Below, piece after piece: positions 1 through 64,000 of a stretch of DNA of 64,000 nucleotides (positions are counted from its first letter, which is position 1; every line of letters starts with the position of its first letter). The notes beneath the pieces were generated by a model. That model ran no database searches and was not told the origin of the DNA. It worked only from the letters and a program-made list of their open reading frames with translations. Both the position numbers and the translations under genes were made by a program. Location: contig NZ_JACHVB010000013.1 in the NCBI RefSeq assembly GCF_014230085.1, positions 186,001 through 250,000 of the forward strand, in the 5' to 3' direction. Origin of the DNA: Ruficoccus amylovorans. Lineage in GTDB: Bacteria > Verrucomicrobiota > Verrucomicrobiia > Opitutales > Cerasicoccaceae.

Positions 1-633
1 CCAGAAGTCGGTGATGACGGCCCGGACGTTGTCGAGCTGGTCGGCCTGCACGACGTAGTCGGCGGGCAGCGGGATTTCCTGAATGCTGAAGGTGCCCGCG
101 GCCAGGTCGGCGGTCATCGGGTGGTGCATGCCGTCAGCGGTGACCTTGACCTTCTCCGCCAGGACGAAACCGGCGGGGGTCTGCATCCAGGAGTTGGCCA
201 CCACGATCCACACGGCGCTGAAGTGCGAGCCGAGGCAAACCATCAGGGTGGCGAAAAAGTGCGTGTACGGGCCGACCTTGTCCCAGCCAAAGAGCAGCAC
301 GGCTAGGAAACCCGACTCCAGGAAGAAGGCGTAAAGCCCCTCAATAGCCAGCGGGCTGCCGAATACGTCCCCCACGAAGCGCGAGTAGGTGGCCCAGTTC
401 GTGCCGAACTCGAACTCCATCACGATACCGCTGGCGACCCCGACGGCGAAGGTCAGACCGAATATCCGCGTCCAGAAACGCGCCATATTGTGGTAGATCG
501 GCCGCCTTGTTTTCAGCCAGAATAGCTGCACGATGACCAGAAACAACCCCAACCCGATACTGAAAACCGGATAGATGTAGTGAAAAGCAATCGTGAAGGC
601 GAACTGGATCCGCGAGAGGATTTCGACGTCCAT
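1..633 (-). CDS. cydA: Cytochrome bd ubiquinol oxidase subunit I (N-terminal part)
   Basis: Quinol-oxidising, heme-bearing subunit of the bd-type terminal oxidase in the inner membrane, which reduces oxygen to water at low oxygen tension. Only the first 211 codons lie in the window; the gene runs off the left edge. The start [13 protein letters not shown] is the standard CydA N-terminus, and His18 matches the conserved N-terminal heme-ligand histidine (His19 in E. coli). Further family blocks are [18 protein letters not shown], a run ending in [17 protein letters not shown], and [15 protein letters not shown]. Several transmembrane segments are evident. The start ATG at 633 is preceded by GGAAC, a weak ribosome site. 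cydB would be expected downstream, outside the window. The family assignment is secure; the Q-loop type cannot be judged. Confidence 0.93.
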
Positions 634-832
634 CGGTTCCGCATTGTGTGGAGCTTCACGGCGATAGCACGCTTATTCGTAAAAAAAACAACTTACGCCG
701 TCCTATCCCTGTATAGATCAGCCCTGCGACGGGACGCAGAAAACCTTCCCCACCCTTTCCGCCCGCCTGCGCCGGTATTGGCTGAGCCTGAAACCGTTAC
801 CACCTGACCGGGTCATCATCCCGTCCAGTGTC

Positions 833-3100
833 TCAGCACCAGCCCTGGCGGCGTGCGCGGCGAAGCAATCGGCGGGCCTGGCGGAATGTCACCTTGGCGG
901 CGGGGCGCTGGCTCTGCTCGCCAAAGCGTACTGCCAGCAACGCCTGATAGGTCTCCTCCCAGGCGGTACCGTCCTCCGCTTCCGGAGGATGGGCGAGCAG
1001 GTGCTCCCGCACCGGACGATAACGCGCCAGCAACTTTCCGGCCCGCTTGCGTTGGGGGTCAAAGACCTGCATTCCGGGCCGGGAACTCCGGCGGTGCATG
1101 AGCGAACGCAGCCACAGCACGACGAAACGCATTGCCAGAAACAGGAAACAGACGGCGGAGACGCCGAGCGCGATCCGGAGGATTTTTTCGCGGTTCCAGC
1201 CCTGAGTCAGCCAGGATTTAAAGGCGTTGATCTGCTCCCGCAGCCAGGAACGGGCCTGACCGTAGGTTCGCTCGGAGTAACCCTTGAGATTCTGGGCCAG
1301 CCGGGCCTGGTCGCCCTCGTCAAAGCTGATGACCCGGCGGTACCAGACCATGCGGATGCTGTCGATCCAGGCCAACCAGCCGGAAAAACGTCCCACCGAG
1401 GCCGTCTCCATGCCGGGACCGCCAGGAGCTTCCAGCCCGGACTGCGGCGTCGGGTCCACCCGCAGCCAGTTGCCCTCACGGTCATAGACCTCGACCCAGG
1501 CGTGGGCGTTGCGGTTGCGCACGACGAGGTAATCCTCGTAGCCGTTCCACTCGGCCCCGGCAAACCCGGCCACCAGCCGCGACGGGAAACCCGCCGAGCG
1601 TGCGAGCAAGGCGAAAGCCCCGGCAAAGTGCTCACACCAGCCACGGTCATCCTGCTGCATCCACAGGATGAGGGGATCGCCCTCCTGCATGTACATTTCC
1701 CGCAGGCTGCGGCTGTAACGGTAGTGCCCGTGCAGCCACTTCAGCGCCGCCGCGATGAACGTCTGCGCATCCATCTCTTCCCCCCCGGTGATCTCCTGCA
1801 CCAGCCCCTCCAGGTAGGCGCGGTCCTCCTCCCGGTACGGGAGCGCACGGGTGGTGGCCGGGTATTCCAGACCGCTACGGGGCATCTCGCGGTCGAGTTC
1901 GATCCGGGGCGAGGCCACGGGGTCGTGCTCGATCAGCTCGAATTGCTCCATCTCGGTCGCGCTGATCCGGTCCCCCTTGTTCATGCCGCTGACCGAGTAG
2001 GCGAAGCGGGAGGGGTTGACCGTTTCCAGCGACACGATGTTGAGCCGGGGGAAAGTCCGAAACTTATTCTTTTTCTGGATCTGGAAACGCATCTGCGAAA
2101 ACGGCCCCAACAGTGGAAGGTACTCGCTGACGTTACCCTCCATGTAAAAGATCCAGTCCCCCTCGTTGCCTTCCGGTTCCCGCCCCCAGTAATCGGCAGC
2201 CACCAGGTTGCCCTCCCCCATTTCGCCCCCCTTGCGCTTGACCCAGTGCGACATGCGGAAGCCCTGCTCGGTGTATTCGTCGAGCACGACCATCCGCCAG
2301 TAGGGATTGGAGGGGATGTTGTTGGCATTGGGCACCTCGACGCGCATGGCGATGCGGTCGTCGTTCTGGAGGCGGCTGACATCCCCGTAGCGCACGATGT
2401 CGCTGAACCCGCTCATGCTCGTGCCCGCCATTTGCAGGAAGGGCAGAGCCTGGTCGATACGGAAGCGCGGGATGGTCACAAAAATCACGCTGCTGACGGT
2501 GACAACGCCCGCGAACAGCACGGCGGCGAACCCGATCAGCCGGTAGTCCATGCTCAGGCGCAGGCGGCGCAGGAACGCCCCCCAACGGAAGCCCTTCCAG
2601 TCGGCGCGGGTGAGCTTGGTCGCCTGGCTCGACTCCAGGATATTGACGACAAACAGCAGCACCATGGCCAGGGGCGTAAAGAGCAGCATCTGCGCCCCGA
2701 AGGACAGCGACACGGTCAGCACACCCGCGATGACGAGGATGAACAGGCACAGCAGGACCAGTTGCAGGTCCTCGCGGCGGCTGCGGTACTGCAGGCAACG
2801 GTAAACCGACAGCAGCATGACCATCCGCACCAGCGGCTTGAGAAACTCCTGCCCGTGCAGCAGGAAGTCCAGCCCCACCACAAGGATGAGCGCAGGCGTC
2901 ATGGCCCGCCAGAACAGCGGTGCAATCCGCCCCGGCAGCCCCGGAGCGCACACCGTCAACGCAATCAGAAAACCGAAAAACAAGAGCAGCGGCTGGTTCC
3001 CGAAATCCAGGTCGAGCATGGCCCAGAACGCAATCAGGGCCAGCAGTTGCCCCAGCAGCCACTTCAGGCGGTGAAAATCGGTCTGCGTGAAGGTGTTCAT
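833..3100 (-). CDS. TgpA-type membrane transglutaminase-like protein (DUF3488 + transglutaminase core)
   Basis: Integral membrane protein with an extracytoplasmic transglutaminase/protease-like domain. The N-terminal third is a series of hydrophobic segments (roughly residues 12-215), as in the DUF3488/TgpA family. The papain-like core follows, with visible triad residues Cys489 (GWCEHFAG), His533 (NAHAWVEVYD) and Asp549 (RVDPTP). A further membrane segment lies near residue 650, followed by a basic cytoplasmic tail. At 755 residues it is slightly longer than typical TgpA. Its ATG shares one base with the upstream DUF58 stop codon (TGATG), so the two genes are translationally coupled. The moxR-DUF58-transglutaminase order is widespread in bacteria and is thought to serve envelope protein processing; the substrate here is unknown. 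Confidence 0.9.
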   Translation of the reverse strand: MNTFTQTDFHRLKWLLGQLLALIAFWAMLDLDFGNQPLLLFFGFLIALTVCAPGLPGRIAPLFWRAMTPALILVVGLDFLLHGQEFLKPLVRMVMLLSVYRCLQYRSRREDLQLVLLCLFILVIAGVLTVSLSFGAQMLLFTPLAMVLLFVVNILESSQATKLTRADWKGFRWGAFLRRLRLSMDYRLIGFAAVLFAGVVTVSSVIFVTIPRFRIDQALPFLQMAGTSMSGFSDIVRYGDVSRLQNDDRIAMRVEVPNANNIPSNPYWRMVVLDEYTEQGFRMSHWVKRKGGEMGEGNLVAADYWGREPEGNEGDWIFYMEGNVSEYLPLLGPFSQMRFQIQKKNKFRTFPRLNIVSLETVNPSRFAYSVSGMNKGDRISATEMEQFELIEHDPVASPRIELDREMPRSGLEYPATTRALPYREEDRAYLEGLVQEITGGEEMDAQTFIAAALKWLHGHYRYSRSLREMYMQEGDPLILWMQQDDRGWCEHFAGAFALLARSAGFPSRLVAGFAGAEWNGYEDYLVVRNRNAHAWVEVYDREGNWLRVDPTPQSGLEAPGGPGMETASVGRFSGWLAWIDSIRMVWYRRVISFDEGDQARLAQNLKGYSERTYGQARSWLREQINAFKSWLTQGWNREKILRIALGVSAVCFLFLAMRFVVLWLRSLMHRRSSRPGMQVFDPQRKRAGKLLARYRPVREHLLAHPPEAEDGTAWEETYQALLAVRFGEQSQRPAAKVTFRQARRLLRRARRQGWC

Positions 3101-4281
3101 CAGGCCGTGCCGACAGAGTTACCGCCCACGTAGGCGTGGACGCTCGCCCCCACGCCGGGGCGGAAAGTGATCAGGTTGTAGCTGGTGATCTCGGGCGAAG
3201 GCTGGTAGTGCTCGACCGGGGCCAGCGTGGACAGCTTGAGCAGAAAGGCATTGAGGTCGTGCAGGCGCTTGACCGGGCTGACCGGCTCGTCGTTGATCGC
3301 GTATGCGATCAGGCTACCCTGTCGAAACAGATCTTCGGCCAGGCTCCCGGCAAAGGAACACAGCTTCTCAAAACGCTCCGCGGTCTGCGCATGCAGCTTC
3401 CCCTCCTCCGACCAGAGCGAGGCCGGGGACTCGACGAAGACGAGGTAACCGTCGCGGTTTTCCTCCGCCATCTGCCGGATCATCAGGCGGCGCAGGCGGG
3501 CCGATGCCTTCCAGTGCACCAGCCGCTGAGAGTCGCCCTGCTGGTAGCGCCGGATATTAATCAACTCGGCCCCGCCGCCGGGACGACGGCTGGCCTCCCC
3601 GCGCCGACGGGCGTGGTGCCCGACCGGCGGCTGAAAGGTGTAGTCGATCCGCGCCGGGAAAACCGTGATTGGGTGCTTGATGCCTCCACCGACGATTTTG
3701 CGCAGAAAGCCGAACGGGAACTGCGACTCCAGCCCCGAGACAATAATCGTGTCCCTGCCCCGCTCCTGCGGACGGTAAATCCACCCCAAACGGCGCTGTT
3801 CCCCGGCATTGAGCCGTGAGTCCAGAAAGACGCGTTCCTTCTTGCCCGGACCACGTGTACGCACGTTGAAGCAGATGTTGTAGGTCGGCAGGAGCGCCTT
3901 GGTGTTGCGCAGCTCGATTTGCAGGTCGGCCTTCTCCCCCACCCGGAATTGCGTGGGCAGGTTCAGCCGCCAGCGGGTGCCCTTGAAGTTGAGCCAGCTC
4001 AGGAAGCCGCTCAGGATCAGGCTCGAAAGCAGCAGTGAGAGTGCCATGAAGAGGATGTTGCTGGCGGTGTTGTAGGCGGCCGTGCCCAGGCCCAGCGCCA
4101 CCAGAATGAGCGCGTAACCGGCCGGAGTCGGAATGATCCGGCTGCCCTCCGGCGGCAGGACCATGATCCACAGCAGCCGCCAGAAACCGCTCTCACGGCT
4201 CAGCCGCGAGGAGAAAAAGCCCGGATCGGCCCAGTCGCCGGGACGCGCCGCCGAGGGGTTCGGCTCTGCCCAGGTGCTCAC
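3100..4281 (-). CDS. DUF58 domain-containing protein
   Basis: Middle gene of the MoxR/DUF58/TgpA operon. The protein has 393 residues. Two hydrophobic segments lie near residues 50-95, followed by a beta-rich region and the diagnostic DUF58 block near residues 240-275 ([14 protein letters not shown], then LMIRQMAEE). DUF58 proteins resemble von Willebrand A-fold proteins and are thought to act with MoxR AAA+ ATPases; no enzymatic activity is established. The start codon is GTG at 4281 and overlaps the moxR stop by four bases (GTGA), and its own stop overlaps the start of the transglutaminase gene. This tight packing indicates a single transcript. Family membership is clear; the molecular role is inferred from context. 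Confidence 0.9.
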
Positions 4282-5255
4282 GTCGGGACGGGAATGTTGT
4301 CGAGCATGCGGTTGAGAATGCCCTCAACCAGACGGCGTTCCTCCATCGGGTCGGAGGTCTGGCGACGCAGGTGCAGCCGGTGGGTAAAGACCGCCCGGAG
4401 CACCCCGCTGACATCCTCGGGGATGACGAAGCCCCGGCCCTCGACCAGGGCGTTGGCCTGGGCGGCGAGTTTGAGCGCGAGCGTCCCGCGCGTGCTGATC
4501 CCGGCCTCGAACTCGCTCTCGGTCCGCGTGGCCTGCACGAGCTTGAGCATGTAGTGCAGGATGCTCTCCTCGACAAAAACCTGCGGCGTGAAGTGCTGGA
4601 TCTCCTGCACCTCCTTTTTCGTCACCACCGGCCCGATGTCGATCGTGTCGTAGCTGCCCCGGCTGGCGTTGCGCATGAGGATTTCCAACTCGTCCTCGTA
4701 CTGCGGGTAGCCCATCTGGAGGCGCATGTGAAAGCGGTCCATCTGGCTCTCGGGCAGCGGGAAAGTCCCCTCGTAATCGACCGGGTTCTGCGTGGCGAAG
4801 ACGAGGAAGGGCGAGCCCACGGTGTAGGTCTGCCCGTCCACGGTGACCTTGCCCCGGTCCATGGCTTCGAGCAGGCTGGACTGGGTCTTCGGCGTGGTGC
4901 GGTTGATCTCGTCGGCCAGCACGATGTTGGCGAAGATCGGGCCTTTCTTGAAAACAAATTCCTTGAGCTGGTCGTCGTAGATAGAGACCCCGATCACGTC
5001 ACTGGGCAGCAGGTCGCTGGTGAACTGAATGCGCGAAAAGGTACAGTCCACCGACCGCGCCAGGCAATAGGCTAGCGTGGTCTTGCCCACCCCCGGCAAG
5101 TCCTCGATCAGCACATGCCCCCCGGCAACCAGTGAAACCACCACCTGTCGCACCACCTCGTCCTTGCCGCGAATGACGGTGCCGATGTTGTGCCGCAGAT
5201 TATCGAGGGTTTCCTTGATACGCGGAGCGGGGATGGGCTTCGAGGGGGTACTCAT
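4278..5255 (-). CDS. MoxR-family AAA+ ATPase
   Basis: AAA+ ATPase of the MoxR group, a chaperone-like ATPase usually paired with DUF58/VWA proteins. Walker A is GVGKTT (about residues 55-60 from this start), Walker B is IVLADEINR, and the arginine-finger region and C-terminal lid follow. From the ATG at 5255 ([12 protein letters not shown]) it is 325 residues, the usual MoxR length. An in-frame ATG at 5291 adds 12 residues and has a G-rich stretch just upstream, so it remains possible. First gene of the three-gene operon that continues with the DUF58 and transglutaminase genes. It is divergent from the zinc-ribbon membrane protein at 5391, so promoters for both should lie in 5256-5390. Confidence 0.9.
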
Positions 5256-5390
5256 GGTTCTATATATCAGTTGGGGGCTGTGGTTAATCATACTCCCCCG
5301 CCGCCGGCTTGCAAGCCAAGGCCACCATATTTACCCCTTGCCCGAGGAGAAAAATAACGTTACTGCTGCCAGCGTGAATCCCACGCCCCT

Positions 5391-5825
5391 ATGTACAGCG
5401 TAAAACCCGGGAGAGGCCCTTCCCTGATGGGCGGAGTCGGCGGCATTGTCGCTGCCGTTTTTGGCATCATCTGGACCATCGGAGCCGCTTCGATGGGCGC
5501 ACCGGTTTTTTTCACGGCGTTCGGGGCCGTGTTCGTCCTCGCCGCGCTCGGGATGGCCGCGTATAATTTTTTCAACGCCACCAGCAAAAACCGCCTGAGC
5601 AATTTCGACATCACCTCCGGCCACGAGGAACACGACCCCCTCGCTCAGGCCCTTGGCTATGAACGCCGCGAGCGCCATCCACATGACCACCGCCGCCCGC
5701 CCGGCCAGCACCAAGCCCCGCCGACCGGCAATCCGCGCAAGTACCCCGGCGAGCACTGTCCCTTCTGCGGCGCGAAGGTCGAGCCCAATTTCGACTTCTG
5801 CCCCCGTTGCGGCAAGGATATTTAA
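5391..5825 (+). CDS. Small membrane protein with C-terminal zinc ribbon
   Basis: Unrecognised 144-residue protein. Two hydrophobic segments (about residues 14-34 and 38-60) are followed by a polar, His/Pro-rich linker and a C-terminal double-CxxC zinc ribbon: Cys123-Pro-Phe-Cys126 and Cys137-Pro-Arg-Cys140 (CPFCGAK ... CPRCGKDI). The layout is a two-pass membrane anchor with a cytoplasmic, probably zinc-binding knuckle. It stands alone and divergent from the moxR operon. The zinc-ribbon assignment is direct from the cysteine pattern. The function is unknown; such ribbons often mediate protein or nucleic acid contacts. Confidence 0.7.
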   Translation: MYSVKPGRGPSLMGGVGGIVAAVFGIIWTIGAASMGAPVFFTAFGAVFVLAALGMAAYNFFNATSKNRLSNFDITSGHEEHDPLAQALGYERRERHPHDHRRPPGQHQAPPTGNPRKYPGEHCPFCGAKVEPNFDFCPRCGKDI

Positions 5826-5829
5826 CCGC

Positions 5830-5846
5830 TGTTACCCCAGGTAACA
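5830..5846. terminator. Hairpin between convergent genes, possible bidirectional terminator
   Basis: A 7-bp perfect stem (TGTTACC / GGTAACA) with a 3-nt loop lies just after the stop of the zinc-ribbon gene and before the stop of the convergent membrane gene. There is no T-tract on either side, so termination activity is uncertain. Confidence 0.3.
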
Positions 5847-5855
5847 CGATTTACC

Positions 5856-6878
5856 TTACCCCCCGGAAGCGGCTTCTCTTCCATCAGCCGGAGTTGCCGG
5901 ATCATCCTCGCTGAGCACCTCGGGCACGAGCAGGTAGGTGCTGAATAAAAAGAACCACGAGCCTATCATCAGGGCGAAGAAATTCCCCCACCACTGCGGA
6001 AACTCCAACGGCCCCTGCCCGAAGTACCCCACCAAGCTCGAACACAGGAATCCGAACGAGCCCAGCAGGCTGAAAAAATTGATCCACCAGGCCATGTCCC
6101 AGACCAGCCAGGCCCAGCGCCGGTGGCTGACCTCGACCAGCCCGATGTAGCTGGCCATGACGAAGCAGCACGAGGCCAGTGTGCTCGGGGTCCACACGTA
6201 CAGGTCGCTCTGCCACCAGCTCAGCCCCGCGACCAGCGCCATGCCGCAGTTGATGTTAAAGATGCACGCCCCGGTCAACTGCACCACCGCAGCCCGGAAG
6301 TCGATCCGCCCCCACTCCCAGCCGAACCAACGCCAACGGCGGCGGGCGGGTTTGCCCGCGTGGCTCCGGCTCGGGTCGGACGGAGCGTTGAGCGCCTCCA
6401 ATACCAGCATCGAACTGCCGATGGTGAAAAAGACCGAGCCCATGAAGCAGGTAAAGTCCAGCGCCCACGCGCTCCAGCCCATCCACTGCGCGATAGTGGA
6501 AAACGCCATCGGCACCGTCCCGAGGACAAAGCAGATCGAACCAATGATAAAGATCAGCCCGATCCACCAGCTCAAGTGGTCGAAGCGCCAGCCCCACCAG
6601 TGAAAATGCCGCAGGTCGGTCCGCAAGCGTCGCTCGATAGCTTTCAGGTCGGCCTCGGCACCCTCGGTGATAAGCGCACCCAGATGCTTGCGGTGGCGGC
6701 GAGACGTCCACACGTGCAGCCGTCCGTCCGGCAGGCGGTGGATCACGCGGGTGACGCACCGCCCCACCCGGTCGGTGCGCAGGAGCTCCCAATGCGCCGG
6801 GAAATCCACGTGCGGCGGCAAGCCCTCAGCCGGCAACTTCTGGTCTGTCTCTACGCGATTCACGGGCACGCCGGGCAT
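5856..6878 (-). CDS. Six-pass membrane protein, YrhK-like
   Basis: About 340 residues. A soluble N-terminal part of roughly 110 residues is followed by about six hydrophobic segments. The second, with GSVFFTIGSSMLVLEA, resembles the YrhK-like domain found in poorly characterised bacterial membrane proteins. The ATG at 6878 (MPGVPVNRVE) is chosen because it lies 17 bases after the stop of the upstream efflux gene; an in-frame start at 6965 would overlap that gene's 3' end. It is the last gene of the RND efflux operon by spacing and strand, so it may be co-expressed with the pump. Function unknown. The six-pass topology is read from sequence; the YrhK link is recalled from the motif and is moderate. 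Confidence 0.6.
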   Translation of the reverse strand: MPGVPVNRVETDQKLPAEGLPPHVDFPAHWELLRTDRVGRCVTRVIHRLPDGRLHVWTSRRHRKHLGALITEGAEADLKAIERRLRTDLRHFHWWGWRFDHLSWWIGLIFIIGSICFVLGTVPMAFSTIAQWMGWSAWALDFTCFMGSVFFTIGSSMLVLEALNAPSDPSRSHAGKPARRRWRWFGWEWGRIDFRAAVVQLTGACIFNINCGMALVAGLSWWQSDLYVWTPSTLASCCFVMASYIGLVEVSHRRWAWLVWDMAWWINFFSLLGSFGFLCSSLVGYFGQGPLEFPQWWGNFFALMIGSWFFLFSTYLLVPEVLSEDDPATPADGREAASGG

Positions 6879-6895
6879 CCGGTTAACGGGGCGGG

Positions 6896-9355
6896 TCACT
6901 GCGGGGAAACGGCACTGCTCCGCGTCGCCTCGCGTCCGATAAAGGCCTGCGCCCGCTGGATCCACTCCGTCCGCTGCGCGGGGTCGGCGTAGAACTCGTA
7001 AAAGTTGATCGCCCGCATGTAGTTGACCATGTCCTGCAAAAAGCCGTACACGGCGAGCACCTCGTTCTGGCGCTGGGTAAAGGCTTCGTTCTGCGCGTCG
7101 ATCAGGTCGATGTTGTTGACCATGCCCTGCCGGTATTTGTCGGTCACGATGTCGAGGTTGCGGTTGGCCCGGTCGGCGGCAGTCTTGCTGTACTCGATGT
7201 TGGCGCGGGAGGCAGCCAGTGAGTAGAGCGCGTTAAGGATGCGCTGCTGGACGAGCTGGCGGGTCAGCTCGCGGGTGTACTCCAGCCCGCGCACGACGGA
7301 CCGCTGGCGGATCACGTCAAAGACCCGCGCCCCGCCCTCGAAGATCGGTATCTCGGCCTCGACCATGACGGCCCAGGCGTCGTCGTCGGGCGGGAAAGTC
7401 GGGTTGTACTCGCTGCTCTGATGAAAAGTGTTGGCGTAGTTGAAGTTCGCCCCGACCTCGGGCATGTAAAAGGCCCGCTGTTTCTGGTCGAGGCTGATCT
7501 CCTGCCCCTGAATCAGCCGGTCGAACGCGCCCACTTCGGGGCTGCGCGACACCCCGTACTGGAGCGAAAAGAGCCGGAAGCGCTCGTAGTCCGAAGCCGT
7601 CGCGATGAGCCCGGAGGCCGTCTCGGCCACGTCGCGGAAGTGCGAAGACTCCAGCGAAAGGTCTTCGGGTTGCCAGCGCTTGCTCAGGTCCTCGCCGAGC
7701 ACCTGATTAAGCGCCACCAGCGCCTGCTCGACCGTGGCTTGCGCGTCGGAAACCTGTGCCCGGTCCCCGGCCTCCGCCGCCTCGAAGCGGTAAACCTCCT
7801 CGCGCCCGCCGGTGCCGACTTCCTCGCGGATGCGGGACAGCTCAAGATTTCGCCGGGTCACGGCGAGGTTATCCCGGGCGACGCGCTCGACCGCCAGGGC
7901 CGAGAGGTAGTTGATGTACGCGAAAGCCGTCCCCTGAATGATGTCCAGCCGCGTGACCTCCTCCTGCAGGGTGGCGGCTTGGTAGTTCTCGCCCGCGACC
8001 TGGAGGTTGGCCAGGCGCTGGTCGCTGTAAATAATCTGGCTGATGCGCACGCCGACATTGGCCTCGACCTTCGGGGTGGCCCCTCCGGAGGCGCGGACGG
8101 TCCCGGCGTCCACCTGCTGGTAGCCGGTGAAGGCGCTGATCTGCGGCAACAGGGGGCTCATCGCGAGCCGCTTGTCCTCGTAGCTGACCTTGGTGTCCTG
8201 CTGGCGCGAGAGGTACTCGAAGTTAAACCGCAACGCCTTTTCGATGGCCCCGACCAGTTCGATGGGGTCGCCGGTCACGATCTCGTCTTCAAACAGCACC
8301 TCGGCGTTGGCGGCGGTCTCGAAGCCGATGTCGTAGCCGATTTGCTGCGCGGTGAGAGCATTGAGGTACAGGCGCGGCTCCACGCGGATGCGCGCCGCCA
8401 GCGTCTCGGGGGCGCTGCCAAGGATGATGCGCTGGAGGTTGAGCGCAAGCCGCCGCGTCAGTTGCAAATCGATGTCCGGCAGCGAACCGGCCAGCACCCC
8501 GGCCCGAACCGCCGGTTCACCTCGAAAGGCGAAGGACGGCAGGCCCCGCGCGTTGATGCCCGCGATGAGTTTTTCCCGCTCGGCCTTGTCCATCTGCCAG
8601 GGCGGAAACAGGTACACCGCCCGCGCGTCGGGCGGAAGTTGGTCGAGCACAGACTGGGCATCTGCGCCCATCCCGACGACTTCGACCTGCGCCTTTACCG
8701 CCGTCTTCAGTTCGTCCAGGTAGTCCTGCATGAAGGCCGTCGCGTCCGCGTAGGGGGCATCGACCAACACGTAAAGCCGGGAAAAATCCACCAGCCCGAT
8801 AAAGTCCTGCAAATCCTCCCGCACGGTGTGGCCGCCGGTCACGAGATTGAGATTGGGAACCTTGGAGCGGCCCATCTCGTCGAGCAGGAGGTTAATCATC
8901 TCCGGCTCCTGCAACCACGCGCCGACCACGGGCTTGGGCAGCGGATAGGTCGCCCCGGTGGCGGCGTTCATCACCAGCAGCCCCTGCACGAGGACGGCAT
9001 CGGCCTCCGGATCGACCAGCCCGGCCCGCAGGGCCTCGGCGGCGCGCCCCGGCGCCCAGTGCGCACTGAAGTCGCCGTCCTCTTTAAAAACCACCTGCAC
9101 CCGGCCCCGGAGCAGCCCCTCCAGCTCCTGCCGCACCCCGGCCAGTTGAGTCTCGAAGACGGGGGAGTCCCCGTCGCGCACCACCGCGACCGTGTAGGTC
9201 TGCGCCGGAGCGGGGGCGCTTTTACCGGCGGGGCCGGAGGGGGCATTCGCGGCACTGCCGGCGGACTCCGCCCCACCCTGCGCAGGGGAAGTCTGCGCGG
9301 CCAGCGGCAGCGCCAGCACGGCGGTCAGAAAGGAAAAAAGGAAACTAAGCTTCAT
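6896..9355 (-). CDS. TolC-family outer-membrane efflux protein with N-terminal periplasmic-binding-like domain
   Basis: 819 residues, almost twice the usual TolC length. A signal peptide (MKLSFLFSFLTAVLALPLAAQ) and a low-complexity Ala/Pro stretch precede a domain at about residues 50-340 that looks like a type I ABC substrate-binding fold (YTVAVVRDGDSPVFE, LVTGGHTV, AVYLFPPWQ, LPDIDLQLTRR). From about residue 345 to the end it is a TolC/OprM-type channel, with two repeats rich in Ala, Gln, Asn and Arg and the typical block YRQGMVNNIDLIDAQNEAFTQ. It overlaps the upstream RND permease by 11 bases, so it should be the outer-membrane partner of that pump. The binding-like domain on an outer-membrane channel is unusual and may sit in the periplasm. 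Confidence 0.85.
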   Translation of the reverse strand: MKLSFLFSFLTAVLALPLAAQTSPAQGGAESAGSAANAPSGPAGKSAPAPAQTYTVAVVRDGDSPVFETQLAGVRQELEGLLRGRVQVVFKEDGDFSAHWAPGRAAEALRAGLVDPEADAVLVQGLLVMNAATGATYPLPKPVVGAWLQEPEMINLLLDEMGRSKVPNLNLVTGGHTVREDLQDFIGLVDFSRLYVLVDAPYADATAFMQDYLDELKTAVKAQVEVVGMGADAQSVLDQLPPDARAVYLFPPWQMDKAEREKLIAGINARGLPSFAFRGEPAVRAGVLAGSLPDIDLQLTRRLALNLQRIILGSAPETLAARIRVEPRLYLNALTAQQIGYDIGFETAANAEVLFEDEIVTGDPIELVGAIEKALRFNFEYLSRQQDTKVSYEDKRLAMSPLLPQISAFTGYQQVDAGTVRASGGATPKVEANVGVRISQIIYSDQRLANLQVAGENYQAATLQEEVTRLDIIQGTAFAYINYLSALAVERVARDNLAVTRRNLELSRIREEVGTGGREEVYRFEAAEAGDRAQVSDAQATVEQALVALNQVLGEDLSKRWQPEDLSLESSHFRDVAETASGLIATASDYERFRLFSLQYGVSRSPEVGAFDRLIQGQEISLDQKQRAFYMPEVGANFNYANTFHQSSEYNPTFPPDDDAWAVMVEAEIPIFEGGARVFDVIRQRSVVRGLEYTRELTRQLVQQRILNALYSLAASRANIEYSKTAADRANRNLDIVTDKYRQGMVNNIDLIDAQNEAFTQRQNEVLAVYGFLQDMVNYMRAINFYEFYADPAQRTEWIQRAQAFIGREATRSSAVSPQ

Positions 9356-12300
9356 GGCCGGTATTGTCGGAAGAAGTTGCGGGGGAGGTAGCGGGCGCGG
9401 CGGGTTTGGCCCCGCCGAATTTCTCGGCCGCGACCTGGATGACGTAGTAAAGCATCGGCACGACGATCACGCTGACCACCGTGGCCACCAGCATCCCGCC
9501 AAAGACGGAAGTCCCGATGGCGCGGCGGCTCTCGGCCCCCGCACCGGTCGCCACCAGCAGCGGGATCACCCCGAGGATAAAGGAGAAAGCCGTCATCAGC
9601 ACGGCGCGGAAGCGCAGGCGGGCGGCGCTCAGGGCGGCGTCAAAAGGGCTCATGCCGTGGTCGCGCTGCTCCTTGGCGAACTCGACGATGAGGATCGCGC
9701 TCTTGGTCGATAGCCCGATCAGCAGCACGACCCCGATCTGCGTGTAGAGGTTGTTATCGTAGCCGCGAATCATGAGCGCGGCCACCGCCCCCAGCAACGC
9801 CGTGGGCACGGACAGGCAGACCGACAGCGGGAGCGTCCAGCTCTCGTATTGGGCGGCCAATACAAGATAGACCAGGATGATCGCCAGCGCGAAGATGATG
9901 ACCGTGCCACCGCTGGCCGTCTGTTGCTGGTAGGAAAGGTCCGTCCACTCGTAGCCCATCGAGTTGGGCAGCTTTTGCGCGGCCATGTTTTCGACCACCG
10001 TCATGGCCTGCCCGGAACTGTAGCCGGGCGCGTTGTTGCCGAGAATCTTGACCGAGGGGTAAAGGTTGTAGCGGGTGATGGTCTGCGGGCCGAGGATTTC
10101 GCTCACCTCGATCAGCCCGGCAATCGGCGTCATCTGCCCGTCCGGGGCGAGGATCTCCAGCTTGCCGATGTCGTCAGGGACGGAGCGGGCGTCCGGCTCG
10201 GCCTGCGCCTTGACCTTGAAAACCCGGTTGTAGCGCGTGAAGTCGTTGATGTAACTCGACCCCAGGTAGGTCTGCATCGCGTCGAAGACCGAGGTCAGCG
10301 AGAGGCCGCGGTTTTTGACCTGCTCGCGGTCGATGTTGACAAAGAGCTGGGGCACGTTGGCCCGGAAGGTCGTGCTCATGCCCGTGATGGCCGACTGGCT
10401 GTTGCCGTCCTCGATAAAGGTGTCGGCCACCTGCTCCAGTGTTTCCAGCCCGACCCCGCCCCGGTCCTGGAGCATCAGGGTAAAGCCACCTGTCAGCCCA
10501 AGGCCGGGCAGCGAGGGCGTCGGAAAGGCGAAGGCAAGCGCGTCCATCAGGCGCGAGAGCCGCCGGTTAATGCTCATCAGGATCGCGTTCTGGTGCTCCT
10601 CGGGCGGGCGCTCGGACCAGTCCTTGAAGACCGCGATGCTGAAGGCCATATTTGACGAGGCCGCCCCGTCCAACAGGGAAAAGCCCGAGATCGTCAGCGT
10701 GTTCTGCACGCCGGGAGTGTCGGCCACGATCTTGTTCACCTGGTCCATGACCGAGGCTGTGCGCTGAAGAGAGGCCGCGTCCGGGAGTTGCACCGAGAGG
10801 ATGCAGTAGCCCTCGTCCTCCTGCGGCACGAAGCCCGTGGGCAAGCGCACGTACCCCCACCCCGCCAGCACCACCATGCCGACAAAGAGCAGCACGCCGA
10901 GCGCGGCCTTGCGCATGAAGGCCCGCACGGCGGCGTGGTACCCGTTGGTGGTCTTGTCCATCCCGGTGTTGAAGAGGCGGAAGAACCAGTTCACCCGGCC
11001 CGAGCTTTTTCTCAAAAGCACACCGCAGAGCGCGGGGCTGAGAGTGAGCGCGTTGATGGAGGAAAAGAGCGTGGCCACCGAGATGGTGAGCGCGAACTGC
11101 TGGAAGAGAATCCCGGTGATCCCGCCCATGAACGCCGTCGGCACGAACACCGCCAGCAAGACCAGCGTGGTCGCGATGACCGGGCCGCTGACCTCGGTCA
11201 TGGTGAGGAAGGCCGCGTCTTTCGGAGACATCCCCTCCTCCAGGTGGCGCGAGCAGTTCTCGACCACCACGATGGCGTCGTCCACCACGATCCCGATGAC
11301 GAGGATCAACCCGAACAGCGTGAGCAGGTTAATGGAAAAACCCATCAACGCCATCGCCCCGAAGGTGCCGATGAGCGAGACGGGAATGGTCAGCGTCGGG
11401 ATGAGCGTGGCCCGGAAGCTTTGCAGGAAAATGTAAACCACCAGCACGACGAGGATGAGCGTCATGAACAGCGTGACGACGACCTCCTCCATCGAGGCGA
11501 CAATCATCCGCGTGTTGTCGTAAACGACCACCATGTCGATCCCGTCGGGGAAGTTGCCGGTCAGGTCGTCCACCTTGGCCTTGACCCCTTCGGCCACGGC
11601 GAGGGCATTCGCTCCCGGCACCTGGTAGATGCCCATCGCGCAGGCGGGCTGGCCGTTGAGCTGGGCCTGGAGCTTATAGTTCTCAGCGCCCAGTTCGACC
11701 CGGGCCACATCGCCGAGTCGGAGCACCTCGCCGCCCGTGCCGGTACGGATAATAATGTTGGCGAACTCCTCGGGGTCGGCCAGGCGGCCTTTGACGTTGA
11801 TCGTGTACTGGAACTGCTGGCCGGGCGGGGCGGGCGGCTCGCCGATGGTCCCGGCGGCGACCTGCACGTTTTGCTCCTTGACCGCGTTGATGACCTCGGT
11901 GACGGAGACCTTGCGCGCGGTCATCTTGTCCGGGTCCAGCCACAGGCGCATGCTGAACTTCTCCGCCCCGAAGGTCTGCACCTTCCCAACACCGGGCACG
12001 CGGGCCAGTTCGTCCTTGATGTAGAGGTTAACGTAGTTGGCCAGAAAGATGTCGTCGTAGCGCCCGTCGGGCGAAATGAGCGCCAGGTAGAGGTTGGCGT
12101 CCTTCATCTGCTTGTCCACCTGCACGCCGAGGCGCTGCACCTCCTCGGGCAGTTGCGAGAGGGCCTTGCTCACGCGGTTCTGCACCAGCACCTGCGACAT
12201 ATCCACGTCCGTCCCGGTAGCGAAGGAAATCGTCAGCGTCATGCTGCCGTCGTTGGCGCAGGTGCTGGACATGTAGATCATGTTCTCGACGCCGTTAACC

Positions 12301-12506
12301 TCCTGCTCGATGGGTGAGGCCACGGTGTCGGCTACCGTCTGCGCGTCGGCGCCGGGGTAGTTCGCCGTGACCTGCACCGAGGGAGGCGCGATGTCCGGGT
12401 AGCGCTCGACCGGCAGGCTCAGCAGGGCAAACCCGCCCAGCAGCATGATGACAATCGACAGGACCGCGGCGAAGATCGGGCGGCGGATAAAAAAGTGGCT
12501 GAACAT
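9345..12506 (-). CDS. RND multidrug efflux permease, HAE1 (AcrB/MexB) family
   Basis: Proton-driven inner-membrane drug exporter of the tripartite RND type. The protein has 1,053 residues, the normal AcrB length, with start MFSHFFIRRPIFAAVLSI. Visible marks are the large periplasmic loops and the transmembrane-4 region with VVDDAIVVVEN, carrying the paired aspartates of the proton relay; the second half repeats the first. The ATG at 12506 is preferred because GAGGAG lies 7 bases upstream, overlapping the stop codon of the adaptor gene; a start at 12572 would lie inside that gene. Operon order is adaptor, permease, TolC. Substrates cannot be predicted from sequence alone. Confidence 0.95.
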   Translation of the reverse strand: MFSHFFIRRPIFAAVLSIVIMLLGGFALLSLPVERYPDIAPPSVQVTANYPGADAQTVADTVASPIEQEVNGVENMIYMSSTCANDGSMTLTISFATGTDVDMSQVLVQNRVSKALSQLPEEVQRLGVQVDKQMKDANLYLALISPDGRYDDIFLANYVNLYIKDELARVPGVGKVQTFGAEKFSMRLWLDPDKMTARKVSVTEVINAVKEQNVQVAAGTIGEPPAPPGQQFQYTINVKGRLADPEEFANIIIRTGTGGEVLRLGDVARVELGAENYKLQAQLNGQPACAMGIYQVPGANALAVAEGVKAKVDDLTGNFPDGIDMVVVYDNTRMIVASMEEVVVTLFMTLILVVLVVYIFLQSFRATLIPTLTIPVSLIGTFGAMALMGFSINLLTLFGLILVIGIVVDDAIVVVENCSRHLEEGMSPKDAAFLTMTEVSGPVIATTLVLLAVFVPTAFMGGITGILFQQFALTISVATLFSSINALTLSPALCGVLLRKSSGRVNWFFRLFNTGMDKTTNGYHAAVRAFMRKAALGVLLFVGMVVLAGWGYVRLPTGFVPQEDEGYCILSVQLPDAASLQRTASVMDQVNKIVADTPGVQNTLTISGFSLLDGAASSNMAFSIAVFKDWSERPPEEHQNAILMSINRRLSRLMDALAFAFPTPSLPGLGLTGGFTLMLQDRGGVGLETLEQVADTFIEDGNSQSAITGMSTTFRANVPQLFVNIDREQVKNRGLSLTSVFDAMQTYLGSSYINDFTRYNRVFKVKAQAEPDARSVPDDIGKLEILAPDGQMTPIAGLIEVSEILGPQTITRYNLYPSVKILGNNAPGYSSGQAMTVVENMAAQKLPNSMGYEWTDLSYQQQTASGGTVIIFALAIILVYLVLAAQYESWTLPLSVCLSVPTALLGAVAALMIRGYDNNLYTQIGVVLLIGLSTKSAILIVEFAKEQRDHGMSPFDAALSAARLRFRAVLMTAFSFILGVIPLLVATGAGAESRRAIGTSVFGGMLVATVVSVIVVPMLYYVIQVAAEKFGGAKPAAPATSPATSSDNTGHEA

Positions 12507-12516
12507 GCGGCGCTCC

Positions 12517-13647
12517 TCAGGACTGGGCGTTGGCGGGGTTCTGCGGGGCGACCTTCGCACCGGGGCGGGCACGCTGGATGCCGTTGACGATGACGCGCTC
12601 GTCCGGCTCCAGCCCCTTGCTCACTACCCTGCCCTCGTTCACCAGCGGGCCTTTTTCGATGTAGCGCATTTCCACTACATTTTCGGCATTGGCCACCAGC
12701 ACGTAGCTTCCGGCCAGGTCCTGCTGGATGCAGCCCTCGGGGATGACGATCGCGTCCGGACTGCGCTCGGCGAAGAGCACCTTGCCGAACAGGCCGGGGA
12801 TGAGCGTGCCCTCCGGGTTGGGGAAGCTGACCCGCGCCTCAATCGTGCCAGTCATCGCGTCCACCGTGTTGCCGACGTAGTCGAGCGTGCCGGTGAGCGG
12901 GTAGAGCGAGCCGTCGGCCAGCTCCAGTTGCACGGCCACCTTGGACCCGCGCGCGCCGCCCGAGGCCCCGTACTTATTGATCATCTTGAGCAGCGAACGC
13001 TCGTCGATGTTGATGTAAACGTCCATCGGGTCCATCTGCACGATGGTGGCCAGCAGGGTCGGCTCACCGGAGCCAACGAGATTGCCAACGGTGACGAGGT
13101 CGCGTGAAATGCGCCCCCCCAGATGGGCGTAAATCTGCGTGTACCCCAGGTCGAGCGAAGCCGACTCCACCGCGGCCTTGGCCTGGGAGACGCTGGCCTC
13201 GGCCAGGTCCAGTTCGGCCTTGCTGCGCAGCAGGTCCAGTTCGGAAATCGCGTCCGAGGTGAAAAGCTGCTCGTTGCGCTGGTAGGTGGTGTCGGCCAAC
13301 TCCCGGCTGGCCTCAGCGCTGGCAAGCTGCCCCTGCGCGGACTGGAGGGCGGCCTCGTAAAGCTCCGGCTCGATCGTGAACAGGAGCTTCCCCTCCTCGA
13401 CCATCGTGCCGGGCTCGAAGTCCACCGTCTGCAGGTAGCCCTTCACGCGGGCGCGGATCTCCACCGTGTCGCGGGCCCGGGTCTGCCCGGCCACCGGCGT
13501 GTAAACGGTCACCTCCCCCTGATAGGGCAGCGCAAGTTCCACGGGCGGGGGCGGCGGGGCGACAAACTCATTCTCACGGCCGCAACCGGTCAGCAACACG
13601 GCCAGCGCGGCACAGACGGTCAAACACAAAGGCAGCGTCTTGTTCAT
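12517..13647 (-). CDS. RND efflux periplasmic adaptor (membrane fusion protein), lipoprotein
   Basis: AcrA/MexA-type adaptor linking the RND permease to the outer-membrane channel. 376 residues. The start at 13647 gives a lipoprotein signal (MNKTLPLCLTVCAALAVLLTGC; lipobox LLTGC). The lipoyl/barrel-sandwich and alpha-hairpin regions follow (VEIRARVKGYLQTVDFEPGTMVEEG, then an Ala/Glu-rich coiled coil around residues 105-175), with beta-barrel and membrane-proximal domains to the end. An in-frame start at 13773 would add a non-signal-like extension and is rejected. First gene of the efflux operon. A poor candidate promoter (CTTCAA/TTGAAG at 13762-13767 with TAGGCT 16 bases downstream on the minus strand) lies upstream. 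Confidence 0.92.
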   Translation of the reverse strand: MNKTLPLCLTVCAALAVLLTGCGRENEFVAPPPPPVELALPYQGEVTVYTPVAGQTRARDTVEIRARVKGYLQTVDFEPGTMVEEGKLLFTIEPELYEAALQSAQGQLASAEASRELADTTYQRNEQLFTSDAISELDLLRSKAELDLAEASVSQAKAAVESASLDLGYTQIYAHLGGRISRDLVTVGNLVGSGEPTLLATIVQMDPMDVYINIDERSLLKMINKYGASGGARGSKVAVQLELADGSLYPLTGTLDYVGNTVDAMTGTIEARVSFPNPEGTLIPGLFGKVLFAERSPDAIVIPEGCIQQDLAGSYVLVANAENVVEMRYIEKGPLVNEGRVVSKGLEPDERVIVNGIQRARPGAKVAPQNPANAQS

Positions 13648-13838
13648 AAAGTAATAGATTAGTGGATGCAGGAAAGCTCCCACTGAGCGCCCGAAGAGCA
13701 GAGAAAAGACAGGCGTGAGAGACCCCCTTGATGCCGCACAGCCTAGCCGACGCACCGGCGGCTTCAATCCCAAAACCCGGCCTTCCCGCTGCGGTCCCCC
13801 GCCCTGACATCCGCCCCCCTTTTCCCCGTCCCGCCAAC

Positions 13839-13871
13839 AAAAAAACGCTCCGGGCGTCTACCCGGAGCGTT
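13839..13871 (-). terminator. Rho-independent terminator of the pilus operon
   Basis: On the minus strand, an 11-bp perfect stem (AACGCTCCGGG / CCCGGAGCGTT, arms 13844-13854 and 13861-13871) with a 6-nt loop runs into a T-tract that overlaps the stem base (seven A on the plus strand, 13839-13845). It lies 61 bases after the secretin stop codon and ends the pilMNOPQ-type transcript before the efflux operon. Confidence 0.9.
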
Positions 13872-13931
13872 GAAAGAGGAACTGTTCAAAGCCTGCGCGG
13901 CTCAGGACGCGTGGCTTAGAGCCTGTTTGCT

Positions 13932-15845
13932 TTAGGGTCCGCGGCGCAGGCGGCGCGGACGCGAACTGGAGGACGAAGACTCCTCCTTTTCAGTGCTCTT
14001 GAGCTCGGAAGACAAGGTCTGCTGCTCGCTTTTCAGGCTGACGGACTCCTTTTGCAGGTCCACCTCGTTGCGCGTGTTCAGCACACTGTCGAGCTGGGCG
14101 CTCTGAGCTTCGGGCAGACGGTAGTCCGGGATTTCCGAGTCCGTGATCCGCATGCGGTTAAGCTGGCGGGGATCGACCATTTCCTTATAGGTCGTGCCGT
14201 CGGGGTTCAGCGTCCGGGCCGTGATGAAGATGAGCAGGTCAGTCACGCCGTTGTCGGCCGGGTCACGGTACTCGTTGGTGAAGAGCCGCCCCAGCAGCGG
14301 GATGTCCCCGAGGAAGGGCACCTTGTCCTCGACAACCTTGTTGGCCTTTTCACGCAAGCCGCCGATGACGAGCGTGTAGCCGTCCTTGAGCACCACGGTG
14401 GTTTTCGTCGATTTTGTATCGAAGGAGGGGATTTCCGTCGCACTGGTCGCACTGGTTGAGATGCTGATCCCGTTATTGCCTTTCTTGCTCAGGACCGGCT
14501 CGACGATCAGGCGGATGAAACCGGCGCTGTTGACGTGCGGAGTCACCGTCAGGACCGAACCGGTGTCCCGGTACTCGTAACCGGAAATTGAAAAACGGCC
14601 CGTCTCCTCGTTGAAGACGAACTCGGGAATCGGGATTTCCTCACCGACCACGATCTTCGCTTCCTCACCGTCCATCGTGACGAGGCTCGGATGGTTAAGC
14701 ACGCGCGACTTGGTATCCTTCTGGAGGTAGTTCAGGGTCGCCTCCATCCGGCTCATGCTCAGCACAGCGTTATTGCCGAAGTTGACATTGCCGATGACGT
14801 TGCCCGGCAGCGTGCCGACACCCGCCAGATTGACCGCTCCGTCCGTGCCGCTGCCCTGAAGGGTGAAGGTGGTCGAACTCGGCCACTGCACCCCGAGGTT
14901 CAGTTCCTCGCTGGCCTGCGTCTCGATGAACATCGAGTGAATCATGACCTGCGGCGTGGGCTGGTCGAGACGCTCGATAATGTCCTGAATGTCGTTCATG
15001 CGCGAGGGACGCTCGGTGATGATGAGGGCATTGGTGCGGTTGTCCACTTGAAGCGACCCGCCCGCCGCCGGGTCAATCAGCAGCTTGATCGACCCCTGCA
15101 ACTGCGAGGCCAGGGCGTAGTTGATGAGAAAGACGCGCGTATCGACCGGCTCCTGCATGAGCTCGTCCATGCTCTTGACCTTGATAATGTTGCGGTCCTC
15201 CACGTAGGTGTAGCCCAGCGGCTGGAGCACAACCTCGAAAACCTGACGCCAGGTCACGTTGCGAAGCTTGATTGTCGTGTTGCCCACGAGGGTCTCGGGG
15301 ATGACCACATTCAGGTCGTAGAGGTCCGCCACATTGCGGATGATGGTGCGCACTTCCTCGTCCGGGAAATCGACCGAGATCGTGTCGTCGTCGCCCATCT
15401 CCATGTCGGAGCCGGGCTTCACATCCGTCGGGAACTCAAGGGTCGCCTGCCCGCCGGAGGGGAAGTCCAGCTCAAGAGCGGGCACTTCCTCGTGCTTCTG
15501 GACGGCCTCGCCGTCCGGCGTAACTGTCACTTCCAGCGTCGGCGTGGTTTCGGTGATATTCTTCACGGTAATGCCCGAGGCGTCGGGGCTGTAGGCGTCG
15601 GCAGGCTCGGGCTTGGGCGGCGGAGTGTTCTCCGGGGAAGCCGGGGCCGGGTTACTCTCCTGCGCCGGAGCGGAGTCGTCCGAGGCGGGCGGGACGATAT
15701 TACCGTCACCGTCCACCACCGGGGTATTATCCTGGGGCAGCTCAATCGAGCCGCCGGGATCAATCGTGTCCTTGGCCGGATCAATGGCCCATGCGACCGG
15801 GACAGACAGCAGCGCGGCAAATATAAGGGGTCGAACAATCTTCAT
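13932..15845 (-). CDS. pilQ: PilQ-like secretin, type IV pilus / type II secretion outer-membrane channel
   Basis: Outer-membrane secretin through which a type IV pilus or pseudopilus would pass. 637 residues with signal peptide MKIVRPLIFAALLSVPVAWA. A Pro/Asp-rich linker (about 21-150) is followed by a secretin/TonB short N-terminal domain (DDTISVDFPDEEVRTIIRNV), an N1-type domain (LASQLQGSIKLLI...NALIITERPSRM), and the C-terminal secretin domain ending in the signature VPFLGDIPLLGRLF and TDLLIFITARTL. The C-terminus is Ser/Arg-rich. Last gene of the pilM-N-O-P-Q-like operon, followed by a strong terminator. PilQ is the best call from operon order; a GspD-like role cannot be excluded. Confidence 0.88.
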   Translation of the reverse strand: MKIVRPLIFAALLSVPVAWAIDPAKDTIDPGGSIELPQDNTPVVDGDGNIVPPASDDSAPAQESNPAPASPENTPPPKPEPADAYSPDASGITVKNITETTPTLEVTVTPDGEAVQKHEEVPALELDFPSGGQATLEFPTDVKPGSDMEMGDDDTISVDFPDEEVRTIIRNVADLYDLNVVIPETLVGNTTIKLRNVTWRQVFEVVLQPLGYTYVEDRNIIKVKSMDELMQEPVDTRVFLINYALASQLQGSIKLLIDPAAGGSLQVDNRTNALIITERPSRMNDIQDIIERLDQPTPQVMIHSMFIETQASEELNLGVQWPSSTTFTLQGSGTDGAVNLAGVGTLPGNVIGNVNFGNNAVLSMSRMEATLNYLQKDTKSRVLNHPSLVTMDGEEAKIVVGEEIPIPEFVFNEETGRFSISGYEYRDTGSVLTVTPHVNSAGFIRLIVEPVLSKKGNNGISISTSATSATEIPSFDTKSTKTTVVLKDGYTLVIGGLREKANKVVEDKVPFLGDIPLLGRLFTNEYRDPADNGVTDLLIFITARTLNPDGTTYKEMVDPRQLNRMRITDSEIPDYRLPEAQSAQLDSVLNTRNEVDLQKESVSLKSEQQTLSSELKSTEKEESSSSSSRPRRLRRGP

Positions 15846-15886
15846 ATTCAGGTTCCTCGCAGTTGGAATTTAGCAGTAGCAAATCA

Positions 15887-16462
15887 TCAGGGTTGGGGGG
15901 TAAAGCGCTTGATCCGGTCCGGATCGAACGACTTATCAAGCCGCCGGACCAGACGGGCCTCTCCGAGCTGGAGCGTATATTCGTCATCCGTCACCTCGCC
16001 CAGCCTCACATCGTAAGCCTCGTTTTGATAGTTAAAGCGGATCAGGCTCCCGGCGGCCACCGGGCGGGTCTCCTTGCCCAGCGGTACCAGGAGGTAATTC
16101 ACGTCCCCGCGGGCCATCATCCCGGTCGGGTTGAACTTCGACGAAAACGCCGCCAGCACCTGCTCGTCCGTCAGGCTGGGCAGCTCGGGGGCGGTTTGCG
16201 TTTGCGGAGTCTCGACAGTGGCAGGGGCCTGCTCGGCTTCAAAGGCAAAGGGGTATTTGAGGCTGTTAATCTCGTCCAGCTTCTGTTGGTCGAACGTCAC
16301 CAGGTAACGCTCGCCCGCCGCCAGAATCACGGCCCTGCGCTTAATCGGCACGACCTGCGCCCGCAGCGTGCAGACACTTGCGGAAGCCCCGAGAACCGCC
16401 GCCAGGACAACCGGCGCGCACTTATGCAGCAAAGTCGGAATCTTCATGGATATTGTTGTCAT
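15887..16462 (-). CDS. Exported protein in the PilP position
   Basis: 191 residues. A signal peptide lies near residues 6-36 (MKIPTLLHKCAPVVLAAVLGASA); the ATG at 16447 is an alternative start. The rest is a small polar protein with a repeated LAAG-type beta pattern (RRAVILAAGERYLV) and no lipobox. In canonical operons the slot between pilO and pilQ is held by the lipoprotein PilP, which ties the inner-membrane PilNO complex to the secretin. This protein shares the position, size and export signal but shows no recognisable PilP motif, so the role is inferred from context only. It starts 8 bases after the PilO-like gene and lies 41 bases before pilQ. Confidence 0.6.
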   Translation of the reverse strand: MTTISMKIPTLLHKCAPVVLAAVLGASASVCTLRAQVVPIKRRAVILAAGERYLVTFDQQKLDEINSLKYPFAFEAEQAPATVETPQTQTAPELPSLTDEQVLAAFSSKFNPTGMMARGDVNYLLVPLGKETRPVAAGSLIRFNYQNEAYDVRLGEVTDDEYTLQLGEARLVRRLDKSFDPDRIKRFTPQP

Positions 16463-16470
16463 GAGGCGGT

Positions 16471-17070
16471 TTATTTTTTCTTGGTACTGGCGGGCTTGGG
16501 CGGGGCCGAGGCCAGGATACGGACAGTCAATGCAGCCTGCACCATATCGTTGCCCAGGGCGGAATTCGCCGTCAGGCTCATCCCGTCAACACGGGTCAGG
16601 TAGCGTCCCACGCTCAGCCGGTACAGAAAATCCATCACCTGCTTGAACTCCCCCTTGACCTGAAGGCGATACTCGGCCTGGGCCAATTCGCTGGTCATGA
16701 GATTGCCTCCCTTGGTACCGGGAACCAGGAAGGTACTTAACGACGGGTCCGTCAGGCTCACTTTGCTGTCCTCTGCCAGCGAGAGAAAATAGCGGTAATG
16801 GTCGGCCCGTGCCTCTTCGCGCATGAGGCGGGATTCGATCTCGGCGGCGAGTTGGTTGATCGTTTCAACATCCTCGCTCAGGCCGATGGAATTCTTTTCA
16901 TTTACCTCCATCTCATCGACCTCGCTGACCAATTTATCATAACGCTGCTCGCTATCGGAGTAGGTCGTCCCGCGCAAGGCCACCACAGCCAGCAGAACGA
17001 CGGCCAGCACTGCGCACGCCACGGCCAGCGGGTGCTGCTTGAGCATGGAAATGATCTTCTGCGTGCTCAT
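16471..17070 (-). CDS. pilO: PilO-like inner-membrane pilus assembly protein
   Basis: 199 residues with the PilO layout: a short cytoplasmic N-terminus, one transmembrane segment (about residues 13-30, AVACAVLAVVLLAVVAL), a predicted coiled coil (about 35-90, rich in Glu/Lys), and a C-terminal ferredoxin-like domain (EYRLQVKGEFKQVMDFLYRL, VDGMSL). In other bacteria PilO forms a heterodimer with PilN in the periplasm and aligns the pilus motor with the secretin. Its ATG overlaps the pilN stop by four bases (ATGA). The Ala/Pro/Lys-rich tail is not conserved. The call rests on architecture and operon order because PilO sequences diverge strongly. Confidence 0.75.
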   Translation of the reverse strand: MSTQKIISMLKQHPLAVACAVLAVVLLAVVALRGTTYSDSEQRYDKLVSEVDEMEVNEKNSIGLSEDVETINQLAAEIESRLMREEARADHYRYFLSLAEDSKVSLTDPSLSTFLVPGTKGGNLMTSELAQAEYRLQVKGEFKQVMDFLYRLSVGRYLTRVDGMSLTANSALGNDMVQAALTVRILASAPPKPASTKKK

Positions 17071-17717
17071 AGCTTGGGGGCTTTCAGGGTCAGGGTGATT
17101 TCGAACTCAAAGAGATTCAGGCCCGGGTTCCGCCGGGGCGGAGAAACCTCAATGTCCTTGATGCTGTCCTTGAGCGAATCGAGGTTGGAAAGTGTGCTGC
17201 GGTAACTGTTCAGCGCGGTCAACGCCTCCGCCGAACTCCCCTTGAGCATCCCCCGGATCTTGTACTCGCCCAGATAGTCCTCGCGCTTGGCAGTCTGCTT
17301 CTTTTTCACAACCGGCTCTTTCAAGGTGAAGGAGATCGACTGGTAGGCGATGTTCTCCGGACGGCTCTCGGTGATCGCGATCACGAAGTCCAATGGCGGT
17401 TCGTTCAATGAGAAAAATTTCTGCACATCTTCGACCAGTTTCGACTGCCGGGCGAATTCCCCGCTCAGCTTGAGATTGGCCATATTCTGGCGCTGCCCCT
17501 GGCTCAAGCGCACCTCCAGCCCGGCGATGTCCCGTTTGAGCGTGCTGATCCGCCACTCACGGTAACCGTTAAAGGCCAAGGCCAGAACGACGACCAGAAT
17601 AGCAACAAAATTCACCAGAAAGCCTGTCCGGACGACCTTGATGTCCGGCAGCGTCTCAGTCAGCCGGAAGTTCGGGTGCCAGTTCTGATGCCGATCCTTC
17701 TTACTGTCCTTTTGCAT
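17067..17717 (-). CDS. pilN: PilN-like inner-membrane pilus assembly protein
   Basis: 216 residues. A cytoplasmic N-terminus of about 30 residues (basic, with NFRLTETLP) resembles the PilN segment that binds PilM. One transmembrane helix follows at about 32-50 (GFLVNFVAILVVVLALAF), then a coiled coil (about 55-95) and a periplasmic ferredoxin-like domain. The start overlaps the 3' end of pilM by 17 bases and the stop overlaps pilO by four. Partner of PilO and PilM in the type IV pilus alignment complex. Assigned by architecture, operon position and the N-terminal basic motif. Confidence 0.75.
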   Translation of the reverse strand: MQKDSKKDRHQNWHPNFRLTETLPDIKVVRTGFLVNFVAILVVVLALAFNGYREWRISTLKRDIAGLEVRLSQGQRQNMANLKLSGEFARQSKLVEDVQKFFSLNEPPLDFVIAITESRPENIAYQSISFTLKEPVVKKKQTAKREDYLGEYKIRGMLKGSSAEALTALNSYRSTLSNLDSLKDSIKDIEVSPPRRNPGLNLFEFEITLTLKAPKL

Positions 17718-18756
17718 CAGCGGGAAGGGGTAAAGGGTTGTTGTAGTCGCCCATCAGGGCGAAAAGCCCGAACCAGCGCGGCCCCAGCTTGGAAACGTCC
17801 ACCTCGGGCGCAACTTCTACTCCGAGAACGGGCAGCCAGGCCGCGTAGTCTGGCTGGATCACGTCCACGCAAAGCGTTCGGGACAGGCTTCGGCTGATCC
17901 AGGCAAGATTGTCCGGCAGCCCGTTGAGGAATATCTGCCCAATGGTCTGTCCGGTCTGCACCTCGTAAAAGCCCGTCGTGGCCTGCAACTCCTTGAGCAT
18001 CTTCTTCAAGAGCAGCGGTCCCATTTCCGTAAAATCGAAGGTATTCGAGGAGAAAAGCTTGCGGGCGGATTCGACATCCTTGAGCCCGAGTTGCTCCTGC
18101 ACCAGCGGGTACATGCTTGAGAAGCCGTGCGGCATCGGGCGAGCCACATCCAGCATGTCCCCCTGAAAGATCAACACCTGCGCCTGGTTTTCGGTAATCT
18201 CCAGCACCAGTGTCGGCGCCTTGATCCCCTTCCAGGCTGTGTAGTGCATCAGCCCGCCGATCGTCGACAGGGTGGACAGCTCCATCCGCTCCGGATACAG
18301 CCCGTAATTGAGCAGACGGTCCTGAGACTCCTGCAACTGCTTCCGGGGGGCTCCGCAAAACAGAAGCTCCTTGCTGACCGCCTTCTCTATCCGAAATTCG
18401 GTCCCCTGCGTCGCGTTCATCACCATGATCGCGTACTGGACAACATCCAGTTTGAACTGCTGGCGGACAAACTCGGGCAAATAGGCCGGGTCTTTGACCT
18501 TGGCGGCGTTGTCGAGCGTTGCCCGGCGGATGAGCGCCTCGCGCGGGTAAATCCCGCACACAGCCGGGCTGTACTGGTTCTTGGCCACCCCGGCAAGCTG
18601 GCCGGTCGTCTGGGCAATCTGCTCGGGTGTCTGGTTCAGCGGACACTCCATCAACGCCTCAATACAGATGGGGCCTTTCAGCGCGTTTACCCGCGCCAGC
18701 AGCATCACTTGATCTGACAGATCGACAAATAGGGGTTTATTGGCGGACCTTCGCAT
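17701..18756 (-). CDS. pilM: PilM-like actin-fold pilus assembly protein
   Basis: First gene of the pilus operon; 351 residues from ATG 18756 (MRRSANKPLFVDLSDQ), with CCGGAG about 5 bases upstream. PilM proteins are cytoplasmic, FtsA/actin-like ATP-binding proteins that dock on the N-terminus of PilN. The sequence has the size and general layout of the family, with an N-terminal strand LFVDLSDQ and a second-half block GIKAPTLVLEITENQAQVLIF at the place where a phosphate-binding hairpin is expected. Glycine motifs are weaker than in classical PilM, so nucleotide binding is uncertain. Upstream in-frame starts (for example 18825) give a non-conserved extension. Confidence 0.75.
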   Translation of the reverse strand: MRRSANKPLFVDLSDQVMLLARVNALKGPICIEALMECPLNQTPEQIAQTTGQLAGVAKNQYSPAVCGIYPREALIRRATLDNAAKVKDPAYLPEFVRQQFKLDVVQYAIMVMNATQGTEFRIEKAVSKELLFCGAPRKQLQESQDRLLNYGLYPERMELSTLSTIGGLMHYTAWKGIKAPTLVLEITENQAQVLIFQGDMLDVARPMPHGFSSMYPLVQEQLGLKDVESARKLFSSNTFDFTEMGPLLLKKMLKELQATTGFYEVQTGQTIGQIFLNGLPDNLAWISRSLSRTLCVDVIQPDYAAWLPVLGVEVAPEVDVSKLGPRWFGLFALMGDYNNPLPLPADAKGQ

Positions 18757-18873
18757 GGACTCCGGAACTGGGCAGAAACATACCGGCCTCACTCCCCCGG
18801 ATACCCCAACTCCCAGAAGGCTCAAACGCTGCTGAGGTGAAATAATGCGGGTGGCTCGGCATTTAAGCCTTAG

Positions 18874-18902
18874 TCATAATTACCGCCCCACGAATGTTGC
18901 AA
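18874..18902 (-). promoter_or_regulatory. Candidate sigma-70-type promoter for the pilM operon
   Basis: On the minus strand, TTGCAA (18902-18897) and TTATGA (18879-18874) are separated by 17 bases, giving a start site near 18867 and a leader of about 110 bases to pilM. This is a match to the general consensus only. Confidence 0.3.
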
Positions 18903-19393
18903 TTCTTTTTCCCACTTTCAATGAAGGGTTTACACTTATTTCACCCGGACGAAAGCTTCCCCGGTTAAACTAGGCAAAAACCCCTACTCCATCAACTCCC
19001 GGCTGCTACCGAGAGCCAGGGAAAACAAACTTGTAGAGATAGAACGAGCCTGAAAAAACCTTCACGACAACAAGTTACGAAGGACTAAACCGGTACCTCC
19101 GGTTATCATTTGCTTCCTGCTAACACGCTGCACACGGACAGTCTCACCTGCTGGCTTTTAAGCGGTCTGACACGCAAGCGTGAAAAAAACCTGGCCCAAG
19201 TGCTCCGGTTGTACAAAAGCAAAGCCCACGGCACCAGAGGTGCCATGGACTCGCTTTAGAGTTGTTAGCGATATCGTCGCTTCGCGCCACCTGCCGGACA
19301 TGGGGCTCTCCATTCGTAGAAACGAAGGGGAAGAAACCCTTATGTCGGTAAATACAGCGGTACAGTCTGATAGAGGCGCCTTGCGGCGCGTCC
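18903..19393. other. Gene-free stretch between pilM and the 31-codon ribosomal gene
   Basis: No convincing coding frame. Small hairpins are present, including GGCACC-AGA-GGTGCC near 19,230 and CACGC-AA-GCGTG near 19,172. A short stretch at 18,950-19,030 on the plus strand superficially recalls part of a c-di-GMP-I aptamer, but the 5' half is missing. No function assigned. Confidence 0.4.
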
Positions 19394-19489
19394 CTACCAG
19401 GTGCGCTTCTTGTGACGATTCGAGCGTGAACGCTTCCGCCGCTTGTGCTTGTTCATTTTGAGGCGGCGCTTCTTTTTAAGATTACCCAT
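19394..19489 (-). CDS. AURKAIP1/COX24-domain small ribosomal protein (bS22/mS38-like)
   Basis: A 31-codon gene: [18 protein letters not shown], then an Arg/Lys-rich half ending NRHKKRTW. More than half of the residues are Lys or Arg. The KKRRxKMxKHKxRK core and the terminal RTW match the short AURKAIP1/COX24 domain, known from mitochondrial mS38 and from mycobacterial small-subunit protein bS22. It would bind 16S rRNA at the decoding side of the 30S subunit. It is easily missed because of its length. No clear Shine-Dalgarno precedes the ATG. It lies alone between the pilus operon and the HtrA-like gene. Confidence 0.85.
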
Positions 19490-19705
19490 GTCGATTAATT
19501 GGCGTTAATGGTACGCAGATTTACAAATTGGAAAAAGCAGGTGACAATGAAGCTCCGCCACGCCGAGACAAGCAAAAAATGTGTCCTTTGCCTTTATTCC
19601 CGACATAGACGAATGCCATTCGCAGCCAATGCGGAAACCAAGCCCTTCGCGCAGTCGGTAAACAAACAGGCAACTCTGCCCGCCAACCAATCACGGGGCA
19701 AGCCA

Positions 19706-20917
19706 TCAGGAGGCTGGAACGTCCTCGGGAACAACTGGCGAACCGGCAGACGCCTTATCGCTGCCATCGGCGGGAGACTCAGAAACGGCCTGCGCCGACT
19801 CGGATGCGCCTCCCTCCCCTGCTGAGTCCGCAGCCGTCGCGTTGCTGTCAGAGGCCCCGGCAACGGAAACACCTTCACCCCTCGAAGGGGCAGCGCTCTG
19901 CTCATCAGCCGGCTCAACCACCGCAGCGGGCGGCTCGGGCGTACCGACACCCACCGGCGGCATCGCCGACGGTGGAGCCTCGCGGGCGCCGGGCTTGACG
20001 CTTAACTCAATCTCCTGGTCGCCACGTTTGATCATGACCGGGACAAATTCATCCGGACGCTGGAAAAACGTCGCCACCCGAAGGTCCGCATCGGTCATGA
20101 TCGCAAAATCCCCCATCGAGAGCAAGCGGTCGCCCGCCTTCACTCCCGCGAGCGCGGCAGGACCACCCTCCACCAATCCTTCGACCTCGACCCACGGGCC
20201 GCTGTCGAGACTGGACTTCTGGCGCGTCTGGAAACCGAAATAGGCATACGTCACCTTCCCGGAGAAAAGAATGTCGTCACGGATGCGCTGAATGGCCCGG
20301 GCGGGCAGGATAAACGAGGAACGCACCTCCGGCAGGGAGACGATCAGCATGCCGACCAGCGAGCCGTTGATATCAAAAACCGGCGAACCGCCCTCGCCTC
20401 CGTCGGAAGGGATGTCCGAGCGCAGGTAAATCGTCGGCAGGATACGCTCTCCGTAACTGGTGTTCCAGCCCGAGACCAGCCCCAGCGAAGGGCCGGGGTC
20501 CTGCCCCAGCTCGCAGGTCAGGGCGACGAGGAAGGAGCCGATGGGTGGGACTTCGGGCGAGTCGCTCAACCGCAGGAACTGGAAATCCGCCGGGAGCGCG
20601 AAAACCTTGATGATCGAGACATTGGTCAGCGGGTCACTACCGACCAGTTCGGCCGCGTAGGCGATACCGTTGCGCTCGACCCAGATACGATCCGCCCCGT
20701 AGGTGATGTTCGTATTAGTCAGGATATGGCCTTCCTTGCTGATGTAGAAGCCCGTCCCGATAAAGAGCATGGTCTTGCCGCCCGGCTGTTTGCCGTCGAA
20801 AGCCGCAAATACCTTGACCACCGCGCGCTCATTGGCGCGATAAATGTCGATCACCCGCTTTTGCAAAGCCAGCGGAGCGCCACCGTTATCGGCGGCTCCA
20901 CCCAGATACGGGGTCAA
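19706..20917 (-). CDS. HtrA/DegP-like protein lacking the catalytic triad (pseudoprotease), PDZ domain
   Basis: Trypsin-fold S1C-type domain (residues ~20-215) plus a PDZ domain (~225-300; GPAALAGVKAGDRLLSMGD) and a Pro/Ala/Ser/Glu-rich tail. All three catalytic positions differ from active HtrA proteins: the His of TNxHV is Asn70 (LTNTNITYG), the Asp of DPxxD is Asn99 (DPLTNVSIIK), and the Ser of GNSGG falls on Gly176 (GEGGSPVF). Peptidase activity is therefore unlikely; a scaffold or substrate-binding role is possible. The open frame begins with TTG at 20917, inside a T run; a signal peptide lies just upstream in another frame. It is the third gene after an ECF sigma factor and its probable anti-sigma partner, suggesting an envelope-stress module. 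Confidence 0.8.
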   Translation of the reverse strand: MTPYLGGAADNGGAPLALQKRVIDIYRANERAVVKVFAAFDGKQPGGKTMLFIGTGFYISKEGHILTNTNITYGADRIWVERNGIAYAAELVGSDPLTNVSIIKVFALPADFQFLRLSDSPEVPPIGSFLVALTCELGQDPGPSLGLVSGWNTSYGERILPTIYLRSDIPSDGGEGGSPVFDINGSLVGMLIVSLPEVRSSFILPARAIQRIRDDILFSGKVTYAYFGFQTRQKSSLDSGPWVEVEGLVEGGPAALAGVKAGDRLLSMGDFAIMTDADLRVATFFQRPDEFVPVMIKRGDQEIELSVKPGAREAPPSAMPPVGVGTPEPPAAVVEPADEQSAAPSRGEGVSVAGASDSNATAADSAGEGGASESAQAVSESPADGSDKASAGSPVVPEDVPAS

Positions 20918-20964
20918 AAAAAAACCAACGCGAGCACCGCCCGCATCCTGCCAAGACTAAGCAT
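20915..20964 (-). other. Out-of-frame signal peptide of the HtrA-like gene, separated by a 9-T tract
   Basis: From ATG 20964 the minus strand encodes MLSLGRMRAVLALVFF and then a stop (TGA), because the homopolymer at 20916-20924 has nine T. With ten T the frame would continue LTPYLGGAADNG into the HtrA-like protein, giving an ideal signal peptide with an Ala-x-Ala-like cleavage site. This may be a sequencing error, slippage-based phase variation or a true inactivating frameshift. Confidence 0.7.
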
Positions 20965-20972
20965 GATAGAAA

Positions 20973-21539
20973 CTAGTAGACGCGGGATTGATCGGAAACG
21001 TTCTCACTGCCGAAGCCACTGTCAAAGGAGCCGCCGACATAGTAAACATTTTGGTTGGCCTCCACCGGCATGGGGCGCGAAGCCGCCACCAAAGTGACAT
21101 TCCCCTCCGACGAGCGCGAACTTTGCGCGTCGAACTGCCCGACGACAAAGGTCGCCTGATGGCTGCCCTGGGCGAAGTCCGCCGCCATCCCGGCCACAGG
21201 CGCGGCAGGAACGGCGACATCGGCCGAAACGGGGGCCGGGGCCGTGTACACCGGGTGGACCGGATTAGACGCCGTGTAGGCGGGGAAATGGTTCAGGCTG
21301 AGCGCCACCACAAAGGCTGCTGCCGCCGAAAGCGGAAGGGCCGGGACGAATTTGCCCCCGAACGCCTTCAGCCCGCGCACAAGGAGGGGCTCAGGCTTGG
21401 CCAGGGCTTGCCAGGATTTCTGGTGTAGCTCGCGATCAAAGCGCTCCCAGTAGGCCTCGTCGGGCTTCTCATGGCGTTTGAGGCGCAGAAGATCTTCGAC
21501 AGAGACGTGAGAGGATTGAGGCTCTTGATTATCCTGCAT
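20973..21539 (-). CDS. Single-pass membrane protein, probable anti-sigma partner
   Basis: 188 residues from ATG 21539 (MQDNQEPQSS). The N-terminal cytoplasmic part is acidic and charged (VEDLLRLKRHEKPDEAYWERFDREL), followed by one transmembrane segment (about residues 63-85) and an exported, Ala/Pro-rich C-terminal part. It follows the ECF sigma gene by 27 bases. Position and topology match anti-sigma factors, but no zinc-binding HxxxCxxC motif is visible. A TTG start at 21566, directly after the sigma stop codon, is possible but less likely. Function inferred from context. Confidence 0.65.
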   Translation of the reverse strand: MQDNQEPQSSHVSVEDLLRLKRHEKPDEAYWERFDRELHQKSWQALAKPEPLLVRGLKAFGGKFVPALPLSAAAAFVVALSLNHFPAYTASNPVHPVYTAPAPVSADVAVPAAPVAGMAADFAQGSHQATFVVGQFDAQSSRSSEGNVTLVAASRPMPVEANQNVYYVGGSFDSGFGSENVSDQSRVY

Positions 21540-21566
21540 AAATAAAATGTTCGGATCTATTAGCAA

Positions 21567-22202
21567 CTATTGTTCCAAATACTCCTTCAAACTGGCCTGA
21601 AGCTGCTGCTTGGCGTAATGAAGGCGCGAACGCACAGTACCCTCCGAGGTCTTGGTGATCTCGGCGATTTCCTGATGGCTCAAACCCTCAATTTCGAACA
21701 GCACAACAACAGTCCTATGTTTAAGAGACAATTTCTGGAGCGCTTCGTTCAATTTTTCCTGTAACTCGCGCATCAGTGTCGGCTTGTCCGAGCGGGTGCG
21801 TGCGGTCAGTTTTTCCAGGATGTCGGAGCTGTGCACCTCTTCGTCCACCTTTTCCAGACTGAGGAAGCGGCGCATGCGGTTGCGCTTAAGGTGGGTCAGG
21901 GTGTTATTCACCGCGATCCGGTACAGCCAGGTAAAAAATGAGGATTTGCCCCGAAACAAGTTAATCGAGCGGAAGGCCTTGATGAACGCCTCCTGCGCCA
22001 GATCGTTGGCGTCCTCGCGGTTGCCGGTAAGGTTGTAAACCACTGAGTACAAACGCTCCCGGTATTTTACCACCAGCTTGTCGTAGGCCGAGACCTCGCC
22101 TGCCTGCACCTGCCGGACCAGCGCCATATCGGTATCCGCCTCGGCCGCATGGGATGCAGACGAGGCCGCCAGGGCTCCGGTCATGGCGTTACTTTCAGAC
22201 AT
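21567..22202 (-). CDS. ECF-type RNA polymerase sigma factor (RpoE/SigW-like)
   Basis: 211 residues. Sigma region 2 spans about residues 40-105 (KLVVKYRERLYSVVYNLTG, DLAQEAFIKAFRSI, FFTWLYRIAVN), and region 4 about 150-205 (LKHRTVVVLFEIEGLSHQEIAEI, then SEGTVRSRLHYAKQQL). The lack of region 3 places it in the extracytoplasmic-function group. First of three minus-strand genes: sigma, membrane partner, HtrA-like protein. This is the usual layout of an envelope-stress regulon controlled by membrane sequestration of the sigma factor. The N-terminal 25 residues are not conserved, and internal ATG codons could serve as starts. Confidence 0.92.
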   Translation of the reverse strand: MSESNAMTGALAASSASHAAEADTDMALVRQVQAGEVSAYDKLVVKYRERLYSVVYNLTGNREDANDLAQEAFIKAFRSINLFRGKSSFFTWLYRIAVNNTLTHLKRNRMRRFLSLEKVDEEVHSSDILEKLTARTRSDKPTLMRELQEKLNEALQKLSLKHRTVVVLFEIEGLSHQEIAEITKTSEGTVRSRLHYAKQQLQASLKEYLEQ

Positions 22203-22411
22203 TGTCTGTGAATAACTTTAGGAGAAATCTCCCGCAAAGCAAGCCCACGCTTCAAGCTCTCCTTCCCGCAAGACCCATCTCTCAACGGGCCAGCGACTTC
22301 CCGCTTTTTCCAGGCACCGCTGACTCTTCTCCAACAAGGGGCGCAGTCCGATGGCCTGTCGCAAGCTTACCGTTTTCGCCACAAATAGGTGGTCTGTTTT
22401 CGATGCTTTGC

Positions 22412-22456
22412 TCAGCGATTACGGGAAACAGAGGAACTGTTTCCCGTAATCGCTGA
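22412..22456. repeat. 20-bp perfect inverted repeat (long hairpin)
   Basis: Arms 22412-22431 and 22437-22456 are exactly complementary, with a 5-nt loop (AGGAA). It lies 78 bases after the polyprenyl synthase stop and 210 bases before the sigma gene, both on the minus strand. No T-tract follows on either strand, so it is not a standard intrinsic terminator. The rest of the 22203-22533 gap shows nothing else clear. Confidence 0.8.
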
Positions 22457-22533
22457 TACGATACACAGCATCAAAAATGTCGAGTGCGGACACACACCGC
22501 GGGTCCGGGGCGCGCAGCCCCGGAAGAATCCCC

Positions 22534-23553
22534 CTAGGAGCTGACCGCGAGGCGCTCGAACTGGCTGAGCACGAACTTGCTCAGGTTGAGCAGACGGGGC
22601 ACCGGCTCGAGGTTTGCGAAGGGGGCCAGCACGTCGTCGGCCTTGGCCAGCTCGCGCTCGAAGCTGGAGCTAACTTCCGCGATGACGGCGTAGTCTTTCA
22701 TCACCCCGGCAAGCTGCGAGGGGTTCAACTCGCCCCGGCGCACACGCTGGAGAAAGAGCTTCTGCTCACCACGCGGCAGGCGCTGAAAGAGCACCAGCAT
22801 CGGCAGGGTGAACTTCCCGCTGGCCAGGTCCGTGCCGAGGGTTTTGCCGATTTTTTCCTCGTCGCCGAGGTAGTCGGCCAAGTCGTCGAAAATCTGGTAA
22901 GCCACCCCCAGGTGGCGGCTGAACTTCCCGGCGGCCTCGGAGAAAGCCTCGTCATACCCGGCGAGCGAAGCCCCCAGGCGCGACGAGACGGAAAACAGCT
23001 CCGCCGTCTTCAGGTCGATGACGCGGAAGTACTCCTCCAGCGAAAAAGCGGCATTGCCCCGCTCGAAGGTCTGGCGAATCTCTCCGGCGCAGACGCGGCG
23101 GGTCGAGAGCGAAACGGCCCGGCAAACATCGACGGTCGGAAACTCCGCCGCCAGCACGAGGGCCTGGGAAAAGAGCGCGTCGCCCACCAGCACAGCCGCA
23201 GTCGAGCCGTAGCGTGCGCTGACCGTGTCGGAATTATGCCGCAGGGTGGCGTCGTCGAGGATGTCGTCGTGGATGAGCGTGGCCAGATGGACCAGCTCGA
23301 CCACGGCGGCAGCCCGCACCAGATCGGGGTTGACCTCCCCCTCGCGCCAGCCGCCGAAGAAAACCAGCAGGGGGCGCAGGCGCTTGCCCTGATTTTGCAG
23401 GCTGTAGCGCACCAGATCGCGGATGTCCGTCTCGAACTGCTCCACCTGGTTGTCCAGAAAGTCTCCCAGCGCCTGCATATGCGGCACCACCGGCTTCACG
23501 ATGTCATCGAAAGCCGGGGGTCGCGGCTGGCTTTTGTTTTGTGCGGTCAGCAT
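22534..23553 (-). CDS. Polyprenyl diphosphate synthase (long-chain trans-prenyltransferase)
   Basis: Cytosolic enzyme that extends farnesyl or geranylgeranyl diphosphate with isopentenyl units to make the side chain of menaquinone or ubiquinone. 339 residues. The first aspartate-rich motif is HDDILDD (with downstream arginines), the second is FDDLADY; GKRLRPLLV and LKTAELF are typical blocks. The residues upstream of the first motif are small (VELVHLATL), consistent with a long product, perhaps octaprenyl. Single gene, divergent from the CPBP protease gene. Confidence 0.92.
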   Translation of the reverse strand: MLTAQNKSQPRPPAFDDIVKPVVPHMQALGDFLDNQVEQFETDIRDLVRYSLQNQGKRLRPLLVFFGGWREGEVNPDLVRAAAVVELVHLATLIHDDILDDATLRHNSDTVSARYGSTAAVLVGDALFSQALVLAAEFPTVDVCRAVSLSTRRVCAGEIRQTFERGNAAFSLEEYFRVIDLKTAELFSVSSRLGASLAGYDEAFSEAAGKFSRHLGVAYQIFDDLADYLGDEEKIGKTLGTDLASGKFTLPMLVLFQRLPRGEQKLFLQRVRRGELNPSQLAGVMKDYAVIAEVSSSFERELAKADDVLAPFANLEPVPRLLNLSKFVLSQFERLAVSS

Positions 23554-23676
23554 ACTTTTACGGTTGCGGTTTGGCAGATTGGACGGAAAACCTCAACCCC
23601 TCTTTTTCACAGAGTGTTGACCACCTGTGATTAATTGTCAAAAAAACCCTGAAAATCGGCTCCGCCCCGTCCTCTC

Positions 23677-24501
23677 ATGAACGAAACCGACGCTCCCGCC
23701 CCCGACTCCACCCCTGTGACCGGCACCCAGCCCGCCGCGACCGAACAGGCTCCGGCCACCACGGACACGACCGCCCCCGCTGCCGCCGACGCCGTGGAAA
23801 CGACCGCCACGACCCAGCCCGCCGAACCGCTTCCCGCCGGGGACAACAAGAGCGAGATGCAGAACGACCCTCTCATGATCGTGATCATGTTCGCGGCCAG
23901 TATTTACCTGGCCAAGCTCTGGTTCGACGACTTCAAGGCCAACAAACGCGGCGAGCCCAACCCGAAAGCCTTCCCCGGCGCAACCGCCTGCTCCGCCCTG
24001 TGCGTGATCGTGGCCGTGGTCGGGGCGCTCATCCTGCTCGCGGCCGAGACCTTCGGGGAGATCGCCCTGGGCATCTCCGCCCAGCAGAGCGACATCACCT
24101 GGCTAGCCCTGCTCTCGATCACCGCCGCCGCCTTTTTCGAGGAACTGATTTTCCGGGGTTACCTCGTGGTGACAAAAAAAGGCACCGCCGCCCTCATCGG
24201 CAGCATTTTTATCTTTTCGTTCCTCTTCGCGGCGCTGCACCCCTTTCTCTGGGATCTCGACATGCCCGAAGGCGTCCCCGGCTGGCAGTTCTGGCAGGGC
24301 ACCCTGACCTTTGACTGGGGCGTGAAGGGCTGGTTCAGCACCGCACTGGTCTTCGCCAATTCCCTGTGGTTCTACACCGTGCGCTTCTACGGCCTCAACA
24401 AGACCCGCTCCCTCATCCCCTGCGTCGCCGCCCACCTCGCCAGCAACGTCGGCGTGTTTGTCATAAAACTTGCCCAGGGGCACGTGGTGGGATTGTATTA
24501 A
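23677..24501 (+). CDS. CPBP-family intramembrane metalloprotease
   Basis: 274 residues. A Thr/Ala/Pro-rich N-terminal tail of about 60 residues is followed by about six hydrophobic segments. The CPBP (Rce1/Abi) motifs are present: Glu155-Glu156...Arg160 (FFEELIFRG), His188 (FAALHPFLW), and AAHLASN near the C-terminus. The paired Glu and the His residues would bind the catalytic metal in the membrane. Bacterial members serve in bacteriocin immunity, protein processing or unknown roles. Followed after 3 bases by an ExbB-like small protein gene on the same strand, so co-transcription is likely. Confidence 0.88.
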   Translation: MNETDAPAPDSTPVTGTQPAATEQAPATTDTTAPAAADAVETTATTQPAEPLPAGDNKSEMQNDPLMIVIMFAASIYLAKLWFDDFKANKRGEPNPKAFPGATACSALCVIVAVVGALILLAAETFGEIALGISAQQSDITWLALLSITAAAFFEELIFRGYLVVTKKGTAALIGSIFIFSFLFAALHPFLWDLDMPEGVPGWQFWQGTLTFDWGVKGWFSTALVFANSLWFYTVRFYGLNKTRSLIPCVAAHLASNVGVFVIKLAQGHVVGLY

Positions 24502-24504
24502 GCC

Positions 24505-24960
24505 GTGACGCCATCCGCCCCGCCACCGCTCCAGCACACCTGCCTCCAACGCCCCGCACGACGCCAACCGGGGCACCTGTTGGCTTTTACCGGAGCCTGG
24601 CTCCAGTTGGGAGCATTGCTCGGAGTCGGAGCAACTATTTACGGGATGGTTCGAGCGTTTAAACAGATAGCAGCCGAGAGCCAAGTCGACCCGCAAGTCC
24701 TTGCTGACAACATCAGCGCCTCGCTGACCAGTACGATGATCGGACTTCCTTTCGCTCTCGTCGGACTCATTCTCATGGCCATCGCTCTGTTCGGGATGAA
24801 ATACCGGGCGACGTGGTTTTTCTGGTTCCTCACTATCTACGGTGTCCTCCTGTTGCCCGGTTTCCCACTCGGCACCCTCTTGGGAATCGGGTTGTTGATT
24901 TTCCTCATCGTAAAAAAGGACGAATTCCTCGCGCCCGCCTCCTCGGCAGCTACCAATTAG
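24505..24960 (+). CDS. Small MotA/TolQ/ExbB-like membrane protein
   Basis: 151 residues from a GTG three bases after the protease stop. Three to four hydrophobic segments. The block YGMVRAFKQIAAESQVD, followed by LADNISASLTSTMIGLPFALVG, strongly recalls the conserved MotA/TolQ/ExbB proton-channel segment (GMIRAF...ISEALVTTAAGL), but the protein is shorter and lacks the usual long cytoplasmic loop. A C-terminal hydrophobic hairpin follows. It may be a reduced ExbB relative or share only this helix pair. No ExbD/TolR gene is nearby. Function unknown. Confidence 0.6.
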   Translation: MTPSAPPPLQHTCLQRPARRQPGHLLAFTGAWLQLGALLGVGATIYGMVRAFKQIAAESQVDPQVLADNISASLTSTMIGLPFALVGLILMAIALFGMKYRATWFFWFLTIYGVLLLPGFPLGTLLGIGLLIFLIVKKDEFLAPASSAATN

Positions 24961-24963
24961 TCC

Positions 24964-25158
24964 TTGCACTCTCTACGCCTCTGCGTCTGCGGTTAATTCC
25001 CTTCCCAACAAAAACCGCGCTTTGCGTTTGCCATTCGCGGCGGGCGGGTTTCCCCTCTTGAGTTTTACCACTGATTGGCGCAAACGCTGGCTTGAACACA
25101 AGCCGCTCGCAGCACTCCGTTTTTCTCTGTGCTCTTTGTGCCCTCTGTGGTTAATCTT
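24964..25158. repeat. Two degenerate CTCTG(C/T)G...GGTTAAT low-complexity copies
   Basis: Positions 24964-24998 and 25121-25158 share the ending CTCTG..TG(C/T)GGTTAAT preceded by repeated CTCT and GTG/GCG triplets. The second copy abuts the start codon of the DUF255 gene (ATG 25168). No coding frame is supported between 24961 and 25167. Confidence 0.5.
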
Positions 25159-25167
25159 AAAATTCCT

Positions 25168-27192
25168 ATGCCCGAGACCGACCTTTCCCGCAACCGCCTT
25201 GACGGCGAGAACAGCCTGTACCTGCGCCAGCACGCGGGGAACCCCGTCCACTGGCAGCCCTGGGGGCCGGAAGCCTTCGAGGAGGCGCGGCGGCGGGATG
25301 TGCCCGTCATCGTGTCGGTCGGGTACAGTTCGTGCCACTGGTGCCACGTGATGGAGCGCGAGAGCTTCGAGGACCCGTACATCGCCGACCTCATGAACCG
25401 GCACTTCGTCTGCATCAAGGTGGACCGCGAGGAGCGGCCAGACGTGGACCAGATCTACATGGAGGCCGTGCAGATGATCAACCAGCACGGCGGCTGGCCC
25501 CTGAACGCCTTTTGCCTGCCGGACGGGCGGCCCTTTTTCGGGGGGACGTACTTCCCGCCCGAGGATCGCGGGCAGGGCATTGTGCCGTGGCCGCAGCTCA
25601 TCATGCGCATTGCCGACTATTTTAAGAAAAACCGCGACGAACTGGAGGAGAACGCCGGGAACATCGTCAAAAACCTCGCCGCCGCCAACGTCCCGATGGG
25701 CGCGGACGGCACCTCCCTGGCCAACGAGGCGCTCGTCACCGCCGCCGAGGCCATTTGCGGGCAGCACGACGACGAATGGGGCGGCTTCGGCGACGCCCCG
25801 AAGTTCCCGCCCTCGATGACGCTCGACTTCCTGCTGGCCATGCGCGCCACCCAGGCCGTTTCCGACCAGCCCGAACTGGCTTCCCAACTCGACGACGTGA
25901 TCCGTAAATCTCTCGCCGGGATGGCCCGCGGGGGCATTTTCGACCAGATCGGGGGCGGCTTCTGCCGCTACAGCACCGACCGGCACTGGATCATCCCGCA
26001 CTTCGAGAAGATGCTCTACGACAACGGCCTGTTGCTGGACATCTTCTCCAAAGGCTGGCAGCGCTACCGCCAACCGCTTTACGCCGACGTGGTGACCGAA
26101 ACCATTGGCTGGCTGGAGCGCGAAATGCTCGCGCCCGAGGGGGCGTTTTACGCCTCGCTCGACGCCGATTCCGAGGGCGTCGAGGGCAAATACTACGTGT
26201 GGACCCCGGACGAGATCGAGGCCGTGCTGGGCAAGGACGAAGCCGCTGTCTTCTGCGACGCCTACCTCATCACCCCGAAGGGCAATTTCGAGCAATCCGG
26301 CGCGTCCAATCCGTGCTTCGCCGGGGGCGAAACCGAACTGCGCACCCGCCTCGCCCCAGCCCGCGAAAAACTCCTCGCCGTGCGCCAGCAGCGCGTCGCC
26401 CCGACCCGCGACCCGAAGATCCTTCTGGCCTGGAACGCGCTGGCCATACGCGGCCTCGCTACCGCCGCTGTCGCCTTTGGCAAAAAGGAGTGGTTCGCCC
26501 GCGCCCGTGACGCCGCCGACTTTTTGTGGGAAAAAATGCGTACGCCCGAAGGTCGCCTGTACTCGGTTTACTACCCGCAGGCCGGGCCGCGCGTGAACGC
26601 CACGCTGGAGGACTACGCCTACTTCATGGAGGCCCTGCTCGCCCTGGGCGCGTGGGCTGACTGGCACGAGCCGGGCACCTCCCGCCGCACCCTCGACCGC
26701 GCCGCCGCGCTCATGGAAACCGTGTTCAAGCACTTCCGCGACCCCGGCCAGGCAGGCTTCTTTTTCAGCCCGGACGACGGGGAGGAACTCGTCGCCCGCA
26801 AGAAGACGTGGTTCGACAACGCCATCCCCTCGGCCAATTCCAGCCTGCTGCACGCGCTCAGCGCCCTGCACATGCTCAACGGCACCGGCGAGTACGCCGC
26901 CGAAATGAACGACATGCGCCAGGCCTACCCGGGGCTGGTCGCCCGCGCCCCTGCCGCCGTCGCCCACGCCCTCTCGGCCTACGCCCAGTCCGCCTCCGGG
27001 CTGGCCGTGATCAAGGTCAAGGGCACGGACGACCTGGAGCCGCTCCGCGCCGCCCTCGCCGAACGCCCGTGGCGACGCGTCTTTGTCCAGCTCAGCGACG
27101 ACCCGGCCCAGCCCGAGGGCTACCAACTGTGCGTCGGCACGACCTGCTCCGCCCCCACCGCCGACCCGGCGGAAGTGGCCCAGTATCTGTAG
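25168..27192 (+). CDS. DUF255 thioredoxin-fold protein with six-hairpin domain (YyaL/SPATA20 family)
   Basis: 674 residues from ATG 25168 ([16 protein letters not shown]). The N-terminal DUF255 domain is thioredoxin-like, with the active-site-like Cys56-His-Trp-Cys59 ([14 protein letters not shown]) and the strongly conserved [10 protein letters not shown] and GGWPLNAF blocks. The rest is an alpha-toroid region related to glycosidase/epimerase six-hairpin folds ([33 protein letters not shown]). This family is widespread and its function is unsettled. It has no signal peptide and is likely cytoplasmic. It stands alone before a TSUP transporter gene 25 bases downstream. Confidence 0.92.
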
Positions 27193-27217
27193 GCTCGGAA
27201 CGTCCGTCTCGCTCGTC

Positions 27218-28024
27218 ATGTCGCCGGAGTGGATCATCGCCTATCTCGCGCTGGGGGCCGTTGTCGGCGTCATGGCGGGAATGCTTGGCATCGGCGGGGG
27301 CGGCATCATCGTGCCGATCCTGACCACGATCTTCGCCGCCCAGGGCATCCCCGACGAGCAGATCGTCCACCTCTCGCTGGGAACAGCTATGGCCACCATC
27401 GTCATCACAGCCACCTCCAGCATTCGCGCCCACCACCGGCACGGCGCGGTGCTCTGGCCCGTGGTCTGGAAAATGGCCCCCGGCGTGCTCGTGGGCACCT
27501 TTTGCGCGACCTATCTGGCCTCGCACCTCTCCAGCCGGGCGCTGGGCATCTTTTTCGCCTGCTTCATGGGCTATGTCGCGCTGGGGATGTTCCGCAACCT
27601 CAAGCCCAAGCCCCAACGCCAGCTCCCCGCGCCCCCGGTCTGCGCGCTGGTCGGGGCGGTCATCGGCGGAATCTCCGCCCTCGCGGCCATCGGCGGCGGG
27701 GCCTTGACCACGACCTTCCTCATGTGGTGCAACACTCATGTGCGTCAGGCCATCGCCACCAGCGCCGCCGTCGGGCTGCCCATCGCCGTGGCCGGGACGC
27801 TCGGCTACATCGTCAACGGCCTCGGCACCGAGGGGCTCCCCATCCATTCCGCCGGATTCGTTTATCTGCCCGCCGTTGTGCTGATCGCGACGACGAGCTT
27901 TTTCACCGCGCCCATCGGGGCCAAGTTGACCCACACCCTGCCCGGTGGCGTGGTCAAAAAGACTTTCGCCGTGCTGCTGATCGGCCTGAGCGTGAAAATG
28001 CTCTTCACCGTATTCGGGACGTAG
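27218..28024 (+). CDS. TSUP (TauE/SafE) family membrane transporter
   Basis: 268 residues from ATG 27218 (MSPEWIIAYLALGAVVG); about eight hydrophobic segments in two homologous halves. The family marks are GMLGIGGGGIIVPIL in the first half and AAIGGGALTTTFL in the second. Members export sulfite, sulfoacetate, taurine-derived organosulfonates or other anions. Here the abundance of sulfatases elsewhere in the window makes a sulfur oxyanion plausible, but the genes are far apart. The start 25 bases after the DUF255 gene suggests a shared transcript. Confidence 0.9.
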   Translation: MSPEWIIAYLALGAVVGVMAGMLGIGGGGIIVPILTTIFAAQGIPDEQIVHLSLGTAMATIVITATSSIRAHHRHGAVLWPVVWKMAPGVLVGTFCATYLASHLSSRALGIFFACFMGYVALGMFRNLKPKPQRQLPAPPVCALVGAVIGGISALAAIGGGALTTTFLMWCNTHVRQAIATSAAVGLPIAVAGTLGYIVNGLGTEGLPIHSAGFVYLPAVVLIATTSFFTAPIGAKLTHTLPGGVVKKTFAVLLIGLSVKMLFTVFGT

Positions 28025-28200
28025 TCAGACATCCAATACTCGGGGCTACACGCCCCAAACCGGCAGCAGGACAGCGTTCTGCGCCTGTGATACTTTCGCA
28101 TCACCCATTGTGTGGGAGAGCTGGCAGAGTCAACGGGATACCCCGAGAGCGTTTTAAAAATACTATAGCCACAGTGGTTGAATGATTAAAATGGCCAATT

Positions 28201-28260
28201 GTTAATTGTTGGATGCGGAACCTAGAAAACAACAATTAACCATTTAACCATTTAGCCATT
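28201..28260. repeat. AT-rich inverted repeat plus three tandem AACCATTT copies
   Basis: GTTAATTGTTG (28201-28211) and its complement CAACAATTAAC (28230-28240) form an 11-bp stem. It runs into three near-tandem 8-bp units (AACCATTT, AACCATTT, AGCCATT). This is the only notable structure in the 275-bp gap 28025-28299, which separates convergent transcription units. Confidence 0.6.
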
Positions 28261-28299
28261 CGGCTTTCTTGTGGCGGCTACGATTTTATTTAAACCGCC

Positions 28300-29223
28300 T
28301 TAGAAAAACAGCGGGTCGCGGCGGCGGAGTATTTTTTTGACGATGCGCATGAGCGGCCTCGGAACCAACACCCAGCGGGTGCAGGCCCCGGCCTTGAGCG
28401 CGCGCCAGACGAAACGGTTGAAGGACATGCGCGGGCGGTCGCAACTCCACTTGTAGAGGTTCTTCAGGAAGGCGCGGTTGTTGACGATGAAGCTGCGGCC
28501 CCAGGGTGTCTTCCAGGAAGTGCCGGTCAGCCCCCGGTAGTAGCGGGTCATCGCGATGATCTCGTCCGCTCCCGGCCCCTGACTGGAGTCCTGCCCGGCG
28601 TGGATACGGTAGTTCACGTAGGCGTCCTTGAGGACAAAGGCCGTCCCCTCGCCGCAGAGGTCGAGCATGATCGGGCGGTCCCCGATCTTGCCAAAGGGGG
28701 CGTAGCGCTCCGGGTCCATCCGCAGGAACGCCTCGCGCCGGTAAATGCTGCTCGAAAAAGCCACCGTGTTCAGGGTCAGGCAAAAGCTGGTCAGGTGGGC
28801 CACATTGACGAAATCCCAGCCCGCGTCCGTCACCGTCCAGGTCTTGAAATCGTCTTGCTCGGGGGCTTCCGACGAGAGGAAGTTGCAAGCCGCCAGCGTG
28901 CACGCCGGGTGCGTATCAATATGGCGGAAGAGCGCCTCCAGCAATTGCGGGTGCATGAGGTCGTCGTCGTGGAAGGACATCACCCAGTCGGCCTCGGCCA
29001 GTTCCTTGATGCGGAGCAGGTTGGGCAGGCCCCCGATGTTCTCCGTCGTCGGGCGGTGCTCGGCGCCGAATTCGCGCACGACCTCGGCGGTGTGGTCGGT
29101 ACTGGCATTGTCCAGCACGATCAGCCGGTAGTCGGTAAAAGTCTGCGCCCGGATGCTGGCCAGCGTCTGGCGCAGGTAATCCGCCCGATTATAGGTGAGT
29201 ACAAAGAGGTCGAGCTTGGCCAT
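28300..29223 (-). CDS. Family 2 glycosyltransferase
   Basis: 307 residues. N-terminal GT-A fold: KLDLFVLTYNRADYLRQTL, then a Rossmann-like strand LIVLDNASTDHT, and an acidic metal/nucleotide site HDDDLMHP near residue 83. The C-terminal part is basic. No membrane segment. It is the last gene of the rfbFGH-GT cluster, so it probably transfers a hexose or deoxyhexose, possibly the CDP-derived sugar made by its neighbours, onto a cell-surface glycan. Acceptor and donor cannot be read from sequence. Confidence 0.85.
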   Translation of the reverse strand: MAKLDLFVLTYNRADYLRQTLASIRAQTFTDYRLIVLDNASTDHTAEVVREFGAEHRPTTENIGGLPNLLRIKELAEADWVMSFHDDDLMHPQLLEALFRHIDTHPACTLAACNFLSSEAPEQDDFKTWTVTDAGWDFVNVAHLTSFCLTLNTVAFSSSIYRREAFLRMDPERYAPFGKIGDRPIMLDLCGEGTAFVLKDAYVNYRIHAGQDSSQGPGADEIIAMTRYYRGLTGTSWKTPWGRSFIVNNRAFLKNLYKWSCDRPRMSFNRFVWRALKAGACTRWVLVPRPLMRIVKKILRRRDPLFF

Positions 29224-29304
29224 GAACGGTTCCGTAAAGAAACAGGATCAGCGCAAAACGCCTCCCGACCCCGGTCTGTCAACCGGGCGGCGGCGTTTCG
29301 CCGA

Positions 29305-30741
29305 TCAGACCGTTTTAACGAAGTCGCGCACGGAGGAAACCATAAACTCCAGCATGGCCGGGGTCAGGCCCGGATAAACGCCGAGGAAGATCGCGCTGTT
29401 CATGATCCGGTCGGCCCCTTCGAGCGGCCCGAGCACGCGGAAGGCGTCGGGGTTGTCCTTCTTCGCCTGCACGAAGGCGGGCTGACGCACGAGGTTGCCG
29501 CCGAAGAACATGCGCGTGCCGATCTTGCGCTCGTTGAGGAAGCGCGCCAGGTCGGTGTGGGTAAAGGGAGCGCCGGGCTTGACCAGCATCTGGAACCCGA
29601 ACCACGAGGGGGCCGTGCGGTGGCCGCTGCCATCCCAGGTGAAGCCCTCCGGTGTCCAGTCGGTGGCGTGGGTCGGCAGGGAGAAGTCGAGGAACTCGGA
29701 CAATTCGTCCAACCCGGCCCGGAGGGTGTTCCAGTTGGAAATACGAGCCGCGGTAAAGGCGTCCAGCCGCTGGATCTGCACCCGCCCGATGGCGGCCTGC
29801 GGGTCGAGGGGCTTGAGGTTGTAGCCCAGGTGGCTGTAGGTGTACTTGTGGTCGTAGCCCTCGGGCAGTTCGCCCAGTTGCCACTTGAAGCGCTTGCGGC
29901 AGGTATCGTCCATGCCGGAAGGGCACCAGCAGTCGCGGCCCCAGTCGCGCAGCGACTCGACGATGAGCTTCAGGCGCATCTCGCGCACAATGCTGACCGC
30001 CCCGCCCTCGCCCAGTGTCAGGTGGTGCGGCGGGTAGAAGGACTGAGTGGAAAGATCGCCAAAGGAGCCGGTCGGCTGGCCGCTGAGAGAGCCGTCCTCG
30101 CCGGGGCTGAAGTAGAGCGAGCCGAGCGCGTCGCAGTTGTCCTCGATCAGCCAGAGTCCGTGGCGCTCGCAGAAGGCCTTGACCGTGGCCAGCTCAAAGG
30201 GGTTCCCCAGCGCATGGGCCATCATCACGGCCTTGGTCTTGCCGGGGCGGTAGGCTTCCTCCAGGCGGGAGAGGTCGGCGTTGGCGGTGAGCGGGTTGTT
30301 GTCGAGAAAGACCGGAACCGCGCCGTTCTGGAGGATCGGGGTCACGGTAGTGGGAAAGCCCGCCGCGCAGGTGATGACTTCATCGCCGGGACGGAGGCGC
30401 CGCTCAGCCGGGAGCTTGTGGCTCGTCAAGGCGGAAAGGGCCAGCAGGTTGGCCGAGGAGCCGGAGTTGACCAGCAGGCTGCGCTTGACCCCGAGCCGGG
30501 AAGCCAGCTCGCGTTCAAAGGCTTCCCCCTCCTTGCCCAGCGTCAGCCAGAAGTCCAGCATCGAGCCGATGCCCGCGCTCACCTCCTCCTCGGTAAAGGT
30601 CCGGGCCGCGTAGGGGACGGTCGTCTCGCCCGCGACAAAGGCGTCTTCGCGCTGGTCTCCCGGGCGGTTGGCGGCATGCGCCTGCCGGCTGTATTCGCGC
30701 GTCAGGCGAAGGATTTCCGCCCGTATCTGCTCCATGGTCAT
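29305..30741 (-). CDS. rfbH: CDP-4-keto-6-deoxyglucose 3-dehydratase (E1)
   Basis: PLP- and [2Fe-2S]-dependent enzyme that removes the 3-hydroxyl of CDP-4-keto-6-deoxy-D-glucose toward 3,6-dideoxyhexoses. 478 residues from ATG 30741. Fold type I aminotransferase relative in which the Schiff-base Lys is replaced by His: here the His239-His240 pair in FYPPHHLTLGEGGAV. The cysteine cluster CWCPSG...TC and the block YSHLGYNLKPLDPQAAIGR are typical of E1. Its start overlaps the rfbG stop by four bases (ATGA). Third step of the CDP-deoxysugar pathway; the reductase partner RfbI/E3 is not in the window. Confidence 0.93.
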   Translation of the reverse strand: MTMEQIRAEILRLTREYSRQAHAANRPGDQREDAFVAGETTVPYAARTFTEEEVSAGIGSMLDFWLTLGKEGEAFERELASRLGVKRSLLVNSGSSANLLALSALTSHKLPAERRLRPGDEVITCAAGFPTTVTPILQNGAVPVFLDNNPLTANADLSRLEEAYRPGKTKAVMMAHALGNPFELATVKAFCERHGLWLIEDNCDALGSLYFSPGEDGSLSGQPTGSFGDLSTQSFYPPHHLTLGEGGAVSIVREMRLKLIVESLRDWGRDCWCPSGMDDTCRKRFKWQLGELPEGYDHKYTYSHLGYNLKPLDPQAAIGRVQIQRLDAFTAARISNWNTLRAGLDELSEFLDFSLPTHATDWTPEGFTWDGSGHRTAPSWFGFQMLVKPGAPFTHTDLARFLNERKIGTRMFFGGNLVRQPAFVQAKKDNPDAFRVLGPLEGADRIMNSAIFLGVYPGLTPAMLEFMVSSVRDFVKTV

Positions 30742-31820
30742 AGTGCTGCTTTCTCGAAACAATGAATCTGCCCCAGTGAAAAATCACGGATGCCGGCGGA
30801 GTCGCGCTCGGCCTCCCGGTACCAGCCGACTGTCTGCCGGATGGTTTCAGAAAAATCCCAAACCGGCCGCCAGCCCAGCACGCGCTCGGCCTTTTCGATG
30901 GCCAGGTGCAAGAGCCCAGCCTCATGCGGCGCTCCCGGCACGGAAGCGTCTTCCCAGGCACCGGGCCAGTTTTTCAAAATCTCGCCCACGAGCGCCTCGA
31001 CACTCTGGCTGGCGTCTTCCGACGGCCCGAAGTTAAACGCCGAGCGCAGGGAAACCTCCCGCGGCTTCTCCGCCAGGGCCTGCGCCAGCCGCAGGTAGCC
31101 GTGGAGCGGCTCCAGCACGTGCTGCCAGGGGCGCACGGCGCGCGGGTTGCGCACGCAGATGGGCTTGCCTTCACGCAGGCTGCGCATGGCGTCGGGCACG
31201 ATGCGGTTATCCGCCCAGTCGCCGCCGCCGATGACGTTGCCCGCGCGGGCCGAGGCCACGGCCACCGGCGATTCCGGGCCGAAAAACGACTTGCGCCACG
31301 AAGCGATGGCCAACTCGGCGCAGCCCTTGCTGGAGCTGTACGGGTCGTAGCCGCCCATGGCCTCCTCCTCGCGGTAGCGGCGACCGTCCTCCCGATTTTC
31401 GTAGCACTTGTCGGTCGTGATAAAGACTGCCGAGCACGGTCCATCGAGCCGCCGCAGCGCCTCCAGCACATGCAGCGTGCCGTTGACATTGACCTCGTAG
31501 GTCGCCAGCGGCTCGCGGTACGACTCCAGCACCAGCGGCTGGGCCGCCAGGTGAAAGACAAAGTCCGGCTTCGCCTCGCCGAGCGCCTGCCCGACACGGG
31601 CGGCGTCACGGATGTCGGCCAGGTGGTGGGCGGCCAGTTCGCGCTCCAGCCCGAGCTGGTCAAAGAAAGACGGAGACTGAGCCGGGGCCAGGGCGTAACC
31701 GTAAACCTCCGCCCCGAGGTGGCGCAGCCACAGCGAGAGCCAGGCCCCCTTGAATCCGGTATGGCCGGTGACGAAGACGCGTTTGCCGGCGAAAGTGTCT
31801 TTTAAGCTGCCTGCATGCAT
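30738..31820 (-). CDS. rfbG: CDP-glucose 4,6-dehydratase
   Basis: Short-chain dehydrogenase/reductase that converts CDP-glucose to CDP-4-keto-6-deoxyglucose with bound NAD. 360 residues from ATG 31820 (MHAGSLKDTFAGKR). The nucleotide-binding glycine motif is TGHTGFKG, and the catalytic region DPYSSSKGCAE carries the Tyr-xxx-Lys type dyad with Thr in ITTDKCYEN. GNVIGGGDWADNRIVPD is diagnostic of the CDP-glucose group. Starts at 31916 would overlap rfbF and are rejected. Second step of the pathway; 11 bases after rfbF and overlapping rfbH. Confidence 0.95.
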   Translation of the reverse strand: MHAGSLKDTFAGKRVFVTGHTGFKGAWLSLWLRHLGAEVYGYALAPAQSPSFFDQLGLERELAAHHLADIRDAARVGQALGEAKPDFVFHLAAQPLVLESYREPLATYEVNVNGTLHVLEALRRLDGPCSAVFITTDKCYENREDGRRYREEEAMGGYDPYSSSKGCAELAIASWRKSFFGPESPVAVASARAGNVIGGGDWADNRIVPDAMRSLREGKPICVRNPRAVRPWQHVLEPLHGYLRLAQALAEKPREVSLRSAFNFGPSEDASQSVEALVGEILKNWPGAWEDASVPGAPHEAGLLHLAIEKAERVLGWRPVWDFSETIRQTVGWYREAERDSAGIRDFSLGQIHCFEKAAL

Positions 31821-31831
31821 GGGCGTTTGTT

Positions 31832-32611
31832 TTACCAGCACTTCCAGGGAGCTTTGCCGCTGGACCAGAGCTGGTTGAGGTGTTCGCTCTCCTGATAGGT
31901 GTCCATCGGTTGCCACCAGCCCTCGTGGCGGTAGGCGTTGAGCTCGCCCGCCTCGACCAGCCGCGTGATCGGCTCGCGCTCAAACATGATGTTGTCGTCA
32001 CCGAGGTAGTCGAAAACACGGTGCTCGCAGACGAGGAACCCGCCGTTGATGTAGGCTGACTCGACCTGCGGTTTTTCCTGAAAATAGTGGATGCGACCGT
32101 CGTTCTCGATCCCGATGGAGCCGAAGCGGCCTGCCGGGTGGACGGCGCTGAGCGTGCAGGCTTTGCCGGAGGCCTGGTGGGCGGCGATGGCGGCGTTGAT
32201 GTTGATGTCGGCCAGGCCGTCGCCGTAGGTCAGCAAAAAGGGCTCCCCGTCCGGGATATGGCGCTGAATCATCTTGATCCGGCGGGCGGTCATGCTCTCG
32301 GGACCGGTCTCGGCCAGAGTGACGCTCCAGTCCTCCTCGTCGTGCTTGTCGTGGAAGACGATGTCGCTCTTGCTGCCGAGCTTGAGGGTCACGTCGCCCG
32401 TGTTCCAGAGATAATCGCGGAAGTACTCCTTGATCATCTCGCCCTTGTAGCCCAGGCACAGGACAAAGTCCCTATGTCCGTGATGGGCATAGATTTTCAT
32501 GATGTGCCAGAGGATGGGATAGGCGCCAATCGAGACCATTGGCTTGGGCCGGTATTCGGTTTCCTGGCGCAGCCGGGTACCTTTTCCGCCACAGAGGATC
32601 ACTACTTTCAT
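31832..32611 (-). CDS. rfbF: Glucose-1-phosphate cytidylyltransferase
   Basis: First committed enzyme of CDP-deoxysugar synthesis: CTP + glucose-1-phosphate to CDP-glucose + diphosphate. 259 residues, the usual length. Nucleotidyltransferase signature MKVVILCGGKGTRLRQETE followed by PKPMVSIG; FLLTYGDGLADIN carries the metal-binding Asp; EHRVFDYLGDD and EPITRLVEAGELNAYRHEGWW are family-specific. First of four minus-strand genes (rfbF, rfbG, rfbH, GT2). The 374-bp divergent region upstream holds promoters toward both this gene and the plus-strand aldolase. Confidence 0.95.
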   Translation of the reverse strand: MKVVILCGGKGTRLRQETEYRPKPMVSIGAYPILWHIMKIYAHHGHRDFVLCLGYKGEMIKEYFRDYLWNTGDVTLKLGSKSDIVFHDKHDEEDWSVTLAETGPESMTARRIKMIQRHIPDGEPFLLTYGDGLADININAAIAAHQASGKACTLSAVHPAGRFGSIGIENDGRIHYFQEKPQVESAYINGGFLVCEHRVFDYLGDDNIMFEREPITRLVEAGELNAYRHEGWWQPMDTYQESEHLNQLWSSGKAPWKCW

Positions 32612-32985
32612 AACAAAGAGAAACGTCCAGTGTCTTTAAATTTTTCGTATCATGGCAATACCTATTATCGGCGCGATAGGTCCTGCCCAGGCCTGGCAGG
32701 TCCGCAGCTCCCCCTCCCCGCCTGCACACATCCTTCTCAAGCCTCCGCCAACGCTCCCCAACCATCCCCCTCTCTTAACTTTAAAACTTGCCACCCGACA
32801 CTTATCCGGGGAAAACAGTCTTCCCCAAAACATACAGTGTATCCCCCTTTCAGTATGGCCTGCCGGGAGTTCCTGGAAGAAAATCGCAGATGATTCGCCG
32901 CTGGTGAAAATTCTGCATTAGAAAATCGACCTCGCCCGCCCGATGGCAATACTGGCAGCACAAATTCACTCTCCATCCGTATTCC
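32612..32985. other. Divergent intergenic region between rfbF and the aldolase gene
   Basis: No coding frame supported. Contains a bulged hairpin near 32,682-32,703 (CCTGCCCAGG / CCTGGCAGG) and C-rich, purine-poor stretches. Promoters for both divergent units must lie here, but no clear -35/-10 pair was identified. Confidence 0.5.
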
Positions 32986-33804
32986 ATGAATCGACTTGAA
33001 AAGAAAATGCTCGGGTGTCTCGAAGACCTGCGGGACAACTACAACGTCATCGGCATCAAGGCTGAATTCGAAGCCGAAGGCACCCGCATGGAGGAGGCGC
33101 TCCGCCTGAAGGAAATTGTCACGATGGCCGACCTGGGCCTGACGATCAAGATCGGCGGCTGCGAAGCCGTCAAGGACATGCTCGACGCCAAAGTCATCGG
33201 CACCCGCGCCATCGTCGGCCCCATGATCGAAACCGCCTACGCGATGACCAAATACGTCAAGACCGCCCAGTTCTCCTTCAGTGAGGACGAGCGCGAGGAG
33301 ATGGATTTCCTCATCAACATCGAGACGATTACTGGCTTCGAAAATCTCGACTCGATCACCGAAGCCCCCGAGTTCGAGCACATCGACGGCATCGTCGTGG
33401 GGCGCGTGGACATGACCGGCTCCCTCGGCCTGGGCCGCGACCAGATCAACTCCGAGCGCATTTTCGAGATGACCAACATCATGGCCAAGAAGATGCAGGC
33501 CATGGGCAAGAAGCTCGTGGTCGGCGGCGGCGTCTCCGCCGAGTCCCTGCCCTTCTTCCGCCGCTTGCCCGCCGGTTCGCTGGCCAAGTACGAGACCCGC
33601 AAGATCATTTTCGACGCCACCCGGAGCCTGCACTCTGAAAAGGCTCCCGAAGGCCTGATCAAGGCCGTCGGCTTCGAGCTGATGTGGCTCAAAAACAAGC
33701 GCGACTTCTACGGGAACATCTTCAAGGAGGACGCCGAGCGCATCAACATGCTCGAAACCCGCTACGAGAAGCTTCTCAAGGAAGCCAAGGCTCTATGCTG
33801 CTGA
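32986..33804 (+). CDS. HpcH/HpaI (citrate lyase beta-like) aldolase
   Basis: 272 residues, cytoplasmic TIM-barrel of the HpcH/HpaI aldolase/citrate lyase group, which cleave or form C-C bonds of 2-oxo acids or acyl-CoA substrates with a divalent metal. The conserved metal-binding Glu lies in INIETITGFEN and the Asp in VVGRVDMTGSLG. Lys and Arg residues in IKAEFEAEG and GTRAIVGPM line the expected anion site. First of three overlapping plus-strand genes: it overlaps the HAD phosphatase by 10 bases. The genomic setting, divergent from CDP-sugar genes, suggests a role in modified sugar or side-chain synthesis. The substrate is unknown. Confidence 0.85.
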   Translation: MNRLEKKMLGCLEDLRDNYNVIGIKAEFEAEGTRMEEALRLKEIVTMADLGLTIKIGGCEAVKDMLDAKVIGTRAIVGPMIETAYAMTKYVKTAQFSFSEDEREEMDFLINIETITGFENLDSITEAPEFEHIDGIVVGRVDMTGSLGLGRDQINSERIFEMTNIMAKKMQAMGKKLVVGGGVSAESLPFFRRLPAGSLAKYETRKIIFDATRSLHSEKAPEGLIKAVGFELMWLKNKRDFYGNIFKEDAERINMLETRYEKLLKEAKALCC

Positions 33805-34484
33805 ACGGCCAGCCCGCTGGCACGCTGGAAGCACTGATTTTCGATCTGGACGGAACCCTCGTGGATTCCTCCGCCGAGATCATCAAATGCCTGAAACAGG
33901 CTTACCTCGACGCCAAGGTGGGCATCGACGGCCTCGCCTTCGACTCCAGCCTGATGGGGCCGCCGGTCAGCCAGATCATCCCCAAGCTCTCCCCCGGACT
34001 GACTGAGGAGCAAACCGCCGCTATCATCGCGGCCTTCCGCCAGCGTTACGACAACTCGGAGGACGACTGCTCCACCGCCTACGAGGGAACCGCCGAACTG
34101 CTGGCGCTCCTGCGCGGGCACGGTCGCCGGGTTTTCATCGCCACCAACAAGCCAATGAAGGCGACTCTCCGCGTCCTGCGGGCGCTGGGGATGGAGGACT
34201 TCGACGACGTTTACACCATCGACAAACTCGGCACCCGCCTGACCAAGTACGAAATGATCACGGGCATCGTCGAAACCCACCAGCTTGACCCCGCCCGCTG
34301 CCTCATGGTGGGCGACTCCCCGGACGATGTCTGCTCGGGCCGCCGCGCCGGCCTGTTTTCAGTCGGCGCGCTTTGGGGCTACGGCGACAAGGATTTGCTT
34401 GAAAAAGAATCGGATCTGGCGCTCTACTCGGTACCTGAGCTGGCCAACTTGCTGGTCGCCCATTTTTCAGCCGCCTCCCGATGA
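33795..34484 (+). CDS. HAD-superfamily phosphatase (phosphoglycolate-phosphatase-like)
   Basis: 229 residues from ATG 33795, overlapping the aldolase stop by 10 bases. HAD motif I is FDLDGTLVD (Asp17 nucleophile and Asp19), motif II Thr in VFIATNKPM, motif III Lys near TKYEM, and motif IV MVGDSPDDV. The helical cap between motifs I and II places it in the subfamily IA (Gph/beta-phosphoglucomutase-like). It probably removes a phosphate from a sugar or oxo-acid intermediate made by the neighbouring enzymes. Stop overlaps the ThDP enzyme start by four bases (ATGA). Confidence 0.88.
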   Translation: MLLNGQPAGTLEALIFDLDGTLVDSSAEIIKCLKQAYLDAKVGIDGLAFDSSLMGPPVSQIIPKLSPGLTEEQTAAIIAAFRQRYDNSEDDCSTAYEGTAELLALLRGHGRRVFIATNKPMKATLRVLRALGMEDFDDVYTIDKLGTRLTKYEMITGIVETHQLDPARCLMVGDSPDDVCSGRRAGLFSVGALWGYGDKDLLEKESDLALYSVPELANLLVAHFSAASR

Positions 34485-36256
34485 TCAAAGTTTCCGACTA
34501 CATCGCCAAACGCCTCCGCGAGCACTATAACGCCACCCACTTTTTTATGGTTTCGGGCGGGGGTGCCATGCACCTCAACGACAGCCTCGGGCGCAGCCTC
34601 CCCTACACGGCGAACCACCACGAACAGGCCTGCGCCATCGCCGCCGAAGGCTTCGCCCGCGTGGGCCAGCAACTGGCCGTGGTCAACGTCACCACCGGCC
34701 CCGGCGGACTCAACTGCCTCAACGGCGTCTTCGGCCAGTGGACCGACTCCGCCCCCGTGCTCTACCTTTCCGGGCAGGTCAAGTTCTCCACCTGCCTGGC
34801 CTCCTGCGAGGTCCCCGGCCTGCGCCAGCTCGGCGACCAGGAAGTGGACATCGTCACCTCCGTGCGGCACCTGACCAAGTACGCCGTCATGGTCACCGAT
34901 CCGCTCGACGTGAAGTACCACCTCGACCGCGCCGTCTTCGAGGCCACACACGGGCGCTTTGGCCCGGTCTGGCTCGACGTGCCGATGAATGTCCAGGGCG
35001 CGATGGTCGAGGAGAGCGAGCTACGGGAGTTCACCCCTCCGGAGCAGCCCGTTTACGACCTGCAAATCGCGCGCGTCACCGCCGAGTTGCAACAAGCCCG
35101 CCACCCGCTCATCGTGGCCGGGCACGGCATCCGCCTGGCCGACCAGATCCCGCTCTTCCGCGAACTGGTCGAGCGGCTCAACGTCCCCGTCGTCACCACT
35201 TTCAACGGCTTTGACCTGATGGAGTCGGACGCCCCGCACTTCGCCGGGCGCATCGGCACCGTCGGCCAGCGTTGCGCGAACTTCACGCTCCAGAACGCCG
35301 ATTGCGTGCTCTTCCTGGGCACGCGCAACAACATCCGTCAGGTCAGCTACAACTGGGAAAACTTCGCCTCCAGAGCCTGCAAGATCATCGTCGATATTGA
35401 CCCGGCCGAGCTGGCCAAGCCGCTCGTCTCCCCCGACATCGCGGTCCACGCCGACCTGCGGGACTTTTTGCCCGCGCTCGCTCAGGCCCTCCCCGGACCC
35501 ATCGGCTCGCAGGAGTGGTTCGACTTCAGCATCAACCTGCGCCGCAAGTACTCCTTCGAGCACACGGCGGAGTATCAGCAGCAGCCGGGCGCGCCCATCA
35601 ACGTTTACCACTTCATCCACACGCTGACCGCGCAGATGGCCGAGGGCGACATCATGACTGCGGCCAACGGCTCGGCCTGCGTTTGCCTGCACCAGGCCGG
35701 AGTGGTGAAAAAGGACCAGCGCATTTTCTGGAATTCGGGCGACGCCTCCATGGGCTACGACCTGCCATCGGCCATCGGGGCGCAGTACGCGGCTCCCTCG
35801 CGCCGGGTTGTCTGCCTGGCCGGCGACGGCTCCATCATGATGAATTTGCAGGAGCTGCAAACGCTCCGGCACAACAACCTGCCGATCAAGCTCTTCGTCA
35901 TCTGCAACGATGGCTACGCCTCCATCAAGCAGACGCAGAACAACTTTTTCAGCGGCCACCGCACCGGCTCGTGCTCGGGCAGCGGCGTGAGCGTGCCGGA
36001 CTTCCGCGAACTGGCGCAAGCCTTTGGCCTGCCCTCAGTCCGCATTACCGAAGCCGACGCTTTGGAAACCTCCGTCCGCGAGGTACTGGCCGCCGATGGC
36101 CCCGTGCTGTGCGAAGTCATGTGCGAGACCGACTACGCCTTCACCCCGAAGCTCTCGGCCCGCAAGCTTCCCGACGGCAGCATGGTCTCCCCTTCGCTGG
36201 AGGACATGTTCCCCTTCCTCGACCGCGAGGAGTACGCCGCCAATCTCATCGAGTAG
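34481..36256 (+). CDS. Thiamine-diphosphate-dependent enzyme (acetolactate synthase / YerE-like carboligase)
   Basis: 591 residues with the three-domain layout of acetohydroxyacid-synthase-type ThDP enzymes: N-terminal PYR domain with catalytic Glu48 (NHHEQACAIAAEGFARV) and VSGGGAMHLNDSLG; a middle domain (about 190-330); and a C-terminal PP domain with the ThDP-Mg motif starting GDG (448-450) and ending CNDGYASIKQ. Such enzymes decarboxylate pyruvate or similar acids and ligate the two-carbon unit to an acceptor. Next to CDP-4-keto-3,6-dideoxysugar genes this resembles YerE, which adds an acetyl unit to make yersiniose. Full-length acetolactate synthase for amino acid synthesis is an alternative, but no small subunit gene is present. 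Confidence 0.82.
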   Translation: MIKVSDYIAKRLREHYNATHFFMVSGGGAMHLNDSLGRSLPYTANHHEQACAIAAEGFARVGQQLAVVNVTTGPGGLNCLNGVFGQWTDSAPVLYLSGQVKFSTCLASCEVPGLRQLGDQEVDIVTSVRHLTKYAVMVTDPLDVKYHLDRAVFEATHGRFGPVWLDVPMNVQGAMVEESELREFTPPEQPVYDLQIARVTAELQQARHPLIVAGHGIRLADQIPLFRELVERLNVPVVTTFNGFDLMESDAPHFAGRIGTVGQRCANFTLQNADCVLFLGTRNNIRQVSYNWENFASRACKIIVDIDPAELAKPLVSPDIAVHADLRDFLPALAQALPGPIGSQEWFDFSINLRRKYSFEHTAEYQQQPGAPINVYHFIHTLTAQMAEGDIMTAANGSACVCLHQAGVVKKDQRIFWNSGDASMGYDLPSAIGAQYAAPSRRVVCLAGDGSIMMNLQELQTLRHNNLPIKLFVICNDGYASIKQTQNNFFSGHRTGSCSGSGVSVPDFRELAQAFGLPSVRITEADALETSVREVLAADGPVLCEVMCETDYAFTPKLSARKLPDGSMVSPSLEDMFPFLDREEYAANLIE

Positions 36257-36274
36257 CAAGTCCCTGCATCTTCC

Positions 36275-36292
36275 GGACAGGCTGAGCCGTCC
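36275..36292. terminator. Bulged hairpin between convergent genes
   Basis: GGAC(A)GGC-TGA-GCCGTCC forms a 7-bp stem with one bulged base, between the stop of the ThDP enzyme gene and the stop of the convergent sulfatase gene. A short T-containing tail follows on the plus strand. Possible bidirectional terminator. Confidence 0.35.
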
Positions 36293-36299
36293 AGCTTTG

Positions 36300-37670
36300 C
36301 TACACCTGTTTTACACGGGCATACTCCGGCGCCTGGCAACGCTCGTCTCCCCACCGATTGATGAGGGCTCGCAGTTGTTGATCGGATTCGCCTGTACGGC
36401 CCCGGTCATTTGTCTCGATGATCCAGCGTTCCAGCGTTGCGGACAACTGCTCGCGAATATCCTCATAGCAAGGATCGCCCACCAGATTATGCACCTCATC
36501 ATGATCGGCGGCGTGGTCGTAAAGCTCTTCGGCTGGCCGGGCATCACCGGCATAGGGAGCCTGCTCGTCGTTCAGGCGCCCCTCTGCCCATAGACGCCTG
36601 TACTCCAGGTAACACTCGGTCTGGTCACGGTACTGCGGCTGCATCAGCGGCCGGTCCGTCAGGTAATTACGGATGTAGCGGTATCGCTCGGTCCGGACCG
36701 AGCGAATGCGGTCGATGGTGAAATCACAACGATCCCGCGCCGAGAAAACACAGGACCGCTCGTTCCCTTCCGTCATAAAATTTCGGGCATCCATCCACTC
36801 AGGCACCTCAAGACCCGCCAACTCCAGACTGGCGGCAGCAATATCAATCGAGCTGACCAGGCGCTTCTCAGTCACTCCCGCACGATGATCCTGAGGCACA
36901 CTTACCACCAGCGGGACGTGCGTTCCACCGTCGTAGCAAAACTGCTTGTGGCGCAGCAGGTCCATTCCGTGGTCGGAAAAGAAAAAGATGGCCGTGTCCT
37001 CCAGCAAGTCGTCCGCTTCCAGCGCCTGTAAAATCCAGCCCACTTCCTGGTCAACCAGTTGGATACACTCGTAGTGCCGGGCGATCTGGCGGCGAAACGC
37101 GGGCGTATCCGGGTAACAAGCCGGCACACGCACCCGCTCCGGCGATACGGCCTCAAGGGCTGGCCGCGTATTCTTCCCTCCCCAAAGGCCAATCTGCCCG
37201 AAGAAAGGCTGGCCGTCCCTGCGGCGACGCCAGTAGGCCCATTCGCGCTCGCGGGTATCGAAAGGGACGTAACCACGATGATGGTGCCCATAAAACTCCG
37301 GCGTCTCGAACTCCCCATCGTAGAGTGCCGCGCGATCATAGACAAAGTTGTAGTCGTCCTTGCCCAGATTATAGGTAAAATAACCGGCTTCGCGCATGAT
37401 TTGCGGAAGGGGACGCACCCCCGTTGGCAGAAAGACTTCCGGCTCACCGGGGCGCGAGGAAACATGGTTATGAACGCCGATGCGTGTCGGATAACAGCCG
37501 CAGATCAGGCCGGAGCGCGAGGGCGAGCAAACCGGGGCGGTGGAATGGCAATTAATGTACGTCCGCCCCCGCGCAGCCAATCGTTCGATGTTGGGTGTCG
37601 CCACGGTGCGGTCCCCCCACAACGGCAGCAACGGGCTCATGTCCTCAACGAAAATCCAGAGTATATTCAT
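36300..37670 (-). CDS. S1-family sulfatase, probably cytoplasmic
   Basis: 456 residues, formylglycine-dependent sulfate ester hydrolase. The modification motif is Cys48-Ser-Pro-Ser-Arg52 (APVCSPSRSG); further metal and sulfate-binding blocks are FFFSDHGMDLLRHKQFCYDGGTHVPLVV and a C-terminal ELYDHAADHDEVHNLVGDP. The N-terminal metal pair is Glu9-Asp10 (WIFVEDMSP) rather than Asp-Asp. The protein begins directly with the fold and has no signal peptide, so it should act inside the cell on imported sulfated oligosaccharides. Last gene of the five-gene run 45,476-36,300, 42 bases after the sugar symporter. Confidence 0.9.
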   Translation of the reverse strand: MNILWIFVEDMSPLLPLWGDRTVATPNIERLAARGRTYINCHSTAPVCSPSRSGLICGCYPTRIGVHNHVSSRPGEPEVFLPTGVRPLPQIMREAGYFTYNLGKDDYNFVYDRAALYDGEFETPEFYGHHHRGYVPFDTREREWAYWRRRRDGQPFFGQIGLWGGKNTRPALEAVSPERVRVPACYPDTPAFRRQIARHYECIQLVDQEVGWILQALEADDLLEDTAIFFFSDHGMDLLRHKQFCYDGGTHVPLVVSVPQDHRAGVTEKRLVSSIDIAAASLELAGLEVPEWMDARNFMTEGNERSCVFSARDRCDFTIDRIRSVRTERYRYIRNYLTDRPLMQPQYRDQTECYLEYRRLWAEGRLNDEQAPYAGDARPAEELYDHAADHDEVHNLVGDPCYEDIREQLSATLERWIIETNDRGRTGESDQQLRALINRWGDERCQAPEYARVKQV

Positions 37671-37712
37671 ATCTCAGCCAACACTCACGGTGGAAAACAA
37701 TCCCGGTCAGGC

Positions 37713-39197
37713 TCAGGTTTTCATCTTCGCTTCCATCTCCTCTGTCCTGCGATTGATATCGTCCATGTACGCACGGTCAACCGGGTAACGCCCCAGGATA
37801 AACAATGCCAGAGCGATCACCACCGGCCCGGAAATGAAAGTCAGCGTCGCGATGTTGCGAACGGCTTCGGGCGTTTGCTCGTCGGCCCCGGATTCAATGC
37901 CCGCCGTGGCGACCAGCCACCCGGTCAACAACAACCCGATGGAGATCGACGTTTTCTGACAAAAGGTGAAGACGGACGCATAGCTGGCATTTTTGAGCTT
38001 ACCCGTATTGACGTAGTTGATCGCCGCTACATCGGCTATCATGGAGCTGGCCAGCGGAACAAGCACTCCGCCGCCGCCCCACCAGCAACTCTGGAGCAAG
38101 GCAAAGACACCCACCGAAAGCGGAATCGCCACCCCGCCAACCGTCCACGTCGAATCAGCAGGCAAGACGCCCCCGATGAATACGAGGTACAGCCCCACGC
38201 CGCCAAAAAACGAGAGACCGCCACCAATATAGCCGCAGACCTTCTTGTCAAAACGCGCGACCAGCCTGGACTGGAATAACGAACAGACAGCGAAACTCAG
38301 CATCCCCGCGCCGTGGACAAATGTCTTCTCCGAACTGCTGAACTCCATGAAAAACACGTAGGTGAAAAGCTGCATCTGAGCCGTCAGCAGCATGGCGAAT
38401 TGCGCCACCACAAAAAATCCGAATACCCACAGTGCCAGCCGGTCCCGCAGGATGGAGCCGAACTCCCGGACAAAACCGGCCACGCTTCTGGAGTTTCCGG
38501 CGTCTCCTACCTCATCATCGTATGGCTTCGCGTATTGCCACGTGGATACAATACAGATGAGTGACATAATCAACACCGCCATCGCGAGCACGGCCCCCAT
38601 GAGCAGATAATTCCCCGCGATCAATGTGCCGTCGATACGCTCGCCTTCCGCGGAGAACTCATCCCGAAAGAAAAGCGTCCAGGCCATTGCACCGAACGTG
38701 AAGTTGACCACCTGATTGATAAAGAAACGAACCCCCTGGAGCCGGGAACGGCCTTCGTAGTCCGGGCAGATCTCAAAGCCGAGCGCGGTAAAGGGCACGG
38801 CGAACACCGTCACCGCGGTTCTCAGCAGCAGGTTGATGCATAGCACAACGGCGAAGACCGCCGCCTCGCCCGTCACTTGCTGCGGGACAAACCAGAGCAG
38901 AAAGAAACTGACCGCCAGCGCCAAGCTGCCGATAAGCAGGTAAGGCTGTCGCCGCCCCAGGCGCGTCCGCGTATTATCGGAAATATATCCCATCAACGGG
39001 TCCGTAATCGCATCCCAGAGCGTCGTTATGCTCAGTGCCAGCGCCGCCACCCCCGCACCCAGCCCCAGTACCTGAGTCAGAAAGATGAGCGCAAAGTTGC
39101 TCACCCCGTTCATGGCGATAGAGATCCCCCCCTCCCCCATGGCATAGCCAAAGATTCGAGCCAGACCAGCTGGCTTATGCGACATGGGTTTCATCAT
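37713..39197 (-). CDS. GPH-family sugar:cation symporter (MFS)
   Basis: 494 residues with about 12 transmembrane segments. The N-terminal block ITTLWDAITDPLMGYISDNTRTRLGRRQPY is diagnostic for glycoside-pentoside-hexuronide symporters (melibiose-carrier type), which import oligosaccharides or glycosides with Na+ or H+. The central loop and second half (STWQYAKPYDDE, GGGLSFFGGVGLYLVF) fit the family. It lies between the GH110-like gene (64 bases upstream) and a sulfatase without signal peptide (42 bases downstream). It is therefore the likely importer for the partly processed oligosaccharide of this locus. Confidence 0.9.
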   Translation of the reverse strand: MMKPMSHKPAGLARIFGYAMGEGGISIAMNGVSNFALIFLTQVLGLGAGVAALALSITTLWDAITDPLMGYISDNTRTRLGRRQPYLLIGSLALAVSFFLLWFVPQQVTGEAAVFAVVLCINLLLRTAVTVFAVPFTALGFEICPDYEGRSRLQGVRFFINQVVNFTFGAMAWTLFFRDEFSAEGERIDGTLIAGNYLLMGAVLAMAVLIMSLICIVSTWQYAKPYDDEVGDAGNSRSVAGFVREFGSILRDRLALWVFGFFVVAQFAMLLTAQMQLFTYVFFMEFSSSEKTFVHGAGMLSFAVCSLFQSRLVARFDKKVCGYIGGGLSFFGGVGLYLVFIGGVLPADSTWTVGGVAIPLSVGVFALLQSCWWGGGGVLVPLASSMIADVAAINYVNTGKLKNASYASVFTFCQKTSISIGLLLTGWLVATAGIESGADEQTPEAVRNIATLTFISGPVVIALALFILGRYPVDRAYMDDINRRTEEMEAKMKT

Positions 39198-39261
39198 AGA
39201 GGTGTGCTTATCGGGGTGTTTTTAAATGGGTAACCGGCAGCGAGGCATAAAGGCCACCGGC

Positions 39262-41082
39262 TCAAAGGGACTCCACATGCGCCTGGGGAGTGGTATCCAG
39301 GTGAGGCTGCAATTCGACGTGGTGACGCTCGTTCAATGTCTCATTGAGTTCCAGCATGGGCGCCTCAGCGACATCAGTAGCGATATAATTATCCTGAACA
39401 CAGACATCCTTGCAGACCTCCAGAGTCAGCCGCGCCCGCATCCGCTTGTCAGGCCGGTATGCACGGTTGGCCTCGATGCGGTTTCCCTTGAACACAAAGC
39501 CCTTCACCGAACGCGCATAGACCAGACCGGTATCGAAGGTGCTGAATATGTTATTGGTGATGCAAATCCCACTGTGGAACGTCGCCTCGGCAACATCCGG
39601 GCCGCTAACCTCCGGGTCGATGTCAATGACGGCTCGCCCCCAGGAGACAGGCCCGTAGCAGCACTCGCCGAAGTGGTTGTCCTCGATGAGAACATCCCGC
39701 ACCGCCCCGGACTCAAACCAGTAACTGGCATCACCGCTGATTTTGATAGCCGACCCCGCCGGGGACAGTTCATTCTCGCGCACGATGATTTTGCGCGGGG
39801 TTGAGAGCAGAAAGCCCCGGGCGCGGTTGTTTTGTACGCGGCATCCTTCGATTACAACCTCCGGCGTCCAGGTCAGGTTCTCCATCGCGCAGCCAGGCTG
39901 GATCTCCGGAGACAGCGGCGCGCGGAAAATAACCCTAAACGTCCACTCATCAACCTGCTCGATGCGCTTGATACGTCCCTTACCCAAGGTAGCGAGACTG
40001 TTCGCATGCCGAAAGACCACGTCATCTCCCGCCACTCCCGGACGCATCGACTTTTGCTCAAAGTGGCCGATTCCCAACAGCAGCGAGCAATCGCCCTCCC
40101 GCTCATCAACCCTGAAATGAATCCCGTGAACGTTCGCAGCGTCATCGAGCTGGTTGGACATCCGGCAACGCCGGAACAAGATTTTCCCCCGGCAGTTAAC
40201 AAAGTGCGTCGCGTCCGCCGTCGAAGAAAAATACCGGCCCGAGGCCTCGTCTGGTTCGACCGCACAGTTGAGCAAAGAGATATTTTCGGTGAATTGCCCC
40301 AGCACGGCTGTGCCCGCCGCGTGTCGGATCACCAAAGACTCCAGCACCACATCCTTGGAATCCACCATGAACACGGCGGGGAAGTACCGGCGGTAATGGC
40401 GCATGACCAAGATGTTGCCAGGGCGGGCTAACCGACCGAATTCCCCCTTCAGGCGCACACGCGAGTCCCCGAGATATTCGGCGCTGTTTTCCGAGCTGAA
40501 CACCCCTCCCAGGTTATCCCCGCTCAGGTGGGCCGGACGGCGGAGTCGGGCGTCGAATTCAAAAATACCCTCGGTGAAACCGTGGCTCCAGCCTTCACCG
40601 ATGAAGCGCATCGTGCCGTCCACCACCTCGTAGGGATAGCGGGCCTCATCAATGGCGACATCGACATGGTCCATACCGGCAGCCAGGATTTCCCCTTGCG
40701 AGAAAAACGTCCGGTGCCAGTCGATTGTAAAGTTCTTCAAGCGGATATTACTGCCATGATCGACGACGAAAGGAAGTATCTCCCCGTGAAAGACCAGACG
40801 CGCCCCGGCACCGTCAATCGTGATGCCTCTTCGCCCCAGCAAGGGGAAGGCGATCCGCTTCAAACCTGCCTGATTGTTGGACAGATAATAAAATTTCTCC
40901 TCAGCCTGATGAGGCCAAAAATGGTATTCCCCCGGCTCAAGTACAAGCGTCTGCCCATTTTCGACTTTGCCCAGTATCTGCTTAATCAGGGGCGTGGCAT
41001 CTTCGTTGGAGTCAGGGTACAGCCCATGTTGGCTGGCTCTGATCGACGCACCACGCCTATCATCGTGATTTGTTTCGTTCAT
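39262..41082 (-). CDS. GH110-like right-handed beta-helix enzyme (alpha-1,3-galactosidase family)
   Basis: 606 residues, beta-helix fold with many parallel-strand repeats (VVLESLVIRH, VLIEDNHFGE, ICITNNIF, CVQDNYIATD). The N-terminal third carries blocks recalled from GH110: EPGEYHFWPHQAEEKFYYLS, GRRGITIDGAGARLVFHGEILPF, and LKNFTIDWHRTFFSQGEI. GH110 enzymes cleave terminal alpha-1,3-galactose from host glycans or lambda-carrageenan oligosaccharides. No signal peptide is visible (MNETNHDDRRGASIRASQ), so it appears to act on imported substrate. It sits 9 bases after the 245-residue exported protein gene and before the GPH symporter. The family call is by pattern recall. Confidence 0.75.
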   Translation of the reverse strand: MNETNHDDRRGASIRASQHGLYPDSNEDATPLIKQILGKVENGQTLVLEPGEYHFWPHQAEEKFYYLSNNQAGLKRIAFPLLGRRGITIDGAGARLVFHGEILPFVVDHGSNIRLKNFTIDWHRTFFSQGEILAAGMDHVDVAIDEARYPYEVVDGTMRFIGEGWSHGFTEGIFEFDARLRRPAHLSGDNLGGVFSSENSAEYLGDSRVRLKGEFGRLARPGNILVMRHYRRYFPAVFMVDSKDVVLESLVIRHAAGTAVLGQFTENISLLNCAVEPDEASGRYFSSTADATHFVNCRGKILFRRCRMSNQLDDAANVHGIHFRVDEREGDCSLLLGIGHFEQKSMRPGVAGDDVVFRHANSLATLGKGRIKRIEQVDEWTFRVIFRAPLSPEIQPGCAMENLTWTPEVVIEGCRVQNNRARGFLLSTPRKIIVRENELSPAGSAIKISGDASYWFESGAVRDVLIEDNHFGECCYGPVSWGRAVIDIDPEVSGPDVAEATFHSGICITNNIFSTFDTGLVYARSVKGFVFKGNRIEANRAYRPDKRMRARLTLEVCKDVCVQDNYIATDVAEAPMLELNETLNERHHVELQPHLDTTPQAHVESL

Positions 41083-41091
41083 TATAAAAGC

Positions 41092-41829
41092 TTAAATTCC
41101 TCCCGACAGAGACGAGGCGTCATCCGAAACTATCCTCCGTGGCTGCGCCCGGTCGAACACGACAAGCAACTCCATTCCCATCCTCGCCTTACTCGGTACA
41201 ATGAAAATAAATACCCTCTCATTGGCCCGAACCGGAATGCGGTTCCTGTAAATGGGCCGGTAACCGTCGTCCACCGACTGCACGAGAATCGTCTCCATCC
41301 CCGACGGGGCTTCAATTGACGACTCCCAATAAATCTGACCGGGAGCTGCTCGCAGCACGATTTCATCCATTTTGGCGGCGATGTTTGCCGCACTGAAATT
41401 CGCAAACACAATTGCGCCCTTTCCGGAAAAGCCCGGATTCTCGGGTATAGGCATGAGCTTGACCGTCTCCGTGTCGCCCGCTCCCCGAACCACAAACAGA
41501 TAGATGTGGCGCCCCTGCCATTGCCGCGGGACCGGAAGCTCCTGAACACTCGACGAACCGTCCTTGGAAAGCAGGCGATAACGCAACGGGCCAAGGCCAA
41601 CATACTTGCGGACCTTCGAAAAACCGCGATTGGGCACCCATTGCTTCACCAACTCCGGCCCTTCGCCTTCAGTCTCCAGCTCCAGTGTCCCCAGGGTCGA
41701 GTGAATCGAATAGGTAAACTGTATCGGTGGCTCTTCCTCCTGCGCCGAAAGCACGCCCATGCCGTGCTGGCCAAAGCTCAACAGCAACGAAAGTCGTAAG
41801 AGGTTTTTATAAAAAGACAGAGCACTCAT
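41092..41829 (-). CDS. Exported protein of unknown function, partner of the giant pseudopilin-like protein
   Basis: 245 residues with a signal peptide (about residues 1-30, ending ...GMGVLSAQ) and a mostly beta exported part (IQFTYSIHSTLGTLELETEG, RHIYLFVVRG, RVFIFIVPSKARMGMELLVVF). Its ATG overlaps the stop of the 1,216-residue gene by four bases (ATGA), and it lies 9 bases before the GH110-like gene, so it is translationally coupled to the pseudopilin and co-transcribed with catabolic genes. No recognised domain. A structural or assembly partner of the upstream protein is a reasonable inference. Confidence 0.6.
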   Translation of the reverse strand: MSALSFYKNLLRLSLLLSFGQHGMGVLSAQEEEPPIQFTYSIHSTLGTLELETEGEGPELVKQWVPNRGFSKVRKYVGLGPLRYRLLSKDGSSSVQELPVPRQWQGRHIYLFVVRGAGDTETVKLMPIPENPGFSGKGAIVFANFSAANIAAKMDEIVLRAAPGQIYWESSIEAPSGMETILVQSVDDGYRPIYRNRIPVRANERVFIFIVPSKARMGMELLVVFDRAQPRRIVSDDASSLSGGI

Positions 41830-44800
41830 AGGCTGATGGAGGAAGTATCAAGCCAGCGGAAGCCGATGATACGGAACTTGCGCCCGAACTGGCGGTTAAT
41901 CTCTTCGAGTTCCGCACTTGAGGGGTGGACCTCGGGCAGGTTGGCAGGATCAATATATTCGGGAGTGCGCTGCACGATGGCCTCACAGCACGCGATTGCC
42001 GTCTCACCAGAAATCGGGTTCGTCACCTCGCCGATGGAACGAATGGTAAAGGTGTCACCGCGCACGCTCAAGTACGGCCCCAGCGGCTCAAGCAAATCCC
42101 CCTGCGTCAGGGTACCCGGCGCATACGCAAAAGTGGAATCTGCGTTCAAACCGCTGCGTTCGATTGCTGCTTGCAGGGCTCCCCGATCCCCACGCTCGTC
42201 ATCCACCAGCATCCGGTTGACAAACTGCGCCACCGACAGAAACGGCCCTCTCTGCCGAACTTCGTCCACGATGTACTCGGAGAGTGTCTCCAGCGCAGCG
42301 CTGTCGGACTGATTGCTACGGTAAATATCCTCCACCGCAACGGGACGGGTCTCAGCCCACTCATCGGTACCGGCTTGCATGCCAGGCATGCGCGGGAAAA
42401 ACACTTCGTCGCTGGCCCCGAGACGCCCCTCCGGCGTCAACCCCAGACGTGAGGCCAGAAAGGCCGCCCAAGCCTTTTCAGACGTTGAGTTCACATTGAA
42501 CGCACCCTTCAGCATCAGGTGCTTCGCCGCCAGCGCATGATCGCGTAATTCCACCTCATCCTGGTCCAGTATGACAAAATTCTGGTTCGGCCAGGACCTG
42601 GTAAACAGATCCGCCCCCGCGGGGACAGTGGAGAAAAAGTAGCTGTCCCAAAGCGCACGGTTCAAGTAGTAGGCACTATCCACAACCAGGTCCGTCGTGT
42701 TCATATTGACAGACTCCGGCAGCGCCTGGCCGAAAAAGTCGAAGTCGGTCAGGTTCCCGCTGTCCAGACTGTAGCCGGGCTGGTTCCGGTGAAAGGAAAC
42801 CGTCTCGGTACGCTCCAGATTGGCGCTCGGCAGGCGTGAACTCCCAAAGGTGTAAGCGGGGTCGCCGGGGTGGAAAGCGACATTCCAGTGCCGCAGAACG
42901 CCCAGCGACGAGGGCTCCTCCTGAGGCACATGAAAGAGTATCGTTTCATCAACGCTGACATTGGACTCGCCCCAGCCCGTCATATCCAGCCCGAAGCTGT
43001 ATGGGTCGGGATAAAAACCCGTTGTCCACCCGCTGGTTTCAAAGGCCCGGTCGCCATCGAAGCCGTTCGGATCGCGAATAAGTAACGAGCGGGGGTTGGT
43101 GCGTCCGAGGAAATTCTCGGCACCGTCGTTGAGTCCGTCCACGGCGTAAGTCCCCAACCGGAAATCCTCAGCCGAGAGTGCCCGCAGTTGAATGACGCCG
43201 ACGTCCGTGATTTGCCCGCCCCAGGTCGAAGCCGCATCCTTGACCAGCGAGACATCAACGGCAAAAGCATCCCCCAGGTCCGAATCTGTCCCCACCTGGG
43301 AGTTTTCCCCGATGCGGTTCCGCGAGAACGGGACTTCCACCGCCTGATGAGTCAGACGTATATTCCCAAGCTGGCTCCCCCCCTGCGTATGCCAGTCACT
43401 GGTAATGCGTTGCGCTCCCTGCTGCATCATGGGCAGTAAGCTGACACGGATATTCATCAGGTTATAATCGTCCATGCTCGTCGAAGCCCCACTGGTACCG
43501 CCGCTGGAGAACTGAGGCCAGGTCAGCCCGTAGGAGACAGTTGACCCCGACCTGGAATACGAGCGTACGGGTACAGCCATCGAAGTATTTCGCCAATCGT
43601 CCCCCTCCACCATGACCAGGGTTCCCCCTGCACTCGAAGAGGCCACAAACCCTTTTGTCTCTCCCGGCGCGAAGCTTATCCCACTGCTACCAGCCGCCAC
43701 ACGGAGCGTCATGTTCGCATTCGTCGTTACCTCGCTCCCGGAGCCGCCCTTCAGTTCCCCGGTGATCATTGAGCCAAGGCTGCGGGCGTTGGCCTGAGTC
43801 AACGCGATCTGGCTGGTATCATTATCGACCGACCAGATCAGATCTGGAATACCCGGATCAGCATCGCTCAGCCTGAAGTCGAAAGTCATGCGCAGTTGAA
43901 AGACAGGAATATGAAAAGCCTTGTCCATCAGGACCGGCACATCGTAGGGGTTCGTCAATTCGACAAAGGGGTGTACGTGAAGCTGTATTTCCCGGTCACT
44001 GCCGTTCGCCACCACTTCGGCACGCACATAGAATATCAGCTCTGTCATGATGGGAGTAACCGGAGAATTAATCGGCAGATGGCGTTTGGCATCGAGCACA
44101 TCGTAATCCTGGAAGTTGGCCCCAAAATTCAAGAGATCACCAAGAGCCTGCGCCTCATAGGGCGTGAAAATATCATTCTCACGCTCATCCCCCATGACAA
44201 AGGGTTGGCTGTTCAGAAGAGCCGAGGCGATTTCCTCCCGGACATCGTAACCATTCGGGTCTGTCCCGCTCTCGGTCGCCAGCCAGTCCTCATTGACTGG
44301 CTCATGGACACGTATCGTGTTGTTCGCCCCCGAAAGCAACCGACGGTGATTGGCGAAATCCCATAGTGCCTCGATTCGTGGCCCGTAAATGACATTATCC
44401 ATGACACCGACATTCGGATTGGTGGGCGCGCCAGACTCGATTTCCTCGTCCAGATAAATCGAGTACAGATAAGGACTCGTCCTGTATGGCTCCGGGAATT
44501 CTTCCAGGTCCGCCGTCACTCCGTCATCCATGTTAATTTCGGGAAGACGGATCAGAGAGGTCAGGTCTTTCTTCAGACCTCCCACCCTGGGATCAGTCAA
44601 GACCCCAACCGAACTCGCACTCAAAAAATCCTCAACGCCCTCCGGATCGATACCGAACACAGCCAAATCGGTCAGCGATGATATCCGCGCCCAATCGTCC
44701 TCGGAAACCGATGCGGCCGTGCCGGATGACGGTAATACCACCTCGGGGGCAAAGCGCTGGGCGACTCGCGCCGCCAGGGCCGCATCAGCGTCTTCGGCGG

Positions 44801-45476
44801 CATTACGGTACGGATCCCCCATGTCGATCCGTACCTTCTGGTTTTCATCCTGCACCCACCAGGCATAGCGCGCACCGGGCTGGCCCTCGACATCCTCGAA
44901 GTACACCTTAACCGCGCGGGCATCTCCTGCCGCTTTCCGGATCGTCACCACGTCGGTACCCGTCAACGCCTCCGAGGGGTCCAGCGTATCAACAGCGCCA
45001 CTGACCAGCCAGCCCTTGCTCATATTCATTTTCTGAGCCGGACTGTAGCTGTCCCAACTGCGTTGGGCAGAAGTCCCAAGAACCGGATCATAGGTACTCT
45101 CATCACCGTCGTCGCTCAACGGATTGGTTGACCACACTCCGACCCAGTCCGGCTCATCAATAGACGTATCGCCGGGGCCGGTCATAAAGATTCCTGCCTT
45201 GGCGGTAATGCGCCGATCCGGCCCGGCCAGACTCTGCAGGCGTCCGATCGCCACCTGCATGCCGAGCATGGCATTCTGGCGGGCAACGGCCTGGTCCAGG
45301 GCAATCCTCACCGAGGAACTCTCGACCATGACCAACCCGCTGAAGGCCATAATCAGGATAAAGACAAAACCCATTAAAACCATGGAAATAATGAGTGCAA
45401 ACCCACGTCGGCATGGCCGGACTCCGCGAAACACTCGCCGGGGGGAAAGGATCATCTGGGGGGGCATAGACGACAA
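41826..45476 (-). CDS. Giant pseudopilin-like exported protein (Verru_Chthon cassette A / GspK-like)
   Basis: 1,216 residues. After a basic leader (RRVFRGVRPCRR) comes a prepilin-type segment, GFALIISMVLMGFVFILIMAF, lacking the Glu at position 5 as in GspK/PilX-like minor pseudopilins. The block RQNAMLGMQVAIGRLQSLAGPD and the C-terminal half (LSEYIVDEVRQRGPFLS, YLSVRGDTFTIRSIGEVTNP, CCEAIVQRTPEYIDP) match large exported proteins found in pilin-like cassettes of Verrucomicrobiota. It would need a prepilin peptidase and a pilus or type II secretion motor, such as the pilMNOPQ genes in this window. First gene of a five-gene run with carbohydrate catabolism genes; an ATCAATATTGAT palindrome lies 75 bases upstream. 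Confidence 0.75.
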   Translation of the reverse strand: MSSMPPQMILSPRRVFRGVRPCRRGFALIISMVLMGFVFILIMAFSGLVMVESSSVRIALDQAVARQNAMLGMQVAIGRLQSLAGPDRRITAKAGIFMTGPGDTSIDEPDWVGVWSTNPLSDDGDESTYDPVLGTSAQRSWDSYSPAQKMNMSKGWLVSGAVDTLDPSEALTGTDVVTIRKAAGDARAVKVYFEDVEGQPGARYAWWVQDENQKVRIDMGDPYRNAAEDADAALAARVAQRFAPEVVLPSSGTAASVSEDDWARISSLTDLAVFGIDPEGVEDFLSASSVGVLTDPRVGGLKKDLTSLIRLPEINMDDGVTADLEEFPEPYRTSPYLYSIYLDEEIESGAPTNPNVGVMDNVIYGPRIEALWDFANHRRLLSGANNTIRVHEPVNEDWLATESGTDPNGYDVREEIASALLNSQPFVMGDERENDIFTPYEAQALGDLLNFGANFQDYDVLDAKRHLPINSPVTPIMTELIFYVRAEVVANGSDREIQLHVHPFVELTNPYDVPVLMDKAFHIPVFQLRMTFDFRLSDADPGIPDLIWSVDNDTSQIALTQANARSLGSMITGELKGGSGSEVTTNANMTLRVAAGSSGISFAPGETKGFVASSSAGGTLVMVEGDDWRNTSMAVPVRSYSRSGSTVSYGLTWPQFSSGGTSGASTSMDDYNLMNIRVSLLPMMQQGAQRITSDWHTQGGSQLGNIRLTHQAVEVPFSRNRIGENSQVGTDSDLGDAFAVDVSLVKDAASTWGGQITDVGVIQLRALSAEDFRLGTYAVDGLNDGAENFLGRTNPRSLLIRDPNGFDGDRAFETSGWTTGFYPDPYSFGLDMTGWGESNVSVDETILFHVPQEEPSSLGVLRHWNVAFHPGDPAYTFGSSRLPSANLERTETVSFHRNQPGYSLDSGNLTDFDFFGQALPESVNMNTTDLVVDSAYYLNRALWDSYFFSTVPAGADLFTRSWPNQNFVILDQDEVELRDHALAAKHLMLKGAFNVNSTSEKAWAAFLASRLGLTPEGRLGASDEVFFPRMPGMQAGTDEWAETRPVAVEDIYRSNQSDSAALETLSEYIVDEVRQRGPFLSVAQFVNRMLVDDERGDRGALQAAIERSGLNADSTFAYAPGTLTQGDLLEPLGPYLSVRGDTFTIRSIGEVTNPISGETAIACCEAIVQRTPEYIDPANLPEVHPSSAELEEINRQFGRKFRIIGFRWLDTSSISL

Positions 45477-45551
45477 GAATAGAGGTTGTTTTCAAAGTAG
45501 AACGGCTACCCGTCTAGATGCTTTTCTTTGCGTTCTCAACATATAAAACAT

Positions 45552-45563
45552 ATCAATATTGAT
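45552..45563. promoter_or_regulatory. Palindromic operator candidate upstream of the pseudopilin operon
   Basis: The perfect 12-bp palindrome ATCAATATTGAT is followed by TTTTTTT. The same 14-base string ATCAATATTGATTT occurs upstream of the sulfatase gene at 57,362. These are the only two copies noticed, and each heads a minus-strand run of catabolic genes. A likely ligand is the GntR/LacI hybrid regulator encoded at 46,084. Confidence 0.55.
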
Positions 45564-45897
45564 TTTTTTCAAGATAAAAGCATCCCAAACCTCTGCCAGA
45601 AACAGGCAAATACCCCGTACACCCCTCGTTGACGCAGAAAAACACCGCTAAAAAATATCCGATAAGGAATCCAACCGGGTACAAAAGGAGTGAAAGGTCG
45701 AACCAGTCCCCCTTTCATTAAATAACTCCCCAAGCCCGCCTCCGCACACTTCCTTTCCAAAAGGCAGGAAACCGGACCAGGCAACAACGAGCTGTGCAAG
45801 CCAGGAGAGGCTAACTCAAGGGCAACACCGGCAACCGGAACGTAAATCCCTTTCAATCCCGACAGGAAAAAACAGGGACGCTTGTCCCCCGCACGAC
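45564..45897. other. Gene-free stretch between the operator and the MITE-like element
   Basis: No supported coding frame. Moderately AT-rich sequence between the pseudopilin promoter region and the left inverted repeat of the element. It probably contains the pseudopilin promoter, but no clear -35/-10 pair was identified. Confidence 0.4.
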
Positions 45898-46087
45898 CTA
45901 GAGCATGTTCGCTTTAATCTGTCGCCTGCGGTGGGGAAATGTCTTGAAGCCTCGCCAGGCGGCAGTGGGTGTAGCGGGCTGGAAGCCCGTAAGCCTGCTG
46001 CCAACGCCGCGAGCTCCAAGACAGGCCTCATCCGAAGGACTGGCTGCTTTTGAGCCCCGGCGGCAGATTAAAGCGAACATGCTCTAG
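45898..46087. mobile_element. 190-bp MITE-like element with 24-bp perfect terminal inverted repeats
   Basis: The left end begins CTAGAGCATGTTCGCTTT (24 perfect bases, 45898-45921) and the right end is its exact complement (46064-46087). With one mismatch the repeat extends to 29 bases. The interior holds a short hairpin (GCGGGCTGGAAGCCCGT) and secondary inverted repeats (GTCTTG...CAAGAC), but no transposase. Ends in CTAG fit a YTAR-type target such as that of IS5-family elements. The right repeat contains the stop codon of the adjacent regulator gene. A non-autonomous transposable element is the best explanation; a REP-like repeat is an alternative. Confidence 0.75.
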
Positions 46088-47154
46088 TGCGAAGGAGCGC
46101 CGGTTGACTCTCCCTTGAATAAGGCAACCCGGTCCGGCTCAATCACGACCGTCTCTTCCAGCCCTTGAGTTTGAAATCTCTCAATGGCGCGCCGTACCAT
46201 TTCCGAGACGGCTGGCTGCTGAAGGCTCGTAATCGATGGCACCGACTGGGAACCATGCTCGGCAGGGCCAAAGACCGCGAGGGAAACATCCTGAGGAATC
46301 CGCAACTGCGCATCAGTAATCGCCCGCGCAAGTCCCCACCCCGTAATGACAGACAGCCCCAGCATAGCGGTAGCATCGGTCCGCCCGTCGATAAAAACGT
46401 TTCTCATTGAGCTTGTCACCATCCGCTGCTCACCCCGCTCGTTCGAGGTTGAGCAATCCCACAACTGGCCACGCAGACCATGTTCATCCAGGTAACGGCG
46501 CCAGATTTTTATTCGCTCCTCATACTCGCGGTAGCCGGTTCGGCAGTGCACGCAATCGATGGTTTTGTGCCCGAGTTCCGACAAATGATCCAGCAATGGC
46601 AACATAGCCGAGGCCGAGACGTCCGAAATCATGGACAAACCCTGATCGGTCAAATCCCGAAAGAGGGTAAATATGCGGTTACGGCACTGCATCAGGCGGT
46701 TACGGAGCACCTCGGAGAAATTATCCGGGGGAATGAAGAAAATAATGTCAAAAGACTGCCCCAGCATCGACAACAGAGCCGGGTCGTCCTCATCAAGGAA
46801 GTGATGTACGCGCAACAAACCGTTACAGCAACGCACCCCTTCATAGACTCCCTCCTGCCACAGGTGTGCGGAAAGCCCTCCCGTCACCGGGCTAAGCAAC
46901 AGAGCCTGAAACTTCTGCCCGGCGCATTGATACTTACGCGCGGCCATCAACTTGCCGGACTTGCTCCCGTTTCTCTCCAAATAGCCCTCGTCAACCAACT
47001 GCGCGATAGCCCGACGCACGCAGGTCAAACTCAAGCCCGATTCGGCCGAAAGCCTACGCTCCGATGGAATCGGCGTCGCCTCATAATATCCATCCTTGAC
47101 GCGACGCCTCATTAAACGGACCAAGGGATCAGACTTGAACGCAGTTACCGGCAT
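46084..47154 (-). CDS. GntR/LacI-type hybrid transcriptional regulator
   Basis: 356 residues from ATG 47154 (MPVTAFKSDPLVRL). The N-terminal winged helix is GntR-type (PIPSERRLSAESGLSLTCVRRAIAQLVDEGYLE), followed by a periplasmic-binding-like sugar-sensing domain as in LacI/GalR proteins (residues ~85-345; NVFIDGRTDATAMLGLSVITG, QDVSLAVFG, PSITSLQQP). Such hybrids control carbohydrate genes. It lies between the two catabolic runs, each of which starts with an ATCAATATTGAT palindrome. Its stop codon lies inside the right repeat of the MITE-like element, so its C-terminus may have been changed by insertion. Confidence 0.88.
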   Translation of the reverse strand: MPVTAFKSDPLVRLMRRRVKDGYYEATPIPSERRLSAESGLSLTCVRRAIAQLVDEGYLERNGSKSGKLMAARKYQCAGQKFQALLLSPVTGGLSAHLWQEGVYEGVRCCNGLLRVHHFLDEDDPALLSMLGQSFDIIFFIPPDNFSEVLRNRLMQCRNRIFTLFRDLTDQGLSMISDVSASAMLPLLDHLSELGHKTIDCVHCRTGYREYEERIKIWRRYLDEHGLRGQLWDCSTSNERGEQRMVTSSMRNVFIDGRTDATAMLGLSVITGWGLARAITDAQLRIPQDVSLAVFGPAEHGSQSVPSITSLQQPAVSEMVRRAIERFQTQGLEETVVIEPDRVALFKGESTGAPSH

Positions 47155-47298
47155 AAAACACAACTCTCCAATATCTTTTTGGTGACAGGCCCGTAATTGA
47201 GCCTATCATGATAATATTAGGAGAAGCGTAGTCGAGGGCTCCACGCCTCGCAACATAAATATCGTTTTTGCTCTTTTTTAAACGACTTCCAGCCGTTA

Positions 47299-48885
47299 TT
47301 ATTGGGTTTTCAATCCAGTGATATTCCTGAGGTTCATGCCTCGGGTACACTGTTCGATGACGTTATTGACCAGGGTAATGTCATGAAAGGCATCGATGTC
47401 CTCAATGGGTATATGGGGTGCTCGCAGCGCTTCGATGGTGATAATGCCCCAGTTTTTGTTTTCGTCGAAATTGGAACTGAATCCGCAATCGATGATGCGG
47501 TTACTAACGATCTCGACGTTCTCACAAAACAACCCTTCACGATAGCTCCCCGGCTCGTTGCACATGAAAATGGCCGGACCACTTAACCCCGTGAAGGTAT
47601 TCTTGCTCAGTTCGACATCGTAAGCTTTCAGAAAGACACCGAAGCGACGTGAGTTTTTAAATGTGTTCCCCTCGATCAGAACTCCGCGATTGAAACCAGT
47701 CCCATAAAAACCGAGCGCTTCCTTGCGGGACATCAACTCCGGGAGAGGATCGGACACATCAACGATTCCCTCCTCGGGAAAGACCGATGTAATACGCGTG
47801 CGCGCAACGATCTCCCCCTTCTCACGGTCAAAGATGACCAAACCATCGCCCACCCGCAATTGCCCGGCGGATTTCCGGGGAGCAAAAGTCCGCGCATCCG
47901 CAGATAGCTGCAAACGCCTCGGCTCAAGCTGGTCGAGCAGGAAGAACGGTTTCGAGTACAGGTTGATGGCATCGTCAGAAATACCTTCCACAACATTATC
48001 GCGAATGACAATAGGGCCGCGGGCATTCTGAACATGAATAAAGTCCGCATTCCCCCCTTTGATCATTCCTCTCCCGATCTTTGCTTCGCAACCGATGAAT
48101 GAGAGTCCCTCGGAGTCAACCGCGAGATAATGCCCCCCAACAGAACCGTAGGAAATAATTCTCTCAAGAAGCAGGTTGCGGCAATCCTGCGCGATCAACA
48201 GCGGGCTTCGATTCTCGCGCGCATTCAGCATAAAGACCATCCCGGGCTCAATCTTACGCAGGACATCCGGAGGGCAGGTCAACGGGATGGCAAACGTCCC
48301 GACCGCAGTTTCTTCAGGGGGCGCTTTCAGAAAAAGCACATTGGGCATCCCACGGGTAAGGCGCCCTGGTACCGTATCGTCCATGAAGTAGCCCCATAAG
48401 CCATTTTTCGTAATCCACGGTTCCACAAACGACGGCGACTCTGGATTGGCTTCCACGATGATCGTCCCACTCTGCTGCTCGACTTCGACAACCTTCCCCC
48501 AGGCAAAAGGCACAGGGTCATAGCCGACACTGAAGCCCTTCAGCGAAACATCCACGCATCCGATAAGTTTGAACAAACCAATGGTCGGAGTATTTATCCT
48601 GAGGATCGCCCCTTCCCCATTCATCGTGAATTGCTGCACATTTCTGAGCACAAAGAGGCTGCCAAATGCACCCTCCTCCGCGGCCAGGTCGTAGACTCCC
48701 GGCTCCAGAAGCACCGTAAGGCCAGGCTGGTTTCTCGCCTGGCTAAACAGGTTCTGGAAAGCGGCCGTATCATCCAGTCCGTCGTCCGGAGCTCCCCCGA
48801 AATCGGCAAGTGAGACCGTATTTTGAGCAGCACAGCATCCGCAGGCAAGACCCAGCGTGAGAAACAATCCGTGTAGGAGATTCAT
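47299..48885 (-). CDS. Exported right-handed beta-helix protein, probable polysaccharide-active enzyme
   Basis: 528 residues from ATG 48885, with a signal peptide (MNLLHGLFLTLGLACGCCAAQ). It then shows the pectin-lyase-like N-terminus (VSLADFGGAPDDGLDDTAAF) and repeated parallel-strand rungs (VLIEGNTFKNSRRFGVFLK, VEIVSNRIIDCGF, DITLVNNVIEQC). The fold is shared by pectate lyases, GH28, GH82, GH110 and others; the exact family cannot be fixed by eye. Last gene of the run 57,362-47,299 and 63 bases after a sulfatase. Export and position suggest attack on the same sulfated polysaccharide outside the cytoplasm. Confidence 0.75.
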   Translation of the reverse strand: MNLLHGLFLTLGLACGCCAAQNTVSLADFGGAPDDGLDDTAAFQNLFSQARNQPGLTVLLEPGVYDLAAEEGAFGSLFVLRNVQQFTMNGEGAILRINTPTIGLFKLIGCVDVSLKGFSVGYDPVPFAWGKVVEVEQQSGTIIVEANPESPSFVEPWITKNGLWGYFMDDTVPGRLTRGMPNVLFLKAPPEETAVGTFAIPLTCPPDVLRKIEPGMVFMLNARENRSPLLIAQDCRNLLLERIISYGSVGGHYLAVDSEGLSFIGCEAKIGRGMIKGGNADFIHVQNARGPIVIRDNVVEGISDDAINLYSKPFFLLDQLEPRRLQLSADARTFAPRKSAGQLRVGDGLVIFDREKGEIVARTRITSVFPEEGIVDVSDPLPELMSRKEALGFYGTGFNRGVLIEGNTFKNSRRFGVFLKAYDVELSKNTFTGLSGPAIFMCNEPGSYREGLFCENVEIVSNRIIDCGFSSNFDENKNWGIITIEALRAPHIPIEDIDAFHDITLVNNVIEQCTRGMNLRNITGLKTQ

Positions 48886-48948
48886 CGTCAAAGTATCAAG
48901 AGGTTAAGTTAAGCCAATTCAGGCAACACAGCGTTGAACTCTTCAGCA

Positions 48949-50448
48949 TTAGTTCGCTTCCGCCCACGGGGCAAAACGCTCTCGCGATTCCGGAGGCAGG
49001 CTGCGGTACAAGTCCCTGAGCTCGCGCTGGCTCATCGTGGTCTGAGCTGGCAAACCTTCGACCCAACGCTGATAGGTCTCGGTCATCTGCCGGAAACGGT
49101 CTGACTGCTCGTGCTGCAGGTCATTGCTCTCCGTAATGTCGTTCGGGAGCTCGTACAAGCCAATCAAAGTCGGAGCTCCCACTTCGCGCGAACGCTTGGT
49201 AGTCAGTCCTTCATTAGTCACTTTCCAGTCTCCTTCGCGAATCGCCCATCCGTGGCGCTCCGGCATGCTCAACGGATGCGGAAAACGCCACATCAAGGCC
49301 CGCTCGGGGAGCTTTCCTTTCCCGGTCACCATTGGCAGCAGGTTCTCTCCGTCCAGGCCTTCAGGTATCTTACTGTCATCCCCTGCGGCGGCCAATGCCG
49401 TCGGCAGAATATCCAGGGAAATAACCGGTGTGTCAATTACCTGGCCAGCGGGAATAACAGAAGGCCATTGCATGGCAAAGGGCACGCGCACCCCACCTTC
49501 AAGAACATCGCCTTTGACCCCCCGGAGCGGTTCGTTGTTCGCCCGGGTCACCGAAGTTGGTCCACCGTTGTCACTGAGGAAGAAGATCAGCGTGTCGTTC
49601 TCCAGGTTCTCGTCCTTAAGGGTGGAAAGCACTGAGCCAACGGCATCATCCATCGCAGCAACCATAGCGGCATAGACCTGCCGGGGATGGGCAATCATCC
49701 GATCCGTATAAGCGCAATGCGCAGGGACATCATCCTCGTGCGCGAGGTGTTCGAAGCGCTTGAGATAGTCTTCGGGGGCCTGCAGCGGAGCATGGGGAGC
49801 GTTAAAGGCCAGATAGAGAAAGAAAGGCTGATCCGCGTTTTTCTTGATAAATTCGCAGGCCTCTTCGCCGAAAACATGCGTCAGGTAACGCGTCTCTGTC
49901 ACCGGCTCGTCGTTTCTCCACAGGTAAGGAATCGAATCCTCCCCTTCCTGAGGCATGTACATGGTCCCTCCGACGAGGTGTCCGTAGAAATAATCGAAGC
50001 CGCGCTCATTGGGCCTGTCGGAAGGGGTTGGAGAGAGAGGCTCGGCCCCCAGGTGCCACTTGCCGATAATGCCGGTCGCGTACCCATCCTCACGCAGGTA
50101 CTCCGGCATCAGCGGGATCGTATCAGGCAGGCCGAATGTGTCGATCGTCGTATTGCATTCACGGCCAAATCTGCTCTGGTTCTGTCCGGATAGAAGCCCA
50201 GCCCGCGAAGGCGCACACTGCGGCGCAGTAACGTACCCATTCGTAAACAACACTCCGTTTTTAGCAATCGAGTCGAGCGCAGGCGTCGGGATTTCCTTGC
50301 TACCGTTAAAGCCGACATCCGCGTAGCCCTGGTCATCGGACAAAATGACAATGACATTCGGTTTACGGGCCGAAGCCGCAGACGTTATGATTACAGTCGC
50401 ACCGGCAGCCAGCACGAACTTTCTGAACAGAGATATTATTGTATTCAT
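48949..50448 (-). CDS. Exported S1-family sulfatase (CAPSR)
   Basis: 499 residues with a signal peptide (about 1-28). Formylglycine motif Cys78-Ala-Pro-Ser-Arg82, N-terminal metal pair Asp38-Asp39 (VILSDDQGYADVG), histidine block GKWHLG, and the later DNGGPTS. Arylsulfatase-A-like layout, about the normal length. It should hydrolyse a sulfate ester on the polysaccharide in the periplasm or outside. Located between the esterase (24 bases upstream) and the beta-helix protein, in the second minus-strand run. Substrate position cannot be predicted without a subfamily search. Confidence 0.92.
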   Translation of the reverse strand: MNTIISLFRKFVLAAGATVIITSAASARKPNVIVILSDDQGYADVGFNGSKEIPTPALDSIAKNGVLFTNGYVTAPQCAPSRAGLLSGQNQSRFGRECNTTIDTFGLPDTIPLMPEYLREDGYATGIIGKWHLGAEPLSPTPSDRPNERGFDYFYGHLVGGTMYMPQEGEDSIPYLWRNDEPVTETRYLTHVFGEEACEFIKKNADQPFFLYLAFNAPHAPLQAPEDYLKRFEHLAHEDDVPAHCAYTDRMIAHPRQVYAAMVAAMDDAVGSVLSTLKDENLENDTLIFFLSDNGGPTSVTRANNEPLRGVKGDVLEGGVRVPFAMQWPSVIPAGQVIDTPVISLDILPTALAAAGDDSKIPEGLDGENLLPMVTGKGKLPERALMWRFPHPLSMPERHGWAIREGDWKVTNEGLTTKRSREVGAPTLIGLYELPNDITESNDLQHEQSDRFRQMTETYQRWVEGLPAQTTMSQRELRDLYRSLPPESRERFAPWAEAN

Positions 50449-50472
50449 AAAACGATTACACAGGTTTCGGTT

Positions 50473-52059
50473 TTATTCGAGTCCACGCGTTGCCTCATCA
50501 TTCAGCCTGACCCGGAAGGGAGTTACCGGGAGGCCATTTCGGTCCCGCAAATTATTCGGAGGATTATCTCCCCAGGCATAGCGTACCTCCACTGGATGCC
50601 TCACCTCCACATGCTGGAGAACGACCTGGTTACGGACCGGGATCGTGGCCTCCGCCCAGTAGAAGACACCGTCCTCACCCGCGATTGAAAAGCCCGACAC
50701 CTCATTTCTCCCATAGGCATAGAGTCCTTCATCGACCTGATCGAAAGTCAGCGTTACGCGCGAGCCATCGACCACGGCGGAGGCACATTGCGGACTGCCG
50801 CTTACCAATTCGTAGCCGTAGTCTCTGGCCAATGCCTGTCGGGCCAACCGGCGAGCCACGGCCTGCTTGGCCCCCGGATGGATCTCATTTCCCTCGCCAA
50901 GGTCGATCGCAACCGCCTGGCCAGTGTTCGGAAGGCTTAGCGCCCCGCTCTGTGCTTCGCGAAGCACTGCCCAATTACGCGGAGAGATATCACCGTTGGG
51001 ATCGTCAAACTCCGGACCGTAGGCGGGTAACTGAACCCAGTAGAACGGAAAGTCTCCCTGCCCCCAAATGTCACGATAGTAGTTGATTAACGTAGGGAAA
51101 AGATCGCGATACTGCCCGGCTCTTTTTGCCGTCGGTGTGTTGGACTCGCCCTGATACCAGATAATGCCCCGCATTCCGTAGCCGATGGTCGGATAAACCA
51201 TGCCGTTAAAGATGCCTGAGGGAGTTCGCTGGTATAGTCGCTTGTCCAATACACCAAAGGGCCGACGTTGACCGTTGTACTGGCCGAATCTCTCCCACTC
51301 CTTGAGCTGTTTTTTATACTCAGCCATATCGCGCTCGTACATCTCGTCGGTGTAGGAGGCTGCGTCCTGCTTCCATTCAGCAACGACTTCAGCCGTCTCC
51401 TCATTGGCCATCAACAAGTCCATTGGCAGCCAGGCTTCAGCACATGAGCCACCCCACGGATTGGCAACTAACCCGACCGGCACACCAAGCGCATTGTGCA
51501 GTTGGCGGCCGAAGAGATAACCCACCGCAGAAAAGCCCGACGCTGTCCGGGGCGAGCACACATTCCACCCTCCCTCGAAGTCCTCCAGCGGCTCCAGGCT
51601 GGCGCGACGAGGCACCTGCAGCAGCCGTATCTCCGGATAATTGGCAGAGGCGATTTCCACATCGCTATCAAAAGCACTACCAAGATTGAACAGCATATTC
51701 GACTGTCCCGAGCAGAACCAAACTTCCCCCACCAGGACATCCTGAAACTGAAGCGTCTCTGAGTCGCCACGGACCGTCAGCTCATATGGGCCACCGGCCC
51801 CCATCGGATCAAGCTTGAGCAACCACCGGCCGTCAGGTCCGGCCGTAGTTTCACGCACTTTTCCGCCAATGGTCACTGAGATGCGCTCGCCGGGTTGGGC
51901 CTTACCCCATATCGGGTTATCCAGGTCGCGCTGCAGCACCATATGGTCGCCAAAGATATTCGGCAGCCACAGTTCAGCCCCGAGACGTGGCAAAAAGACT
52001 GACCAGAGAATAACGGCATAAGCCACCCAGTTCTTCCTGTCGCGCATGATGCTCATCAA
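50473..52059 (-). CDS. Sialate-O-acetylesterase-family carbohydrate esterase
   Basis: 528 residues with an N-terminal signal segment (about 10-28). SGNH-type block: GEVWFCSGQSNMLFNLGSA (Ser120), GVPVGLVANPWGGSCAEAW, and WYQGESNTP later; the C-terminal beta domain closes the fold. Family members remove O-acetyl groups from sialic acids or from plant and algal polysaccharides. In a sulfatase operon the likely substrate is an acetylated, sulfated algal glycan. It starts 21 bases after the upstream sulfatase stop. Nucleophile Ser120 is seen; the rest of the triad was not checked. A downstream start (MRDRKNW, 52047) is possible. Confidence 0.88.
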   Translation of the reverse strand: MMSIMRDRKNWVAYAVILWSVFLPRLGAELWLPNIFGDHMVLQRDLDNPIWGKAQPGERISVTIGGKVRETTAGPDGRWLLKLDPMGAGGPYELTVRGDSETLQFQDVLVGEVWFCSGQSNMLFNLGSAFDSDVEIASANYPEIRLLQVPRRASLEPLEDFEGGWNVCSPRTASGFSAVGYLFGRQLHNALGVPVGLVANPWGGSCAEAWLPMDLLMANEETAEVVAEWKQDAASYTDEMYERDMAEYKKQLKEWERFGQYNGQRRPFGVLDKRLYQRTPSGIFNGMVYPTIGYGMRGIIWYQGESNTPTAKRAGQYRDLFPTLINYYRDIWGQGDFPFYWVQLPAYGPEFDDPNGDISPRNWAVLREAQSGALSLPNTGQAVAIDLGEGNEIHPGAKQAVARRLARQALARDYGYELVSGSPQCASAVVDGSRVTLTFDQVDEGLYAYGRNEVSGFSIAGEDGVFYWAEATIPVRNQVVLQHVEVRHPVEVRYAWGDNPPNNLRDRNGLPVTPFRVRLNDEATRGLE

Positions 52060-52080
52060 TCTGTGCCTGTGAGATTAAAA

Positions 52081-53496
52081 TTAGTACTTGGGATCGCTCC
52101 AGCGCGGTCCCTCGAATTGCCCGATCCACTGCTCGTACAGTGCCTTCATCTCCTCAAGTTGCTCGGGATTGCTCTTTGCCAGATCGTTTTGTTCTCCCAC
52201 GTCATCGGTGAGGTTAAAGAGCTGCCAGTTCGATCGCTCACGCCAAAGCGTTGCCTTCCACTCACCCTGACGAATGCCCCGCTGGCCTCCCCTTTCCCAA
52301 AACAGGCGAGCGTGCGACGCACTCCCGGATTCACCAAGCAAGACGGGCAACACATTGATTCCATCCAACGGCTTTCCCGCAGGATTCACCCCCGCGGCGA
52401 CGGCGAATGTCGGCAGCAAGTCGAGGGATGAGATTGGGGTTGTGACAATTTCCCCCGCCGGCAAGACATTCGGCCACGACCAGATAAACGGGACGCGTAC
52501 ACCGCCCTCATAGACCTGCCCTTTGTGCCCGCGCAACTCTCCGTTGAATCCGCCATTCTGAGGCTTACCCCCGTTATCGCTGATAAACACGATCAGCGTG
52601 TTGTCGAATTCCCCGCTCTCGCGCAGGTACTCAACAATGCGGCCCATGTTCATATCCAGGTTATCCACCATAGCCGCATAGGTCCGGCGTTTTTTGTCGT
52701 TGATGCTGCTGTATTTCTCGATGGTTTCCTCTGGTGCCTCAAGCGGCACATGCGGGGCGTTGTAGGCTATGTACAGAAAAAAGGGAGTCCCGCTGGCCCG
52801 CTTCATAAAGCCGATGGAATAATCGGTGAGCAAATCCGTCAAGTAGCCTTCCTGCGGGGGAATAGGAATGCCACTGACCTCCAGGGGGCTGCCGTAGTTG
52901 TAGAGAAACGGCGTATCCGTGTCCGAATGATCCCGCGCCCAGCGCTTCATATTCTCCTCGTACTGCATAGGAAAATAATGGTGCCCGCCGCCCAGGAAAC
53001 CGAAATACTCGTCGAAGCCCCGATTTATCGGGTGAAACGCTTCCGCCGAACCCAGATGCCATTTACCGATGGCACAAGTCCGATAGCCTCCACGCCGAAG
53101 AACATCCGCGATGGTTTCCTCCTCAAGATCCAAGCCCTGCGAACGGTCAACCGGCCAGTTCGTCGGGTTGCACCAGAAGCCATGCCGTTGCTGATAGCGT
53201 CCAGTCATGAACCCCGCCCGGCTCGGACCACAATAAGGAGCCGAGACATAGCCGTCGGTCAGGATGATCCCCCCATCAGCCAACTGATCGAGATTGGGAG
53301 TCTGGATTTCATTGCTTCCGTAGACCCCGAGATCGGCATAGCCGAGGTCGTCAGCCACAACGAAAATAATGTTGGGCTGTCGTGCCTCAGCAGCTCGAAT
53401 GCCGTGAACAGCGAAAAGGCTCACACCGATTAGCAACAGATATAGCCAGGTTCCACACCGAATGTTTGATCTGAGATTTTTCACGCTGACTGACAT
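52081..53496 (-). CDS. Exported S1-family sulfatase (CGPSR)
   Basis: 471 residues. Signal segment about residues 14-36, followed by the metal pair Asp49-Asp50 (VVADDLGYADLGVYG), formylglycine motif Cys89-Gly-Pro-Ser-Arg93, GKWHLGSAEAFHPINRGFDEYFG, and ISDNGGKPQNGG. It resembles the sulfatase encoded immediately downstream of the esterase, suggesting duplication within the operon. Head of the closely spaced group sulfatase-esterase-sulfatase-beta-helix (53,496-47,299), with gaps of 21, 24 and 63 bases. Probably periplasmic or secreted; target linkage unknown. Confidence 0.92.
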   Translation of the reverse strand: MSVSVKNLRSNIRCGTWLYLLLIGVSLFAVHGIRAAEARQPNIIFVVADDLGYADLGVYGSNEIQTPNLDQLADGGIILTDGYVSAPYCGPSRAGFMTGRYQQRHGFWCNPTNWPVDRSQGLDLEEETIADVLRRGGYRTCAIGKWHLGSAEAFHPINRGFDEYFGFLGGGHHYFPMQYEENMKRWARDHSDTDTPFLYNYGSPLEVSGIPIPPQEGYLTDLLTDYSIGFMKRASGTPFFLYIAYNAPHVPLEAPEETIEKYSSINDKKRRTYAAMVDNLDMNMGRIVEYLRESGEFDNTLIVFISDNGGKPQNGGFNGELRGHKGQVYEGGVRVPFIWSWPNVLPAGEIVTTPISSLDLLPTFAVAAGVNPAGKPLDGINVLPVLLGESGSASHARLFWERGGQRGIRQGEWKATLWRERSNWQLFNLTDDVGEQNDLAKSNPEQLEEMKALYEQWIGQFEGPRWSDPKY

Positions 53497-53753
53497 TTAG
53501 GTTTCTATCTCCGAACAGCCCTGTAGGTGGAAACCGACTCTTCAAACCCAATCACGTTGAGCTTAACCGTCAAATTTCCATTCATATAAACAATGCAAGA
53601 CCAGACACGCATAATAAGGGGCACAATAGGTTCATGGGGGGGTAACTGATACGGGCTTTGTTAGCCTTGGATAGAGATACTACTGATAGCGCCAGTCACG
53701 GAGACCTATCGGGCTACTGCACGGTAATTCACACATGGTTTGATAAGGGCTTA

Positions 53754-55688
53754 TTACTCGTAGGACTGGAAATTGTACGGCCAGCGCTCGACCATCCAGG
53801 TAGTCGGGCGGGCGCGCTTCCCATCGAACGCCCAACGGTCCAGCACCTCGCCGTTCTCACGTGACAAAAGGATATCATCGATTTCGACGGTTTCTTTGCT
53901 CCGCGGAAAATCGATCCTTATACCAATCAGTTCAGCACTGACCTCGAACGGAATTTCGCAGGTTTGCCAGTCACTGTCACCCTCTACGGAAAACTCGGTG
54001 CTTCGCTCGCGGTTAAACACCCAATCGGAACGATCCGACCAGTAAAAACGACCTTGACCAGCACTTCCGGAGCGTACCCGAAACGAAACCTTGAGTGGCC
54101 CGGTGACCCGGGGAAGGTTCCGGGTGGAAATACCCGAGCCTTTCAACTCAACCGCCCCATCCCCGGACAGGGAGAGCGAATCATTTCTCGTTGCACCGAT
54201 CCACCCGTCCACCGGAAGCAGTTCAGGCGAAAAATCCGGATTCGGTTTGGGACGAACTCCCGGCGGGCTCATATAGTGCTCGCGGAGCATGGCAGCCATC
54301 TTGCGTACCCGCTCGGGCTCCTCCACCGCCAGGTTGTGGTACTCACCGGAATCTTCCGCGAGGTTATACAGCTCGTATTGCTCCGGCCACAGGTCCGTCT
54401 GATAGAAAACTTCAACCAGCACCCAGTCCCCCATCCGGACCCATGCTCCGGCAGGAGAACGTTCGCCGAAATTCTCAGGGAAATAGCAGTAGATCGCCTC
54501 GCGGTCGATCCCTCCTCCTTGCAACAAAGGCGCGAGGCTCACACCGTCCAGAGTCTGCTGCTCCGGCAAGCCGATATTACACATTTCAAGAAGCGTCGGA
54601 TACATGTCCACACCAGTGACGGGCTCGGTACTGACTTGCGCATCGTCGATGACGCCGGGCCACGAGATCAGCAAGGGTACGCGCGAGCCTCCCTGAAACA
54701 CTGTCCCCTTGCCCGAACGCAAGGGCTCATTACTGGTGATCGGCACACTCTCACCGGGCACGGAGCGGTCGTCCTTGCCCCCATTATCAGAGGTAAAGAC
54801 GATGATGGTATTGTCGGCCTGGCCGCTCTCTTCCAGATAGTCCAGTATATCCGCAAGGCTGTCGTCCACACTGCGCAACATCGCCGCCATGGTCGGACTT
54901 TGATGGCGGCCCGTCGGGTCTTTGCGGTTTTTATAATATTCGATCAGCTCTTCCTTACCCTGCCACGGTCCATGAACGCCCCAGTGCCAGAGGCATAAGA
55001 AGAAGGGCTTGTCGCTTTTCTCCTCCATGAAGGCGATAGCCTCATCTGTTGCCCGGTCGGTGATATATTCGCCATCCGGCCCGTTGGTCACATTCCCCCG
55101 CTGGAACCGGTAGGGCGAAAAATAACTTGGCGGGCCCGCGTCAGGCGCACCATGAAAGCTATGCTCAAAGCCCTGCTTATCCGGCCAAAACTTCTCATCC
55201 AACCCCATGTGCCACTTGCCGATAAAACCGGTGCGGTAGCCGGCATCCTGGAAAGCTTCCGCCAGCGTGTACTGCTCCGGATCGAGATAGCGCTTTGAGG
55301 TCGGCAGCAAGTAACGACTGGTGCGCGGTACGCCTTTCTCTTGATACTCGGGGTCATCCCTGAGCGCGGTGTGGCCCCAGGCCGTCGTCATCCCGTGACG
55401 CGCCGGGTACTGACCACTGAGGAGTGACGCCCGCGCCGGCGAACATAGCGGGCTGGCCGAGTAGGCGTCCGTAAAACGCACGGACGACTGAGCCAGACGC
55501 TCCAGGGCCGGAGACTCATAGTAGGTCGAACCGTACACAGAGGAATCCGCCCAGCCCATGTCATCCACGAGGATAAAAATGACATTGGGCTTCTCTTGAG
55601 GAGCCGCTGATGAGCTCATGGGGACAGCAGCTCCCAATAGGGACAGAGCCACGCCCAAGGTATGCGTGTCGATCAAGTTACGGGCCAT
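53754..55688 (-). CDS. Exported S1-family sulfatase with C-terminal beta-rich module
   Basis: 644 residues. Signal peptide about 1-28; FILVDDMGWADSS metal site; Cys82-Ser-Pro-Ala-Arg86 motif (Ala in place of the usual Ser); GKWHMGLDEKFWPD; TSDNGGKDDRS. The catalytic part ends near residue 480. A further 150-160 residues form a beta-rich module (SLSLSGDGAVELKGSGIST, WQTCEIPFEVSAELIGIRID, DRWAFDGK), which resembles a carbohydrate-binding type domain. Such an appendage could anchor the enzyme on polymeric substrate. Between two other sulfatase genes on the same strand, with gaps of 257 and 102 bases. Confidence 0.9.
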   Translation of the reverse strand: MARNLIDTHTLGVALSLLGAAVPMSSSAAPQEKPNVIFILVDDMGWADSSVYGSTYYESPALERLAQSSVRFTDAYSASPLCSPARASLLSGQYPARHGMTTAWGHTALRDDPEYQEKGVPRTSRYLLPTSKRYLDPEQYTLAEAFQDAGYRTGFIGKWHMGLDEKFWPDKQGFEHSFHGAPDAGPPSYFSPYRFQRGNVTNGPDGEYITDRATDEAIAFMEEKSDKPFFLCLWHWGVHGPWQGKEELIEYYKNRKDPTGRHQSPTMAAMLRSVDDSLADILDYLEESGQADNTIIVFTSDNGGKDDRSVPGESVPITSNEPLRSGKGTVFQGGSRVPLLISWPGVIDDAQVSTEPVTGVDMYPTLLEMCNIGLPEQQTLDGVSLAPLLQGGGIDREAIYCYFPENFGERSPAGAWVRMGDWVLVEVFYQTDLWPEQYELYNLAEDSGEYHNLAVEEPERVRKMAAMLREHYMSPPGVRPKPNPDFSPELLPVDGWIGATRNDSLSLSGDGAVELKGSGISTRNLPRVTGPLKVSFRVRSGSAGQGRFYWSDRSDWVFNRERSTEFSVEGDSDWQTCEIPFEVSAELIGIRIDFPRSKETVEIDDILLSRENGEVLDRWAFDGKRARPTTWMVERWPYNFQSYE

Positions 55689-55790
55689 AGAATCTTGAGG
55701 TATTCGGGATTAAAGTGTCATTAGAATTTCGATACATAACAGCCGGGGCCGCACACTCGCCCGCAAATGGCGCGTGCTTTACCCTGGGGC

Positions 55791-57362
55791 TTAAGCCAGT
55801 CCCAGCGTTTGCTCCAAAGGTGGACCGACCGTTTTCCCTGTGCGTCCTTTGATCAACTCGTATTGCTCGGGCGTGGGAGGGATGGGCCCCGCCAGAAGCG
55901 GATCCCGGGTACGCACCATCTCCTGCTCGCAGCAAGCCGCCAACCGCTCGCGGACACCCGCAAACTCAGGATCATAGGCCAGATTGTGAGTCTCGTAAGG
56001 ATCGTTAACGATGTCGTAGAGCTCTTCCTTGTCCCGATCCGGATACTTGGCCAGAGAAGCCGAGCTGTGGTCAGGGCCCGCCAGGGTTGTCTCCGCCGGC
56101 CAACGATCACGGATATTCCGATCATCAGAAGCCATAATCTCTGCAGCCGTCGGATATTTTTTGGCAAAAGGATGGAAGTTCCGCAGGTAGTGATAACGGT
56201 CTGTGCGGATTGCCCGCACCGGGTCGTAATTCTCGTGATAATTACGCTCGGTAAAGATATATTCCTGCGGTGTGTACTCCCTTTCACCGGTGAGCCCGCT
56301 CCAGTGAGAATGGCCAAAGTTCTCCGGGGCCGGAACGCCCGCACAGTCAAGCAGCGTCGGAAAGAGGTCTACGTTATTAACCAGATGCGGGAAGCGCTTA
56401 CCTGCGGCCAATCTTCCGGGCTGGTAAAATATGTTGGTGATCTCCATCCCGTGGTCGTAGGCCGTCCCCTTCCCGCGACTGGAAAGAATCCCGTGGTCGG
56501 TCGTAAATACAAACAGCGTATTTTCGGCATCGTCCATCTGCTGAATAGCCTCGACCAACCGGGCCAACTGGGAATCCATATACCGGACACAAGGAGCGAA
56601 GCGCCTCATCATCTCATAGGAATACTCAGAAGCAGACATTTGGGGCGGGATGTAAGTATCCTCCACCCGGTCTATCCCGAATTTCTTCGCGCCGCGGCCA
56701 AAATGCTCCTCGTAGTAGCCGTCCGGCTTCCACTGGCTCCCGTGTGTCTCCATCGTGCCGATATTCAGGTAAAAAGGCGCATCTCCCTTACTGCGGCTGT
56801 CCATAAAGCCAATTGCATCATCCAGCGCGTTCTCGATAAAGTTGTCGGCCATCGATTTGCGGTGCTTGAGCACGCGCTGGTAGTGCATCTCGTCCGCACC
56901 CCCATGACGCTCATGCGTAAACCCCGCTGATGCGGTGACATAGCCGTTTGCATTCATCACATCGACCATGTTGGGTGGCTCATCCGCCAGCCGCCACCCG
57001 TGGTTAACCAATCCCATGAGTTGATTTCGGTGCGGAAGATGTCCCGTCATCGCACAACCGCGCGACGGGCTGCATGGCGGAGATGTGCAAAAGGCACTGT
57101 CGCAGGCGATTCCCTCAGCGGCCAAGCCCTCCAGCGTCGGCGTCGGAACGGGAACTCCATGCACGCTGCAGTGCTTTCCCAAATCATGGACAACCATGTA
57201 GATAATATTTGGCCGCCTAGACTTCTCACTGCGAATGACAGCCGGAGCCTGTCCCCGGGCCACGACGTTAGAAAGTAAACCTCCTGCTGCAGTAACGACA
57301 GCAGTACGAATGAATTGCCGCCGGGACGCGCCGGAAGATGGTGGGGGCGTTTCTTTCATCAA
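55791..57362 (-). CDS. S1-family sulfatase with Tat-type signal
   Basis: 523 residues. The N-terminus GASRRQFIRTAVVTAAGGLLSNVVA is a twin-arginine signal, implying export of a folded, cofactor-bearing enzyme. Motif Cys97-Ser-Pro-Ser-Arg101; the first metal site is MVVHDLGKH (Asp60 preceded by His instead of Asp). Later FTTDHGILSSRGKGTAYDHG and ELYDIVNDPYETHNLA. First gene of the second minus-strand run; an ATCAATATTGAT palindrome lies 19 bases upstream of the start. Divergent from the GH78-like gene, so the intergenic region may control both. Confidence 0.92.
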   Translation of the reverse strand: MMKETPPPSSGASRRQFIRTAVVTAAGGLLSNVVARGQAPAVIRSEKSRRPNIIYMVVHDLGKHCSVHGVPVPTPTLEGLAAEGIACDSAFCTSPPCSPSRGCAMTGHLPHRNQLMGLVNHGWRLADEPPNMVDVMNANGYVTASAGFTHERHGGADEMHYQRVLKHRKSMADNFIENALDDAIGFMDSRSKGDAPFYLNIGTMETHGSQWKPDGYYEEHFGRGAKKFGIDRVEDTYIPPQMSASEYSYEMMRRFAPCVRYMDSQLARLVEAIQQMDDAENTLFVFTTDHGILSSRGKGTAYDHGMEITNIFYQPGRLAAGKRFPHLVNNVDLFPTLLDCAGVPAPENFGHSHWSGLTGEREYTPQEYIFTERNYHENYDPVRAIRTDRYHYLRNFHPFAKKYPTAAEIMASDDRNIRDRWPAETTLAGPDHSSASLAKYPDRDKEELYDIVNDPYETHNLAYDPEFAGVRERLAACCEQEMVRTRDPLLAGPIPPTPEQYELIKGRTGKTVGPPLEQTLGLA

Positions 57363-57381
57363 CGAGAATGGGGTTTAAGTA

Positions 57382-57393
57382 ATCAATATTGAT
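57382..57393. promoter_or_regulatory. Palindromic operator candidate at the head of the second catabolic run
   Basis: ATCAATATTGAT, identical to 45552-45563, with the same following TT; the downstream bases are TTTCTTT here and TTTTTTT there. It lies 19 bases before the sulfatase start at 57362, which fits repression or roadblock of that gene. It is also in the divergent region of the GH78-like gene. Confidence 0.55.
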
Positions 57394-57716
57394 TTCTTTA
57401 AAAGAAATAAGAGCGGCAATACCTTTAAACTGTCAACCCATTTATTAAAAATTCATCATCTGGAGAATTCCCTCCCCAGATCAAATACTACTCCGCTCAC
57501 ATCTCAGAAAGAACTAATATAGCCTACAATTAATCGAATGATAAGCCAATTAAGACCTCCTTTATCGTTTCGAATGGCAAGCAGAGAGACAACGGTTACT
57601 TATTTCTCCCAGATCAAAACCATCCCCTTAAAGAATCATTTATAAACTTTTTTCTGGACTAGCATTAGTCCTGTGACAATAAATTTAGCATCCCCTTCCC
57701 CCATTTCTTGTTACGC
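57394..57716. other. AT-rich divergent regulatory region
   Basis: No coding frame supported. Distinctly more AT-rich than flanking genes, with many A/T runs. It should hold promoters for the divergent sulfatase and GH78-like genes; no single -35/-10 pair stands out. Confidence 0.45.
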
Positions 57717-59912
57717 ATGGCCCCGTCGAACATTTCACAAGCAACCCGCATCACCTCCCAAATGAGGCAGGCGGAATGTGTCTGGAGTCATCTACAACAC
57801 GGAAGTCACAGGGCTGGGCAAACCCTGATCTTCTATTGCGAGCTTTCCCGCCAAGCGGGGGCGCGCGCGGAGCTTCGAATAGCCGCGACAGACAGCTATC
57901 GGGTCTGGCTGGACGACGTCCCCATCGCCCAAGGACCGGCCCGCACGGCCCCCGGATATGCGAGAATCGACCAGATCCCGATCACACCCGCGCCTACGAC
58001 CGCGCACAGCCTTCTCGCCATTGAAGTCGCATGGGAAACCACCCCGCGCTTTGACCGCGCATCAAGCCCGGCTTTCCTCGCCGCGGAGTGGGAGGAAGAC
58101 GGAAAGATCGTCGCTGCGACAGGAGTCGGCAAGGACTGGAAAGTCGTTCAGCCTGGCTGGCGTCTTGAAGCTATGGAAAAATTTTCCGCACAGCGTGGAC
58201 GGATTGAGGCCATGCGCTTTCATCGCCCCGCATGCTACATAAACCTGCGAGCCTCATTGCGCGGATTTGAATCCGTTGCGCCCACCACGCTTTGCCCGGA
58301 AGACCAACCGCGTTTCCTTCCGCGCCGTGCTCCGCTCCCCCTGTTCTCAGAACTCCCGGTCGAGGCGATAATCGCCAGCGGCGATTTTTCTCTTGGGAAA
58401 GAAAAAGCCCATGACATGGACTTCTGGTGGAAAGCGCCGGAGTATAACGAACCACTTCGCCGGCTCGCGTTAAACGCTCAGGCAGTCGATATTTCCGGCC
58501 TCCTTGAGCGGATCAGCGAAACCAAACGAAGGGAAGCGCCTCCGCCGTCCCTTCCCCTCGGCTTGCAAACCGGCCAGTGGGCGCTCCTCGGCTTTGGACG
58601 CAATGCAACCGGCTTCCTCGACCTGGAAGTTTACTGCGAGCGCCCCGTCAGCCTGCTCGCAACCTTCGACGAAGTCCTGACCGATGGCTCCGTCAGCCCC
58701 TCCCGCAACAAGTGCCATCCCGCTTTTTACTGGGAATTGTGCTCAGGCCACCATCGGCTGCGCACGTTCGAGCCGCAAACCTTGCAATACCTGCAACTCT
58801 GGACGCTGGAGGGTTCGATCCATCTTGAGCGAATCGATCTGGTGGAGATGACACACCCTTGCCCCCGCCCGCGATGGCCGAATGCAGAGCCGAAAATGCA
58901 GCCGATATTGGAGGCGAGTTGGCAGACCTTCAGGCAAAACGCGATCGACATCTTCATGGATTGCCCGGGGCGCGAAAGAGCCGGGTGGCTTTGCGACAGT
59001 TTCTTCACCGCGCGCGCCGAATACCTCTTCACCGGATGCAACGCGATTGAAACCGACTTTTTGGAGAACTTCCTCCTGGCGGAAACCTACGAGAATATCC
59101 CGGCCGGAATGCTACCTATGTGCTGGCCGGCTGACAATCCACTGAAAATGTTCATCCCCCAATGGGCCCTGTGGTTTATCCTAGAAATCTGCGAGACACC
59201 CGCCCGAAGCGGCAATGATGAACTCGTCGAAATGGCCCAACAGAAGACCGATGGGATATTTCAGTGGTTCTCTGGCTATCTCAACAGTGAGGGCTTTCTG
59301 GAAAACCTGCCCGGCTGGAATTTCGTGGAGTGGTCGAAGTCGAATGACCTCACCACTGGAGTCAACTTCCCTACGCAGTTCCTCTATGCCGCAGCTCTCA
59401 TAGCTGCCGGGCGCACCTACTCCAGAGACGACTGGGTAGAGGCCGGACAATCCCTCCGGCAACGGGCTGCCGAACGGTCTTTCGATGGCGAATGGTTCCA
59501 CGATCAGGCCCTGCGAAAAGACGATGGTCTGACTCTCAGCGCCGAGCGGACTGAAACCTGCCAGTACTACGCCTTTTTCTTCGGAGCGGCCTCTCCCCAA
59601 ACCACCCCAACCCTCTGGCAGCGGCTGGTCAAAGACTTCGGACCGCTGCGCAATGCCTCAAGCCAATACCCGGAGATCTTCCCCTCCAACGCTTTTATCG
59701 GGAACATTCTGAGGTTTGAATGCCTCAAACGGCACGGTGAATCCAAGCGCCTTTCGCAAGAGCTTCTCAGTTACTATGCCCCGATGGCAGAGAGCACCGG
59801 CACTCTCTGGGAACATTCCAGCAGCAAGGCAAGTTGCAATCACGGCTTCGCTTCCTACATCGCCTGCCTCATGGACGCTGCTCCTGCGCAGGAACCGCCT
59901 TTCCTCATTTGA
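57717..59912 (+). CDS. GH78-like (alpha-L-rhamnosidase-type) protein, no signal peptide
   Basis: 731 residues from ATG 57717 (MAPSNISQATRITSQ). N-terminal beta domains (LRIAATDSYRVWLDDVPIAQGPARTAPGYARID resembles the carbohydrate-binding-like lobe of rhamnosidases) precede an (alpha/alpha)6 barrel (about residues 395-690). The block FMDCPGRERAGWLCDSFFTARAEYL recalls the GH78 acid-containing region DCPQRDERxGWTGD, though with differences. Likely an inverting glycosidase acting on rhamnose or a related sugar. No signal peptide, so probably cytoplasmic. First of three plus-strand genes divergent from the sulfatase run. The family is recalled from fold and motif and may be a GH78-related new group. 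Confidence 0.6.
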   Translation: MAPSNISQATRITSQMRQAECVWSHLQHGSHRAGQTLIFYCELSRQAGARAELRIAATDSYRVWLDDVPIAQGPARTAPGYARIDQIPITPAPTTAHSLLAIEVAWETTPRFDRASSPAFLAAEWEEDGKIVAATGVGKDWKVVQPGWRLEAMEKFSAQRGRIEAMRFHRPACYINLRASLRGFESVAPTTLCPEDQPRFLPRRAPLPLFSELPVEAIIASGDFSLGKEKAHDMDFWWKAPEYNEPLRRLALNAQAVDISGLLERISETKRREAPPPSLPLGLQTGQWALLGFGRNATGFLDLEVYCERPVSLLATFDEVLTDGSVSPSRNKCHPAFYWELCSGHHRLRTFEPQTLQYLQLWTLEGSIHLERIDLVEMTHPCPRPRWPNAEPKMQPILEASWQTFRQNAIDIFMDCPGRERAGWLCDSFFTARAEYLFTGCNAIETDFLENFLLAETYENIPAGMLPMCWPADNPLKMFIPQWALWFILEICETPARSGNDELVEMAQQKTDGIFQWFSGYLNSEGFLENLPGWNFVEWSKSNDLTTGVNFPTQFLYAAALIAAGRTYSRDDWVEAGQSLRQRAAERSFDGEWFHDQALRKDDGLTLSAERTETCQYYAFFFGAASPQTTPTLWQRLVKDFGPLRNASSQYPEIFPSNAFIGNILRFECLKRHGESKRLSQELLSYYAPMAESTGTLWEHSSSKASCNHGFASYIACLMDAAPAQEPPFLI

Positions 59913-59942
59913 TTCCGCTCATTTCCAACCCCTGCCTATCCC

Positions 59943-60779
59943 ATGCACCGGCGTAACTTTATCTATTCTCTGGCACTGTCCGTCACTGCAGGCGTAGCCA
60001 CCCCCTGGAAATCCGCCCTGACCGCCCAACCCATTTCTCCACGGGGCGCAGGTACCGGCTACAGCATCGAGGGAGAAGGTGCTTACGCGCTTGCCCCCAT
60101 TGCCGATTTCGTGCGCAAGAATGGGCTACTTGAAACAGCCCCGGAAAACCCCGACGCAGCAACATTGGTTTATTCTCTGGTCGAATGGAAACAGGCCAAC
60201 CGCAAAAGCCCGCCCACATGCGGGGAATATGGCACGCTGCGCATCCAGTACAAAAGGCAGCCGGATGGCGCCGAATACCAACTCGCCCGCATGGAGCAAA
60301 TGGTGGAGAGCACCGCCTTGGTCCGACGCAACGGGAATAGCCTGAGTTGGGAGTTCGAGCAAAAACCCCGTGGCAAGGAGTCGATGGACCTCGGCCTGAG
60401 CACGCGGGTTCGCGGAGAGGCCGGCAATGGCCTCTGGCGGCAGTCCATTAACGGCCGTGAAGAAAGCGGAAATCTCGAACATCATCCCGTTGCCGACTGT
60501 GAACTGCTCACTGGGGGGGTGCCGCTGTCAAAACTGGCACAGTCAGGCCCCGCCACGCTCTTCAGCCATGAGTTTTGTTTCCAGCATCCGGCGCCCTGCG
60601 AGGTAAGCCAAAATGAACCGCTGACTTTACGCGGTCAGACGGAAAACCTTTCGCTCGCGGTTTACAGCCTCAGTTGTGCGCACCGTCTCCCCCAGCACTA
60701 CCTCGTGCCCACGGGGCAGCAATACAGTACCGCCTGCACGGAGTTCGCCACCTCGTTCATCCTAAAACAGATCGCCTGA
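59943..60779 (+). CDS. Exported protein of unknown function (Tat-like signal)
   Basis: 278 residues. The N-terminus MHRRNFIYSLALSVTAGVA resembles a twin-arginine signal. The rest is polar and mainly beta in pattern (YSIEGEGAYALAPIADFVRK, TLRIQYKRQ, SMDLGLSTRVRGEAGNGLW, LSLAVYSLSCAHRLPQHYLVPTG). No recognised domain or catalytic motif. It starts 30 bases after the GH78-like gene and ends 10 bases before a sulfatase gene, so it belongs to this plus-strand operon and likely takes part in glycan metabolism. Confidence 0.6.
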   Translation: MHRRNFIYSLALSVTAGVATPWKSALTAQPISPRGAGTGYSIEGEGAYALAPIADFVRKNGLLETAPENPDAATLVYSLVEWKQANRKSPPTCGEYGTLRIQYKRQPDGAEYQLARMEQMVESTALVRRNGNSLSWEFEQKPRGKESMDLGLSTRVRGEAGNGLWRQSINGREESGNLEHHPVADCELLTGGVPLSKLAQSGPATLFSHEFCFQHPAPCEVSQNEPLTLRGQTENLSLAVYSLSCAHRLPQHYLVPTGQQYSTACTEFATSFILKQIA

Positions 60780-60789
60780 TTTCTTCAGC

Positions 60790-62085
60790 ATGAGCACCCA
60801 GCCCCCCAATATCATTTTCTGCCACGTTGACCAGTTGACCTATGACACGCTCAGTTCCCTGGGCGACCCCTGGGTTCACACGCCGAACATCGACCGCATT
60901 CGCGCCGAGGGTATGAGCTTCGAGATAGCGCAGGGCGCCTACCCCGTCTGCTGCCCGGCACGCACCAGTTGGTACACCGGTCGCATGTCCAGCGAACATG
61001 GGACCTGGGACAACGCTGTCCCCATCCGCGAAGACATGCCCGATCTGGGGCATTGGCTGCGTGAGCGCTCCTACGACTGCTACTATGCGGGTAAGTGGCA
61101 CCTCGTCGATCGTGACGTGGCCGACTGCTTTATCGACCTCTACCCCCACCGGCCTTTCGGGGAGAAAGACGACCCTCACGTTGCGCAAACTGCAACCGCC
61201 TTTATCGCACAACGCCCTGCCGACGGCAACCCCTTCTTCCTCAACCTCGGTTTCCAAAACCCTCACGACATCTGCTACACCTCTTTCGGCAGCGACAACA
61301 CGGCGATGAAAGTAGGTATGAACGGCGAACTGGAAGGCAAGTTGCCAGACCTCCCCCCCACTTACGATCCGGACAAGCCGCTGGCCGCTGCCGCCTCCGA
61401 CTCCTGGGGGCCGGATGAACTGCGCCTGCACAACTATTACTACTACCGGATGATCGAGATGGTCGATCAGGAAATCGGGCGCGTTTATGACGCTCTGGCC
61501 GACTCCCCTTTCCGGGATAACACGCTGTTCATCTTCAGTGCAGATCACGGTGAAATGATGGGGCACCACAATCACCTGCGCAAAGGGCTTCTCTACGAGG
61601 AATCCTTGCGCGTCCCGCTGACGTTCGTCTGGCCCGGACACATTGAGGCGGGAGTCATCGACACACAGCACTGCGCGAGCGGAGTGGACGTGACCGCTAC
61701 GATTCTTGACTACGCGGGCGCCGAGCCGATGCCGGGCATGCGCGTCGCCCGCAGCCTGCGTCCGTTCCTTGAAGGCAAGGACACCGACTGGCGTGAATAC
61801 ACTCCCGCGGAAACGGTCAAGGGTGGCGTCCAGAACAGCTTTCGCGACGAGCGCTTCAAGAGCATCTTTAATTTCGAGCGCAAGGCGGTCGAGCTTTACG
61901 ATTATCGCGCCGATCCGAACGAAACGAAAAACCTCGCCCGTGACCCTGCTTACGCCGATGTGCTGGAGCGCCACCTGTACTATATCGAGGACTACAACAC
62001 CGATACCGTCGAGTGGTCGGACTTCTATACCCAGGAACTCAAGCGCCGCAACGTCGTCATAGACAGAGATGTTTTCGGCGGATAG
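60790..62085 (+). CDS. S1-family sulfatase, cytoplasmic (CCPAR)
   Basis: 431 residues, without a signal peptide (MSTQPPNIIFCHVDQLTYD). Modification motif Cys54-Cys-Pro-Ala-Arg58; the first metal site is VDQ (Val-Asp14) as in choline-sulfatase or phosphonate-monoester-hydrolase relatives; FSADHGEMMGHHNHLRKG carries the second metal pair. ELYDYRADPNETKNLA is the usual C-terminal block. Probably acts inside the cell on imported sulfated mono- or oligosaccharides. Last gene of the plus-strand group; its stop codon lies in a hairpin shared with the convergent AraC gene. Confidence 0.9.
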   Translation: MSTQPPNIIFCHVDQLTYDTLSSLGDPWVHTPNIDRIRAEGMSFEIAQGAYPVCCPARTSWYTGRMSSEHGTWDNAVPIREDMPDLGHWLRERSYDCYYAGKWHLVDRDVADCFIDLYPHRPFGEKDDPHVAQTATAFIAQRPADGNPFFLNLGFQNPHDICYTSFGSDNTAMKVGMNGELEGKLPDLPPTYDPDKPLAAAASDSWGPDELRLHNYYYYRMIEMVDQEIGRVYDALADSPFRDNTLFIFSADHGEMMGHHNHLRKGLLYEESLRVPLTFVWPGHIEAGVIDTQHCASGVDVTATILDYAGAEPMPGMRVARSLRPFLEGKDTDWREYTPAETVKGGVQNSFRDERFKSIFNFERKAVELYDYRADPNETKNLARDPAYADVLERHLYYIEDYNTDTVEWSDFYTQELKRRNVVIDRDVFGG

Positions 62086-62100
62086 GGAGAGCCCTATCCG
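62079..62100. terminator. 9-bp hairpin carrying both convergent stop codons
   Basis: CGGATAGGG-AGAG-CCCTATCCG is a perfect 9-bp stem with a GNRA-like 4-nt loop. The TAG of the plus-strand sulfatase (62083-62085) lies in one arm and the TAG of the minus-strand AraC gene (62096-62094) in the other. No T-tract. Likely bidirectional terminator or 3'-end stabilising hairpin. Confidence 0.55.
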
Positions 62101-62960
62101 GCACGATGCCTGGCGCGAAACTCTCGCGGGGAAACGCCTGTAATCTGGCGGAAGCAGCGGTTGTAATTTGAAATACTCCCATAGCCGCATGCGAACGCAA
62201 TCTCAGCCACCGTGCTTGAAGTCTCGATAAGATCCCGGCACGAGCGCGAGACGCGCAGTTCGTTGATAAAATCGGTGAAACGCTTCCCCGTCATCCGGCG
62301 AAAGTAGCGGCAGAAAGCCGATTCGGTCATTCCTGCGGCGCGGGCGGCTTCCCCCAGCGAAATGTCCGAGGCAAGCTCCCTGAATATATACTGATAGATT
62401 CTGGTCATCCGCTGACTCGCCTCCGGGTCCAGCGTCGGCATGAAGCCTTCGCTGCTGAGCCCGACCAACCCGTCTTCGGCTCTGCTGAGTTCGTCGAGCA
62501 GGTGAAACAGCTCAAACAACCGTTCGGCTCCGCTCTGCCTGCGCATGCGCCGCATGCGGGCAACTGTCGAAGCCAATGCCACGCCCTTGACTTGGAACCC
62601 TGCCCGCGCCCTTGTCATGAAACGCCGAACCGCACCCATCTCGGAGAGCCCCCAGAAATCCCGTCCGAAAACATCCGGCAGAAACTGCACCACAACCGCC
62701 CTCGCCCGATTCCTTTTCGACCGGCCCTCTGAGTTGTGGAAATAATGCGGCAGCGAACACCCGAAGACATAAACCTCCCCGCTGTCAAAAGGCCGAATCC
62801 TGTCTCCCACGAAAAGTTCCCCGACGCTGGATTCAATCAACGTGATCTCGAACTCCGGGTGGTAATGCCACGGAGACGTGAAACGCGCCTGGTCGAACTC
62901 CCGGAAGGCAAAGGTTTCATGCCGGGTTTCATGAATCGTCTCAAGTGCAGCTTTCATCAT
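62094..62960 (-). CDS. AraC-family transcriptional regulator
   Basis: 288 residues from ATG 62960 (MMKAALETIHETRHE). An N-terminal cupin-type sensing domain (FTSPWHYHPEFEITLIE, PFDSGEVYVFGCSLPHYFHN) is followed by the C-terminal double helix-turn-helix (SLGEAARAAGMTESAFCRYF, TVAEIAFACGYGSISNYNRCFR, then ITGVSPREFRARHR). It probably senses a sugar from the degraded glycan and activates neighbouring genes. Divergent from the isomerase-like gene and convergent with the plus-strand sulfatase. An in-frame GTG at 62999 is possible but extends with a non-conserved stretch. Confidence 0.9.
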   Translation of the reverse strand: MMKAALETIHETRHETFAFREFDQARFTSPWHYHPEFEITLIESSVGELFVGDRIRPFDSGEVYVFGCSLPHYFHNSEGRSKRNRARAVVVQFLPDVFGRDFWGLSEMGAVRRFMTRARAGFQVKGVALASTVARMRRMRRQSGAERLFELFHLLDELSRAEDGLVGLSSEGFMPTLDPEASQRMTRIYQYIFRELASDISLGEAARAAGMTESAFCRYFRRMTGKRFTDFINELRVSRSCRDLIETSSTVAEIAFACGYGSISNYNRCFRQITGVSPREFRARHRAG

Positions 62961-63121
62961 GGGCAACGCATCAAACAAACTATGCCTATAGTTTAACACA
63001 AAACCAATCTCAATCCACCTTTGAGAGCAATATCTTGTTAGTTTTAGTCAACCGGCAGGTAGTTTTTAACATGCCCGGAATGCTACAATCCCAGCCATCA
63101 GAACCCCCGATTGAAAACACT

Positions 63122-64000
63122 ATGAAAGATACCCAAACATTCCCCGCAAATGGCGTTGCCTGCCAAGTTATCAACGATCTCGTCCCTGCCCGTCCCAAAG
63201 CCGCTCCGACTAAAATCGGCATGGTCGGCGTCGGCCTGAAAATGCATTTTGTCTGGGCGGAAGCTTCCCGCCTGTACCGGGCGGCCTGTGAGCAGGTACG
63301 AGCCCTCCTGCCTGCGGACCAGTTCGAGCTCTGCGCTTCCGAGGAGGCTTATGAGTCTCCCGAAGAGCTTTTAAAAACGCTGGACAAGCTCAAGGCCGAG
63401 GGCATCGAAGGGGTTATCCTCTTCCACGGCTCGTACACCGCGGGCGAAATTGGCTCGCAGATGGGCCGCTGGTTGCGCGACCACCGCATGCCGCTTTTCA
63501 GTTGGGCCTACCCGGAGGTCAAAGGCGGACGCCTGACCGCCAACAGCCTCTGCTGCCAGAACTTCGTGCTCAATGCCTTCAAGCGCCTCGGCGTGCGCTA
63601 TACCTGGATGTTCAAAAGCCTCGAAGCTCCCGGCAAAGAGGAACTGATCGGACGCTTCGCCCGCAGCGTGCGTGCGTATCAACGCTTCCGCAACGGCAAG
63701 GGCCTCATCGTCGGAACCGGCCGTGTACCAGGATTCTATGACGCGGAGTGCGACGAGCTCTCCGTCATGGACCGCTTCGGTTTTCGCTTCGATCGCATCG
63801 GCCTCGAATACGCCTTCGACGAGGGAGACAAGTTCTCCGACGCCGATGTCGAGCGCGTCCGCAAGGCCTTGACCGAAGCCCCCCAGTGCGGCTACGACAA
63901 CGTCCCCGCCGAACAGGCCTACAAGACGATCCGTCTCGCGCTGGGCACACTCCGGATCGCTGGAGAGGGCGGCCACATCGGGTGCGCCCTGAAGTGCTGG
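63122..64000 (+). CDS. L-fucose/L-arabinose isomerase-family protein (N-terminal part)
   Basis: 293 codons from ATG 63122, cut by the right edge. The N-terminal Rossmann-like region (KIGMVGVGLKMHFVWAEA, VILFHGSYTAGEIGSQMGRWL, PLFSWAYPEVKGGRLTANSLCCQNF) resembles the L-fucose/D-arabinose isomerase family (COG2407), cytosolic aldose-ketose isomerases. The C-terminal active-site region lies outside the window. It is divergent from the AraC regulator and follows the sulfatase cluster, suggesting that the released monosaccharide is fucose-like or a related deoxy-sugar. Family inferred from pattern; substrate unknown. Confidence 0.75.
   Translation, partial: MKDTQTFPANGVACQVINDLVPARPKAAPTKIGMVGVGLKMHFVWAEASRLYRAACEQVRALLPADQFELCASEEAYESPEELLKTLDKLKAEGIEGVILFHGSYTAGEIGSQMGRWLRDHRMPLFSWAYPEVKGGRLTANSLCCQNFVLNAFKRLGVRYTWMFKSLEAPGKEELIGRFARSVRAYQRFRNGKGLIVGTGRVPGFYDAECDELSVMDRFGFRFDRIGLEYAFDEGDKFSDADVERVRKALTEAPQCGYDNVPAEQAYKTIRLALGTLRIAGEGGHIGCALKCW

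Follow-up and report, generated by a model that had tools for sequence, protein, structure and literature searches.

What does a giant pseudopilin-like gene do at the head of a polysaccharide-use operon? This question is raised by a stretch of 64,000 nucleotides of the Ruficoccus amylovorans genome, hereafter the window, in which such a gene overlaps a small partner gene and is followed by a glycosidase, a symporter and a sulfatase. The explanation favored here, with about even confidence, is that the giant and its many paralogues are exchangeable GspK-type tip receptors for polysaccharide capture, a function that we infer from the evidence set out below.

Layout of the locus and fold of the giant

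The original prediction that five genes run in a single direction in this order agrees with the list of open reading frames (ORFs), in which all five lie on the minus strand with the expected gaps. The giant and partner ORFs share a 4-bp overlap, and gaps of 9, 64 and 42 bp separate the partner from the GH110-type gene, this gene from the GPH symporter and the symporter from the sulfatase, respectively. An alternative in-frame ATG start at 45467 would give a giant of 1,213 aa. The features of the locus, with the parts of the giant in mature residues, are the following:

36300..37670, minus strand: sulfatase with a C-x-P-S-R motif, found by eye (PF00884, Sulfatase, 3.3e-31)
37713..39197, minus strand: GPH-family sugar:cation symporter (MFS_2, 5.4e-71; TIGR00792, 8.8e-40, below cut-off)
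39262..41082, minus strand: GH110-type glycosidase (Pfam PF23763, 1.4e-19; PF23764, 2.4e-07)
41092..41829, minus strand: partner, 245 aa (leave-one-out HMM, E 1e-19 to paralogues; predicted model)
41826..45476, minus strand: giant, a probable GspK-type tip pseudopilin, 1,216 aa (ORF, TTG start; GspK/XcpX-like predicted model)
41829..42680, minus strand: conserved C-terminal part of the giant's core, residues ~908-1191 (conservation; helices and last strands of the model; VIA-align ranges)
42681..44561, minus strand: variable middle, residues ~281-907, partly beta-rich, low model confidence (conservation profile)
44562..45401, minus strand: N-terminal part of the core, residues ~1-280, limit set at a conserved anchor (conservation profile, model)
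45225..45404, minus strand: prepilin peptidase site G/FALII, lacking Glu5, plus an N-terminal helix with a predicted length of 58 residues (sequence, AlphaFold2)
45874..45889, minus strand: terminator-like hairpin in the spacer that separates the regulator gene from that of the giant (consensus scan)
46084..47163, minus strand: upstream gene for a GntR-type regulator with a periplasmic-binding-protein-like ligand domain (PF00392, 9.8e-08; PF13377, 1.8e-12)
47299..57362, minus strand: adjoining cluster of a beta-helix protein, four more sulfatases and one other gene (ORFs, Pfam)

The glycosidase is assigned to GH110 by its GLAA-B beta-barrel domains I and II (PF23763, 70.5 bits; PF23764, 31.3 bits; both above the cut-offs of 28), and also matches the beta-helix model PF13229 (37.2 bits). 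There is no space for a signal peptide on this protein or on the operon sulfatase, since their stop-to-stop ORFs (39262-41091 and 36300-37673, respectively) begin at in-frame stops only three codons and one codon upstream, which fits import of the substrate via the symporter. In the adjoining cluster, several proteins carry Sec-type leaders, as judged by eye. The hairpin is weak on its own because its scan total of 13 compares with 10.0 in shuffled sequences.

The prepilin segment of the window giant, RRG/FALII, has Gly at -1, Phe at +1 and Ile in place of Glu at +5, and by eye this Glu is absent from all 21 giants of the genome. In the AlphaFold2 model a helix spans mature residues 2-59 (pLDDT 84-97 by block of ten). 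Conservation is high over residues 1-100 and mixed in the rest of the N-terminal part; mean pairwise identity per 50-residue block is 0.09-0.30 from residue 301, against 0.29-0.51 in the C-terminal part. The middle measures about 540 residues (410-678 over 48 copies from two genomes) and is only somewhat more variable in length than the ends (sd/mean of 10% versus 6-7%). It is poorly predicted (mean pLDDT 65.9, with 419 residues under 50).

Comparison of this model with the PDB by VIA-align yielded four standout entries, of which three are crystal structures and one is an integrative model of the filament, all of them GspK/XcpX (Z 10.8-11.1, rmsd 2.9-3.3; next row Z 2.8); the comparison covered the 292 chains ranked by Foldseek, 291 of which aligned, and other folds are possible outside this set. 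Foldseek itself also ranked GspK first, with an E value of only 0.15. GspK/XcpX (3ci0_K, 5vtm_X, 6utu_C) is the minor pseudopilin that forms the tip of the pseudopilus in type II secretion. The giant resembles it in its prepilin site without Glu5, in its long N-terminal helix and in the alignment on its model of 219-253 of the 259-295 GspK residues, with ranges that reach both ends and extend to residue 1185-1189 of the giant. Unlike GspK, the giant is about four times longer, has a variable middle and escapes sequence models. No Pfam or NCBIfam model matched the giant or the partner at E <= 1, the T2SSK model PF03934 matched one of 20 giants (E 0.36), and of its four weak matches in the whole R. 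amylovorans genome, none above the cut-off, one falls in a giant (15.9 bits). Comparison of the giant profile with the genome's own GspK gave a probability of 1.8%, and its sequence-only search against solved structures gave no matches. The structure comparison of the predicted model supports a GspK-like fold and the predicted GspK-type tip subunit lacking Glu5, and the window giant is best read as such a pseudopilin in which conserved ends enclose a variable middle.

The partner has a Sec-type leader (by eye) and is predicted to form two tandem beta-sandwich domains (pLDDT 87). The best fold matches of its model are to the extracellular domain of PepT1/PepT2 (Z up to 14.4), and those of the second domain include HGSNAT and AlgF (Z 9.3) among a large number of beta-sandwiches; these are taken as a common fold rather than as kinship to any of these proteins. 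By sequence only, nothing convincing was found among solved structures.

A family of paired genes and its nearest counterparts

The giant singled out in the original prediction is one of about 20 paralogues in the genome, which has 21 giants, i.e., the window copy and 20 further intact ones. The partner gene lies directly downstream of the giant in 19 of the 21, in all 27 cases in a second, complete genome of the same family (G004), and in 115 of 141 loci overall; members occur across the Verrucomicrobiota. Moreover, giants and partners co-diversify (Mantel rho 0.26 over 46 pairs, reached in 0 of 2,000 permutations), and the two proteins have the same nearest neighbor in 18 of the 46 pairs, where 1.0 is expected. 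The pair is a real unit, as had been supposed from the window alone. The 21 exclude a broken copy on contig C40, and neither the counts nor the tree include fragments shorter than 850-900 aa. Set A1 is without locus L047 (the 21st giant), set A2 holds 54 of the 57 extracted relatives plus the window copy (L082, L125 and L136 omitted), and set A3 holds 56 of the 57 partners plus that of the window (L087, a truncated gene, omitted). Genes were called with a simple codon-usage script; starts are approximate, and several partners were missed by the script.

A further difference from GspK is that the giants number 21-27 per genome in these two genomes, lie outside type II secretion operons and have a nearly constant partner gene. 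In the available portion of its description, ComZ of Thermus thermophilus is a GspK-like pilin that binds DNA and is the proposed tip receptor, with a large inserted domain, a beta-solenoid of ~380 residues set between the penultimate and final strands; the pilin PilA2, encoded alongside, is its partner (PMC6561018). The giant likewise appears from its model to be a GspK-like core with a large insert, of poorly predicted fold, and its gene stands beside that of a putative binding partner. In contrast, ComZ as described there binds DNA, belongs to one competence locus and has a pilin for a partner.

Verru_Chthon cassette protein A (TIGR02600) is also verrucomicrobial and similar in length, and its first 60 residues are homologous to those of the giant (hhalign 97%, E 1.2e-10). 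Similarity at the C-terminus is faint (probability 17%, E 0.0015), although it beats shuffled and reversed controls, and over most of the giant's length there is no clear similarity. As the giant's own family it was rejected, the window copy scoring 14.1 bits and the best of the genome 19.9 against a cut-off of 332.3; true members were found in two of the 115 Verrucomicrobiota genomes searched. Protein A belongs to a four-gene pilin cassette. The idea of such a cassette around each giant gained no support from pilins recognized by the N_methyl model, which are not enriched near giants (1/21 within 5 kb, 2.9 expected), but cassette proteins B-D need not match this model. Single pilin-like genes do occur near L059, L191 and L193.

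Pseudopilins have been linked to polysaccharide use in this order before. Verruconatronum alginivorum (Opitutales) has a PulG-like pseudopilin gene in an alginate cluster; its genome holds 67 homologues of this gene, and a further pseudopilin is over-expressed on alginate (PMC13274419). These are PulG-like, unlike the giants, and neither a giant of the GspK type nor a partner is described in the accessible part of that paper. None of the matches listed from a partial literature library dealt with such giants in Verrucomicrobiota, and the main text of a study of sulfated polysaccharides in Kiritimatiellales (PMC6388578) contains no mention of secretion, pilin, pilus, TonB or SusC.

Carbohydrate neighbors and candidate motors

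Homologues of the window giant do occur beside carbohydrate genes, so the outcome that would have told against the original prediction, homologues never found in such company, did not arise. In R. amylovorans a sulfatase lies within 10 kb of 8 of the 21 giants (7/20 without the window copy) against 2.9 expected, with per-contig rotation p values of 0.039 (10 kb) and 0.21 (5 kb), contigs of unknown length being pooled. In G004 this holds for 10 of 27 giants against 4.5 expected, with a rotation p of 0.007 that becomes 0.06 when the distance is 5 kb. In the nearest clade of the window copy, which was examined post hoc, five of six giants (4/5 without the window) lie within 3.5 kb of a sulfatase. 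Among co-directional neighbors, sulfatase and glycoside hydrolase matches, counted as proteins, are also in excess over random runs (14/70 vs 4/54 without the window copy, p 0.04; p 0.022 with it; p 0.11 for the own-genome set alone), p values that are soft because looser E limits favor the test sets and proteins within a run are non-independent. The own-genome scan used E <= 1e-6 and the best 25 of 35 families (32 proteins; neighbors of L047, L054 and L057 missing), and that of G004 used E <= 1e-10 and the best 25 of 26 families. The control used 1e-25 with all families, or 1e-6 with the best 25 of 71 families, and came from R. amylovorans contigs of known length only, with two of its 20 regions overlapping a giant.

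Co-transcription with a polysaccharide operon, as the window suggested, finds no support as a rule. No sulfatase lies within 10 kb of 13 of the 21 giants in R. amylovorans (two of these have a contig end less than 10 kb away) or of 17 of the 27 in G004. Six of the 21 have no co-directional neighbor within 250 bp, as have 9 of 27 in G004 by a script that overcounted R. amylovorans (9 vs 6). GH110 is almost private to the window copy and was rejected as a constant neighbor: the loci searched gave just one other strong match, at L188, whose giant falls outside the window copy's near clade, and within the window the beta-helix gene at 47299 matches the GH110 search at 9.9e-07. The idea that giants inherit their nearness to sulfatases was also rejected, as there is no clustering on the tree (5 vs 4.3 expected, p 0.45, 107 tips). 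The many copies with no sulfatase within 10 kb, a rotation p no better than 0.039 at 10 kb in R. amylovorans and this lack of clustering are what would be expected if the pair had no tie to glycans and adjoined the operon because both occupy fast-changing, accessory parts of the genome. This is nevertheless very improbable, as the enrichment was replicated in G004, the excess among co-directional neighbors points the same way (with the unequal E limits that favor the test set), and the 9-bp gap before the GH110-type gene would barely fit a terminator. The link of the giants to carbohydrate genes is thus real but loose.

As for the motor, the predicted pilMNOPQ set in the window stands in part: a PilQ/GspD-type secretin is present at 13932-15845, but no Pfam model reaches E <= 1e-4 for any of the four genes above it, and the best NCBIfam match is GspM for one of them (0.0032, below cut-off). 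Elsewhere in the genome, contig C5 carries a type II secretion locus (GspD, E, F and G) that also includes a small GspK (PF21687, above its threshold; NF037980, 4.6e-33, below its threshold), and contig C63 has a second locus of this type with secretin, E and F. GspK being a component of type II secretion, each giant might be an alternative tip for one of these two systems that selects folded enzymes leaving the periplasm, with the partner as an adaptor between tip and enzyme. The multi-sulfatase cluster with export leaders a short way upstream of the window copy would suit such a role. However, the enzymes of the window copy's own operon have no signal peptide and six of the 21 giants stand without a co-directional neighbor within 250 bp, and we consider export unlikely, if the most serious of the competing explanations. 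By-eye inspection of the neighbor listings of both genomes revealed no gsp operon run (GspG-J) beside giants.

Contig C32 (locus L213) encodes a clear MUL2-type PilM (Amuc_1101 family, E 4.8e-102, below the model cut-off) together with a secretin. MUL2 is a pilin-based, type IV-like pilus of Akkermansiaceae that is tied to glycan use and has a proposed role in attachment (PMC13174399; MUL loci are also treated in PMC12418764 and PMC11790493, as far as the available parts of these show). The R. amylovorans PilM is the point of likeness; giants and partners are absent from the MUL2 parts described (PMC13174399). Giants might have no part in uptake and act instead as adhesins at the pilus tip that attach to surfaces or particles, with the partner as a secreted adhesin carried on the tip, and the diversity of the giants' middle regions would agree with this. 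A model for such an adhesin is CofJ/TcpF. The tendency of giants to lie near sulfatases, loose but seen in both genomes, would not be needed for general adhesion, and attachment seems to us a poor prospect, less probable than export.

A possible role in polysaccharide capture

In the favored explanation, tip receptors for polysaccharides, the giant would be a minor pseudopilin of the GspK type that caps a (pseudo)pilus of the type II or type IV-like kind; the pilin core would be made up of its conserved ends, with the variable region of ~540 residues projecting from the tip. The Sec-exported partner, with its two beta-sandwiches, would bind its own giant. The divergent giants, 21 in one genome and 27 in the other and almost all with a partner, would be switched on with different nutrient loci. 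In the window operon, the tip would act at the cell surface, where it would capture a sulfated, galactan-like polymer and help it to reach or cross the outer membrane. The GPH symporter would then carry oligosaccharides across the inner membrane, to be cut by the cytoplasmic GH110-type enzyme and sulfatase. Operon order, pairing, co-diversification and multiplicity are supported by observation and the GspK-like fold by the predicted model, whereas the tip position, partner binding, regulation, substrate, transport direction and choice of motor are inferred.

The giant pairs recall SusC/SusD of Bacteroidota, which likewise come as numerous divergent pairs of genes in one genome, with a loose tie to glycan loci. 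They differ from these in fold and probable motor, and neither giant nor partner resembles a TonB barrel or SusD. The one TonB-plug protein of the R. amylovorans genome is encoded on contig C34, which carries no giant. That Verrucomicrobiota without SusC/SusD use exchangeable (pseudo)pilus tips of giant and partner to draw in particular polysaccharides, as a pilus-driven counterpart of that system, is a tentative idea that we regard as less likely than not.

In the part of their article available, Orellana et al. report that SusCD machinery genes were not found in their Verrucomicrobiota MAGs, and urge consideration of other outer-membrane transporters (PMC8857213). For the uptake of large sulfated polysaccharides by Verrucomicrobiota, the giant/partner family provides named, testable candidates. 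A receptor role would extend the conversion of a GspK-like pilin by domain insertion from DNA, as in ComZ, to glycans, and the pairs may be part of how food is grasped in bacteria seemingly devoid of the usual polysaccharide-uptake machinery.

Composition of the operon

An ORF check of the window found five genes where the original prediction had placed them, all on the minus strand:

41826-45476 (-), giant, a putative GspK-type tip pseudopilin of 1,216 aa
41092-41829 (-), partner, 245 aa
39262-41082 (-), GH110-type protein
37713-39197 (-), GPH symporter
36300-37670 (-), sulfatase

Pfam identifies the three genes 3' of the giant/partner pair as the GH110-type protein, the GPH symporter and the sulfatase; the giant and the partner match zero Pfam or NCBIfam models at E <= 1. 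The spacing between the partner and GH110 genes is 9 bp and a GGAGGA stretch lies within the partner's last codons, so that there is almost no room for a terminator between them. A scan that was near chance overall placed a terminator-like hairpin 5' of the giant, below a regulator gene. With three codons (GH110) and one codon (sulfatase) separating the start from the in-frame stop codon upstream, neither product can carry a signal peptide. From its sequence, the operon therefore appears to encode two envelope proteins, a symporter and two enzymes of the cytoplasm. Upstream on the same strand, beyond a GntR-type regulator, a second cluster (47299-57362) encodes a beta-helix protein and four sulfatases, with Sec-type leaders seen by eye on several of its proteins; this cluster and the operon probably form one nutrient locus, of which the cluster would be the extracytoplasmic half. 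Elsewhere in the window (833-5291), TgpA-type transglutaminase, DUF58 and MoxR-type AAA ATPase genes are consecutive.

Predicted folds of the giant and its partner

The mature giant (1,191 aa) was modelled from an alignment of 55 sequences, with a mean pLDDT of 65.9; confidence is high towards the two termini and low between them. The four top VIA-align entries are all GspK/XcpX, namely 6utu_C (Z 11.1, 221 aligned), 5vtm_X (Z 11.1, 219 aligned), 3ci0_K (Z 11.0, 240/280 aligned) and one chain from the 9a1f filament model (Z 10.8, 253/295), and their ranges start at giant residue 1-37 and end at 1185-1189; a VirB8-type chain follows at Z 2.8. Foldseek ranked GspK first too, though only at E 0.15. 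Because GspK/XcpX proteins are the only clear structural matches among the chains compared, the two ends of the giant appear, in the model, to form a GspK-like core. Sequence profiles of the giant did not reach GspK. Pairwise identity per block is 0.09-0.30 at residues ~301-900, compared with 0.29-0.51 in the C-terminal part (~908-1191), and mixed (0.15-0.44) in the N-terminal 300 residues. The length of region 280-908, whose limits were placed at conserved anchors by our choice, ranges from 410 to 678 residues (mean 541, sd 54); the end regions have an sd of 20-21 (means 286 and 335).

In the partner model (pLDDT 87) a leader helix precedes two domains of beta-sandwich fold, with the tandem extracellular domains of PepT2/PepT1 as best matches (Z up to 14.4) and HGSNAT, AlgF and others as structural matches of the second domain. 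No family covered the partner in a Pfam scan of 57 members, in which the best value was 0.013, in single members.

Copies of the pair and their neighbouring genes

The genome that contains the window (4.5 Mb in 64 contigs) has 21 other loci that match the giant; one of these is a broken copy and the remaining 20 are intact paralogues, so that the full giant genes number 21 with the window copy included. All 21 have the prepilin site G|[F or M]A[L or I], without Glu5, and 19 are followed by an ORF of 231-278 aa whose start lies -56 to +85 bp from the 3' end of the giant gene. These 19 ORFs are homologous to one another (leave-one-out profile E 7e-45 to 1e-19, as E for a one-sequence search). 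No partner-type ORF lies downstream of the giant at L050, and the protein beside that at L054 had no score with a partner profile set that had included it. The L054 giant lacks a partner and its next gene encodes a PEP-CTERM-like protein; the L050 giant, with 987 aa the shortest of all, has housekeeping-type genes downstream by eye. The broken copy (L062, contig C40, about 2480-3393) lies on a 13-kb contig over the whole of which a codon-usage gene caller returned zero genes; this contig may differ from the rest of the genome in composition or origin.

In a complete genome of the same family (G004; G+C of loci 47% vs 60% in the window), each of the 27 giants has a partner. At 1e-10 the giant is matched in 40/54 genomes of the window's order and nearer, and the best 80 loci of a named-genome scan are spread over many Verrucomicrobiota, including Cerasicoccus, Coraliomargarita, Haloferula, Luteolibacter, many Akkermansiaceae-labelled MAGs and Kiritimatiellota bacterium B12222. 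Among these 80, the first partner profile found a partner for 48/78 giants of at least 900 aa, and profile iteration for 50/75 giants with > 900 bp of room, a count that misses some partners through distance limits. In a few cases the partner is encoded upstream of the giant in the opposite orientation, and for several giants no partner was seen. At L078 and L082 the pair has an alternative arrangement, in which a partner-like ORF of opposite orientation sits just 5' of the giant. Over all loci with wider limits, 115/141 giants are paired.

Judged by their sequences, giant and partner travel and diverge as a pair. Their distances correlate over the 46 pairs of the two genomes (Spearman 0.26, 0/2,000 permutations as high), within the window's genome (0.37, p 0.001) and within G004 (0.32, 0/2,000 as high). 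The partner of the nearest giant is also the nearest partner in 18/46 of these pairs (1.0 expected), in 55/115 of all pairs (1.1 expected) and in 4/19 in the window's genome alone (1.0 expected, permutations up to 6). Copies from different genomes are interleaved on the giant tree, which argues that giant diversity is old or exchanged rather than the product of recent duplication.

The window's genome has 42 sulfatase matches; the table gives the nearness of giants to sulfatases by genome and distance.

Sulfatases near giants
Genome; distance; giants; expectation and p
Window's; 10 kb; 8/21; random placement 2.9, binomial 0.005; per-contig rotation 4.5, p 0.039
Window's; 5 kb; 5/21; rotation p 0.21
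Window's, without window copy; 10 kb; 7/20; p 0.014
G004; 5 kb; 6/27; p 0.06
G004; 10 kb; 10/27; rotation 4.5, p 0.007
G004; 15 kb; 13/27; 6.2, p 0.0014

In the window copy's near clade (six members, support 0.81) a sulfatase lies within 3.5 kb of five, the sixth (L231) having a 2.2-kb flank on one side with no sulfatase seen there; without the window copy 4/5 are near one (p 0.007, for a clade picked after the tree was built). Over the whole giant tree, 22/107 tips have a sulfatase within 6 kb and this nearness shows no clustering. Nearness does not equal one transcript, since the adjoining sulfatases of near-clade members L226 and L074 are oriented opposite to the giant. Sulfatase and GH families match 6/32 co-directional neighbours of giants in the window's genome and 10/41 in G004, compared with 4/54 proteins in a random-run control, with E limits looser for, and thus favouring, the giant-neighbour sets. 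For 6/21 giants of the window's genome there is no co-directional neighbour within 250 bp.

Pilus machinery and candidate function

Pseudopili could be built in this organism, as judged from its secretin, T2SS, PilM and pilin genes. There are five secretin matches, 53 N_methyl pilin matches and one TonB plug match in the genome. Contig C5 carries a T2SS with T2SSF, T2SSE, secretin, GspG and a small GspK (385 aa; PF21687 7.5e-16, NF037980 4.6e-33); on C63 a secretin is adjoined by T2SSE and T2SSF, and on C32 a secretin accompanies an Amuc_1101-family-like PilM. The C32 locus (L213, 28000-46000) has, at 3705-10245, PilM (E 4.8e-102 against the Amuc_1101-family model, below the model's cut-off), two small genes and then the secretin; it is probably a MUL2-type pilus locus outside Akkermansiaceae. 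The window itself has an operon (13932-18825) with a PilQ/GspD-type secretin, and one of four small genes beside it matches GspM at E 0.0032. These four, 5' of the secretin, stand in a pilM-P-like order with almost no family matches.

Thermus ComZ has been proposed to be a tip pilin that domain insertion made a DNA receptor, its partner being encoded by the neighbouring gene (PMC6561018); ComZ, like the predicted giant, is a GspK-like subunit that carries a large insert. Marine Akkermansiaceae take up labelled fucoidan, and a type IV-like pilus has been proposed for their attachment (PMC13174399). PulG-like pseudopilin paralogues are reported with an alginate gene cluster (PMC13274419), and a study of Verrucomicrobiota MAGs found no SusCD genes (PMC8857213). 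In all, the many divergent pairs, their loose tie to glycan loci and the single TonB-plug protein suggest, as a candidate function, that giant/partner pairs are exchangeable tip receptors for polysaccharides.
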